A stretch of 43,175 bases of DNA, from assembly GCA_031278605.1 (NCBI GenBank), contig JAITKB010000112.1, positions 1-43,175 on the forward strand. Direction: 5' to 3'. Below are positions 1-43,175 of the stretch, piece by piece. The notes below the pieces were generated by a model, which had not been told where the DNA came from, searched no databases, and saw nothing but the letters and a program-made list of their open reading frames with translations. The position numbers and the translations under genes were made by a program. Origin of the DNA: Tannerellaceae bacterium (GTDB lineage: Bacteria > Bacteroidota > Bacteroidia > Bacteroidales > Tannerellaceae). Every line of letters begins with the position of its first letter. Within the stretch, counting starts at the first letter, position 1.

Positions 1-1260
1 CTTGAAGGCAAATAAATGGTCGTTTATCACGATGTAAGGCCCCAGCCCGAAACGTTCGTCGGCCCCCGATGTCCACACGGGCGTATGTAGATCGGAAGGC
101 GAATAGACCACCAATTTCCCCCGCAGACTTCCTCCATCCTTCGGCATGACACTTATAATTACGTCTTTGTATAGGATGGGAGTTTGTTGTTCGCTCGACA
201 ACCCTTCGTTGGGTTTATACTGCTCCGTAATGGAGGCATTCCAGGTGTTCCCGGTTTTATCGACACGCAACAGCGCGCCCCCCGTACCGTATCCGGCCAC
301 TAAGAATATCGCATTGGGAGACAACTGCAGGGGTGAAGGGGCTACAACGGAAGGTTGCCATTTCGTGGCGCTCCATAACAGGGCGCCCCTGTCGGCTTCC
401 TCGGCCGATATGCCGCATACGCCTCCTACGCCTACGTAGACGTAGGTCTTTTTTCCGCTCAAGGTCATCGGCATGACGGACGAATGAGACATTTTATACC
501 CCAGGCTGTTGGGTGTTTGCCAGAGGATTTCTCCGGTGTTGCAGTTCAGACCGGCCAACAGCACTTCTTCACCGGCGGGCGCTATAATCAACGTTCCGTT
601 GTCGGTGCGCGGGCATTGGCCGGTGTACCAGAAGGGGACTTCGGTTTTGAACTCTTTTTGCATGTCGAGCGACCATTTCATATCGCCCGATACGGGGTCG
701 CAACACATAAGATGTCCCTGAGGCCCCAGGGTGATGATATATTCGTTTGAAACAACCGGCGCCGTACGCGAAAACCCATGATTGCGTTTGATAGGCACAC
801 GATACCAGCGGCGCCACAGCTCCTGTCCGCTTTCGAGTGAGAAGCAACGCAGCATATCGGAACTTAGTCCTTCGTCGTAGTCCAGAAAATAGACCATTCC
901 GTTGTATATAACAGGAGCGGCATGTCCTTCGCCGGTGTTTACCGACCATAAAACGGGGTATTCCTCCTCCTTGCGGGGCGTGATGTCTTCGGGGGCGCGA
1001 ACGATATTGGTGAAAGATTCTCCCCGGAAGCAAATCCACTTGCCTGTAAGGGTAGAAGCCACTTGGTCGTAGCGCATAAAGAACTCGCCGATACGTACAT
1101 CGTCTGCCCTGCGAGCGGTTTCCGGAGGCCGGTTGTCGCCTCCCGGAGCCTGAAGGACGAACTCACGCGGTGGCGAATAGACATGCCACCCGATGATGAC
1201 GCCCAGATAGGCAAGCGTCACGGCTACCGTAGTAAGTCTTATGGTCTTTTTCGTATCCAA
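1..1260 (-). CDS. Membrane-anchored PQQ-like beta-propeller protein (3' end outside window)
   Basis: The minus-strand frame is open from 1260 to the window edge, giving at least 420 residues without a stop. It shows the repeated outer-strand pattern of PQQ-like/BamB-type propellers, such as 'SLESGQELWRR', 'DPVSGDMKWSL' and 'NTGEILWQT'. I place the start at TTG 1260, four bases after the stop of the upstream propeller gene, because no ATG or GTG precedes the first hydrophobic stretch (about residues 7-25), which looks like an uncleaved anchor facing the periplasm. It is the last visible gene of the operon that begins at 12933. No enzyme activity can be deduced; such propellers are often scaffolds. 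It is more divergent than the three other copies and lacks their 'WRG..RNGVY' opening. Confidence 0.8.
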   Translation of the reverse strand, partial: MDTKKTIRLTTVAVTLAYLGVIIGWHVYSPPREFVLQAPGGDNRPPETARRADDVRIGEFFMRYDQVASTLTGKWICFRGESFTNIVRAPEDITPRKEEEYPVLWSVNTGEGHAAPVIYNGMVYFLDYDEGLSSDMLRCFSLESGQELWRRWYRVPIKRNHGFSRTAPVVSNEYIITLGPQGHLMCCDPVSGDMKWSLDMQKEFKTEVPFWYTGQCPRTDNGTLIIAPAGEEVLLAGLNCNTGEILWQTPNSLGYKMSHSSVMPMTLSGKKTYVYVGVGGVCGISAEEADRGALLWSATKWQPSVVAPSPLQLSPNAIFLVAGYGTGGALLRVDKTGNTWNASITEQYKPNEGLSSEQQTPILYKDVIISVMPKDGGSLRGKLVVYSPSDLHTPVWTSGADERFGLGPYIVINDHLFAFK

Positions 1261-1264
1261 CAGA

Positions 1265-2470
1265 TCAACGGATTTTATAAGCCATTAAGGTATTTCCGTG
1301 GCGGACGTACAAAACCCCTTTGTGAATGACCGGATGCGCCCAGTGTTGTTCCGTTCCCATTGTGATAGAGAATTTGCTCACCAGATCAAAGCCGGCAGGG
1401 GTTGCTTTCACCAACGCCATTTCGCCGCGGTCGCTGTAACAGTAGAGCATCCCGTCGGCGGCAATCACATTGCCGATTCCCACCTTATTACTTTTGTATT
1501 TGGTCTCGCCGGTATTCCAGTCCACGCAATACCAATAGCGGTTTTTCTCTCCCGATCCATATACATAATCGCCAATCTTTACAATGCCTCCCATCTTGCT
1601 GTCCATTTCGTGCGTCCAGACTTTTTCTACGCTTCTTCCGCCGTTCGTGAGGCGAAGCAACACGGAGCCTATACCGCCGCCGGTGGTGGTGAATAATTTG
1701 TCGCCGTCAGCCAGCGGCGTATTCGGACTCATGCCGTATGGGTTTTTCTGATCCACCACCCAGAGACATTCTCCCGTTTGGGCATGAAAAGCGACCAGAG
1801 AACTGTCAATTGCATTTACGACAAGAGGGATTTCGAGGTTGCCGATGTACTGCGGGGAGCAGTACGTGGACGGCTTGCCGGTACCCGGCGACGACCAGAT
1901 CAGGTCGCCGGTTTTTTTATTCAATGCTACTACATTATTCTTTTCCCCTCCCGGCGTAGCGTAGATGATATCCTCGACAATCAAGGGAGATTCCGTCATG
2001 CCGAACTTGAGGTTATTCCCGTCGAAGTCCGTCAGTACATTCTTCGACCATACCGCATTCAGTGTATTTTCGTCTAAGCACGATAAGACGCCTCGTGCGG
2101 AAAAGAGATACAGCCTGCCGTCGTTTACATGAACGGTAGAGCGCGAACCGTTATAGTTCGTATTCCATTCCGGTCCGTAGGGTTTTTTGTGCAGGAGTTT
2201 GCCTTGTAAATCGAAAATATATAAGTAGCCTGTACTGTCGGTCATCCCGGTGACGTAAATCTTGTCGTTTGCTATGGCCACCGATGTGTGGCCTTCTCCC
2301 AGTCCGTCGTAGTTCCACAAAAGCTGGGGCCCTTCCGGCGGCCAGGATTTGAGCAGTCCGGTTTCTTCATAAACGCCGTTACGCGCATTTCCCCTCCATT
2401 GGGAATTTTCTTGCGCGACTGTTATCAGAGCCGATATGGAGAACAAAAAGAGGACAAAACTTTTTTTCAT
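1265..2470 (-). CDS. Secreted PQQ-like beta-propeller protein
   Basis: About 401 residues. A signal peptide (MKKSFVLFLFSISALITVAQ) is followed by 'WRGNARNGVYEETGLLKSW' and about seven propeller blades ('NKKTGDLIWSS', 'HAQTGECLWVV', 'DWNTGETKYKS'). The frame can be extended to a TTG at 2482, but ATG 2470 lies directly before the signal peptide and eight bases after the stop of the upstream paralogue, so I prefer it. It closely resembles the neighbour at 2479-3687, including the C-terminal 'LMAYKI', which points to tandem duplication. The role is unknown; a periplasmic or surface binding scaffold is the conservative reading. The blades resemble PQQ-quinoprotein dehydrogenases, but I see no clear cofactor or calcium site. 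Confidence 0.85.
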   Translation of the reverse strand: MKKSFVLFLFSISALITVAQENSQWRGNARNGVYEETGLLKSWPPEGPQLLWNYDGLGEGHTSVAIANDKIYVTGMTDSTGYLYIFDLQGKLLHKKPYGPEWNTNYNGSRSTVHVNDGRLYLFSARGVLSCLDENTLNAVWSKNVLTDFDGNNLKFGMTESPLIVEDIIYATPGGEKNNVVALNKKTGDLIWSSPGTGKPSTYCSPQYIGNLEIPLVVNAIDSSLVAFHAQTGECLWVVDQKNPYGMSPNTPLADGDKLFTTTGGGIGSVLLRLTNGGRSVEKVWTHEMDSKMGGIVKIGDYVYGSGEKNRYWYCVDWNTGETKYKSNKVGIGNVIAADGMLYCYSDRGEMALVKATPAGFDLVSKFSITMGTEQHWAHPVIHKGVLYVRHGNTLMAYKIR

Positions 2471-2478
2471 GATAGATG

Positions 2479-3687
2479 TCAACTGATTTTATAAGCCATT
2501 AATGTATTTCCGTGCCGAACGTACAAAACCCCTTTGTAAATGACCGGATGTGCCCAATGCTGGTCGGTTCCCAAGGTGATGGGGAAACGGCTTACCAGGT
2601 CGAAGCCTGAGGGCGTAATACGGACCAGCGCCATGTCGCCGCGGTCGCTGTAACAGTAGAGCATCCCGTCGGCGGCAATCACATTGCCGATGGGGAGTTT
2701 GTTTTCCTTATACTTCTGTTCGCCTGTCTTCCATTCCACGCAAAACCAGAAGCGATTCATATCGCCCGAACCGTAGGCATAATCGCCCACTTTTACCATT
2801 GCCCCGATACGTGAATCGAGTTGGGGCGAATCCCATACTTTTTGCACGCTACGTCCTCCGTCCGTGAAACGAAGCATGACCGAGCCTTTGCCGTATCCGC
2901 TGGTGCATAGAAGCATATTATCGCCGTATACGGGAATGTTCGGATGAACATTCGTGCGGTTTACCTGCTCGTAGGACCAGAGTTTTTTTCCCGTTTTCAC
3001 GTCTACTCCCACGATATGTTTGGCCATCATGGTTACCACCTGTGGCACCCCCTGATCTCCCACGTACAGGGGGGAGCAATAGGCCGAAAGGTCTCCTTCG
3101 CCCGGACAGCTCCAGAGAAGTTCTCCCGTAAGCTTGTTCAGGGCGATGATGTTGTGCGTTTCTCCGCCGGGGGAAACGATCAGTTTCTCGTCTACAATAA
3201 GGGGCGATTCACAGATACCCCATTGGATGTTTTTGGAGTCGAAATCGCTCAGGATGTTCTTTTTCCATAGAATATTCAAGTCGGCTTCGTTGAGGCAAAC
3301 GATGTCTCCCCTTCCCGAAATCAGGTACAATTTCCCGTCGTTGGCCGTAATGGTGCCTCGCGTACCGTTGTAGCTTTCGTCCCATTCGTTGCCGTATTCC
3401 TTTTTGTTGAGCAGCTTGCCGTTTGTATCCAGGGCGTAGATGTATCCTTTCCCTCCGGTCATGCCGGTCAGGTAGAGTTTTCCGGAGGAGACGGCTACCG
3501 AGGAATGTCCTTCGCCCAATCCGTCGTAATGCCAAAGCATTTGCGGCCCGTCTGTCGGCCAGGATTTCAACAGCCCGGTTTCCGGATAAATCCCGGTACG
3601 GTTCCCTCTCCATTGGATAACGTCCTGCGCTGTCAGCAGGGAGGCTGCGGTTATCCAGAGTGTACATGCGAAAACAATTCTTTTCAT
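2479..3687 (-). CDS. Secreted PQQ-like beta-propeller protein
   Basis: 402 residues starting at ATG 3687 with a signal peptide (MKRIVFACTLWITAASLLTAQ). Then come 'WRGNRTGIYPETGLLKSW' and repeated blade motifs ('NKLTGELLWSC', 'DVKTGKKLWSY', 'EWKTGEQKYKE'). It shares long identical stretches with the downstream copy, for example around 'GNVIAADGMLYCYSDRG' and the C-terminus, so the two are recent paralogues. It follows the terpene cyclase gene by 34 bases and belongs to the same operon. Conserved 'SPLIV...VSPGGE' segments suggest a common ligand surface, but nothing indicates the ligand. Probably periplasmic or outer-membrane associated. Confidence 0.85.
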   Translation of the reverse strand: MKRIVFACTLWITAASLLTAQDVIQWRGNRTGIYPETGLLKSWPTDGPQMLWHYDGLGEGHSSVAVSSGKLYLTGMTGGKGYIYALDTNGKLLNKKEYGNEWDESYNGTRGTITANDGKLYLISGRGDIVCLNEADLNILWKKNILSDFDSKNIQWGICESPLIVDEKLIVSPGGETHNIIALNKLTGELLWSCPGEGDLSAYCSPLYVGDQGVPQVVTMMAKHIVGVDVKTGKKLWSYEQVNRTNVHPNIPVYGDNMLLCTSGYGKGSVMLRFTDGGRSVQKVWDSPQLDSRIGAMVKVGDYAYGSGDMNRFWFCVEWKTGEQKYKENKLPIGNVIAADGMLYCYSDRGDMALVRITPSGFDLVSRFPITLGTDQHWAHPVIYKGVLYVRHGNTLMAYKIS

Positions 3688-3721
3688 GATGATTTGATGA
3701 TATTAATTTGTCTGAATTTGA

Positions 3722-5434
3722 TTACATAAGCAGATTTTTCAGGGCATGAAGCGCAAACGCCGGGTTGTACAGTTCTTCCGAATACCACAGGCGGGCGAAA
3801 TACAGGCCGATCGGTTCGGGCGCTCCAAGCGTTCCTTCCTTGAATCGCCGGTAGAGGTAGTCTACGCCTCGGGCGAGTGTTTCTCTGTCTTTATCCGGGC
3901 TATGCGCCAAGGCGCTTAGCGCACGTGCCGTGAGGGTTACCTTGGAGGGATAGCCTTTGGCGCCTCCCCATCCCCCGTCTTCGTTCTGCACGGATACCAG
4001 GTAAGCGGCTCCTTTGGCTGCGAGTTCCCGGGCCGGGGAAAGTGTCGAGAGGTTGAGGTATTCTACGGCAACGGCTGTGCCGTAGACCGGGGCATGTTCG
4101 TTTGGCGTGTCCTGGTCTCCAAACCACAAAGGCGTCCAGGATCCGTCGCTGGCCTGCGTCTTTTGCATCCACCGGAGTATGCGTCGGATACTTTTCCGGC
4201 ATTTTCGTTGCAGGCGTTCGGGCAGGACCTCATACCAGCGTTCAAACGCGGCTAAAGCGTGCGCCGACAAGTCCGGGCTGCTGCTGTCGAAGGGCAGGCG
4301 TCCCCATCCTTTGCAGAAGGTGGGGATCCCTCCGTCTTTGTTTTGCAAATCCAACAACCACCGTACGCCTTTCTCTGCCTCCGGGCAATAAACGCCCCGT
4401 TGCAGGATATGGAGGGCTATCAGATTGCCGGCCGTATCGTCGGCATCGGGCACGGCTCCGGGTAAGTCGCTCCATCCCCATCCTCCTTCTTTTGCTCCGG
4501 TGAAGGGATGCCGGTAGCGGAAGGCTTGATTCTTTACGGTTTGAAGCAAAAACTCCCTGTCCGGCACGTCTTCGCCGAGGGCTTTGATGCTGAGCGCCGT
4601 CACCCAGCAGGCCAGGTCGGTGTCGATAGGCCAGGAGCCGTTGGGTCTTACGTTATCGGTCAGGAATCCGATGGCTCTTTGGGTAACGCTGTGTTGGTTG
4701 TATCCGGCGCTGCTCATGCATATAGTTACAAATGCCGTGAGGGGCGCTGCTTCCAGGAATCCGCCGCCGGAGGGCTGCAACGTTTCCAATACCTTTAAAG
4801 AAGGTGTGACAAAAGATTCGCGAATCGTGAAGCCGATCCCTTTCTTTCCTTTTCGGTGACGGAGGATACCCACGGCAATCAGCGCCGGTATGGCGTAGCT
4901 GACAACCGGCAACTGCAGGAAGCGGAAAAACCGCTGGGGAAGGATAGCCAGTTCAAAGGGCAACCGGGGGATATGCCTCCAGTCGGTAATGAGGCCCGAC
5001 AAGGCGCACATGACCAATATCGGAACCGAAAAGGTAAGATCCTTGCCATAGTAGCTTAGTACGCCTTGCACGATTTTTTCGTTTGTTATTCCGCCGAAGC
5101 GGGCTGCAAGGAAGGTTTGCGTTTCTGTCGTGGCTTCGTTCAAGGCAAAGAGGGCGGCGTGGGATAATAAGGTAGCCGTCATGTTGGAGCGGCTTTCCGG
5201 CGTATCGCCCCATGAGCCATCGGGCCACATGGTGGAGCGAAGCCACCGGGCGCCGGCGTGGATGAGTTCGTTGTGGCGTTTCTGGTCCGTTTGGTAGAGG
5301 GCAAAAATGGATACGGCCGTTGAGATGGCGCTGGAAGAAAGTTTCCCCCGCCAGATTCCCTTGGGGGAGCGTCCGGCTTTCAGTTGTTGGCCGAGCGCCT
5401 CGGTCATTTCTTTTATGTGATCAAGGTTCAGCAT
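3722..5434 (-). CDS. Class II terpene cyclase, squalene-hopene cyclase superfamily
   Basis: 570 residues of alpha/alpha-barrel repeats. The protonating motif of class II cyclases, DADDTA, is intact at residues 330-335. The position matches that of squalene-hopene cyclases, which are about 630 residues long; this protein is somewhat shorter. QW-type repeats are visible ('PDGSWG' 71-76, 'PSGGGFLE' 221-228, 'PNGSWPID' 265-271, 'EGGWGWSD' 316-323, 'QNEDGGWGG'), as is the family-typical 'FLEAAPLTAFV'. A hydrophobic stretch near 132-190 could be the membrane-entry channel. It probably cyclises a polyprenoid by protonation; the substrate (squalene, polyprenyl diphosphate or a prenylated compound) cannot be read. 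ATG 5434 overlaps the upstream repeat-protein stop (ATGCTGA), implying translational coupling. The polyprenyl synthase two genes upstream supports an isoprenoid substrate. Confidence 0.85.
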   Translation of the reverse strand: MLNLDHIKEMTEALGQQLKAGRSPKGIWRGKLSSSAISTAVSIFALYQTDQKRHNELIHAGARWLRSTMWPDGSWGDTPESRSNMTATLLSHAALFALNEATTETQTFLAARFGGITNEKIVQGVLSYYGKDLTFSVPILVMCALSGLITDWRHIPRLPFELAILPQRFFRFLQLPVVSYAIPALIAVGILRHRKGKKGIGFTIRESFVTPSLKVLETLQPSGGGFLEAAPLTAFVTICMSSAGYNQHSVTQRAIGFLTDNVRPNGSWPIDTDLACWVTALSIKALGEDVPDREFLLQTVKNQAFRYRHPFTGAKEGGWGWSDLPGAVPDADDTAGNLIALHILQRGVYCPEAEKGVRWLLDLQNKDGGIPTFCKGWGRLPFDSSSPDLSAHALAAFERWYEVLPERLQRKCRKSIRRILRWMQKTQASDGSWTPLWFGDQDTPNEHAPVYGTAVAVEYLNLSTLSPARELAAKGAAYLVSVQNEDGGWGGAKGYPSKVTLTARALSALAHSPDKDRETLARGVDYLYRRFKEGTLGAPEPIGLYFARLWYSEELYNPAFALHALKNLLM

Positions 5435-6297
5435 GTTCCTAAAGCCAATAATCCGTAAAACGTATATTCAATGTCGCTGTTTCCTTCCACCAGCGTGGAG
5501 GAAAACCCGCCCGACTCCAACCAGTGCGCTTCGATAAAGGAAGCAGGCGTTATACGCGGCTTTACCTCGTAGCATTGGAGGACGAACAGGGCTGTTGCCG
5601 TGGAAAGCATATCGGGCAGGGGTGTTTGATCGTTCGCGCAGAAGCCTCCCGTGCTGTCTTGGCGGAGGTAGAGACCTTCGAGGGCTTCGTCCCGGTTGTT
5701 GGGGTATCCCTCCAATTGTCCTTTGACGGACAGGGCGGCGGCCGTGGCATTGGTGGATGCGTATAATCCGCTACGATGATTGGAATAACCTCTGCCGGGT
5801 ATCTTGTAGGCGTTGAGGGATTCCAGGATTTCCTGTTTGTTGCCTATCGGTTGGCGAAGGTCTTCCATCAGCGACAGCCACATAAACCGGGAGTAGGGCG
5901 AATAGCTGTCGTTGTGCGGGAAGGTTTGGAAGACCGGTAGCGGGTTTTTGTCGGGGAAGAGCTGCCGTCGCAGTTTCTTGCCCGGTGAATCCAGCAACAA
6001 GGAAGAACGTACACAGGCGGCATAGTATACTAAATCCTGCGTGTTTACCTTACAGTGCTCCAATTCCCGGCGGGCCTTTTTCCGGTCTGTTTGGACTTGG
6101 AAGATATGGGAGAGCATCAGACCGAAGACGGTATAGTATAGATCTGCTTCCCGGCTTTTGTTCCGGAAGAAAAGCGCGTCCGTACGTTGGGATTCGATGT
6201 ATTGGCGAATCTGTTGCCGGGCTTGGGGGCTAAGTTTCTTTTTGCCTTTATTCAGGGTCTGCATCATTCGGGTCGATAGGGTATGGGTTGGTTTCAT
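5428..6297 (-). CDS. Prenyltransferase-beta/terpene-cyclase-like repeat protein
   Basis: 289 residues. The C-terminal half shows repeats typical of the protein-prenyltransferase beta subunit/squalene cyclase barrel: 'STGGFCANDQTPLPDMLSTA', 'LESGGFSST' and 'IEYTFYGLLALG'. The N-terminal 110 residues are basic and helical without a recognisable domain. There is no DxDD motif, so it is not itself a class II cyclase; I also cannot identify the Asp/Cys/His zinc site of true protein prenyltransferases with confidence. It sits between the polyprenyl synthase (17 bases upstream) and the cyclase (7-base overlap), so a partner or non-catalytic subunit of the cyclase is the simplest reading. A separate small prenyl-handling enzyme is the alternative. 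Confidence 0.65.
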   Translation of the reverse strand: MKPTHTLSTRMMQTLNKGKKKLSPQARQQIRQYIESQRTDALFFRNKSREADLYYTVFGLMLSHIFQVQTDRKKARRELEHCKVNTQDLVYYAACVRSSLLLDSPGKKLRRQLFPDKNPLPVFQTFPHNDSYSPYSRFMWLSLMEDLRQPIGNKQEILESLNAYKIPGRGYSNHRSGLYASTNATAAALSVKGQLEGYPNNRDEALEGLYLRQDSTGGFCANDQTPLPDMLSTATALFVLQCYEVKPRITPASFIEAHWLESGGFSSTLVEGNSDIEYTFYGLLALGTC

Positions 6298-6314
6298 TTA
6301 TGTTTGGATCGGGC

Positions 6315-7901
6315 TTATTGTTTCAGGATTCGTTCGGTCAGACGAAACAGCAGGCGTTTCATTTCCGTGTTGTGCAGGGTATTCAGCGAGGCTAATGCCT
6401 GTTGGCGGTAGGTCTCGGCCAGGGAGGTTACATGCTTGGTTGCTTTTTGGAGCAAGGGTTTATTCCCTGCATCGGCAAGAAAGTCTTTTATCGGATGGTC
6501 TGCTTCGTACATGCCTTGGAGGTATCTGTTTGTTGGGTTTTGTTCGCAAAGAACGGCGAGTGTTGCCGAAGGTCTCAGGGTTGGAGATGCATCGTGGGCG
6601 AAGTCGGCGGCATCGTCCTGCAATTGATAGGCGATACCCAGCGACCGGGAATACGTATGGAGGGTGTCCTGCATTGCTTTATCCGTTATGCCGGAGCAGA
6701 TCAGGCCAAAATCCAACGCGACCTCGAAGGCGGGGACCGTTTTGCCGGAGAAGATTTCCAGGACATAATCCAGCGTTAACGTCTCGGGCTTACGGCTCCA
6801 TTGCAGTTCCATTCCCTGCCCCTTGCAGAGGGCGACATGTGCGGCGGCGGCGACCTGAAGCAGTTCCATTTGGTTGCATGAAGCGAGCAAACGGTAGCCT
6901 TCGCCCAGTAGCAGGTCGCCCACGTTGATGGCTGTGGGGATGCCGTGCGCGGAGTGAACCGTGGGGCGGTTGTTGCGGAAGAGGTCGTTGTCTTGTATAT
7001 CGTCGTGTACCAGGGAGGCTTTGTGGAAACATTCCACGGCGATAGCCGCCCGGCGGAGGGTTTCGGGGATTTCCTTCAGCCCGGTCAGCGACCGATAGAT
7101 GCCTATGGTGAGATAGGGCCTCCACCGTTTCCCGTCGCCTGCCAGCCATTCCCGTGCAACGGCGGAGGCGGGATCGGTAGCCTTGCCCAATATTTCCTGC
7201 AGGCTGTCGGGCCGGAACCATTCTTCCAGGATGCGTTTGATCTCGTCCTCGTGAAGCGACGGGGCGGGCAAGGAGTGCGAAACGGAAGTCATGCTCATCA
7301 GACTTTCTACGTAGGCCTGGTCTACTTCGGTGTCTTTACAGCCTGCCCGGTTCAGGGGGATGGCCATGCCGGGAACGGCGTGGCGGACAAGCAACGGGAA
7401 GGCTTTTTCGAGCGAATCCAAACATCCTACGCCAATCACCGTATCGACCACGCCGCTTTCCATCAGTCCGATTACGGGGGTGAAGCCTTCGGCCACCAGG
7501 GTCAGGATTCCAAGTTCTCCGGCTTTGTCCTGCAGCGTGGGAATCCGGCAACTGCCGCATCGTCGGCAGAGCAGCCCCAGTTCGTCGACGTCGGCCTGGC
7601 AGCGGGAGGAGTTGCGCAGGCATTGGGGGAGCAGTAAGATGCGTTTGTCGTAGGGGACAGAAGCCACGGTTTCTTTCCACAGGCCGTTGTTGATTTCCAC
7701 CATCAGCCAGCCTCTTAGAGTCTTGTCCAGCCCGTGGGAGAGGATAAGGCCGAGGGACATATCCGAGAGTTCCTCCATGGACAGGGGAGGGGTGAGGGAG
7801 GCATTGGCCAACCTGTCGGCAATGATACCCCGCAGGCGTTTCCTCTCTGTGGGGGTTGGAGGAACTGCGTGAATGGCTTTCTTTTCCGTTATTTCATCCA
7901 T
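6315..7901 (-). CDS. DUF116-like domain fused to trans-polyprenyl diphosphate synthase
   Basis: 528 residues from ATG 7901, which overlaps the radical SAM stop as ATGGATGA; a TTG five codons upstream is possible but less likely. Residues about 1-200 resemble the DUF116 family, with cysteines at 94, 101, 112, 115 and 118 (pattern ...CLRNSSRC...C..C..C) and a later 'GCKDTEVD'; they could bind a metal or an Fe-S cluster. Residues about 220-528 are a polyprenyl synthase with 'GKRWRP' (257-262), the first aspartate motif DDIQD (300-304) and the second DDAAD (429-433), all intact. It should condense isopentenyl diphosphate units into a linear prenyl diphosphate, probably for the cyclase in the same operon. 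Chain length is not predictable. Fusion of these two domains is unusual. Confidence 0.85.
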   Translation of the reverse strand: MDEITEKKAIHAVPPTPTERKRLRGIIADRLANASLTPPLSMEELSDMSLGLILSHGLDKTLRGWLMVEINNGLWKETVASVPYDKRILLLPQCLRNSSRCQADVDELGLLCRRCGSCRIPTLQDKAGELGILTLVAEGFTPVIGLMESGVVDTVIGVGCLDSLEKAFPLLVRHAVPGMAIPLNRAGCKDTEVDQAYVESLMSMTSVSHSLPAPSLHEDEIKRILEEWFRPDSLQEILGKATDPASAVAREWLAGDGKRWRPYLTIGIYRSLTGLKEIPETLRRAAIAVECFHKASLVHDDIQDNDLFRNNRPTVHSAHGIPTAINVGDLLLGEGYRLLASCNQMELLQVAAAAHVALCKGQGMELQWSRKPETLTLDYVLEIFSGKTVPAFEVALDFGLICSGITDKAMQDTLHTYSRSLGIAYQLQDDAADFAHDASPTLRPSATLAVLCEQNPTNRYLQGMYEADHPIKDFLADAGNKPLLQKATKHVTSLAETYRQQALASLNTLHNTEMKRLLFRLTERILKQ

Positions 7902-9111
7902 AAGCTCCGAAACCAAAGAAATAATGTTTTTTCATCCACCGGTAGAGGATGTTTTCTTCCGGTATTTCTTCTCCTTTTAGATCGTGTCCTGCCAAGACCG
8001 GCATCCGCTTTATTTCTTCCCATACGGTGCCCCGCGAGGTGGTATCGCTGGCTTGCCGGCTTTCCAGATAGGAGCGCAGGAGGGAGGGGTTTTCCAGCAG
8101 GATGCAGCCGCGGGAATGGGAGGCGGCGAGCTTTCGCAATCCGGCCAGGAAATCGGACTGCTGAAAGAGTTCCGCCACGTTTGTTCCTTCTTCGTTGATA
8201 AAGTCTTTGGCCATTTGCAGGGGCGGACAAAACTCCAGGGCGCCTGCCGGGGAGATGTGGTGACTCATCCCCATGGCTCCGGGGCAGAGGGCGTTTCCTT
8301 TATCGTCCCAGTAGGCGTCGATCAGTTGCAGGGGAGCCGTATTGCGTTCTTGGGCGATAAACCGGCGCAGGTGAAGGATTTGTTCTTTTTCCAGCGCGTT
8401 TTCCGTTTTCGGTTCGGCTCCTGTTGGGCGGTAGATATAGTACCAGAGGTAGTGTACGCCTTCTCCGGCCAGGAAGTGGAGGTATTGGGGGCTGACAAGT
8501 TCGTTGAAATTGCTTTTGCCGATGCTGGCTGCCGCTCCGATGATCAGTTTGGCTTTGCGGCAGGCCCGGACGCCTTCCAGGGTACGGCGGAACACTTCTT
8601 TTTGTCCGCGTCGGGCGTCGCTTTCCTTTTCCAATCCTTCGATGCTGATAAGGGGGGTTACGTTGCCCAGGCGTTTCAGCGTGGCGGCTATTTCGTGGGT
8701 GAGCAGGGTGGCGTTGGTATAAAGTTGGAAGTAGCAATCTTTGTGTCGGGCGAGGATTTCCATCAGTTCGGGATAGAGCAGGGGTTCGCCTCCCAGGATG
8801 CCGAAGAAGTAGGACCCTTGTTTCTTGCAGCTGGTAATGATCCCGTCCAGTTGCCGAGGGGAGAGCCGTTTCTTCCCTCCGTGCGAGACCCAGCAACCGC
8901 TACAGGCCAGGTTGCAGTTCTCTGTGATGGAAATCATCACGAAAGCGGGGAAGAAGGGTTTCCCTTTGCGCTGACGTTCCTCGAAGCGACGAATGTTCAG
9001 GAGGCTGCGCAGGCCGAAGTTCCAGGCAAACTTCCACACGAGGCGGGGGGAACATTCGAGCGGTATTCTCAGGAGGGCTTTGAGGGTTAATGCGTATGCT
9101 TTCGGTTTCAT
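7894..9111 (-). CDS. Radical SAM enzyme
   Basis: 405 residues. The cluster motif CNLACSGC places C66, C70 and C73 as the [4Fe-4S]-S-adenosylmethionine ligands, followed by 'GGEP' (107-110) and a TIM-barrel pattern. The C-terminal region has further cysteines ('ALCPGAMG', 'LEFCPPLQ'), compatible with an auxiliary cluster in a SPASM-like arrangement. The frame extends upstream to 9699, but ATG 9111 overlaps the ferredoxin stop as ATGA and begins the recognisable protein. Position between a dicluster ferredoxin and a prenyl synthase suggests it tailors an isoprenoid rather than a peptide; no peptide precursor gene is nearby. HpnH (adenosylhopane synthase) is the known radical SAM partner of squalene-hopene cyclase, but I see no specific HpnH signature. 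Confidence 0.85.
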   Translation of the reverse strand: MKPKAYALTLKALLRIPLECSPRLVWKFAWNFGLRSLLNIRRFEERQRKGKPFFPAFVMISITENCNLACSGCWVSHGGKKRLSPRQLDGIITSCKKQGSYFFGILGGEPLLYPELMEILARHKDCYFQLYTNATLLTHEIAATLKRLGNVTPLISIEGLEKESDARRGQKEVFRRTLEGVRACRKAKLIIGAAASIGKSNFNELVSPQYLHFLAGEGVHYLWYYIYRPTGAEPKTENALEKEQILHLRRFIAQERNTAPLQLIDAYWDDKGNALCPGAMGMSHHISPAGALEFCPPLQMAKDFINEEGTNVAELFQQSDFLAGLRKLAASHSRGCILLENPSLLRSYLESRQASDTTSRGTVWEEIKRMPVLAGHDLKGEEIPEENILYRWMKKHYFFGFGAYG

Positions 9112-9821
9112 GAGGGGTTTTTGCCGGAGGGTTTGTTTCTTAGGAGCGAGACGCCGGCTTGTCGTTGGGCAAGCCTTTGCCGCAGGGCTTCGTTGTAGAG
9201 TGTTTTCGCATCGAGGCCCATGGCTTCTTCGTTGGTCAGTCCGCCGTTGATGGGCGATTTGGGGTATTTGGGGAAGATGATGGCTCTTTGCGGGCATGTC
9301 CTGGCACAGGCCGGGCAATTGATTTTGCAGTTGCGGGGATGCCCCACTTTCACGGTTTTCTCTTCCATTTCGTAGACGCCGAAGAGACAGAAGTCGTGGC
9401 ATTTGCCGCAGTTGCAGCAACGGTTTTTGTCGATGGCCGGATACCAGGCGTCTTGTCCCGGATGGGCGGGCAGGGCGTCGATGCGGTTGGGGTCGAATGC
9501 TTGGGGCGATACGGGTTCTGTTGTCAGGGAGAAATTCCGGAGCGCTTCTTCGCCGTTGTGGTTGCGGAGGTCTATCACCTGTTGGGGAGCGAGCGCCCAA
9601 CGGTCGAAAAGGGCCAGCACGGCCCGCGGGTAACAGGCGATTACGACCGAGGCCGCCATCTCCCGCATTGCTTGGTGGGAGGAGATGGCCGTTTCGCATA
9701 GGTCGGCTTCATAGTGCAGGGTGTATCCTGCTTTGGTGAGTTGTCGGGAAACCTCTACCACGCTTTCGCGGGGGATTACCGACCGGGAGGTACATACGCA
9801 GATTGTAATGTTTTTGTTCAT
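9108..9821 (-). CDS. Dicluster [4Fe-4S] ferredoxin with Cys-bearing N-terminal domain
   Basis: 237 residues from ATG 9821; the frame is open further upstream to 10481, but that part is antisense-like shadow under the response regulator. Two cluster motifs are clear: C135-x2-C138-x2-C141-x3-C145 and C165-x3-C169-x2-C172-x3-C176. The N-terminal 130 residues carry C8, C10, C42 and C63 ('ICVCTSRSVI', 'DLCE'), loosely recalling heterodisulfide-reductase-associated proteins; this could hold a redox thiol or another cluster. It is coupled by an ATGA overlap to the radical SAM gene, so its likely job is to deliver electrons for SAM cleavage or for product reduction. Cytoplasmic, no signal peptide. 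Confidence 0.8.
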   Translation of the reverse strand: MNKNITICVCTSRSVIPRESVVEVSRQLTKAGYTLHYEADLCETAISSHQAMREMAASVVIACYPRAVLALFDRWALAPQQVIDLRNHNGEEALRNFSLTTEPVSPQAFDPNRIDALPAHPGQDAWYPAIDKNRCCNCGKCHDFCLFGVYEMEEKTVKVGHPRNCKINCPACARTCPQRAIIFPKYPKSPINGGLTNEEAMGLDAKTLYNEALRQRLAQRQAGVSLLRNKPSGKNPS

Positions 9822-9844
9822 GAGAGCAGACCGTGAGGGGGGGA

Positions 9845-10603
9845 TTAAATATCGTTTACGAGCCAGGCCTTGAATCCGGCTGCTTTGTTTTTGCTGATGT
9901 ATATCCGTTCGGGGGTTTCCACCTGGAGCGACACCAGCAGGCGGCTGTTGAACCACACGGTAACCTGCTTCACCCCGTTGCGTGAGATGATAAACTGCTT
10001 GTTGGCACGGATAAAGTCGGCGGGATTGAGCGAGTCGGCGATTTGTTCCAGGGATTTGGAATAGGGGTAGACATTCCCGTTTCGGAGGTAAATGCGGGTA
10101 TTCCGTTCCGTGGCATAGAAGCAGGTTACTTCCTTCAGGTCGACGGGCAGGAGTTTGTCTCGCACCGATACCAGCACTTTGTCTTTGTAGCGGGGCTGAG
10201 GGGGTGCGAGGCGGGAGAGTTGGGCGATGTATTGCAGGAGGTCGTTGCGGTTCCATTTTCGGAATTTCGTCAGTGCGCGTTTCAGTTCTTCGGTCTTGAC
10301 GGGTTTGAGCAGGTAGTCGATGCTGTTGACCCGGAAGGCTTCCAGGGCATAGGCGTCGTAGGCGGTGGTGAAGATCACGGGGGTTTGCACTTCCATTTGT
10401 TTGAAGACGGCAAAGGCCGAGCCGTCGGACAGGTGAATGTCCATCAGCAGCAAATCGGGCGAGGGATTCGTTTGTAGCCAATGGGTCGTTTGCGAGATAC
10501 TTTCCGTATTCCCCATCACCTCGACGGAGGCGTCTATTTCCGAAAGGATGGCCACCAGGTTTTCGTAGGCGGCTGTTTCGTCTTCTACTATGAGCACTTT
10601 CAT
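9845..10603 (-). CDS. LytTR-family response regulator
   Basis: 252 residues. Receiver domain at 1-120 with acidic pocket E7/D8, phosphoacceptor D55 ('LLLMDIHLSDG'), the T/S switch in 'IFTTAYDAYALEAF' and K in 'LLKPVK'. LytTR DNA-binding domain at about 148-245. It lies nine bases downstream of the histidine kinase and 23 bases upstream of the ferredoxin gene, so the regulator pair is embedded in the biosynthetic operon. LytTR proteins bind paired 9-bp direct repeats spaced by about one extra helical turn (period 21-22 bp); 22-bp repeats occur upstream of the operon at 13127-13204. Autoregulation is inferred, not shown. Confidence 0.9.
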   Translation of the reverse strand: MKVLIVEDETAAYENLVAILSEIDASVEVMGNTESISQTTHWLQTNPSPDLLLMDIHLSDGSAFAVFKQMEVQTPVIFTTAYDAYALEAFRVNSIDYLLKPVKTEELKRALTKFRKWNRNDLLQYIAQLSRLAPPQPRYKDKVLVSVRDKLLPVDLKEVTCFYATERNTRIYLRNGNVYPYSKSLEQIADSLNPADFIRANKQFIISRNGVKQVTVWFNSRLLVSLQVETPERIYISKNKAAGFKAWLVNDI

Positions 10604-10612
10604 CTGTTTTGC

Positions 10613-11650
10613 TTACTTCAGGGGTAAATATACGCTGAAAATCTTTCCATTGTCTTCTACGCGGATTTTTTTGTTCATCAGCAGCAGGAAGCGGTTCTCC
10701 AGGTTTCGGAGGCCTGTACCGTTGGTTGTTGGGGGGTCTTGCTTGGGGTAGATGGGGCAGGAGACCACCAGCTCTGTCTTTTCGTTCAGATAGATGCCGA
10801 CTTGCATGAAATGATCGCGGTCGATGGTGTTGTGTACTACCACATTGTCGATGATCGGAAGGAGCGAGAGGGCCGGGAGTTTCACTTCTCGCCGGGCTTC
10901 GTCCACTTCGATGCGGAACACCAGCTTATGGGCAAAGCGCACTTCCATCATGTAGCGAAAGGCGTTGACGAACTCCAATTCTTCTTCCAGGCTTACCAGG
11001 CCTCGTTTGTCGCTTTGGAGGATGTAGCGGAAGACGTCGGAGAGTTTATTTACGTAGGCCAAGGTATTTTCGTCGTTCTTTTTCCGGATGAGGGCGGTAA
11101 GGCCGTTGAGGGAATTGAAGAAGAAATGGGGGTTGATTTGGTTGGCCAGCGCGTCGTAGCGGCTTTGGAGGTTTTCCGTTTTGAGTTGTTCGATTTCCTG
11201 TTCCTTTTTCAGTTGGATGTCGTACAGGAAGAAGACGTGCCCTGCGGACGTGCACAGCCCGCAGAGCACGAGGAATTGGAACAGCAGGATGCTGCCGAAG
11301 CAGTCGGACTTCCTGTAACAGAGCAGCGAGAGCGCCACGTAGAGTGCGTAGGCCACTCCTGTAAGGAGGAAGGAGTGCGAGATGCGCTTTTTGAAGGGAT
11401 AATCCCGCATTTGCTTCACGTTGCGGTGGAGCAGCAGGCCGGTGAGGAGGAAAAAGAACAGGTAGCGGAACGCAAAAAAGTAGAAGTAAGCCTGCCGTTC
11501 CGCTTCGTCAAGGAAACTCAGGTCGAAAGCCAGGCAGGCGATGTTGGGATAGACGATGAACAGGGCGCTGAACAGGCTGATCAACGCAATGAAACCTCGG
11601 GAGGTATATGTGTGCCGAAGGGGGATCATCGTCTTTGTATTTTCTTTCAT
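10613..11650 (-). CDS. LytS/YpdA-type membrane sensor histidine kinase
   Basis: 345 residues. Four hydrophobic segments between about residues 20 and 145 form a membrane sensor without a large extracellular loop. A short coiled coil (146-165) follows, then the His_kinase box 'QINPHFFFNSLNGL' with H175 as phosphoacceptor. The ATP-binding part is recognisable from 'LSLLPIIDNVVVHN' (N box) and 'GTGLRNLENR' (G box). Its partner is the LytTR regulator nine bases downstream. The start overlaps the stop of the preceding propeller gene (ATGA), tying signal perception to a secreted propeller protein. The signal is unknown; a membrane lipid or redox state would fit the rest of the operon. Confidence 0.9.
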   Translation of the reverse strand: MKENTKTMIPLRHTYTSRGFIALISLFSALFIVYPNIACLAFDLSFLDEAERQAYFYFFAFRYLFFFLLTGLLLHRNVKQMRDYPFKKRISHSFLLTGVAYALYVALSLLCYRKSDCFGSILLFQFLVLCGLCTSAGHVFFLYDIQLKKEQEIEQLKTENLQSRYDALANQINPHFFFNSLNGLTALIRKKNDENTLAYVNKLSDVFRYILQSDKRGLVSLEEELEFVNAFRYMMEVRFAHKLVFRIEVDEARREVKLPALSLLPIIDNVVVHNTIDRDHFMQVGIYLNEKTELVVSCPIYPKQDPPTTNGTGLRNLENRFLLLMNKKIRVEDNGKIFSVYLPLK

Positions 11651-12933
11651 TTCAGGTTATAAGCCATCAGCGCCTGTCCGTGGCGGAGGTATAGCCTGCC
11701 GTCGGCAATGACGGGATGCGCCCAGAAAGGCCCTTCGCCCCGTGTGACGCGGAACAGGCTCACGACGTCGAATTTTTCGGCATTTGGGCGGACCAATCCG
11801 ACGGTTCCCCGGCGTTCGTCGTAGCAGTATAGCCTGCCGTCGGCGGCCACGATGGATCCTTTGCTTCGTCCGCCTCCCCAGTCTGTTTCATACCGGGTTT
11901 CTCCCGTGTTCCAGTCTACGGCCATCCAGTTGCCTTGCGTGTTGTTGATCCAGTTGGAGCCGTAGATAAGGCCGTCCACCAGGACATAACCTCCGTGATG
12001 GGTATCCAGGTCGTTGTTTTTCCAGAGGAGGGAGACGCCCCTGAGGTCGTCGTTGAGTTGAAGCATATAGGCTCCGATGTTGTATCCGTGGCAGAAGAAG
12101 ATGCGCCCTTGGTGGTAGAGGGGGGTATTGGGGGCGATGTTGTCGAACGGGCGTCCGGAGCGTGCCGGGTCCGGCGGGGGGCCCCAGTCGGAGAAGGTCC
12201 ATTCTATGGCGCCGGTTTCCGGGTTTACGCCTATCAGGTTTTTGCTTGTGGAGCCGACGATCTGCCTTTTCCCCCGGTAGGTGATCAAAAGGGGCGAGAC
12301 GTAGGCGCCGACGTCGCCCAGTCCGGGGGTTTTCCATAGCGTTTCCCCGGTTGCGGCGTCGAGGGCCACCAGGGTGGTTTGGTTGCCCGAGGGGGTGTAT
12401 ATCACTTTGTTGTCGAACACCAGCGGACATTCCGAGGTTCCCCAGTTGCCGGTTTTTCGTTCAAAGGTTTCGCCTCCGTTCACCTTCCAGAGGATGACGC
12501 CGTCGGTGGTACGGATGCAGACGATTTCGCCCGAACCGCTGATTACGTAGGCTCGCTCCTGGTCGATAGCCGGGGTGGTACGGGTTTCGGGGTAGGTTTG
12601 ATTCCAGGGTATGCCGTAGACGGTTTCGTATATTTTCTTGCCTTCCAGGGTGTAGGCCGAGAAGATTTCCCGGTCTTCGTCTTCGTTCATACCGGTCAGG
12701 TAGAGGCGGTTGCCCACGACCACGGGGCTGGAATATCCTTTTCCTGCGTCCAAGGTTTCCCACAACAGGGCAGGTCCTTCGGGGGGCCAGGTTTTGAGCA
12801 GTCCGGATTCGGGATATACGCCGTTGCGTGCCGGGCCTCGCCAGCCGTAAGGGGTTTGTGCCGAGAGGATTCCCGTGGTGGCTAAGGCCATCAGCAGGAA
12901 GCGGGAGAGCTGGGGGATGTGTTTTCTTTCCAT
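11647..12933 (-). CDS. Secreted PQQ-like beta-propeller protein, first gene of operon
   Basis: 428 residues. Signal peptide at about 1-26 (hydrophobic 'FLLMALATTGILSAQ'), then 'YGWRGPARNGVYPESGLLK' and repeated blade motifs ('DAATGETLWKT', 'NPETGAIEWTF', 'DWNTGETRYET'). It shares layout and C-terminal 'LMAYNLK' with the two copies at 1265-3687 but is more distant. ATG 12933 is about 32 bases downstream of a TATCTTTG -7 element. Being co-translated with a sensor kinase (ATGA overlap) raises the possibility that it binds the sensed ligand in the periplasm; this is inference only. Confidence 0.87.
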   Translation of the reverse strand: MERKHIPQLSRFLLMALATTGILSAQTPYGWRGPARNGVYPESGLLKTWPPEGPALLWETLDAGKGYSSPVVVGNRLYLTGMNEDEDREIFSAYTLEGKKIYETVYGIPWNQTYPETRTTPAIDQERAYVISGSGEIVCIRTTDGVILWKVNGGETFERKTGNWGTSECPLVFDNKVIYTPSGNQTTLVALDAATGETLWKTPGLGDVGAYVSPLLITYRGKRQIVGSTSKNLIGVNPETGAIEWTFSDWGPPPDPARSGRPFDNIAPNTPLYHQGRIFFCHGYNIGAYMLQLNDDLRGVSLLWKNNDLDTHHGGYVLVDGLIYGSNWINNTQGNWMAVDWNTGETRYETDWGGGRSKGSIVAADGRLYCYDERRGTVGLVRPNAEKFDVVSLFRVTRGEGPFWAHPVIADGRLYLRHGQALMAYNLK

Positions 12934-12964
12934 GCGTTTTGAAAATTAGGAGTTAATCATGTCC

Positions 12965-12972
12965 CAAAGATA
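12965..12972 (-). promoter_or_regulatory. Bacteroidota -7 element for the 12933 operon
   Basis: Read on the minus strand this is TATCTTTG, an exact match to the TAnnTTTG -7 consensus, 32 bases before the ATG at 12933. No clear TTTG lies 19-21 bases further upstream, so the promoter may need an activator, for which the co-encoded LytTR regulator is a candidate. Confidence 0.5.
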
Positions 12973-13126
12973 AAAGATTCCCTTCCGACGCCCTCCGCGG
13001 CCTACCCAAAGAGGAAATATGCCGCATAAAAACGAAAAGCACATTAGTGAAAAATTCCTAACGCTCCCTCGAAAAATAAACGTTCATTCACAAAAATACC
13101 TTCTCCTTACCGGGAGAAAAACTTCT

Positions 13127-13204
13127 CGGTAGTGAGAAATAAATTTTTCAGTAGTGAGAATTTTATTTTTCAGTAGTGAGAAATAAATTTTTCACTACTG
13201 AGAA
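13127..13204. repeat. 22-bp-period direct repeats with inverted last copy (putative regulator site)
   Basis: Four 12-base cores begin at 13127 (CGGTAGTGAGAA), 13149 and 13171 (both CAGTAGTGAGAA) and 13193 (CACTACTGAGAA), separated by 10-base A/T spacers, giving an exact 22-bp period. The last core has its first eight bases in reverse complement, so the third and fourth copies also form a perfect 10-bp inverted repeat (TCAGTAGTGA / TCACTACTGA) around a short A/T loop. They lie in the divergent gap between the 12933 operon and the porin operon. The period fits LytTR operator geometry; a structural role in RNA is the alternative. Confidence 0.6.
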
Positions 13205-13319
13205 TTTCCCCCTCCAGGGAGATAGATTTATCGCTGACTGCTAAGCGGTTACATCCTCTGCCTCGACACGTGAAAAAGGATTAATACGCGGGAATCTCCG
13301 CGGGGCCGGAAACACACGG

Positions 13320-13366
13320 AAAAAGCCCCGTGCCGCGGGGTGCGAATACCGGGCCAGGGGCTTTTT
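13320..13366. terminator. Hairpin with A-tract and T-tract, terminator- or attenuator-like
   Basis: AAAAAGCCCC (13320-13329) pairs with GGGGCTTTTT (13357-13366) around a 27-base GC-rich loop, and T's continue to 13367. It could stop transcription in either direction. Placed between two divergent operons, it would act as a leader attenuator for whichever operon has a promoter beyond it, or insulate the two. The rest of the 12934-13560 gap shows no credible gene. Confidence 0.45.
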
Positions 13367-13560
13367 TCGGAGGGGGGATCGGGGAGCGCTTTGTTTTCCT
13401 CCGCCCCCTCCCCTCCGGGTGATTTTAATCGGTGTGAGTAGTTTGTTTTTCGTTATTACGACACGCGCGACCTCTCCTCCCCCGGTTTTTTTGTTTCCTT
13501 TGGACGTCAATTTTCTTAAACCTTTATATAGATAGACACAACTTTTAAACAGACACAACC

Positions 13561-14538
13561 ATGAGAATCTTTTTTATCCCTCTTTCGGCTTTCGTTTTCC
13601 TCCTCGGCGGTGCGTGCGGCATCAAAGCCCAGGAGGCCGGGGACTTCACCCCTTCGGGAAGTCCCGTGGTCGTATTATTTGCCGATTATACGGCCGGCGG
13701 CCCCGGCGAGGCGGCAGGCTTCAGCCTCACCCGCTCGCGCCTGGGCTACCGCTATCGGGCAACCCCCTCGCTCTCCGGGGTAAGTGTACTGGATATTAAT
13801 GCAACACAAAACGGACGGGGCGTCAACTTCCATTACGCCTTCCTGGAATGGACCCGGAAGAAGCTAAGCCTCAGCGGAGGATTGGTGGCCCTTGCACAGT
13901 TTGGCGTCCAGGAGGCTTTCTGGGGACGGCGCTACGTGGAAAAGTCCTTCCAGGATCTGTACGGCTTTGGCCCCGATTCGGACCTGGGCGTGACGCTCCG
14001 CTATCGCTTCTCTTCCCGCTTTGAGGCCGATGCCGCCTTAGTCAACGGCAAGGATGTGGCCAACGCCTCCGGAGGCGTCCGCCTGAACCGCCTCGCCCTT
14101 GGCGCCACCCTTGGCCCGCTGACGGGACTTACCCTTCGCGCCTACTTCGATACCAACCGCCACTCCGACCTCTCCATTCATGTGCCTGCCGGAGAAAACC
14201 CCGCCTACGAGGGGCAGGAAACCACCCTCGCCCTCTTTGCCGGCTACCGGAACCGCCACTTCTCCCTCGGCAGCGAATGGAACTACCGGCAGGCGCAGGA
14301 TTTCATCTCCGGCGACAACCGCTCCGGCCTCTCCCTCTACGGCGGCCTGCCGCTGGGACAAAAATTCGATCTCTACGCCCGCTACGACCGCTTGGACACC
14401 GACGAGGCAACGTTTATCACCGGTCTGGAGTATCACCCCACGGGGAATCTGCAACTCTCGCCCAACTATCGCTACCTGCGTAGCCTCGGCGGCGAAGGCT
14501 TTCACCTTTTTGCCCTGAACATAGGCTTTAGTCTGTAA
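13561..14538 (+). CDS. Porin-like outer-membrane beta-barrel protein
   Basis: 325 residues with a signal peptide ending near 'GIKAQ' (about 24). The rest is alternating-hydrophobic beta strands ('LGYRYRATPSL', 'FHYAFLEWTRKKLSLSGG', 'FDLYARYDRLD') and ends in 'FHLFALNIGFSL', a C-terminal aromatic/hydrophobic strand typical of outer-membrane barrels. The overall pattern resembles phosphate-selective-porin-like proteins, but substrate selectivity cannot be stated. It is the first gene of an operon with an aquaglyceroporin gene 24 bases downstream, so a small polar solute is a reasonable guess. The ATG is unambiguous. Codon third positions are C-rich. Confidence 0.8.
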   Translation: MRIFFIPLSAFVFLLGGACGIKAQEAGDFTPSGSPVVVLFADYTAGGPGEAAGFSLTRSRLGYRYRATPSLSGVSVLDINATQNGRGVNFHYAFLEWTRKKLSLSGGLVALAQFGVQEAFWGRRYVEKSFQDLYGFGPDSDLGVTLRYRFSSRFEADAALVNGKDVANASGGVRLNRLALGATLGPLTGLTLRAYFDTNRHSDLSIHVPAGENPAYEGQETTLALFAGYRNRHFSLGSEWNYRQAQDFISGDNRSGLSLYGGLPLGQKFDLYARYDRLDTDEATFITGLEYHPTGNLQLSPNYRYLRSLGGEGFHLFALNIGFSL

Positions 14539-14562
14539 CACCCATATAATAATGTATAGCAA

Positions 14563-15351
14563 ATGAAACGGAAAGAATTTTTAGGCGAAGCCCTGGGGAC
14601 CTTCCTCCTGGTGCTTTTCGGCTGCGGCTCGGTGGCCGTGGCCGTATTGTACGGCGAATACAACAGTATTTTCCAGATTGGTTTTGTGTGGGGCATCGGC
14701 GTTACGCTGGCCATTTACCTCACGCGGCATTTGTCCAACGCCCACCTGAACCCGGCGGTCACGCTGGCCATGGTCCTGGGCAAACGCATGAGCGCCGGCA
14801 AGATACCGGTATATCTCGGCGCACAGCTCTTCGGCGCTATCCTGGCGGGCGCGGTGATCTACCTGCTCTTCGCCCCCTCGATTGCCGCCTACGAGAGTCT
14901 CCACCACATCGTGCGCGGAACGGACGCCTCCATCATCACGGCCAAGATCTTCGGCGAGTATTATCCCAACCCGGGATGGACCAACGCCGTCGCCTCCCTG
15001 CCGCTGGCCGTTGCGGGCGAGGCTTTCGGCACCTTCCTCCTGGTATTAGCTATCTTCGGCCTGACCGAAGACGCCAATGCCGGACGTCCCAGCAGCACGC
15101 TGACGCCGCTCTTTATCGGCCTCACCGTTTCGTCCATCATCTGGCTAATCGCCCCGCTCACGCAGGCCGGGCTGAATCCCGCACGTGACTTCGGTCCCCG
15201 CCTCGTGGCCTGGGTCGCCGGTTGGGGTGAGGCCGCCTTCCCCGACCGTTGCGGGGGATTCTTCTGGGTCTATATCCTGGCGCCCATTGCCGGAGGCCTG
15301 GTAGCCGCCCTGCTCGAACCCTTTATGAAACGAATCATCCACAAGAATTAA
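14563..15351 (+). CDS. glpF: MIP-family channel, probable glycerol facilitator
   Basis: 262 residues with six hydrophobic segments and both channel signatures: NPA at 63-65 ('HLNPAVT') and NPA at 205-207 in 'LNPARDFGPR'. The aspartate after the second NPAR (D209) is the classic mark of glycerol-conducting aquaglyceroporins rather than water-only aquaporins. It would admit glycerol or a similar small neutral solute through the inner membrane. No glycerol kinase is nearby; instead it lies between a porin-like gene and a COG0523 GTPase gene (gaps of 24 and 21 bases), so the physiological substrate may differ. The family call is firm, the substrate only probable. Confidence 0.9.
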   Translation: MKRKEFLGEALGTFLLVLFGCGSVAVAVLYGEYNSIFQIGFVWGIGVTLAIYLTRHLSNAHLNPAVTLAMVLGKRMSAGKIPVYLGAQLFGAILAGAVIYLLFAPSIAAYESLHHIVRGTDASIITAKIFGEYYPNPGWTNAVASLPLAVAGEAFGTFLLVLAIFGLTEDANAGRPSSTLTPLFIGLTVSSIIWLIAPLTQAGLNPARDFGPRLVAWVAGWGEAAFPDRCGGFFWVYILAPIAGGLVAALLEPFMKRIIHKN

Positions 15352-15372
15352 TCCTTTAAAAAACAACAAACA

Positions 15373-16470
15373 ATGAGTTCAACACGTATTATCATCGCCG
15401 GCGGTTTCCTGGGAGCCGGCAAAACCACCCTGCTCTGGGAAGCTGCCCGGAAACTGATGGGAAAAGGACTTTGCGCCGGTTTGATCACCAACGATCAGGC
15501 GCCGGAGCTGGTAGACAGCGCCCTTTTGGCACGCGACGGCGTCAAAGTGGCCGAAGTGAGCGGAAGCTGCTTCTGCTGTAATTTCAACGGATTCCTGCAC
15601 GCCGTACAAAACCTGCGCGGGGAAATCCATCCGGACGTGATCATTGCCGAGCCGGTAGGCAGTTGCACCGACCTCTCGGCGACTATTATCCAACCCCTGA
15701 AGAAGTTTTGGAAACAGGAACTTACCGTGGCACCCCTCTCCGTGCTGGCCGATCCCGCCCGCCTGGGCTCTATCCTTGCCGGCGGCACCGCCGGATTGCA
15801 TCCCGATGCGGCTTATATCTACCGCAAACAGTTGGAAGAAAGTGATATAATCCTCATCACCAAAACCGACCTGGTAGCGCCCGAAGAGTTGGCCACGCTG
15901 AAGAAACGCATCGCAAAGGCCTATCCCTCCTCTACCATCATAGCCGTGAGCGCCTTAACGGGAGAAGGAATCGACCAGTGGCTGGAGGAAGTATCGAAAC
16001 GCACCGACGCCGGCTTGCGGCTGGCCGACGTGGATTACGATATTTACGCACATGGCGAAGCCGTGCTGGGATGGCTGAACGGGACGGTGCGCCTCAAAGC
16101 GCCAACAGATACCGATTGGGACGCCTTCACCTCCCGTTTCCTGTCGGCCCTTTCCGAAGAGTTTGACCGCCAGAACTATTCCGTGGGCCACGTGAAAATA
16201 ATAGCCGAAAGCGGCAACCAATACGTGGCAGGCAATCTCACGGGAAAGGCCGAAACCCTGGCCGTGAGAGGTTCGGTAGGCTCCGCTAAGGAAATCAAAC
16301 TGACCGTAAACGCCCGTGTGGAAACCAGCCCCGGCGAATTGGACCAAATCGTAAGAGATACGCTCCAGGCGCTAACCCAGGAGGATACGCTTCAGGTAGA
16401 AACCCTGGCCTGGCGTTTCCTTATGCCGGGCCGGCCCCAGCCCACGCATCGTTTTGTGGAAGTGGTTTAG
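15373..16470 (+). CDS. CobW/COG0523-family GTPase (metallochaperone-like)
   Basis: 365 residues. G1/Walker A is 'GGFLGAGKTT' (10-19). The CxCC metal motif of COG0523 proteins is present as C66-F-C-C ('SGSCFCC'). 'IAEPVGSC' corresponds to the switch region and 'ITKTDLV' to the G4 motif. The C-terminal part differs from canonical CobW domains, suggesting a distinct subgroup. Members of this superfamily load metals (zinc, cobalt, nickel) or activate metal/cofactor-dependent enzymes by GTP hydrolysis. Its target is not evident; the operon contains only channels. Its stop is nine bases from the convergent metallo-hydrolase stop. Cytoplasmic. Confidence 0.85.
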   Translation: MSSTRIIIAGGFLGAGKTTLLWEAARKLMGKGLCAGLITNDQAPELVDSALLARDGVKVAEVSGSCFCCNFNGFLHAVQNLRGEIHPDVIIAEPVGSCTDLSATIIQPLKKFWKQELTVAPLSVLADPARLGSILAGGTAGLHPDAAYIYRKQLEESDIILITKTDLVAPEELATLKKRIAKAYPSSTIIAVSALTGEGIDQWLEEVSKRTDAGLRLADVDYDIYAHGEAVLGWLNGTVRLKAPTDTDWDAFTSRFLSALSEEFDRQNYSVGHVKIIAESGNQYVAGNLTGKAETLAVRGSVGSAKEIKLTVNARVETSPGELDQIVRDTLQALTQEDTLQVETLAWRFLMPGRPQPTHRFVEVV

Positions 16471-16479
16471 AATCTGGTT

Positions 16480-17616
16480 TTAGAAGCCCAGGCAGAGGCA
16501 ATAGGGTTCGAAGGCATAGGCGCCGTTGCCCGTTGAAACAACATCCCCTATGCCGGGAAATGCAATGTGCATCCCGGCTATGGGGATATTTTTTTCCGCC
16601 ACATAAGCCAGAAGGCGTTTGCGGGTTTCGACCGACTGCACCGGGTCGCTGTCGCGGGCGTAGGTAACCTCCGGGCAGGGCATCTGGATGCGCATCGCAT
16701 GGGTTACATCGCCCCAGATCAGCAAACGCGAGCCCTCCGATTCCAACAAATAAGCCGTATGGCCCGGCGTATGCCCGTAGGCGGCAATGCCCCGGATGCC
16801 GGGCAAAAGGGGAGAAGGAGCCTCAGCCGCCGGGTCGGCTTCGGGAAGGAAAAGATGCAGCCTGTCTTTGTAGGCGGCAATCACCTTACGTGCCTGCAAA
16901 AAGCCGTTGCGTCGGTCGGGCAAAGCCTGCATAGCCCGGTCGCTCATCCAAAAATCGTATTCCGGCTGCGACAGGTAAACCTCAGCCTGGGGAAAAGCGA
17001 TGGTGTCGTTGCTCAAAAGACCCCCGATATGGTCGCCGTGCATGTGGGTCAGCAGAACGACGTGGATGTCTTCCGCACCAAGCTCAAGCGAACGGAGGTG
17101 ATCCGACAACTTCCGTCCGTAGCCGGCGTCTACAAGTATGTTCTTATCCGGCGTCCGCACCAGAAAGGCATTGACGGCGCTGGGGTAGACGCTGTCGGGC
17201 AGATAGGTTTGAATCATCCGGGGCGTGGCTCCGGTCAGTGCGTCGATTCGTCCGGAGCGTTGTTCTTCGGAAAGCACGGAGACCTGTGCATATCCGATAT
17301 CGAAGCTCATCACAAGCTGCTCGCCGGAGTTTTGCGCCATCGCCAGGCCTCCCGGAAGAAGAACCATAAAGACAAGAACAGACAAAACAAATTTCAACCC
17401 AGCCTTATCCTTGGGATTCTCCGGCTTTTTGCACGTACAGTCGCAGTTGCAGTCACAGTTGCAATTACAGTCGCAGGAACTGTCGCCGTGGCAGTCGCAC
17501 CGGCAGGTTTCACCCTTACATTCGCAAAGGCACCCTCCGACTCTGAGTTCGGAGGCGTCCTTTATGTTTTTCAGCATTGCGCCAATGTCTTTTTGTTTGA
17601 TGGGAGTTAGCATCAT
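16480..17616 (-). CDS. Metallo-beta-lactamase-fold hydrolase with Cys-rich N-terminal extension
   Basis: 378 residues. The MBL core is clear: 'LVDAGYG' and the metal site H191-M-H193-G-D195-H196, with later 'GHTPGHT' and 'IWGDVTH'. In front lies an odd extension: a short helix, then 'ELRVGGC', then 14 cysteines between residues 29 and 62, mostly alternating (C-D-C-N-C-N-C). A typical signal peptide follows at about 74-95 ('LKFVLSVLVFMVLLPGGLAMAQ' region). Leu74 is encoded by TTG (17397-17395), so an internal start giving a normal secreted MBL protein is conceivable. The gene follows the aldo/keto reductase by 11 bases. Substrate unknown. The extension looks like a metal-binding or RiPP-like segment fused to the enzyme. 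Confidence 0.8.
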   Translation of the reverse strand: MMLTPIKQKDIGAMLKNIKDASELRVGGCLCECKGETCRCDCHGDSSCDCNCNCDCNCDCTCKKPENPKDKAGLKFVLSVLVFMVLLPGGLAMAQNSGEQLVMSFDIGYAQVSVLSEEQRSGRIDALTGATPRMIQTYLPDSVYPSAVNAFLVRTPDKNILVDAGYGRKLSDHLRSLELGAEDIHVVLLTHMHGDHIGGLLSNDTIAFPQAEVYLSQPEYDFWMSDRAMQALPDRRNGFLQARKVIAAYKDRLHLFLPEADPAAEAPSPLLPGIRGIAAYGHTPGHTAYLLESEGSRLLIWGDVTHAMRIQMPCPEVTYARDSDPVQSVETRKRLLAYVAEKNIPIAGMHIAFPGIGDVVSTGNGAYAFEPYCLCLGF

Positions 17617-17627
17617 GTCGGGAGGAT

Positions 17628-18470
17628 TTAAAAATCAATTTTGTCCGGATGTAAGCCCGATCCGCCCATATAGGGAAGGCTGTTGATCGCCTGCATATCT
17701 GCCTCGGAGAGAGAGAAGCCAAACACGTCTGCGTTTTCAAGAATACGTTGCGGGGTGACGGATTTAGGCAAAGGCAAAGTCCCGTTTTGCAGACACCAGC
17801 GGATGCACACTTGGGCGACGGAAACGCCATAACGCCCGGCAATTTCCTTGAGTTGCGGATTTTCCAGCAAACATCCCGAACCCAACGGACTCCAGGCTTC
17901 CACTACGATCTGATGCGTTCGGCAAAAAGCCAGAGTCTCGGCCTGCATATAGCCCGGATGAAACTCTATCTGATTGACCGACGGCAGAATCTCAGCCGTA
18001 TGCAGCAAAGACTCCAGATGGTGGGTGAGGAAATTACTTACTCCGATGCTTCTTACCCGTCCGTCCCGGTACAATGTCTCGAAAGCCCGCCAGGTATCGG
18101 CATTGAGCTGTTCCCAACCGGCTTTATTGGCAGGCCAATGTATCAGGTACAGGTCAACGTATTTGAGATTCAACTTCCGGAGGCTTTCCTCGAAAGCCTT
18201 CAAGGTCGGTTCGTATCCCCGTTTCGTGTTCCATAACTTGGTGGTAACAAACACCTCGCTTCGCTCTATGCCCGATTGGGCAATGCCTTGCCCTACACTT
18301 TCTTCGTTCCGGTATATATCCGCCGTATCAATGTGGCGGTATCCGACCTCGATGGCATATTTTACGGCATCCACGGCTATCGGCCCTTCGGGTGTTTGCC
18401 AGGTGCCGAATCCTATACAAGGGATTTCAATCCCATGGTTGGTTTTAAAAGTCTCGTTTGATGATTTCAT
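17628..18470 (-). CDS. Aldo/keto reductase (2,5-diketo-D-gluconate reductase-like)
   Basis: 280 residues of a complete aldo/keto reductase barrel. Catalytic residues are visible: D48 and Y53 in 'HIDTADIYRNE', the lysine in 'FVTTKLWN' and the histidine in 'LYLIHWP'. The C-terminal 'PLPKSVTPQRILENADVFGF' is the usual NADPH-binding segment. It reduces small carbonyl compounds in the cytoplasm; the specific substrate cannot be read. First gene of a two-gene operon with the MBL protein. ATG 18470 lies about 34 bases after a TACCTTTG -7 element. Confidence 0.9.
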   Translation of the reverse strand: MKSSNETFKTNHGIEIPCIGFGTWQTPEGPIAVDAVKYAIEVGYRHIDTADIYRNEESVGQGIAQSGIERSEVFVTTKLWNTKRGYEPTLKAFEESLRKLNLKYVDLYLIHWPANKAGWEQLNADTWRAFETLYRDGRVRSIGVSNFLTHHLESLLHTAEILPSVNQIEFHPGYMQAETLAFCRTHQIVVEAWSPLGSGCLLENPQLKEIAGRYGVSVAQVCIRWCLQNGTLPLPKSVTPQRILENADVFGFSLSEADMQAINSLPYMGGSGLHPDKIDF

Positions 18471-18503
18471 ATCTGATGTATTGTTAGATTTCGTTAGATT
18501 TCA

Positions 18504-18511
18504 CAAAGGTA
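18504..18511 (-). promoter_or_regulatory. -7 element for the aldo/keto reductase operon
   Basis: On the minus strand the sequence is TACCTTTG, an exact TAnnTTTG match, with the ATG about 34 bases downstream. A good -33 TTTG at the right distance is not evident, so only the -7 box is called. Confidence 0.45.
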
Positions 18512-18648
18512 TTGAAAATAAACCGGGAAACCCTTTCGGGCGCCGGGCAGATAAAAAGCCGTCTTTCGCGATTAATCCTGTTTTTTCGTCGCGCTTGTTC
18601 CTAAGAAATTCAGCCGGCCCTTCGGAGGATGTTTTTTTAAAAGAACTG

Positions 18649-18679
18649 TTTGCTCGTTTTGTGAAATCCTATATCTTCG
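18649..18679 (+). promoter_or_regulatory. Bacteroidota promoter for the 18716 gene
   Basis: TTTG at 18649-18652, a 19-base spacer, then TATCTTCG at 18672-18679 (one mismatch to TAnnTTTG). The ATG follows 36 bases later at 18716. Spacing and sequence fit the Bacteroidota sigma-A consensus. Confidence 0.6.
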
Positions 18680-18715
18680 CAACGAAATCACTTTTTATCA
18701 CCTAATTCAATTACA

Positions 18716-19498
18716 ATGGGAATGCAATTATTGAGATTTACTGTTTATAAGTTACAAAACAAGGATTGGTTTCGGTTTCATACGGAATTTGGAGATTTCG
18801 TCATGCTCTGTGGGACGGATGTGTTGGAGATAACACGTCTTTATCCTCCCTACCGGATGTTGTACAAGGAGGCCGACCGCTTGTTTGATATGCTGCGCAA
18901 TCAGCCTACGGATGCTGACATCGCTTTCGCCCTTCGTCAGCGGGACGGGGTATTTCTGGGCTTGCGGGATACGGTAAAGTTTCTGCAAAAGGATCCGGAT
19001 ACGGAAAAGCAGTTTGCCGCCCTGAAGACGTATGCCGTAATCGACAAGTATACCGACATCGTCCGCAAGGGAAGCCCGGAGGAGAAAACAGCCGCCGCAG
19101 ATGCGCTGCTGCACGACCTCATGCCCGACAAAGGAGTTATCGACCTGTCGCCCGAATTGCACCTTTTGGAACTCAACGGCTGGCTGGCCGACCTGGAAGC
19201 TATCCATATCACATGCAAACAATCGCAAGCCGACAATGAAAAAGATAAAGACACCTCCGAGGCGGAACACTTAAAGCAGGTGCGTACGCAAATGGATCAT
19301 TACTATACAAATATGATGAATGTGATAGACGCCAGGCTGCTAACGGTAAATTGCGACACGGAACACGCAACTTCGGACGAAAAATTATTACGCTTTGCCA
19401 ATGACCTCAATCACTGCATCACACGCTACAAAGCAATCCTGAAAAGAAAAACCGGATACGGAATGAAGAAAAAAGACCGGATGGACAGAAGCGCCTAA
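18716..19498 (+). CDS. Uncharacterised protein, probably DUF6261 family
   Basis: 260 residues, soluble, mostly helical, no signal peptide or membrane segment. It has the general look of the Bacteroidota-restricted DUF6261 proteins: an N-terminal 'FTVYKLQNKDWFRFHTEFGDF', long helices, a charged linker near 180-195 and a C-terminal helical pair ending in basic residues. No catalytic motif is visible. It has its own promoter (18649-18679) and is separated by 193 bases and another promoter from the polyketide operon, so it is probably unrelated to it. The family call is from memory of sequence style. Confidence 0.6.
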   Translation: MGMQLLRFTVYKLQNKDWFRFHTEFGDFVMLCGTDVLEITRLYPPYRMLYKEADRLFDMLRNQPTDADIAFALRQRDGVFLGLRDTVKFLQKDPDTEKQFAALKTYAVIDKYTDIVRKGSPEEKTAAADALLHDLMPDKGVIDLSPELHLLELNGWLADLEAIHITCKQSQADNEKDKDTSEAEHLKQVRTQMDHYYTNMMNVIDARLLTVNCDTEHATSDEKLLRFANDLNHCITRYKAILKRKTGYGMKKKDRMDRSA

Positions 19499-19602
19499 GG
19501 CATAAGGCGGCAAAAAAACCTTGAATACATTTATTTTTCCTCCGCCACAGGCTATGCAAGTTTGACGCAACCCTCTTGCCGTATATCCGGCAAACAATGG
19601 GA

Positions 19603-19634
19603 TTTGTAGAATTAATGGGCTTTGATTACTTTTG
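19603..19634 (+). promoter_or_regulatory. Bacteroidota consensus promoter of the polyketide/lipid operon
   Basis: TTTG at 19603-19606, a 20-base spacer, then TACTTTTG at 19627-19634, an exact TAnnTTTG match. The first gene (acyl carrier protein) starts 57 bases downstream at 19692, leaving an AT-rich 5' leader. It is the only strong promoter I see before the 21-gene run ending at 42901. Confidence 0.75.
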
Positions 19635-19691
19635 CAGGCAAAGAAATAAACCCATATTCATATTCATATTATATATATTTATCCTAATGTC

Positions 19692-19940
19692 ATGAAGCGA
19701 GAAGAAATAGACGAAATTGTAAAGAAATTCTTAATCGAAGAAATAGAAGTAGAGGAAGATGTACTCGTGCCGGAAGCACAACTGAAAGAGGATTTAGGTA
19801 TAGACAGCCTCGATTTTGTAGATATTGTTGTAATAGTAGAACGTAATTTTGGTTTCAAAATCAAACCGGAAGAAATGGAAGGGGTCCGGACTTTGAAGCA
19901 ATTTTGTGATTATATCGAATCCAAAGCAGGAGATAAATAA
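19692..19940 (+). CDS. Acyl carrier protein
   Basis: 82 residues, acidic. The phosphopantetheine attachment motif 'LGIDSLDFVDI' is intact with Ser39. It carries growing acyl chains as thioesters for the ketosynthases and dehydratases of the operon. It resembles the first ACP of aryl-polyene clusters (ApeE/ApeF type). First gene behind the promoter at 19603. A second ACP lies at 24603, so starter and extender carriers may be separate. Confidence 0.93.
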   Translation: MKREEIDEIVKKFLIEEIEVEEDVLVPEAQLKEDLGIDSLDFVDIVVIVERNFGFKIKPEEMEGVRTLKQFCDYIESKAGDK

Positions 19941-19951
19941 ATAACTACACA

Positions 19952-20854
19952 ATGCAGGAAAGCCCGCAATGGAAAGGGAAAACAGGAGGCGGAGTGTTGG
20001 GTCAACAAGGCCTTATTTTCTTCTTCAAATTCCTGAACCTCAGGATGGGTTACTTTGTGATGACTTTGGTAGTTCCTTTCTACATGCTTTTCTCTTATAC
20101 GAACAGCAAGATCATTTATCAATTCTTTCGCAAGCGAATGGGAGCTACTCCCTGGCGATCATTTGCCGGAACATGCCGTAATCATTACGTTTTCGGACAA
20201 ATTATTTTAGACCGCTTCGTTCTGTTTGCCAAAGGCCAAAGTCCGTTTGAACTCGAAGTGACAGGCAATGAACACTTCACTCGTCTTATCAACGGTGAGA
20301 AAGGCTTTCTCATTGCCGGATCCCATATAGGAAATTTCGAGATTGCCGGGTATCTGCTGCGTCAGGAGAAGAAAAAAATAAACGCCCTGGTGTATGCCGG
20401 CGAAACGGAAACGGTACGTAGGCATCGGGAGAAAATATTAAAGAACAATCACATACACCTGATTCCTGTGATGGATGATATGTCACACCTGTTTGCCGTT
20501 CACACCGCTTTGCGAAACGGCGAAGTGGTGACTATTCCTTCCGACCGTATGCTGGGCTCTCATAAAAGCTTGACGTGTAATTTCCTGAATGGAGAAGCGG
20601 ATTTCCCCATCGGGACCTTCTCGCTGGCTGTGGCGCTGGAGGTTGAAGCGCTCTCCGTTTTTGCGATAAAGACTTCGGATAAGAAGTATACCGTGTATGT
20701 AAAGCCGGTGAAAACAGATGTGCGGGAAGCGGATACAATCACCCGGCAGGAACGGATAGCCGGATATGTCCGTTCGTATGTGAGTGATGTGGAAACAATC
20801 GTTCGACGTTATCCTGAACAATGGTTTAATTACTACGAATTTTGGAAAGCATAA
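19952..20854 (+). CDS. LpxL/HtrB-like lysophospholipid acyltransferase
   Basis: 300 residues. It has a single N-terminal hydrophobic segment (about 33-48) and the acyltransferase motif H125-IGNF-E130 ('GSHIGNFE'), followed by 'ALRNGEVVTIPSDRM'. This is the lipid A biosynthesis acyltransferase superfamily, whose members transfer acyl groups from ACP to a lipid acceptor at the inner membrane. Homologues are regular parts of aryl-polyene and flexirubin-type clusters, where they are thought to attach or modify the acyl chain. It lies 11 bases after the ACP gene, an obvious donor. Acceptor unknown. Confidence 0.85.
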   Translation: MQESPQWKGKTGGGVLGQQGLIFFFKFLNLRMGYFVMTLVVPFYMLFSYTNSKIIYQFFRKRMGATPWRSFAGTCRNHYVFGQIILDRFVLFAKGQSPFELEVTGNEHFTRLINGEKGFLIAGSHIGNFEIAGYLLRQEKKKINALVYAGETETVRRHREKILKNNHIHLIPVMDDMSHLFAVHTALRNGEVVTIPSDRMLGSHKSLTCNFLNGEADFPIGTFSLAVALEVEALSVFAIKTSDKKYTVYVKPVKTDVREADTITRQERIAGYVRSYVSDVETIVRRYPEQWFNYYEFWKA

Positions 20855-20868
20855 AGAGATAATCGTAT

Positions 20869-21957
20869 ATGAAACTATTTCCCTCTTTGGAAAAGAAATA
20901 TTCCACCGAAGAAAAGACGGCGCAGGAAGCACAACGTCTGGCGCACGAGATAGCCTTTGGACCTGTTGTTTTTCAGGTATCCAGACTGATGGTTAAGTTC
21001 GGGATACTGCAACTGTTGCTGGATTCGGAAAAGGGTCTTACCCTCGAAGAGATTGCCGGGAAAACGCCGGCTCTCTCGCGCTATGCCTTGCAGGTATTGC
21101 TGGAATCGTCGCTCACAACCGGTACCGTGTTGCATAAAGAGGGGCGGTTTGAAGCCTCCAAAACCGGCTGGTTCCTGCTAAACGATCCGTTGGTGAGGGT
21201 GAATATGGATTTTAATCACGATGTAAATTATCTGGGATGGTTCTCACTCGAAGAGGCTTTGCTGAAGGGCAAACCGGAGGGGCTGAAGGTTTTTGGCCCC
21301 TGGCCTACGATATACGAGGGTTTGTCTATGTTGCCGGAACGGGTGCAGGACAGTTGGTTGGCCTTCGATCATTTTTATTCCAACCATTCCTTCGACCAAG
21401 CCCTCGACATTGTGTTTGGTTATCACCCCCGCACCTTGCTGGATGTGGGGGGGAATACGGGTTGCTGGGCGATGCGTTGCGTGGCACATGATCCGGAGAT
21501 TCAAGTCACCATTCTGGATCTTCCCGGGCAGATCGAGCTGATGAAGCGGCACACAAGCGAGGTGTGTGGAGCCGGGCGCATCCGGGCTTTTGAAGCCGAT
21601 GTGTTGGATAGAAACACCGCCTTTCCCACCGGATTCGACGCCATTTGGATGAGTCAGTTTCTGGATTGTTTCTCCGAAGAAGAAGTGTGCAGCATCCTTG
21701 GGCGAGCATCCGAAGCGATGCATCCCCACACACGGCTTTTTATCATGGAGACCTTTTGGGACAGGCAACGCTTTGAAACCGCGGCATACTGCCTGACGCA
21801 AATCAGCCTTTACTTTACGGCCCTGGCCAACGGAAACAGCAAAATGTATCATTCCCACGACATGATACGTTGCCTGGAAGCCGTCGGGCTGGAGGTAGAA
21901 AAAATACACGACGGACTGGGAAAAGGACACTCCATACTTATATGCAAAAAGAAGTAA
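20869..21957 (+). CDS. SAM-dependent O-methyltransferase (COMT/acetylserotonin type)
   Basis: 362 residues. A winged-helix dimerisation domain occupies about 25-105 ('GLTLEEIAGKTPALSRYALQ'), as in small-molecule O-methyltransferases. The SAM-binding domain has motif I 'LLDVGGNTG' (190-198), the acidic loop 'VTILDLPGQ' and 'DAIWMSQFLDCFSEEE'. It probably methylates a hydroxyl on an aromatic head group or on a polyketide intermediate. Aryl-polyene head groups can be O-methylated, which fits the context. It lies 14 bases downstream of the acyltransferase gene. Cytoplasmic. Confidence 0.88.
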   Translation: MKLFPSLEKKYSTEEKTAQEAQRLAHEIAFGPVVFQVSRLMVKFGILQLLLDSEKGLTLEEIAGKTPALSRYALQVLLESSLTTGTVLHKEGRFEASKTGWFLLNDPLVRVNMDFNHDVNYLGWFSLEEALLKGKPEGLKVFGPWPTIYEGLSMLPERVQDSWLAFDHFYSNHSFDQALDIVFGYHPRTLLDVGGNTGCWAMRCVAHDPEIQVTILDLPGQIELMKRHTSEVCGAGRIRAFEADVLDRNTAFPTGFDAIWMSQFLDCFSEEEVCSILGRASEAMHPHTRLFIMETFWDRQRFETAAYCLTQISLYFTALANGNSKMYHSHDMIRCLEAVGLEVEKIHDGLGKGHSILICKKK

Positions 21958-21958
21958 G

Positions 21959-22396
21959 ATGCACACGACCGATGTCAACATGGCGGAACTTTTGCCCCAG
22001 CGTCCCCCTTTTATCCTGGTAGATCGCCTGATAGCTTTCGATGCGGAGTGCGTGCAAACCGCTCTCAGGATATGCAGGGAGAATATTTTTTGCGACGGAC
22101 ACTGCCTGAGCGAATCCGGTTTGGTAGAAAACATTGCCCAAACCTGTGCAGCCCGCATGGGATACATTCATAAATATATAGCGAACGATACGGTAAAGAT
22201 AGGCCTCATTGGGGCGATTCGTCGCATGGAGATATTCCGTTTGCCGCGCATCGGCGAGGAAATCACTACACGGGTTACGGTGCGCGAAGAAATCTTCCGG
22301 ATGACCCTTGTAGACGCCCTGGTAACCATAGACGACGAACCAATTGCCCGGGCGGAAATGAAAATATCCATTACCGACATAGAAACGAACGTATGA
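21959..22396 (+). CDS. FabZ/ApeP-like hotdog 3-hydroxyacyl-ACP dehydratase
   Basis: 145 residues with the hotdog pattern 'LLPQRPPFILVDRL' near the N-terminus. The probable catalytic pair is H48 ('CDGHCL') and E57 ('LVENIAQTCAA'), spaced as in FabZ. The short-helix sequence lacks the usual 'FPGxPVMPG', matching the divergent dehydratases of aryl-polyene clusters. It would dehydrate 3-hydroxyacyl-ACP to build conjugated double bonds. ATG 21959 is one base after the previous stop, and its stop overlaps the thioesterase start. A second hotdog domain is fused to the glycosyltransferase at 28649. Confidence 0.82.
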   Translation: MHTTDVNMAELLPQRPPFILVDRLIAFDAECVQTALRICRENIFCDGHCLSESGLVENIAQTCAARMGYIHKYIANDTVKIGLIGAIRRMEIFRLPRIGEEITTRVTVREEIFRMTLVDALVTIDDEPIARAEMKISITDIETNV

Positions 22397-22824
22397 AAAC
22401 ATTCGCTATCCGCTTGGAAGCATCGAAGGAGATAAACATCCGCTTCAGCGAAGTAGATTCGATGAATTTTGTGTGGCACGGCGCCTACGCCCTTTACCTG
22501 GAGGACGCACGCGAAACCTTTGGCAACCGGTACGGCTTAGGCTACCTGGATATATTTGCCAACGGATACTATGCTCCTTTGGTTGATTTGAGCATCAGCT
22601 ACAAGAAACCCCTTGTTTACGGGACCAAGGCGCAGGTGGAAATCGTGTATCGTCCCACGGAAGCGGCCAAGATCCTGTTCGACTACCGGATCTGTAACCT
22701 CAGTGACCGGTCGCTGATAGCCACCGCCTCCACCGTTCAGGTCTTTTTGGACAAAAACTATCAGTTGGTGTGGGGGAATCCCCCTTTTTACGAAGCATGG
22801 AAACAGAAAATGGGACTGCTGTAA
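22393..22824 (+). CDS. 4HBT-type hotdog acyl thioesterase
   Basis: 143 residues. The 4-hydroxybenzoyl-CoA-thioesterase/YbgC signature is present as 'IRFSEVDSMNFVWHGAYALYLEDAR', with the nucleophile-activating D22 and H29 nearby. It hydrolyses acyl-ACP or acyl-CoA thioesters; in aryl-polyene clusters the matching thioesterase (ApeK) is an accessory protein. It is coupled to the dehydratase by an ATGA overlap. Substrate specificity is not readable. Confidence 0.87.
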   Translation: MKTFAIRLEASKEINIRFSEVDSMNFVWHGAYALYLEDARETFGNRYGLGYLDIFANGYYAPLVDLSISYKKPLVYGTKAQVEIVYRPTEAAKILFDYRICNLSDRSLIATASTVQVFLDKNYQLVWGNPPFYEAWKQKMGLL

Positions 22825-22826
22825 TC

Positions 22827-23978
22827 ATGATACCCATAGGCGATAATATCCTGTCCTCTTTGGGATTCAGCACGGCGGAAAATTACCGTGCCGTGCAATC
22901 CGGTCGCACCGGCCTTTGCTTTTACGAAGCCTATCCGGGCATTTCCGAACCCATCGTGGCCTCGTGCATAGACCGGACGCGCTTGGACGACTGTTTTTCG
23001 GCTGCTGGCGGAAACCCCTTGGAATATACTCCGCTGGAGCGGGCGGCTCTGCTGTCGGTTACCTTCGCGGCGGAACAGGCCGGCATAGACCTTGCCGCCC
23101 CGGAGGTGCTGTTTGTGTTTTCCTCCACCAAAGGGAATATCCATCTGCTGGAGGAAGGAGCGGAGGCCCGTAGCGACTCCCGTCTGTATTTATGGCATAC
23201 CGCCGGGCGGATTGCCCGGTACTTTCGCAATGCGAACGAACCCGTTGTGGTGTCGAACGCTTGCATATCGGGAGCTTGTGCACAGATAGCCGCCATGCGC
23301 GAATTAGCCGCCGGGCGCTTCACCTGCGCCGTGGTGGTCGGCGTGGATCTGTTGTCGAGGTTTATCCTCTCCGGCTTCCTGTCGCTCAAAGCCCTTTCGC
23401 CGGCCCCTTGCCGCCCGTTCGATAGCGAACGAAACGGACTGAACCTGGGAGAAGCGGCCTCTACCATCATTTACCGGAAGGTCCGCGAGGAGGATTCCCC
23501 ACAGGGCGTCTCGCTGGTGGAGGGGGCGATTCGCAACGATGCCAACCACATCTCCGGCCCGTCGCGAACCGGCGAAGGCTGTTTCCGCGCCCTGCAAGCC
23601 GTCCTGAAGGACCATTCGCCGGACGACCTGGCCTTTATTTGCGCCCACGCTACGGCTACGGCCTACAACGACCGTATGGAAACGATCGCCCTTACACGTG
23701 CCGGACTACACCAAAAACCGGTTAATGGCCTCAAGGGTTACTTCGGCCACACCCTGGGCGCTGCAGGCATCCTGGAGAGCATCCTCACCATCCGCGCTTT
23801 ACAGGACGGGGTGATCCTCCCCACTTTTGGATTCACTCGGGGCGATACGGATTATCCCCTTGCGGTAACCAACCGGATGGGCTATACGCAAAAGACCTGC
23901 GCCCTGAAGATGCTTTCCGGCTTTGGGGGATGCAATGCCGCGTTGTTGTTCAGGAAAATCACCCGACACGCCTCATGA
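22827..23978 (+). CDS. Beta-ketoacyl synthase, catalytically complete
   Basis: 383 residues from ATG 22827, two bases after the thioesterase stop; an in-frame ATG at 22797 is possible. It is a thiolase-fold ketosynthase with nucleophile C146 ('SNACISGACAQ'), H274 ('CAHATATAYND') and H308 ('KGYFGHTLGAAG'). The initial motif is somewhat divergent from FabF, as in the ApeR-type ketosynthases of aryl-polyene clusters. It should catalyse decarboxylative condensation of malonyl-ACP with an acyl primer, possibly the first, aromatic-primed round. Its neighbour at 23975 is a degenerate ketosynthase-like protein that may be its partner. Confidence 0.87.
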   Translation: MIPIGDNILSSLGFSTAENYRAVQSGRTGLCFYEAYPGISEPIVASCIDRTRLDDCFSAAGGNPLEYTPLERAALLSVTFAAEQAGIDLAAPEVLFVFSSTKGNIHLLEEGAEARSDSRLYLWHTAGRIARYFRNANEPVVVSNACISGACAQIAAMRELAAGRFTCAVVVGVDLLSRFILSGFLSLKALSPAPCRPFDSERNGLNLGEAASTIIYRKVREEDSPQGVSLVEGAIRNDANHISGPSRTGEGCFRALQAVLKDHSPDDLAFICAHATATAYNDRMETIALTRAGLHQKPVNGLKGYFGHTLGAAGILESILTIRALQDGVILPTFGFTRGDTDYPLAVTNRMGYTQKTCALKMLSGFGGCNAALLFRKITRHAS

Positions 23979-24586
23979 GACCCTTGTACGTTAGAAGAAC
24001 CGCCTGCGTCACCACCCGGGCCGCACGAGTGAATGGGGAGGAGATTCCCGTTGTCGCCACCTCGGATCCTTTCCTCACCGCCCTTTACCGCAGGCTTGGG
24101 ATTGATTACCCCAGATTTTTCAAGATGGACGGCTTGTCCAAGCTTGGATTCCTGGCCTCCGAGTTGCTCTTTTGGGGCGACGCTTCGCGCTTTTTGCCCC
24201 GTGAGGATTGCGCCGTGATCTGTTTCAGCCGCACTTCCTCGCTGGATACCGACCGACGCTACCAGGCAAGCATGCGCGATTACCCAAGTCCCTCGCTCTT
24301 TGTCTATACGTTACCTAACATCGTGACGGCCGAGATAGCCATCCGGAACAAACTCTACGGGGAAACCTCGGTTTATATCTGCGAAACATACAACCCCCAT
24401 CAGATTTTCCGGACGATCCGTAACACCTTTGCCCACCAACCCCTCCGTTCGGCGCTGGCGGGATGGACGGAATACGACGGAGACACCGGCGAAGCCTTCC
24501 TGATGCAAATAGAAACCCAGGCTGCTTCGGCATCTGAGCCGCTGCTCTCCGCCGGATTTTTAACAACAGCGAAACATAACCTCTAA
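23975..24586 (+). CDS. Degenerate ketosynthase-like protein (PF13723 type)
   Basis: 203 residues from ATG 23975, which overlaps the ketosynthase stop as ATGA; the frame also opens further left but without a coupled start. It matches the short beta-ketoacyl-synthase N-terminal-like family seen in Bacteroidota polyene clusters ('LSKLGFLASELLF', 'CAVICFSRTSSLDTD', 'YTLPNIVTAEIAIRNKLYGE'). The usual active-site cysteine region reads 'SVYICETYN', with the cysteine out of register and no distal histidines, so it is presumably non-catalytic. A structural partner for a ketosynthase or ACP is likely. It lies directly before the second ACP. Confidence 0.75.
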   Translation: MRPLYVRRTACVTTRAARVNGEEIPVVATSDPFLTALYRRLGIDYPRFFKMDGLSKLGFLASELLFWGDASRFLPREDCAVICFSRTSSLDTDRRYQASMRDYPSPSLFVYTLPNIVTAEIAIRNKLYGETSVYICETYNPHQIFRTIRNTFAHQPLRSALAGWTEYDGDTGEAFLMQIETQAASASEPLLSAGFLTTAKHNL

Positions 24587-24602
24587 AAAATAGACCTGTA
24601 CA

Positions 24603-24860
24603 ATGGATGAATTGATTTTAAAACTGAAAAGAGAAATTATCGACGTATTAAACCTCGAAGAGGTAAGTCCGGAGGATATAGCCACCGACGCTCCCCTCTT
24701 TGGTGAAGGATTGGGTTTGGATTCGATCGACGCCCTTGAGTTGATTGTTCTCATGGAAAAGAACTACGGCATCAAGCTGAAAGACCCTACCCAGGGGCGC
24801 GATCTGTTCAAATCCATTCGCGTGATGGCCGAGTATATCCGGGAGAACAGAACCAAATAA
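24603..24860 (+). CDS. Acyl carrier protein
   Basis: 85 residues with the phosphopantetheine motif 'GLGLDSIDALEL' and Ser41. It is distinct in sequence from the ACP at 19692, matching the paired ACPs of aryl-polyene systems. It lies 5 bases upstream of the FabF-like ketosynthase with which it probably works. Confidence 0.93.
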   Translation: MDELILKLKREIIDVLNLEEVSPEDIATDAPLFGEGLGLDSIDALELIVLMEKNYGIKLKDPTQGRDLFKSIRVMAEYIRENRTK

Positions 24861-24865
24861 GCGCC

Positions 24866-26065
24866 ATGAACCGGGTATTCATCACGGGAGCCGGCATCAT
24901 CTCTGCCTTGGGAGTCAATAAGACGGAAGTCTTGGAGTCCTTGCGCAAACACCGCAGCGGCATCGCACCGCTTATCTATCTGAACACCTTGCATCGGGGG
25001 ATTCCCGCAGGCGAAGTGAAACGCTCCAACCGGGAGATGATGCAAATGCTGGGTATGCCGCCGGAGGAAATTACAACGCGCACCTCGCTTCTGGGGATGA
25101 TCGCCGTGGACGAAGCCCTGCAACAGGCCGGGCTGGAGACAGACGCCGGGATGCGCCTTGCCCTCGTCTCCGGAACCACCGTGGGAGGGATGGATATGAG
25201 CGAACAGTATTATAAGGACTTTCTGGAGAACGACACACGCAATGCCTATATCGCAACCCACGATTGCGGCGCGTGCACGGAGATGATCGCAAATCGTACA
25301 GGGATGTTTTCCATGCTGGATACGATTTCTACCGCCTGCTCCTCGGCGGCCAATGCCATTATGCTCGGCGCCAAGTTGATTCTTCATCAAAGGGCCGATG
25401 CGGTGGTAGCCGGAGGATGCGAGTGCATCACCCGGTTTCATTTGAATGGATTCAACTCCTTTCTGATTCTCGACGGGGAAGCCTGTAAGCCTTTCGACGA
25501 ACATCGCGCCGGGTTAAACCTGGGGGAAGGTGCGGCCTACGTTGTGTTGGAATCCGGGGAGTCTTTAAGGAGACGAAACCGGGAACCCCTGTGCCGGCTC
25601 TCCGGATGGGGGAACGCCTGCGATGCGTTTCATCAAACGGCGTCTTCGCCTCGGGGCGAGGGCGCCGTCCTTTCCATGACCAAGGCCCTGGCTTCGGCCA
25701 GTCTTTCACCCTCGGAGATCAGCTACGTCAATGCCCACGGCACCGGCACGCAAAACAATGACCTGAGTGAAGGGATCGCCCTGGAGCGCGTCTTTGGGAA
25801 GGTGCCGCCCGTGTCGTCCACCAAGTCGTTTACCGGACATACCACCAGTGCGGCCGGAGGGGTGGAAGCCGTGATTTCCCTGTTGGCTTTGCAGCATAAC
25901 TTTATCCCGGTGAATCTGAATTTTTCCTCTCCCATGAAGGAATTGTCCTTCCGACCGTCCACCCACGACATTCCGGCGTTTCCTTTAAGGCATATCCTTT
26001 CCAATTCGTTTGGTTTTGGGGGCAACAACACCTCACTTATCTTTTCAAAAGCAGAAGACTCATGA
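24866..26065 (+). CDS. FabF-like beta-ketoacyl-ACP synthase (KS-alpha)
   Basis: 399 residues, full length for FabF. Nucleophile C158 ('TISTACSSAAN'), H291 ('NAHGTGTQNND'), K320 and H325 ('STKSFTGHTTSAAGG') are all present. It probably performs the iterative elongation, paired with the cysteine-less partner encoded immediately downstream (ATGA overlap). This is the KS-alpha/chain-length-factor arrangement of type II polyketide and ApeO-ApeC systems. Cytoplasmic; extender presumably malonyl-ACP. Confidence 0.9.
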   Translation: MNRVFITGAGIISALGVNKTEVLESLRKHRSGIAPLIYLNTLHRGIPAGEVKRSNREMMQMLGMPPEEITTRTSLLGMIAVDEALQQAGLETDAGMRLALVSGTTVGGMDMSEQYYKDFLENDTRNAYIATHDCGACTEMIANRTGMFSMLDTISTACSSAANAIMLGAKLILHQRADAVVAGGCECITRFHLNGFNSFLILDGEACKPFDEHRAGLNLGEGAAYVVLESGESLRRRNREPLCRLSGWGNACDAFHQTASSPRGEGAVLSMTKALASASLSPSEISYVNAHGTGTQNNDLSEGIALERVFGKVPPVSSTKSFTGHTTSAAGGVEAVISLLALQHNFIPVNLNFSSPMKELSFRPSTHDIPAFPLRHILSNSFGFGGNNTSLIFSKAEDS

Positions 26066-27093
26066 ACGATGTATATATCCTGGCGGCGCAACACATCTCT
26101 TCCCAGACGCCTTTGTGCGAAGATTGGATGGACGCTCCCCGGCTCTACGACGACGCCTACGTACGTGCCATAGACCCGGACTACAAACGGTATTTTGCCC
26201 CGAACACGGCGCGTCGGCTGGGGCGGATCCTGAAACGCGCCCTGCTGACCTCGCAGCAGGTGATGCAAACCTCCGCCGTGAACCTCCCCGACGCCGTGAT
26301 TACCGCCACCGGCGGAGGATGTATGGAGAATACGGAGGTGTTCCTGAACGCCCTGACCCCGGAGCAAGGAGAACTCCTGAGCCCCACCTGCTTCATGCAA
26401 TCAACCCATAACACCATCGGCTCGCTGATAGCCATTGAGACCCAATGCAAGGGATACAATTCGACGTATTCGCACAAGGGCATCTCCTTTGAATGTGCTT
26501 TGCTGGATGCTTTCCTGCAATTGGAAAACGGGGAGGCCGATACGGTCCTCTTGGGCGCTCACGATGAGTTGACGTCGAACTACTTCCGGTTGCTTTGTCG
26601 CACCGGCTACCTGGGGCTGTCTCCGGGCAGTTTCGGCGGCGAGACGGCCTTGGCGCTGATGCTTTCCGGAACGCCTTGTCCCCAGGCCCTCTGCCGGGTG
26701 CGGGGAGTGGAGATCTGCTTCGGTATGGACCCCCAAGCGATAAGGCGCACCCTGGAGGATTTTCTGCAACGCATCCCCTGCGATTCGGGGGAGATCGATG
26801 CCGTGATGCTGGGAGTCAACAACCGGGAGGCCAACGACCGCGTCTATGCCGACTGGTGTCCGGTGTTGTTCCCCGGGCAACGATTCCTCCGCTACAAACA
26901 CCTTTTTGGCGAATCCTACACGGCCCCGGCCCTGGGATGCTACGCGGCGGCCGTTTGCCTTCATCGCCAACGCATCCCCGCACACCTTTGCTCCGGGGAT
27001 GCGCCTATGGGCGAACCCAGGCACATCCTGCTGTACAACTGCTTCGAACATAAGAATCATTCCTTTATACTTTTATCATCATGTGGAAAATAA
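26062..27093 (+). CDS. Chain-length-factor-like ketosynthase homologue (active-site Cys missing)
   Basis: 343 residues with a ketosynthase fold ('SPTCFMQSTHNTIGSLIA', 'TVLLGAHDEL', 'LFGESYTAPALGCYAA'). At the position of the nucleophile it reads 'NSTYSHKG', placing Ser137 instead of Cys. The catalytic histidine motifs are also altered ('LGVNNREANDR'). It is therefore best read as the chain-length factor that heterodimerises with the preceding KS (ApeC-like role). Genes overlap as ATGA, favouring equimolar synthesis. Shorter than KS-alpha by about 55 residues. Confidence 0.82.
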   Translation: MNDVYILAAQHISSQTPLCEDWMDAPRLYDDAYVRAIDPDYKRYFAPNTARRLGRILKRALLTSQQVMQTSAVNLPDAVITATGGGCMENTEVFLNALTPEQGELLSPTCFMQSTHNTIGSLIAIETQCKGYNSTYSHKGISFECALLDAFLQLENGEADTVLLGAHDELTSNYFRLLCRTGYLGLSPGSFGGETALALMLSGTPCPQALCRVRGVEICFGMDPQAIRRTLEDFLQRIPCDSGEIDAVMLGVNNREANDRVYADWCPVLFPGQRFLRYKHLFGESYTAPALGCYAAAVCLHRQRIPAHLCSGDAPMGEPRHILLYNCFEHKNHSFILLSSCGK

Positions 27094-28076
27094 TCTTGTT
27101 GTCTATGCTTCAATGCCTGCTTCTTTCTGCGGGGCAGGTATTTCTTAAGTTGGCGGTGAGTGGTATGGATACCTTCCGCTTTTCCCTGCTTTTCTTTCGG
27201 GGTCTGCTTACCAACGGGTATCTCCTGGCTTCGGGCGTTTGTATGATTGCGGCCACGCTGTTGTGGTTATACATCCTGAAACACTTTGATTTCTCGGTGG
27301 CTTATCCCGTCACAGGCTTCGGTTATGTATTGGGTGTGCTGGCTGCCGTTTATGTTTTCCGGGAAACGGTGCCGCCCCTTCGCTGGGTGGGGGTGTTTTT
27401 CATCCTTGTGGGGGTGGGGTTGATTGCCGCCCCGGGTCTTAAGGCGCAGAACCTCCGTCCGGCAAGTCCCGGGGAGCAGGAGGCGATGAAAACCCGCATA
27501 GAGGAGGCATCCCGAAAAATGACGACGCTCGTGTGTCGCTTCACCCAGGTGAAAACCCTCTCGATCCTGAACGAAGAGATGCGTTCCGAAGGCAAATTGT
27601 ATTACCAACGCGACCGACGTCTCCGCTGGGAGTACCTCTCGCCCTACCGCTATCTCTTTTTGCTGAACGACAACACCCTGGTGATGCAGACCGAAGATAG
27701 CCGCCAGGTCGTGGATGTGCAGGCCGGTGGCTTCTTCCGGGAGATCATTCAGGTCATGATGAACGGGATCAGCGGGAGCGGGTTGTCGGACCTGAAGCGC
27801 TTTGACATACGTTACTACCAACGGCAGGGGGATACCCCGTGGGAGGTGCATCTCCTCCCGCGGCAAAGGGACCTGAAACAGTTGTTCTCCGTCATCCGAC
27901 TGGTGTTCGATGCCGGGGATTATTCCGTCGTTCAAGTGGAGCTGAAGGAACCCGGCGGGGATACGACCCTCTTTCATTTATTAGACAAACAGGTGAATGT
28001 AGACCTGAAAGACGACACATTTTCTTTAGAAGGTCCTTCTCCCGCCCGAATGAAGGACCTTCACCCGCCCGAATGA
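27081..28076 (+). CDS. EamA/ArnE-like membrane domain fused to a LolA-like carrier domain
   Basis: 331 residues, overlapping the previous gene by 13 bases. Residues 1-118 have four hydrophobic helices of small-multidrug/EamA type ('LLLSAGQVFLKLAV' recalls ArnE/ArnF flippase subunits). From about 124 the protein is LolA-like: 'RIEEASRKMTTLVCRFTQVKTL', 'GKLYYQRDRRLRWEY' and 'LLNDNTLVMQ'. The fourth helix ends in 'LIAAPGLKAQ', like a signal-peptidase site, so it may double as the signal sequence that puts LolA in the periplasm. LolA homologues beside MMPL exporters are standard in aryl-polyene clusters and probably ferry the lipid product. The last residues and stop are encoded by the 23-bp repeats. 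Confidence 0.8.
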   Translation: MWKIILLSMLQCLLLSAGQVFLKLAVSGMDTFRFSLLFFRGLLTNGYLLASGVCMIAATLLWLYILKHFDFSVAYPVTGFGYVLGVLAAVYVFRETVPPLRWVGVFFILVGVGLIAAPGLKAQNLRPASPGEQEAMKTRIEEASRKMTTLVCRFTQVKTLSILNEEMRSEGKLYYQRDRRLRWEYLSPYRYLFLLNDNTLVMQTEDSRQVVDVQAGGFFREIIQVMMNGISGSGLSDLKRFDIRYYQRQGDTPWEVHLLPRQRDLKQLFSVIRLVFDAGDYSVVQVELKEPGGDTTLFHLLDKQVNVDLKDDTFSLEGPSPARMKDLHPPE

Positions 28077-28109
28077 AGGACCTTCACCCGCTCGAATGAA
28101 GGTGCTTCA
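28041..28109 (+). repeat. 23-bp tandem repeats with palindromic core
   Basis: Units at 28041-28063 and 28064-28086 are identical; 28087-28109 differs at three positions, and a decayed copy follows. Each perfect unit contains GAAGGACCTTC (palindrome around A). The reverse complement GAAGGTCCTTC occurs just before at 28029-28039, so strong hairpins can form in the mRNA. The stop codon of the LolA-fusion gene (28074-28076) lies in the second unit. The 117-base gap to the next gene is otherwise empty; the hairpins could adjust downstream expression. Confidence 0.75.
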
Positions 28110-28193
28110 CCCGCTCGGGTGTGTCGCTCACGCCGACCCGAATGAGGGCTTGAAGTCTGAAAATGATTACTTTTACCGAAAAGAAACATACTC

Positions 28194-28652
28194 GTGAAAC
28201 GACAATTACTCTTCCTTGGCTTTTGCTTGAGGCTTCTTTCCTCGTGTGCCTCCTTGTCTTCGCCTTTGCTCCCATTGCCTTTTTATGGGGAGGAGACTAC
28301 GGCTCGATACCGGGTGCATATCCAAAGCCGACGAACGAACCTGAGCGGAATCCTCGTGGCGAAATCCCGGGGAGACGAATGGCGCGGAAGCCTGGTCAAC
28401 GAGTTTGGAGTAAAAGCGTTTGACTTCGCTTTGGACAAACAAAAATGCCGTTTGTTTCATACCGTTTCTTTCCTGAACAAATGGTATATTCGCAAAATCA
28501 TAGCAAACGATTTGCTGTTCTTCTTCCGGGCCACGCAACAAGGAAAAGGGAAGATGAAAGAAAAGACGTTGACAATCCAATCCGACGGAATCATCCGAAT
28601 ACGGAACGAACGGCACAAAATAGAATACATATTTCAACCTTTGACAGAATGA
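28194..28652 (+). CDS. LolB-like outer-membrane lipoprotein (DUF3261-like)
   Basis: 152 residues. The lipoprotein signal ends in the lipobox 'LLSSC' with C18. The body is beta-rich ('GILVAKSRGDEWRGSLVNEFGVKAFDF'), resembling the small LolB-like lipoproteins that accompany LolA and MMPL proteins in aryl-polyene clusters. It is probably the outer-membrane acceptor of the exported lipid. Its stop overlaps the next start as ATGA. The assignment rests on context plus general pattern. Confidence 0.7.
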   Translation: MKRQLLFLGFCLRLLSSCASLSSPLLPLPFYGEETTARYRVHIQSRRTNLSGILVAKSRGDEWRGSLVNEFGVKAFDFALDKQKCRLFHTVSFLNKWYIRKIIANDLLFFFRATQQGKGKMKEKTLTIQSDGIIRIRNERHKIEYIFQPLTE

Positions 28653-29749
28653 TCTTAATGAACAGTTTCTACCATGTGATGCAGCGCCTCCAGGTCGCTT
28701 CCGGATTTGAATACACAGTTTCCCTTGACAAAGAGCATTACATCTACGGGGCGCATTTCCCCGGCAATCCTGTTACTCCCGGCGTATGTATCATTCAGCT
28801 TTGCAAAGAATTGACGGAGTTGCATACGGGCGAAAAACTTTGGCTGAAGGAGATCCGGAACGTCAAATTTCTTTCCGTTATCAACCCCCGCGAACACGAA
28901 ATGGTGAAGGTGTCCTTTCAGCCTCTGGTCCCCTGGGAGAACGGCTATAAGGTATTGGCGGAGGTCCATGCGGAAACTACCCGGTTTGCCCGTCTGAGCC
29001 TGTTGCTGCAACGCCGCTCGGGCGTCTGCGTGGTGATCCCCACCTACAACAACGACGCCCACCTGGCAAACGTCGTAGAAGAGGTGCTGCACTATACCCC
29101 GGACGTCATTGTGGTGAACGACGGCTCCAACGACCGTACCCGCCAGGTGCTGGAAGCCTATCAATCGCGCATCACCTGCCTTTCCTTTCCCCATAACAAA
29201 GGCAAGGGGTACGCACTCGCCAAGGGGTTCGACCGGGCGGAAGCGCTGGGATATACCTGCGCCGTTACGATGGACTCCGACGGACAACACCGGGCCTCCG
29301 ATCTGCCCCGCTTCCTGGAGGCCCTGGACCAACATCCCGGCGCACTGATCGTCGGCACCAGGCAACTGCAACAAAAAAATATGCCCCGGGGCAACACCTT
29401 TGCCAATCAATTCTCCAACTTCTGGTTCGCTCTCCAAACCGGCATCCGCCTGCCCGATACCCAAAGCGGTTTCCGCCTGTATCCGCTTGGGGAGATGAAG
29501 GGGATGCGCCCTTTTACCTCCCGCTACGAGGCTGAGTTGGAACTGCTCGTGCGCTCCGCCTGGAGGAACATCCGCCTCGTTGCCATACCCATAGAGGTAT
29601 GCTATCCTCCCCCCGACCAACGTGTGACACACTTCCGCCCGGTGATGGATTTCTTCCGCATCAGCCTGCTGAATACGGCGCTCGTGGTCTTGGCCCTTTT
29701 CTACGGCTACCCTTCCCGTCTCATTCGTTCCATAGCTAAAAGCCCATGA
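28649..29749 (+). CDS. Hotdog dehydratase-like domain fused to GT2 glycosyltransferase
   Basis: 366 residues from ATG 28649 (ATGA overlap with the lipoprotein gene; an alternative ATG is at 28658). Residues 1-122 are FabZ/ApeI-like: 'YGAHFPGNPVTPGVCIIQ' keeps H36, but the usual Glu appears to be Q50. Residues about 125-360 are a family 2 glycosyltransferase: 'VCVVIPTYNN', 'VVNDGSNDRT', the DxD motif D209-S-D211 and 'GFRLYP'. It ends in a hydrophobic segment ('LLNTALVVLALFYGYP') that probably contacts the membrane. It could attach a sugar to the lipid product or to a carrier. In aryl-polyene clusters dehydratase and glycosyltransferase genes are neighbours; here they are one polypeptide. Confidence 0.85.
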   Translation: MILMNSFYHVMQRLQVASGFEYTVSLDKEHYIYGAHFPGNPVTPGVCIIQLCKELTELHTGEKLWLKEIRNVKFLSVINPREHEMVKVSFQPLVPWENGYKVLAEVHAETTRFARLSLLLQRRSGVCVVIPTYNNDAHLANVVEEVLHYTPDVIVVNDGSNDRTRQVLEAYQSRITCLSFPHNKGKGYALAKGFDRAEALGYTCAVTMDSDGQHRASDLPRFLEALDQHPGALIVGTRQLQQKNMPRGNTFANQFSNFWFALQTGIRLPDTQSGFRLYPLGEMKGMRPFTSRYEAELELLVRSAWRNIRLVAIPIEVCYPPPDQRVTHFRPVMDFFRISLLNTALVVLALFYGYPSRLIRSIAKSP

Positions 29750-32700
29750 ACCGTTTCTTCATAGACCTGTATGGATATTTCTCAGCGCATAGAAAACGGC
29801 TGATCGGCTCGCTGGTCCTGCTCGCGGCGGTGGGTCTCCTGTTGGTCTCACACACTAAGTACAAGGAAGATATTTCCGAATTTCTGCCCGAGGGGGAAGC
29901 CTATACGCACCTCAACCGCCTGTATCAGCACCTCAACCGTTCCAACCGCCTCATCCTGCATTTCTCGGCCAGGGATACCACGCAAAACGACCCGGAGCCG
30001 ATCATGGAAGCCATCGACCGTTTCACAAGCGTATGCCGGGAGATCGACAGCCTGAAGATCCTTCCCGAAATCATCTCGCAGGAAGACGAGAGTCGGATGT
30101 CGGAGATGGCCGGTTTTGTCCGCCGGAATATCCCCTATTTCCTCACGGAAGCGGATTACGCCCGTTTGGACAGCTTGCTGCCGATGTCGGAGGTTGCCGT
30201 TGCCACCCTGCTGGAAGAAGACAAGCGCCTTTTGATGCTCCCCCTCGGTCGATGGATGGGAGAGCAAATAGCAACAGACCCGCTGCATCTCTTCACCCCG
30301 GTACTGGAAAGGCTAAGGGAGCTTCAGGTCGGCAATCGGGAGGATTTGGAATTGCATCAAGGCTATCTGTTTGTCCGCAGCAACGGTCGACTGAAAGCAA
30401 GGGTGTGGATTACATCGCCCTATGGAGTGAGCGAAACGGCCCAAAACGCCCGGCTCCTGCACCTGATTGACCAGGCGATGGAACAAACCCAACGCCTCTC
30501 CCCCGGAATAGACATCCGTTGCTTCGGAGCGCCCGCCATTGCGGTAACCAACGCCAACCGGATAAAGAAAGACAGCCTGCTCGCCGTCTCCCTATCCGTG
30601 GCACTCATCCTTCTACTTCTGATTTATTTCTTCCGCAACCTCCGACATATCGCACTGATCTTTCTTTCCGTCTCCTTCGGATGGCTGTTTGCCCTGGCCC
30701 TGTTGACCCTGTTCAAAGACAGCATCTCGATTATCGCCATAGGGATTGGTTCGATATTCATCGGGATCGCCGTTAACTATCCGCTGCATTTGACAGACCA
30801 TCTCCGGCATCAACCCCAGGTTCGCCGGGCGCTGAAAGAAATCATCCCGCCCTTGCTGATAGGAAACCTGACCACCGTGGGCGCTTTCCTCAGCCTGGTG
30901 TTTATCCCTTCCGAGGCCATGCGCGACATGGGTTGGTTCGGCTCCTTGCTTCTGATGGGCACGATCCTATTTGTATTGATTTATTTGCCGCATCTGCTGA
31001 AGGCGGATTCTTCCGCCGGGTCGCCCGCCCTGCCCCGATGGACTTCGTTTGCCCCGGAGAAAAAGAAATGGGTGGTGTGTACGGTTTTGCTGCTCACGAT
31101 CGTTTTCGCCTGGTTCGCCCGCTTCACCACGTTTGAATCGGATATGAACCGGATCAATTACATGACGCCTCAGCAAAGCGAAGACATGAACGACCTGATG
31201 CAATCGATCGAACGAACCGGGCAGGAGGTGACCTACCTTATCACCCAGGGAACGACCCTCGATGAGGCGCTGCTCGGCTACGAACGGAACAAGCCTCTTG
31301 TGGATTCTCTGAAACGGATCGGCCTCGTGGAAAGCGTCGCCGGGGCCGGAGCTTTCCTGCCCTCACGGGAAGAACAGCAGCGACGCATTGGGCGATGGAA
31401 TGATTTTTGGATGTCGCAACGGGAGGGTTTGCTGCAACAGCTGGAAGCCGCCGCCCTCGACCGGGGATTTAAGCCCGGCTCTTTTCGGCCTTTCACCCAA
31501 CTGCTGTCGGAAGACTTTGCGCCTTCCGATGAAGCCTTTTTCGCCCCCATAATAACCCCCTTGGCCCATCAGTATATCGTAGGCGACAGCCTGGAAAACC
31601 GCTATATGCTCATCCACCTCCTGTATGGCGACAAGACCCGAAGCGCCGAACTCTCCGAGGCGCTCCGGCAATGTACCGACGGAGCTTTTGCGTTTGATTC
31701 CCGGAACATCGCCCAAAGGGTGGTTGATTCGCTCTCGGAACATTTCAATTATGTGCTCTACGTATGCGGATGCATCGTATTCCTCTTCCTCACCCTTTCC
31801 TTCGGACGACTGGAGTTGAGCCTGTTGGCATTCCTGCCGCTGGCCGTAAGCTGGATATGGATTCTGGGCATCATGCATCTGGGCGATATGCGTTTCAATA
31901 TTGTAAACATCATCCTGGCTACCTTTATATTCGGGCAGGGCGACGACTACACGATATTCATTACCGAAGGACTGATGTACGAGTACGCCTACCGTCGCAA
32001 GACCCTGGATTCGTATAAGAACAGCATCATCCTTTCTGCACTCATGATGTTTACCGGCATCGGAGCGTTGATTTTTGCCCGTCATCCCGCCTTGAAATCA
32101 CTGGCGGAAGTTACCATTGTCGGGATGGTTTCGGTGGTAGTCATCACCTGCATCATTCCCCCGCTCCTGTTCCATTGGCTCACACGCACCGGGAACGGAT
32201 ACCGCAAAGTGCCCATCACCTTGAAGCGTCTTGTTTTCTCTCTCTACTCCTTTGTCTGTTTTCTGGCAGGATGTCTGTTCATCACCCTCGCCGGATTCTT
32301 CCTGTTGGGCCTGGGCCGCCGGCGGCGGGAAGACCGGAAGCTGCGTTACCATGCCGTATTGCGTCGTGTGGCGTATTTTGTGATACAACGGGTGCCGGGC
32401 GTAAGTTTCCGCTATGAGAATCTCTCCGGAGAAACGTTTGAGAAACCCGCCGTTATGATCTGCAACCACCGCTCGCATCTGGATTTGATGTGTTTGATGA
32501 TGCTCACGCCCCGTTTGGTTATCCTCACCAACGATTGGGTATGGAACAATCCCTTTTACGGGAAACTCATTCGGTATGCGGATTTCCTTCCCGTATCCGG
32601 CGGTATCGAGACCTGCCTCGCTGCATTGGCCGACCGGGTGCGCCGGGGTTATTCCATCGCCGTCTTTCCCGAAGGTTCCCGCTCGGTGGATCCTGCCATT

Positions 32701-33363
32701 CGGCGCTTCCATCGCGGAGCGTTTTACCTGGCCGAGGTTTTGCATCTCGACATCCTGCCGGTTTTTATCCACGGGGCAGGAGATGTATTGCCCAAAGACG
32801 ACTTTATGCTGCGCCAGGGCCGTATCTGCGTGCAAGTACATCCGCGCATCCCGGCGGGAGATACGCTCTACGGCAACCGCTATACCCTTCGCGCCGGGAA
32901 TATAAGGCAGTATTATTGCCGCATCAGCGCCGCTATTTCGCAACAGATAGAAACGGCCGCCTATTTCAAATCGTTTGTGTTGCACAATTATTTCTATAAG
33001 GGAGCAGGCATAGCTTACAGCGTACAACGCCTCCTGAACAAAACCCATTGCTTTGCAGCGTGGATAGATTCCTTCCGGCCGGTTTCCTCCGTGCTGATTG
33101 TAAACAACGGATACGGTGTGCTGGGGTTTCTTTTTGCTTTGGTGCACAAGCAAACGCTGGTGACGGCCATAGATCGTGATGCCGACAAGGTTGCCCTGGC
33201 ACGCCATTGCGCCGGGATTCCTCCCAACCTGAGACTCTACGAGGCCTCGGCTTTGCCCGACGACGTTAGCTTTGAAGCCGTATACCTGTGGAATCCGGAC
33301 GAACGGCAACGGGAGGAGTTCCGAGGTGTATGCAATCTGCAAATTATAGAAACGAGTGGATAA
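29746..33363 (+). CDS. MMPL/RND exporter fused to PlsC acyltransferase and a Rossmann-like domain
   Basis: 1205 residues. Residues about 1-835 are an MMPL/RND exporter with two sets of membrane helices and large periplasmic loops; typical motifs are 'GIAVNYPLHLTDH' and 'FGQGDDYTIFITEG'. Residues about 880-1060 are a PlsC-type acyltransferase with H908-x4-D913 ('NHRSHLD') and 'FPEGSR' (974-979). Residues about 1065-1205 look like a truncated Rossmann/methyltransferase-like fold ('VLIVNNGYGVLGF', 'VTAIDRDADKVALARH') without a clear SAM glycine motif. The start overlaps the previous stop (ATGA). It likely flips the lipid product across the inner membrane, with acylation on the cytoplasmic side. 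The triple fusion is notable. Confidence 0.88.
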   Translation: MNRFFIDLYGYFSAHRKRLIGSLVLLAAVGLLLVSHTKYKEDISEFLPEGEAYTHLNRLYQHLNRSNRLILHFSARDTTQNDPEPIMEAIDRFTSVCREIDSLKILPEIISQEDESRMSEMAGFVRRNIPYFLTEADYARLDSLLPMSEVAVATLLEEDKRLLMLPLGRWMGEQIATDPLHLFTPVLERLRELQVGNREDLELHQGYLFVRSNGRLKARVWITSPYGVSETAQNARLLHLIDQAMEQTQRLSPGIDIRCFGAPAIAVTNANRIKKDSLLAVSLSVALILLLLIYFFRNLRHIALIFLSVSFGWLFALALLTLFKDSISIIAIGIGSIFIGIAVNYPLHLTDHLRHQPQVRRALKEIIPPLLIGNLTTVGAFLSLVFIPSEAMRDMGWFGSLLLMGTILFVLIYLPHLLKADSSAGSPALPRWTSFAPEKKKWVVCTVLLLTIVFAWFARFTTFESDMNRINYMTPQQSEDMNDLMQSIERTGQEVTYLITQGTTLDEALLGYERNKPLVDSLKRIGLVESVAGAGAFLPSREEQQRRIGRWNDFWMSQREGLLQQLEAAALDRGFKPGSFRPFTQLLSEDFAPSDEAFFAPIITPLAHQYIVGDSLENRYMLIHLLYGDKTRSAELSEALRQCTDGAFAFDSRNIAQRVVDSLSEHFNYVLYVCGCIVFLFLTLSFGRLELSLLAFLPLAVSWIWILGIMHLGDMRFNIVNIILATFIFGQGDDYTIFITEGLMYEYAYRRKTLDSYKNSIILSALMMFTGIGALIFARHPALKSLAEVTIVGMVSVVVITCIIPPLLFHWLTRTGNGYRKVPITLKRLVFSLYSFVCFLAGCLFITLAGFFLLGLGRRRREDRKLRYHAVLRRVAYFVIQRVPGVSFRYENLSGETFEKPAVMICNHRSHLDLMCLMMLTPRLVILTNDWVWNNPFYGKLIRYADFLPVSGGIETCLAALADRVRRGYSIAVFPEGSRSVDPAIRRFHRGAFYLAEVLHLDILPVFIHGAGDVLPKDDFMLRQGRICVQVHPRIPAGDTLYGNRYTLRAGNIRQYYCRISAAISQQIETAAYFKSFVLHNYFYKGAGIAYSVQRLLNKTHCFAAWIDSFRPVSSVLIVNNGYGVLGFLFALVHKQTLVTAIDRDADKVALARHCAGIPPNLRLYEASALPDDVSFEAVYLWNPDERQREEFRGVCNLQIIETSG

Positions 33364-34855
33364 ACATGTTGTTATCATCGGAAGCGGTCTGGGAGGACTG
33401 ACTTGCGGATACATCCTGGCCAAAAACGGATACCGCGTAAGTATCCTGGAAAAAAATCCTCAGATAGGAGGTTGTTTGCAAACCTTCGTCCGCCATGGGG
33501 TAAAATACGAAACCGGTATGCACTACATCGGAAGCATGGATGAGGGACAAATCCTGCATCGCTTTTTCCACTACCTGTCGCTCCTTAAAGACATGAAGCT
33601 CCATTCGCTGGACACAAAGGCCTACGATTGGGTTTCCATTGCCGGGGAGCGTTTCGCTTTTGCCGGCGAAAAGGAAGACTATGTACACGCTTTGGCTCAA
33701 CACTTCCCCGGCGAAAAGGATAACATACGCCGCTATTACGAAGTGGTGAAAGATGTGGCCAACAATTCCCCTTTGTATTCCTTCCGCTATACCGGGGCGC
33801 TAACCATGCTCAATCCGATGTATGTGAAACAAAGCGCGAGCAGATTCCTTCAGGAGATCACCTCCAATGCCTTGCTCCGACAGGTATTGGCTGCCAATTT
33901 ACCCTTGTATGCCGGTGTTGCCGGCAAAACGCCTTTGTACATACATGCCCTGATACGTCATTTCTATCATCAGAGCGCTTACCGGATAGTCGGCGGGAGT
34001 GACGCCATAGCCGGGTCGTTGGCTTCTTCCATCCGGGCAATGGGAGGGGCGATTTATCCCAGAGCCGAAGTGACGGATATCCTTTGCAACGGGAAAGCCA
34101 CCGGTGTCAGGCTGAAGAACGGGGAAGAGCTGCACGGGGATTATTTCATCTCGAACATACATCCGCAACGCACCCTGGAATTGTTGCATACGCCGCTGAT
34201 TCGCAAATCCTATCGCGAGCGCATCCTGGGGTTGGGGAATACCGTTTCCAGTTTCACCGTCTACATACAGTTTCGAAAGGACCGCGTACCTTACTTTAAT
34301 TCCAATCTCTACCACTACAACACCCCGGAGGTGTGGAACTGCGCCCATTATACGGAGGGCGAATGGCCGAAGAACTTCATGTACATGCACCTGTGTTCTT
34401 CCCTCGGACAGCGCTTTGCCGATGCCGGTATTGTATTTGCTTACATGGACTTCAAGGACGTGGCGCACTGGAGGGGAACCTCCGTGGGACGGAGGGGGCG
34501 GGACTACGAATCGTTCAAACGCCAAAAAGCCGAACGTTTGCTGGAGGAACTCGTGAAGCAAATGCCGGATGTTCACAACAACATCGAGCGTTACTATACC
34601 TCTACTCCGCTCACCTACTTGGACTATACCGGTACGGAGGAAGGATCCATGTACGGCATACAGCGGGATTGCACGGAGCCGATGCAAACGGTTATCTCGC
34701 AGCGCACCAAGATAACCAACCTGTTTCAGGTGGGGCAAAACATCAATTCGCACGGGATTCTGGGTGTTATGATTGGCGCCATCATCACCTCCGGCGAGTT
34801 TCTGGGGGTGCATACGATTATGGAGCAGATAAACAACATTTACCGCAATGGATAA
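33356..34855 (+). CDS. RetSat/phytoene-desaturase-like FAD oxidoreductase (copy 1)
   Basis: 499 residues, starting at GTG 33356 inside the end of the exporter gene. The start is supported because the paralogue downstream begins with the equivalent ATG-GAT-AAA. FAD-binding 'VVIIGSGLGGLTCGYILAK' has the GxGxxG at 9-14, 'LEKNPQIGG' follows, and the C-terminal FAD motif is 'FQVGQNINSHGILGVMIGA'. The family (CrtI/CrtISO/retinol saturase) desaturates, isomerises or saturates conjugated polyenes. Since the operon should build a polyene chain, a direct role in editing its double bonds is likely. Direction of reaction unknown. Confidence 0.87.
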   Translation: MDKHVVIIGSGLGGLTCGYILAKNGYRVSILEKNPQIGGCLQTFVRHGVKYETGMHYIGSMDEGQILHRFFHYLSLLKDMKLHSLDTKAYDWVSIAGERFAFAGEKEDYVHALAQHFPGEKDNIRRYYEVVKDVANNSPLYSFRYTGALTMLNPMYVKQSASRFLQEITSNALLRQVLAANLPLYAGVAGKTPLYIHALIRHFYHQSAYRIVGGSDAIAGSLASSIRAMGGAIYPRAEVTDILCNGKATGVRLKNGEELHGDYFISNIHPQRTLELLHTPLIRKSYRERILGLGNTVSSFTVYIQFRKDRVPYFNSNLYHYNTPEVWNCAHYTEGEWPKNFMYMHLCSSLGQRFADAGIVFAYMDFKDVAHWRGTSVGRRGRDYESFKRQKAERLLEELVKQMPDVHNNIERYYTSTPLTYLDYTGTEEGSMYGIQRDCTEPMQTVISQRTKITNLFQVGQNINSHGILGVMIGAIITSGEFLGVHTIMEQINNIYRNG

Positions 34856-36365
34856 AACCGTTATTATTTTTGGGGGAGGTCTTGGCGGCTTATGCTGCGG
34901 GGCTTTCCTGGCCAAGGAAGGCTATCGGGTGAGGATTTTTGAAAAGCATTATGCCCTGGGCGGGGGATTGCATGAGTTCAAACGGGAGGGTGTTTCTTTT
35001 GAAACCGGTATGCACGTGGTGGGCGCTTTGTCGCCCGGCGATGTATTGCACCGTATTTTTTCGTATTTGGGGGTAATGCCTCATATCCGCATTTTGCCTG
35101 CCGGGGATAGCTGTTTTGAGTTGGTTCGTATTGCTTCGGACGGGAAGGAATACCGTATGCATAGGGGGGGTGAGGCTTTTGCCGCCGCACTTGGCGAGGA
35201 GTTTCCGAAGGAGAGGGAATCGATCCGGCAATACATGCGTGCGCTGTACCGTATCTGTGATGAAGTGAAGCTGTATAATCTAGAGAAGACGGACGCTTCC
35301 TTTCGGGAATATTCCGGAATGTTTACAACGAGTGTGGGCGAGTTTATCGACTCCTTCGTATGCCATCCGCGTTTGCGTTCGGCCCTGGGTTTTTGCAATC
35401 CGCTATATGCCGGCAGCCGGTACCGGACGCCTGTGTATATTCATGCTTTGATCAGCAAGTTGTACATTGAAGGTGCGGCGCAGATGGTGGGGGGAAGCCG
35501 GCAGTTGGCCGATGCTTTGGTCGGGGTGATACGTGAAAACGGGGGCGAGGTTTATGCGGGCAACGGCATCAGGCATGTTGAGATAAGCGGCAAGGCGATT
35601 GCCTGGGTTGAAACAGCCGACGGCGTGCAGCACCGGGCCGACACCTATATTTCTTCCCTTCATCCTTCGGCTTTGTTTCGTCTTCTGGACGTTTCCAGGC
35701 TTCAGCGTTCATACCGGGAGAGGCTTGAGGCGATTCCGAACACCTATTCGGCTTTCACGACGTATATTGTGTTCAAGCCAGAGACTTTTCCTTTTTTTAA
35801 TCATACTTTTTATTACCAGGACGACTATTCGGACACGTGGGAGCACGACGTGTATACGGAGGCATCCTGGCCGAGGGGGTTGATGTTTGTCACTCCTGCG
35901 ACGACGTATGGGGATGTGTATGCCCGGAAGATGATTGTGAACTGCATCATGAATTACGATACGGTTCGTCCCTGGGAAGATACTTTTACGGGGCATCGAG
36001 GCGAGGGTTACGCATCGTTTAAGCAGCGTTGCGAGCAGCGTGTGCTGGATAAGCTACAGGAGATTTTCCCGCAGATACGTTCCTGCATTCGTAGCGTATA
36101 CAGCGCCACGCCGCTTACCCTGCGCGACTTTTCCGGACAGAAGGAAGGCGCCCTTTATGGGGTGCGGAAGGATTGCCGACAGATGGAGCGTTCGCATATA
36201 CCGGTGCGCACCAAGTTGGGGAACCTCTTGCTTACCGGGCAGAATATCAAGCTCCACGGCATCCTGGGGGTGCCGCTCACGGCGATACTTACCTGCGGGG
36301 AACTCCTGGGGGTGAACTATCTGCTGGATAAGATAAACGGACATAATCGAATCATTCATCCATAA
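34848..36365 (+). CDS. RetSat/phytoene-desaturase-like FAD oxidoreductase (copy 2)
   Basis: 505 residues, paralogue of the preceding gene: 'VIIFGGGLGGLCCG' (GxGxxG at 9-14), 'FEKHYALGGGLHEFKREGVSFETGMH' and 'LLTGQNIKLHGILGVPLTA'. ATG 34848 overlaps the previous stop by eight bases in the same pattern (A/G)TGGATAAA as copy 1, which indicates an old tandem duplication. Codon third positions shift here toward G and T compared with the C-rich genes upstream. Two non-identical copies suggest two successive steps or a heteromeric enzyme. Confidence 0.87.
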   Translation: MDKTVIIFGGGLGGLCCGAFLAKEGYRVRIFEKHYALGGGLHEFKREGVSFETGMHVVGALSPGDVLHRIFSYLGVMPHIRILPAGDSCFELVRIASDGKEYRMHRGGEAFAAALGEEFPKERESIRQYMRALYRICDEVKLYNLEKTDASFREYSGMFTTSVGEFIDSFVCHPRLRSALGFCNPLYAGSRYRTPVYIHALISKLYIEGAAQMVGGSRQLADALVGVIRENGGEVYAGNGIRHVEISGKAIAWVETADGVQHRADTYISSLHPSALFRLLDVSRLQRSYRERLEAIPNTYSAFTTYIVFKPETFPFFNHTFYYQDDYSDTWEHDVYTEASWPRGLMFVTPATTYGDVYARKMIVNCIMNYDTVRPWEDTFTGHRGEGYASFKQRCEQRVLDKLQEIFPQIRSCIRSVYSATPLTLRDFSGQKEGALYGVRKDCRQMERSHIPVRTKLGNLLLTGQNIKLHGILGVPLTAILTCGELLGVNYLLDKINGHNRIIHP

Positions 36366-36377
36366 AACGATATAACC

Positions 36378-37655
36378 ATGAAATTGAAATTAATTTATCC
36401 CAAATGGGAAAAGCTCAAAGGGCAGACAACCTTTAACCTTCCGCCGCACGGACCGGTGGCTTTTGCCGCGGCCTTGCCGGATTACGTGGAGGTTTCCTTC
36501 ACGGACGAAAACGTGGAGGAGATCAACTTTGACGAACCGACCGACCTGGTGGCCATCTCCATGATGTTGAGCACGCAGGTGAAGCGTGGTTGGGCGATTG
36601 CGGCGCGTTACCGGCAGCAGGGTGTGAAGGTTCTTTTTGGCGGCATATCCACCATGTTGCATGCGGAGGAAACGCTTTTGTATGCCGATTCCGTCTTCCT
36701 TGGCGAGGCCGAGGGTTCGATGGAACAGGTCTTGGAGGACTGGCGAAGGGGGGAGTTGAAGAAGGTGTATAACCACATGATGCGCCAGCCTCCCATCCAA
36801 AGTGTCGGCCCGGCGCGTCGGGATTTGTATAAGCAGGAGTTGTATAATCACAAGGGGGTTCAGATGGTGGATCTCTTTCATGCCTCCAGGGGTTGCAGGT
36901 ATAGTTGTTATCCTTGTGCCGTATCTTATTTGGGCGGGAGGATTTTCCGTCCGCGTCCCATGGATCGGGTGGTGGAGGAGTTGGCTACCATAGACAACAA
37001 CCGGCTTTTCCTTGTGGACAATTCCCTGGCGCAGAACAAGGCCTGGGAGATGGAGTTGTTTCGCGAGATGATTCCGTTTCGGAAGAAGTGGATCAGCCAT
37101 ACGATAGAGGACGATCCCGAGGTATTGGATTTGGCGGCGCAGGCCGGGGCCTGGTATGTTTACCAGGCGGTGTACGATACCTCGGATTACATTCGCCGGC
37201 GGGTAAAGCGTTACCACGATTACGGCATAGGGGTGGAGGGCACCGTTTTGCTGGGCCTCGACAACCAGACGGAGGATGATATTCGGCGATTGATAGACTT
37301 TTTGCTGGAGATTGATCTTGACTTGGCGGAATTTACCGTCATGACTCCATTCCCGCACACCAAGGGTTACGATGATCTTTTGCGTCAGGGGCGCATATTT
37401 GATTTCGACTGGGATCATTACAATGCCGGGCAGGTGGTGTTTCATCCCCGGCATTTCAGTTCCGAGCGCCTCCAGGAGCTTTACGATTATGCCTGGGCAA
37501 CTTTTTATGGCGAGGAGTCGCAGGAGGCCCGCATGTTTCGTCTCTTTTGCAAGGTGGCGATGCGCGAGATGAGCGAGGGGACTTACCGTGCGCGTAACCG
37601 CGCCCTGGCAGGAAAGTCTTTCGGCAAGGACGTGCAGCGTTCCCTGAAAGGATAA
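36378..37655 (+). CDS. B12-binding-type radical SAM enzyme
   Basis: 425 residues. The N-terminal 130 residues have the Rossmann-like pattern of a cobalamin-binding domain ('LVAISMMLSTQVKRGWAIAARYRQQGVKVLFGG') without the DxHxxG base-off motif, as in several B12-radical SAM methylases. The radical SAM motif is C173-RYS-C177-YP-C180. Later, 'EGTVLLGLDNQTEDD' and 'FTVMTPFPHTKGYDD' match this class. Such enzymes methylate or rearrange unreactive carbons; HpnP and BchE are well-known relatives. It probably tailors the polyketide chain or aromatic head. It starts 12 bases after copy 2 of the flavoenzyme. Confidence 0.85.
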   Translation: MKLKLIYPKWEKLKGQTTFNLPPHGPVAFAAALPDYVEVSFTDENVEEINFDEPTDLVAISMMLSTQVKRGWAIAARYRQQGVKVLFGGISTMLHAEETLLYADSVFLGEAEGSMEQVLEDWRRGELKKVYNHMMRQPPIQSVGPARRDLYKQELYNHKGVQMVDLFHASRGCRYSCYPCAVSYLGGRIFRPRPMDRVVEELATIDNNRLFLVDNSLAQNKAWEMELFREMIPFRKKWISHTIEDDPEVLDLAAQAGAWYVYQAVYDTSDYIRRRVKRYHDYGIGVEGTVLLGLDNQTEDDIRRLIDFLLEIDLDLAEFTVMTPFPHTKGYDDLLRQGRIFDFDWDHYNAGQVVFHPRHFSSERLQELYDYAWATFYGEESQEARMFRLFCKVAMREMSEGTYRARNRALAGKSFGKDVQRSLKG

Positions 37656-37681
37656 GCCTTTATGAAAAACCTGTAATATTT

Positions 37682-38074
37682 ATGGATATGAACCTTTCGG
37701 AAAATTATTACGACGAAGTATTTTCTTTCAACGGCCATTGGGAGATACCCTCACGTTGCGGATTGCGAATCATCCGGCGTTCGGGGCGTTCCTATGTGAT
37801 GGTGACGGAGCTTTACCTGGACAATCCCGGCACATCGGTTACGGCTGCCGGGGAATCCCTTCTGATGCAGATTTGCAGGGCCAAAGGCCTGGATCCGCAC
37901 GAGGTGATTTACATAGAGTGTAACCCGGACATGAACTCCAAGCTGTCGTTTTACGACGAGGCTTATTTCCGGGTGACTTTTTCCCGGGATCATCCCCCTT
38001 CGTATCGGCAGCTCAGCCTGGAGGAGGTAGCCGAATTACTGGGTCCAACGCCTTTATCCCCCCCTGCCCTATGA
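37682..38074 (+). CDS. Small protein of unknown function
   Basis: 130 residues, soluble, no signal peptide or membrane segment. It contains well-ordered segments: 'WEIPSRCGLRIIRRSGRSYVMVTELYLDNPGTSVT', then 'LLMQICRAKGLDPHEVIYIECNP', and a proline-rich tail. I do not recognise the family. It sits between the radical SAM and ligase genes and overlaps the ligase start (ATGA), which implies coupled synthesis with the ligase. An accessory or regulatory subunit is possible. Confidence 0.8.
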   Translation: MDMNLSENYYDEVFSFNGHWEIPSRCGLRIIRRSGRSYVMVTELYLDNPGTSVTAAGESLLMQICRAKGLDPHEVIYIECNPDMNSKLSFYDEAYFRVTFSRDHPPSYRQLSLEEVAELLGPTPLSPPAL

Positions 38075-39393
38075 GAAGTCCCGATATAGAATACCGGCCG
38101 GCGGAGGAGATTCGCCGTTTCCAGGAGGAGAAGCTGCGGGAGACGCTTCGTTACCTGGGTTTACATTCCCCCTACTATCGGCAGATGGCCCGTGAGGAGG
38201 GTTTTGCGTGGGAGGATATTCGTAGGATGGAGGATTTGGGGCGTATTCCCTTGACCGAAAAGTCCGATCTCCAGCGCTGCAATGCCCGGTTCCTTTGCGT
38301 TCCGAGGGAGCGTGTGGCGGATTACATCACCACTTCGGGCACCTTGGGCGAACCCGTGACGTTTGCCCTTAGCGAGGGCGATTTAAACCGGCTGGCCTAT
38401 AACGAGCGCCTTTCTTTCGGCTGTGCGGGCGTTGCCCCGGGCGATGTGGTGCAATTGATGACCACCCTGGACCGGCGTTTCATGGCCGGCCTGGCCTATT
38501 ACCTTGGGTTGCGTTCCATAGGCGCGGGGGTTATCCGTGTGGGCAATGGGATACCCGCTTTGCAGTGGGATACCCTTCGGCGCATCCGTCCCGACACCCT
38601 GGTGTGTGTGCCTTCGTTCATTTTGCATATCATCCGTTATGCCGAGGAGAACGGCATCGACTATCGTTCTTTTGGCGTACGCAAGGCTGTGTGCATTGGC
38701 GAGAATTTGCGCGAGCAGGACTTTTCGCTCAACCTTCTTGGCCGGCGTATCCGCGAGAAATGGGACTTGGCGCTTTACTCCACCTATGCTTCCACGGAGA
38801 TGGCTACCACCTTCACCGAGTGTTCCGAGGGATGCGGGGGTCACCACCATCCGGAGCTTATTCTTTGCGAGTTGGTGGACGATCGGGGGAGGCCCGTAGC
38901 CGAGGGCGAACCGGGGGAATTGGTGGTTACTACCCTCGGCGTAGAGGCGATGCCGCTTTTGCGCTTTCGTACGGGTGATGTGGTGCGGATACATTCGGAG
39001 CCTTGCGCCTGCGGACGTACGACCTTTCGGGTGAGTCCGGTCGTGGGCCGTCGACAACAGATGCTTAAGCTGAAGGGGACCACCCTTTACCCTCCGGCAA
39101 TCTTTGATGTGCTGGATCATACGGATTATGTGGAGAATTACCTTGTAGAGGCGGCGAGCGATGCGAACGGTAACGACTGCGTATCCGTGCGTGTGGGCCT
39201 TCGTCCCCGGGCCAGTCCGTGGGGGGATGAGGCCGCCGCGGTGAAGGATCTCAAGGATCGTTTCCGTGCACGTTTGCGCGTGACGCCGGAGGTGTGTATT
39301 GGCTCTGTGGAGGAGGTGGCGGCGATGAATTACCCCCCGATGAGCCGCAAGACAGTGAAATTTATTGATAAACGTAAACAGATAACATTATGA
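38071..39393 (+). CDS. PaaK-like adenylate-forming ligase
   Basis: 440 residues of the phenylacetate-CoA ligase/F390 synthetase family. The phosphate-binding motif is 'TTSGTLGEPVTF' (87-98). 'YSTYASTEMATTFTEC' and 'RFRTGDVVRI' are the A5- and A7-like motifs, and the C-terminal subdomain with 'MSRKTVKFIDKR' carries the catalytic-type lysine. It activates a carboxylic acid with ATP, probably an aromatic acid, and could load the starter onto an ACP. This is the role that ApeH plays in aryl-polyene synthesis, although ApeH belongs to a different adenylating subgroup. A cysteine/histidine cluster (C-x4-C-x2-HHH near 'CSEGCGGHHHPE') may bind zinc. Confidence 0.85.
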   Translation: MRSPDIEYRPAEEIRRFQEEKLRETLRYLGLHSPYYRQMAREEGFAWEDIRRMEDLGRIPLTEKSDLQRCNARFLCVPRERVADYITTSGTLGEPVTFALSEGDLNRLAYNERLSFGCAGVAPGDVVQLMTTLDRRFMAGLAYYLGLRSIGAGVIRVGNGIPALQWDTLRRIRPDTLVCVPSFILHIIRYAEENGIDYRSFGVRKAVCIGENLREQDFSLNLLGRRIREKWDLALYSTYASTEMATTFTECSEGCGGHHHPELILCELVDDRGRPVAEGEPGELVVTTLGVEAMPLLRFRTGDVVRIHSEPCACGRTTFRVSPVVGRRQQMLKLKGTTLYPPAIFDVLDHTDYVENYLVEAASDANGNDCVSVRVGLRPRASPWGDEAAAVKDLKDRFRARLRVTPEVCIGSVEEVAAMNYPPMSRKTVKFIDKRKQITL

Positions 39394-40517
39394 AAGATGA
39401 AAGATTCGATGACCTTCGTCCCTATTACGACGAAGAAGTGCCGGAGGCAATGAACCGCATTGCCGAGAACGAGTATTTTTCCGCATTGGTACTCTTTATT
39501 TATCCCGGAATGGATGTGGAACGGGTTCGCGCCGTATTGCGGAGCCATACTTCGGTGAGTGATTTTCAGTTCAACACCATGAAGGATGTGAACGAGCGGG
39601 TGATTACCCGCAGCATTCGCCATTTCACCTACGAGGGCATTGGGGAATTGGATCGCACGAAGTCCTACCTGTTTGTTTCCAATCACCGGGATATCATGCT
39701 GGATTCGTCCCTGTTGCAGTACGCTTTGTTTCGTTCGGGTTATCCCACGACCGAGATTTCTTTCGGCAGCAACCTGATGCGTTCGCAGTTGATGATTGAC
39801 ATCGGCCGCTCGAACAAGATGTTCAAGGTGATGCGCGGGGGCAATGCGCGGGAGGTATACCGCAACTCCCTGCATTTGTCGGAGTACCTTCGGTATACAA
39901 TTATGGAGAAATGCGAATCCGCCTGGATTGCTCAGCGCAACGGGCGCACCAAGGACGGTTACGACGCCACGGACCAGGGCATTGTGAAGCTTTTCACCAT
40001 GGCCTGTCCTTCCGATCCGATTCAGGCCTTGAAGGATTTGAACATCGTGCCGGTGTCCATTTCCTATGGCTGGGAACCCTGCGATCGCCGCAAGGCCTAC
40101 GAGCTTTATACCCGCAAGCGCACGGGGGTTTATGTCAAGGAGCCGGACGAGGATGTGAAAAGCATCATACTCGGACTCATGCAATACAAGGGAGATGTGC
40201 ACATTTGCGTGGGCGAACCCCTTGCCGAGGACGACCTGGAACGCCTTCGGGGTTGTTCCCTCAGTATGATTACCCGTGAGGTTGCCGCCCTGATCGACGA
40301 CCGGATCCGCAGGAACTACCGCCTTGGCTACAACAACTTCATAGCCTATGATCTCTTGAATAAGAGCAAGACCTATGCCTTGTATTATACGTTGACGGAG
40401 CGACGCGAGTTCATGTCTTACCTCCGCAAGACGATCACGCGGGATACGGAGGATCCCGATTTGATGCGGGAGATTTTCCTGCGCATTTATGCCAATCCGA
40501 TACGGTACATCCGATGA
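39390..40517 (+). CDS. Glycerol-phosphate-type acyltransferase
   Basis: 375 residues. The acyltransferase motif appears as 'SNHRDIMLDS' with H99; spacing to the aspartate D105 is one residue longer than in the canonical HX4D, so D101 or D105 may serve. It resembles the larger bacterial PlsB/PlsC-type acyltransferases with a C-terminal helical domain. No membrane helices are obvious. It is the third acyltransferase domain in the operon, after those at 19952 and in the exporter fusion. It is coupled by ATGA overlaps to both neighbours. Acceptor unknown. Confidence 0.8.
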   Translation: MKDERFDDLRPYYDEEVPEAMNRIAENEYFSALVLFIYPGMDVERVRAVLRSHTSVSDFQFNTMKDVNERVITRSIRHFTYEGIGELDRTKSYLFVSNHRDIMLDSSLLQYALFRSGYPTTEISFGSNLMRSQLMIDIGRSNKMFKVMRGGNAREVYRNSLHLSEYLRYTIMEKCESAWIAQRNGRTKDGYDATDQGIVKLFTMACPSDPIQALKDLNIVPVSISYGWEPCDRRKAYELYTRKRTGVYVKEPDEDVKSIILGLMQYKGDVHICVGEPLAEDDLERLRGCSLSMITREVAALIDDRIRRNYRLGYNNFIAYDLLNKSKTYALYYTLTERREFMSYLRKTITRDTEDPDLMREIFLRIYANPIRYIR

Positions 40518-42901
40518 GGCTTGGGATGATTGCCTTGTTTGCCTGCCTTTCAGCCCTTCCTGTGCCGCAAGGCCTGGGGGGGCTTTGGGCGCAGGGGGTT
40601 ACCCTTGTGGAGGGTTGGGTGTGCGATTCCCTTACGGGCGATCCGCTGGAGGGGGCTACGGTGGTTGCGGAGGCTTCGGGCGTTGGCGCGGCCAGTGATT
40701 CGGCGGGTTTTTTCCGCCTGGGGATTGTCCCCGGCGATAGCCTGCTTCGGGTTCGCGCCCTGGGGTATGAGGAGCGTTGTTTGCCTCTTCCCGCCCCGTT
40801 TCCTTCTTTTTTGGCGATCCGACTATCCCCCGCCACTTACGGTTTGGAGGGTGTGGAGGTGCGTCCCCGGCGCTACCGTTATACCCACAGGGACAACCCC
40901 GCCGTGGCCCTGGCGCGCCGGGTGATTGCCCATAAGCAGGAGAACAACCCCCGCGCACGGGGTGATTTCCGGCTTCCGCTCTACGAGCGTCTTTCGCTCT
41001 CCACGGGCGATCCTCCCCTGACGCTTTCCGTTCGGGAGGCCAGGGGGGAGTATGCCTTTGGGGCGAAGGCCGAAGGGGATACGTTCCGGGTGCACACCGC
41101 TCGGCACCGGGGCCTGGACCGGGGGCTGGATGCGGATCGGACCTTGAGCCGCAATTTGGAGGAGTTGTTTCCCTTTGTGGATATTTACCGCAACGAACTA
41201 TCGCTTGTGCTCAGCCGTTTTTCCGGTCCGCTGGCGGTTTTTATGTCGAATATCCACTACAAATACTTCCTTTCCGATACGCTTACCCTGGACGGCGAGC
41301 CGTGCGCGGGCCTTGCCTTTGTGCCTTTTGCGGGCGAGGCTTATGCCTTTAGCGGTCGGATGTACATTACCCTGGACGGTCGTTGGTCCGTAAAGAAAAT
41401 CAGCCTCGAGGTGCCTCGTCGGCTGGGGTTGAACTGGGTTGACGGGCTGCGGATCGACCAGGAATTTGAGCGGGACGAAAGCGGCGCCATGGTTTTGTTG
41501 CGGGAGGATCTGTATGCGCTTTTTTCGCCTTTTCCCAACACTCCGCAGCTCAGGGTGCATCGCCTGCGCCGCTTCCGGGAGCTTCCTTTAGAGGAAACGG
41601 AGGAAGCTTCGGAGGCGTATTACGATCGGCTTTTGCGGCGTCGGTCGGTCCGTCATGGGTTGCGTGTTGTGGAGGCTTTGGTTTCCGATTATCTTCCCAC
41701 TCGTTCTTCTTTTGGGGAGAGTCGCCTGGACTTTGGCCCCTTGAGTTCTGTTTTCAGCGCCAATTCCGCCGAGGGTTTCCGTATGCGTTGGGGGGGGATG
41801 ACTACGGCCGTGCTCCATCCCCGTTTGCTATTTTCGGGCTACCTTGCCTACGGATGGGGCGACGCCCGCCTGAAGTATGAAGCTTCGGCGATTTGGAACT
41901 TTGCCCCGCGGCGATACCATGAAAAGGAATACCCGATGCACTATCTTTCCTTCACGCAGCGTTTCGAGGCGGATTATCCGGGGCGTGGGAATGCGTTTTC
42001 TTCTGCCGACCACCTTTTGCAGTCTTTTTCCGCTTCGCAAACGCCCCTGTTGATGCAGTACGTTTTGCGTTCGGAGCTGAAATACGAGCGCGAATGGGGG
42101 CACAACCTCTCCTGGGTCCTTCGCCTCAGACGCGAGCGCAGCCGTCCGGGGCCGGGCCTCTCCTACCGCCAGGGCCTTTTGGGGGGTTCCACCCTTGAGG
42201 TGGATCAACTCACGGTCAGCGAGCTGGGCCTGCAGTTGCGCTATGCGCCGGGGGAGAAACCCTACGATAGCCGACGGGGTCGCCGCACGCCATTGAATCT
42301 TTCCCGCGACGTTCCGGTGTTTACGTTCACCTATCGCCTGGGCCTTCCGCTTGGGGGGGGGACTTACCGTTACCACTATACGGGCGCCGCCATGGACGCA
42401 CGCTTTCACCTTGGGGCGTTGGGTTATCTTGATGTGCTTTTTCGTGCCGACGCCTATTGGAATCCCTTGCCTTTCCCGCTGCTTCATATTCCGGAGACGA
42501 ATCCGGGTTTTTTCCTTCGGCCCGGGGCTTTTGTGCTGATGCAACCCCTGGAATACGTGGCCGATCGAGCGGTTTCGCTTTTCCTGACGCACAACTTTCG
42601 CGGTCTTTTGCTGCATCGTATTCCGTGGATTCGACGCCTTTCCCTGCGCGAAGTGGTTGTATTCAATACTTCCCTGGCCCGTCTTTCGGACTTCAACAAT
42701 CCCCTGCTTCACCCTGAAGGTCTTTTTCATTTTCCTGCGATTTCATCTGCTCCTTCGCTTGCGCCTTATATGGAATTGGGCTTTGGGCTTGACAATCTAT
42801 TCCGCATTTTTCGTCTCGACTACTATTTTCGTCTCACTCCCTCGGTCGCTCCCCGTTTCCCCACCTCCGGCGTTCGCCTAAGCTTCCGCTTTTCCTTCTA
42901 A
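40514..42901 (+). CDS. DUF5686-type outer-membrane protein with CarboxypepD_reg-like domain
   Basis: 795 residues. The signal peptide (to about 27, 'GGLWAQ') is followed by a carboxypeptidase-regulatory-like Ig domain (about 28-115: 'VEGWVCDSLTGDPLEGATVV', 'LLRVRALGYEE'). Then comes the long DUF5686 region ('NPAVALARRVIAHKQENNP', 'NIHYKYFLSDT') and a C-terminal beta-barrel ending 'SGVRLSFRFSF'. Such proteins are Bacteroidota outer-membrane barrels of unknown function, not TonB-dependent (no TonB box or plug seen). As the last gene of the operon it may place or export the finished lipid at the outer membrane. Start overlaps the previous stop (ATGA). Third positions are G- and T-rich. Confidence 0.87.
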   Translation: MRLGMIALFACLSALPVPQGLGGLWAQGVTLVEGWVCDSLTGDPLEGATVVAEASGVGAASDSAGFFRLGIVPGDSLLRVRALGYEERCLPLPAPFPSFLAIRLSPATYGLEGVEVRPRRYRYTHRDNPAVALARRVIAHKQENNPRARGDFRLPLYERLSLSTGDPPLTLSVREARGEYAFGAKAEGDTFRVHTARHRGLDRGLDADRTLSRNLEELFPFVDIYRNELSLVLSRFSGPLAVFMSNIHYKYFLSDTLTLDGEPCAGLAFVPFAGEAYAFSGRMYITLDGRWSVKKISLEVPRRLGLNWVDGLRIDQEFERDESGAMVLLREDLYALFSPFPNTPQLRVHRLRRFRELPLEETEEASEAYYDRLLRRRSVRHGLRVVEALVSDYLPTRSSFGESRLDFGPLSSVFSANSAEGFRMRWGGMTTAVLHPRLLFSGYLAYGWGDARLKYEASAIWNFAPRRYHEKEYPMHYLSFTQRFEADYPGRGNAFSSADHLLQSFSASQTPLLMQYVLRSELKYEREWGHNLSWVLRLRRERSRPGPGLSYRQGLLGGSTLEVDQLTVSELGLQLRYAPGEKPYDSRRGRRTPLNLSRDVPVFTFTYRLGLPLGGGTYRYHYTGAAMDARFHLGALGYLDVLFRADAYWNPLPFPLLHIPETNPGFFLRPGAFVLMQPLEYVADRAVSLFLTHNFRGLLLHRIPWIRRLSLREVVVFNTSLARLSDFNNPLLHPEGLFHFPAISSAPSLAPYMELGFGLDNLFRIFRLDYYFRLTPSVAPRFPTSGVRLSFRFSF

Positions 42902-42918
42902 CACCCGTTTCTCATCCT

Positions 42919-43175
42919 GCAAACCCTCGGCAACCGCGGGAAATTATCGTTTTTTGTTTGCAATACCCCAGGAATTCGCGAGAAATTATAGTTTTTCATT
43001 TGCAATACCCCAGGAATTCACGAGAAATTATAGTTTTTCATTTGCAATACCCCAGGAATTCACGAGAAATTATAGTTTTTCATTTGCAATACCCCAGGAA
43101 TTCGCGAGAAATTATAGTTTTTCATTTGCAATACCCCAGGAATTCGCGAGAAATTATAGTTTTTCATTTGCAATA
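42919..43175. repeat. 42-bp tandem repeat array, running off the window
   Basis: Five full 42-bp units begin at 42961, 43003, 43045, 43087 and 43129, and a sixth starts at 43171 at the edge. A degenerate copy precedes them (42919-42960). Full units are identical except for one base, G in units 1, 4 and 5 and A in units 2 and 3 (ttcGcg versus ttcAcg). There are no spacers, so this is not a CRISPR array. Each unit contains GAATTC and a long A/T stretch. On the minus strand a 14-codon frame repeats with the unit. The gap 42902-43175 holds nothing else I can support. Confidence 0.92.

Follow-up and report, generated by a model that had tools for sequence, protein, structure and literature searches.

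The described systems closest to the locus analysed here include the hopanoid operon, outlined in PMC12583986 as hpnCDE, shc and hpnH, and MstE, which is described in PMC9401909 as cyclising geranylgeranyl-dihydroxybenzoate. The window (the whole 43,175-nucleotide stretch of DNA that was analysed) comes from a bacterium related to Parabacteroides and carries, on the minus strand from 9821 to 3722, genes for a ferredoxin protein (Fd), a radical SAM enzyme, a DUF116::polyprenyl synthase fusion, a toroid protein (TOR) and a class II cyclase. The same five-gene set is found in distantly related bacteria, and no description of it was found among the literature matches listed, which comprised titles and abstract starts with thin coverage of subscription journals. 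The features of the locus are as follows.

1-1263, minus strand: start of a 473-aa membrane-anchored propeller, first gene of a redox module; the contig ends within the gene, and its start codon is uncertain
1265-2482, minus strand: second BamB/PQQ-type beta-propeller (domain search)
2479-3687, minus strand: secreted BamB/PQQ-type beta-propeller, next gene after the cyclase
3722-5434, minus strand: squalene-hopene cyclase (SHC)-type class II cyclase, 570 aa, overlapping TOR by 7 bases
4436-4447, minus strand: DXDD acid motif of the cyclase (DADD, residues 330-333, within PDADDTAG), read from the sequence
5428-6297, minus strand: TOR, 289-aa alpha-alpha toroid folded like the beta subunits of protein prenyltransferases (fold and profile comparisons)
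6315-7916, minus strand: DUF116::polyprenyl synthase fusion, starting with TTG at 7916 or ATG at 7901
7299-7736, minus strand: DUF116 domain, N-terminal part of the fusion (PF01976, E 2e-30)
7894-9111, minus strand: radical SAM enzyme, 405 aa (PF04055, E 8e-20; CNLACSGC)
9108-9821, minus strand: Fd, 237 aa, N-terminal CxC...DLC...ACxPR domain plus 2[4Fe-4S] ferredoxin domain (Fer4_7, conserved Cys)
9845-10603, minus strand: LytTR response regulator, 23 bases upstream of Fd
10613-11650, minus strand: LytS-type histidine kinase (domain search)
11647-12933, minus strand: third BamB/PQQ-type propeller (domain search)
14563-15351, plus strand: aquaporin/glycerol facilitator (MIP), a recurrent neighbour
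15373-16470, plus strand: CobW-family GTPase, a recurrent neighbour

Extent and conservation of the cassette

A preliminary description of this DNA had named four features within 3722-9821, and open reading frames together with domain searches located all four on the minus strand, with the overlapping or near-overlapping gene starts that it had reported. Its gene list left out a fifth member, TOR (6297-5428), and 3722 did not hold as the end of the locus, since two BamB-like propeller genes (3687-1265) and the first part of the gene for the 473-aa propeller lie beyond it. Conservation of the neighbourhood, the lack of which had been named in advance as grounds for refuting the proposal, was strong across relatives. 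Gene order, strand and motifs are kept in records from several phyla, and this cross-phylum order rules out chance clustering of the five genes; between adjacent cassette genes the median gaps are -1 to 5 bp. With all open reading frames taken in, the cassette neighbourhood count was 57/80; length-filtered frames give 47/80 because Fd genes are masked by longer antisense frames. The full cassette is present in Oligosphaera ethanolica DSM 24202, Mangrovibacterium marinum DSM 28823 and Marinifilum flexuosum DSM 21950, and many carriers come from rumen or gut samples, judging by record titles. Cyclase genes with most other cassette genes missing nearby were also observed (L083 and L092, each with 8 kb of upstream DNA, L080, L103, L148 and L153).

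Of the 13 cassette loci L056-L068, all but L062 have a propeller homologue following the cyclase. The propeller genes of relatives, like those on contig C68 of the window genome, lead into a redox module containing a NuoEF fusion, a NapH-like membrane polyferredoxin, a Tat-exported polyferredoxin and beta-propellers. Among 100 relatives, 11 have a marker of this module but no cyclase, and a homologue of the LytTR regulator adjoins the cassette in several loci. The earlier pathway account is partly supported; besides TOR, it had left out the link to the periplasmic redox module and to the aquaporin/CobW pair.

Conserved features of the encoded proteins

The cyclase qualifies as class II (SHC/OSC fold) through its DXDD motif and two domains that both score above cut-off (PF13243, E 1e-30; PF13249, E 2e-21), and its cyclisation activity is predicted. 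The DADDTA motif is intact, as previously noted (DADD of PDADDTAG at 4447-4436); D.DDT is found in 77 of 78 homologues, the remaining one carrying DADDS, and an SHC-like histidine (H392) is also present. A class-wide search with the cyclase matched 6 of 295 genomes, strongly for the window genome alone, and the five weak matches (27-32% identity, E 1e-4 to 4e-8) were excluded from the relatives. A plasmid search returned 59 records, all below 60% identity and none reaching a coverage of 80%.

The polyprenyl synthase had been called a fusion, which was borne out, the partner being DUF116, whose seven cysteines are identical in 64/64 sequences. The synthase half (PF00348, E 8e-44) carries both aspartate motifs, HDDIQD and QLQDDAAD (FARM and SARM), in agreement with the preliminary description, and together with the synthase fold these identify it as a polyprenyl diphosphate synthase; a fold search with the fusion model returned synthases. 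In addition, ECFHKAS precedes the first aspartate motif in 66/66 synthases, placing an alanine at -5 that we take to be a sign of chain length, and this suggests a predicted product of C20 or longer. A stretch of approximately 50 residues that follows the second aspartate motif is missing from the L059 and L061 synthases, so the prenyl-elongating role is putative. In a phylum-wide search the fusion matched 395/395 genomes; among the matches listed only the window's own reaches DUF116 proper, the others beginning at residue 186 or beyond, so this search says little about the fusion.

The radical SAM enzyme contains the expected cluster motif and domain, with CxxxCxxC present in 57 of 59 homologues, an almost invariant C-terminus (FFGFGAYG) and a C-terminal cysteine pattern (C276-X13-G290-X4-C295 ... 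C336) that is presumably "twitch-like". Among the best 25 of 56 NCBIfam models, no named radical SAM equivalog (HpnH, NirJ, PqqE or others) scored above cut-off, the top model being NirJ2 at 65.8 of 500 bits. The gene is split in G688. At L139 no protein matched the radical SAM profile, and at L141, L144 and L145 a different radical SAM protein occupies the slot, so more than one radical reaction may be involved across loci. A role in anti-phage defence was considered and rejected: pVip (viperin) models match the radical SAM core weakly (E 2.9e-12), which is read as superfamily resemblance, and match none of the other four proteins. For Fd, the Fer4_7 match is below the Pfam cut-off (E 1.3e-4, 22.8 bits against 27), but the eight ferredoxin cysteines are identical in 60/60 sequences, in keeping with the double-cluster ferredoxin originally reported.

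A candidate pathway and its alternatives

We consider that the five genes form a dedicated pathway to a cyclised isoprenoid made independently of squalene, at odds slightly better than even (roughly 0.55). The likely steps follow from conserved residues and the protein families. A linear prenyl diphosphate, at least C20 in length, would come from the synthase half of the fusion, and the DXDD acid of the cyclase, with H392, would protonate the terminal isoprene and close rings on the chain or a derivative of it. TOR is a single toroid that shares its fold with short class II cyclases and with the beta subunits of protein prenyltransferases and lacks the zinc site; it may act on the same chain by removing, transferring or holding a prenyl group. 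The radical SAM enzyme would introduce a radical modification, by analogy with HpnH acting on diploptene, with electrons supplied by Fd and perhaps also by DUF116, which is rich in Cys. The preliminary description put forward cyclisation of a prenyl diphosphate or prenylated compound with radical tailoring afterwards; this remains putative and is consistent with the findings.

The adjacent redox module, which would run from NADH to the periplasm, may use or finish the product, and the cassette would be an optional part of that module. More tentatively, a ring-bearing, radical-modified isoprenoid could be dedicated to the adjacent NADH-driven chain, acting as its membrane anchor, its electron carrier or a lipid-soluble cofactor; should that doubtful extension be right, it would describe a trans-phylum respiratory-type system in which lipid and chain are both previously undescribed.

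A possible, though unlikely, alternative is a meroterpenoid or prenylated-carrier route, in which the prenyl chain is joined, perhaps by TOR, to a non-isoprenoid acceptor such as an aromatic ring, sugar phosphate, small thiol or protein and is then cyclised. TOR, encoded between the synthase and cyclase genes, has the toroid fold of protein prenyltransferase beta subunits and resembles MstE (6sbb) more weakly (Foldseek E 5.6e-3), and a GcvH-like protein, a possible carrier, is encoded in L132, L136 and L137. The zinc ligands of protein prenyltransferase beta subunits are Asp-Cys-His, however, and across 70 TOR sequences no position with Cys, His, Arg or Lys reaches 95% conservation, so TOR is no ordinary zinc prenyltransferase; a UbiA type is also absent among the five cassette genes. 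In a weak third-repeat alignment (domain 3, i-Evalue 8.4), RabGGTase PDVCYS faces a PDLLST-like TOR consensus, and the best-scoring TOR/RabGGTase alignment uses a different repeat; replacement of the zinc cysteine at one exact site was dropped because of this weak register. Alignment of TOR with the cyclase (hhalign) gave a probability of 1.3%.

Squalene-hopene cyclases are the nearest to the cassette cyclase by sequence, which would fit a hopanoid-like triterpenoid pathway drawing squalene from a non-homologous or distant source, but we regard this as improbable. The absence of squalene synthase claimed earlier is not readable from the window; the genome search agreed with it for the window genome (84.5% complete), and the SQS_PSY family is also absent from 22 of the 27 other cassette genomes (23/28 overall). 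The five genomes with SQS_PSY proteins favour the hopanoid-like route; among genomes known to be at least 90% complete they number two of eight. HpnH had no match at 1e-40 in 27/28 cassette genomes, the cassette supplies a polyprenyl synthase itself, and the cyclase scores 78 bits where the squalene-hopene cyclase model (TIGR01507) requires 431. Together with the conserved neighbourhood, the SQS_PSY and HpnH results support the proposal of a dedicated isoprenoid cassette distinct from hopanoid operons.

Maturation of a RiPP, with a peptide modified by the radical SAM protein and prenylated by the isoprenoid genes, is highly doubtful: the peptide maturase SkfB is the nearest solved structure to the radical SAM protein (E 1.3e-15), but the gaps within the cassette and the 23 bases upstream of Fd leave little space for a precursor gene, and we know of no RiPP pathway that uses a class II cyclase. 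Least credible is a sporulene/C35 terpene pathway as in Bacillus, which would explain a class II cyclase together with a polyprenyl synthase but whose first cyclase, DUF2600 (tetraprenyl-beta-curcumene synthase), is found in 0/28 cassette genomes although the Bacillus subtilis control matches.

If the squalene-independent pathway is right, various bacteria produce a cyclic isoprenoid that hopanoid-gene searches would miss, and DUF116 and a bacterial protein-prenyltransferase-like toroid gain a pathway context. The product could prove to be a new membrane lipid or cofactor, and as named strains carry the full cassette, the question is directly testable.

Comparison with known systems

The nearest solved sequences to Fd are HdrA subunits of heterodisulfide reductase, which share its ferredoxin part (E 3.6e-4); likeness of the N-terminal part is suggestive and not significant (domain score -1.0), and Fd, at only 237 aa, lacks the FAD domain. 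Compared with the protein prenyltransferases (GGTase-I, RabGGTase, FTase), TOR lacks the conserved zinc Cys/His and conserved Arg/Lys of the beta subunits, and an alpha subunit is absent among the cassette genes. MstE, a single-domain class II cyclase of a prenylated benzoate, is like TOR a single toroid (Foldseek), and cyclisation of a prenylated compound is one reading for the cassette too, but TOR of the window has no DXDD and the cassette holds two toroid proteins. Drimenyl diphosphate synthase (SsDMS) and ent-copalyl diphosphate synthase (5bp8) likewise represent a DXDD cyclase beside a prenyl diphosphate source with no squalene, whereas the cassette cyclase is closer to SHC (90 bits, against 65 and 30 bits, respectively). 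Finally, the hopanoid operon shares with the cassette an SHC-type class II cyclase, with DXDD acid and SHC histidine retained, and a radical SAM enzyme for an isoprenoid lipid, a role that is predicted in the case of the cassette. It differs in its squalene synthase and in HpnH, from which the cassette radical SAM protein is distant (51 of the 225 bits at the model cut-off), whereas the cassette has its own DUF116-fused polyprenyl synthase, its own ferredoxin and an extra toroid.

The five-gene cassette in its host genome

The window corresponds to contig C52 of a 2.36 Mb genome assembled in 140 contigs (completeness 84.5%), whose close relatives are Bacteroidales and whose cyclase has its best named match in a Tannerella MAG (68%). 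On the minus strand, a histidine kinase and a LytTR regulator precede a cassette of five tightly packed genes, which is followed by a pair of secreted BamB-like propellers and the start of another, cut short.

9821-9108, minus strand: Fd, a 237-aa 2[4Fe-4S] ferredoxin protein (first gene)
9111-7894, minus strand: radical SAM gene (second)
7916-6315, minus strand: DUF116::polyprenyl synthase fusion (third)
6297-5428, minus strand: TOR, a 289-aa alpha-alpha toroid protein (fourth)
5434-3722, minus strand: class II cyclase (fifth)

All motifs named in the preliminary description were found in the window, and the four genes that it listed were confirmed, but TOR was missing from its list. As loci were chosen by the patterns PDADDT[SA]G or VVSYAIPAL, conservation of the cyclase acid motif DXDD is in part built in; PDADDT[AS] is absent from 32 of 78 cyclases, 31 of which have D.DDT and the remaining one DADDS. 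Residues 398-405 of the radical SAM protein (window 7897-7920) read FFGFGAYG, an almost invariant extreme C-terminus in 56 sequences, and this tail may reach into an active site or a partner.

Conservation, co-inheritance and loss

A cyclase with more than 40% identity was detected in 15 of 100 relatives, a count leaving out G666 (29% identity) and a cyclase fragment in G648. The same cassette neighbours surround it in 13 of these 15 genomes (loci L056-L068), with Fd lying outside view in L062, which begins at a contig end within the radical SAM gene. The Fd genes of L058 and L067 were missed by the ORF filter and found in L082, on a contig of equal length, and in L169, and the radical SAM gene of L056 is split. 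All 15 cyclase genomes carry the radical SAM protein, with one extra, partial match (40%) in G740; in G718, separate contigs carry the cyclase, radical SAM gene and redox module. In L059 and L061, the synthase part of the fusion lacks roughly 50 residues following its second aspartate motif, with the reading frame intact.

A wider scan of genome contigs with the cyclase alignment yielded at least 516 confirmed relatives, and the best 80 were taken further. Their titles span Tannerella, Parabacteroides, Bacteroidaceae, Prevotella, Alistipes, Odoribacter, Carboxylicivirga, Marinifilum, Labilibaculum, Lentisphaerae with Oligosphaera, Victivallales, Kiritimatiellae, Verrucomicrobia, Phycisphaerae and other planctomycetes, and also Acidobacteria, Thermoanaerobaculia and Chitinispirillia. 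All six cassette domains are present in 57 of these best 80 loci, and gene order and strand are concordant in 55 of the 57, the exceptions being L132 and L137, where the radical SAM gene lies farther upstream. The neighbourhood conservation that the preliminary description had set as a check is thus observed. Because 13 of the 23 incomplete loci have under 4 kb of sequence ahead of the cyclase, their absent genes may sit past the contig end. Six loci (L080, L083, L092, L103, L148 and L153) have the cyclase and lack most other cassette genes, and the radical SAM profile had no match in L139 in the all-domain scan of the 80 loci. In L141, L144 and L145 (Phycisphaerae/Sedimentisphaerales), another radical SAM protein, about 525 aa long, takes the place of the 405-aa one between Fd and the fusion. 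One MAG (Prevotellaceae Hm464_bin62) has two cyclase loci: the whole cassette lies in L113, and just the toroid and cyclase genes in L103.

Across 55 loci, the trees of the five genes agree in their pairwise distances, with correlations of 0.84 to 0.95 (no unrelated control gene), which shows that the genes travel together and says nothing beyond that. In G648, of the same genus, the interval between regulator and propeller (L070, 3910-4112) encodes MNKEITIC, resembling the Fd start, joined to GWVTALSIKALDEDVPDRNF..., a piece of the cyclase, after which the frame stops; the simplest account of this junction is that a deletion removed the cassette. Together with the broken cassettes of L155 and G682 (the latter with a broken cyclase copy), this scar shows that the cassette is dispensable in some hosts.

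The redox module and other neighbouring genes

In relatives, a putative NADH-to-periplasm redox module comes after the propellers, with genes named by Pfam: a 473-aa membrane-anchored propeller, a Tat-signal propeller, a Tat-signal polyferredoxin, a NapH-like membrane polyferredoxin, a TM propeller, a NuoE-NuoF fusion, a 2Fe-2S/NuoG-like protein, a lipoprotein propeller, an ABC ATPase with an FtsX-type permease, and a GT4 glycosyltransferase. The signals and the NapH-likeness were assigned by eye. In the window genome these genes lie on contig C68, which begins within the 473-aa propeller; its first 261 bases are identical at 241 positions to the last 261 of the window's minus strand, so the two contigs are probably adjacent, and the strains that they come from may differ slightly.

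The NapH-like protein (1e-30) occurs in 25 of the 100 relatives, comprising 14 of the 15 cyclase genomes (all but G699) and 11 of the 85 others (Fisher p 1.3e-9, treating genomes as independent, though they are not). Of six module genes selected for the count, one or more flank 55 of the best 80 of at least 516 loci, including Lentisphaerae, Verrucomicrobia and planctomycete loci; three count by a single gene (permease in L151 and L154, NuoG-like gene in L145). The module can therefore exist without the cassette, and the cassette is rarely in a genome without the module. In other Bacteroidales (L158-L168), the module stands without the cassette, its order mostly retained, and is an electron-transfer locus in its own right. 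L085, titled Eubacteriales, is probably a misbinned contig, as its module proteins share 94-99% identity with their counterparts in G671/L064, which is related to the window genome.

Other genes also occur near the cassette, including the following pair in the window.

14563-16470, plus strand: aquaporin and CobW GTPase

This pair flanks 12 of the best 80 of at least 516 loci (L080, L092, L104, L106, L107, L110, L120, L122, L128, L139, L143 and L150), and a CobW GTPase with a GcvH-like protein lies near the cassette in L132, L136 and L137 (Acidobacteria, Verrucomicrobia), L132 additionally having a cysteine-desulfurase-like class-V aminotransferase gene. Window 20869-39393 (plus strand) encodes ketoacyl synthases, an O-methyltransferase, an MMPL/acyltransferase fusion, two flavin amine-oxidase-type enzymes, a B12-binding radical SAM protein and an AMP-binding protein, presumably an aryl-polyene or flexirubin-type cluster.

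Proposed route and comparison with known operons

Composition, order, motifs and module association are established for the cassette, and the squalene synthase family (SQS_PSY) is missing in most carriers tested. The fusion would supply a prenyl diphosphate, the SHC-type cyclase would start cyclisation with a proton, TOR, with its protein-prenyltransferase beta-subunit fold, would act on the same chain, and Fd would drive a radical change; the redox module may either use or finish the product.

The preliminary description had called squalene synthase and the other hpn genes absent here. SQS_PSY was not found in 23 of 28 cassette genomes, including G671, assembled as a single contig, and five others of 98-99% completeness; among the eight genomes with a known completeness of 90% or more, six lack it. 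It is present in G688, G724, G741, G742 and G745. The hopanoid radical SAM enzyme HpnH (1e-40) is lacking in 27 of the 28, and the exception, planctomycete G745, may make hopanoids as well, since it carries both. DUF2600, a marker for the sporulene route, was found in none of the 28. Against NCBIfam, none of the five proteins exceeded a cut-off among the matches listed, with no match at all for TOR. Targeted searches of an open-access library turned up no account of the cassette. The finding is real, and every enzyme of the cassette falls in a known superfamily; we read the whole as a probable isoprenoid pathway with class II cyclisation and tailoring by a radical SAM enzyme.
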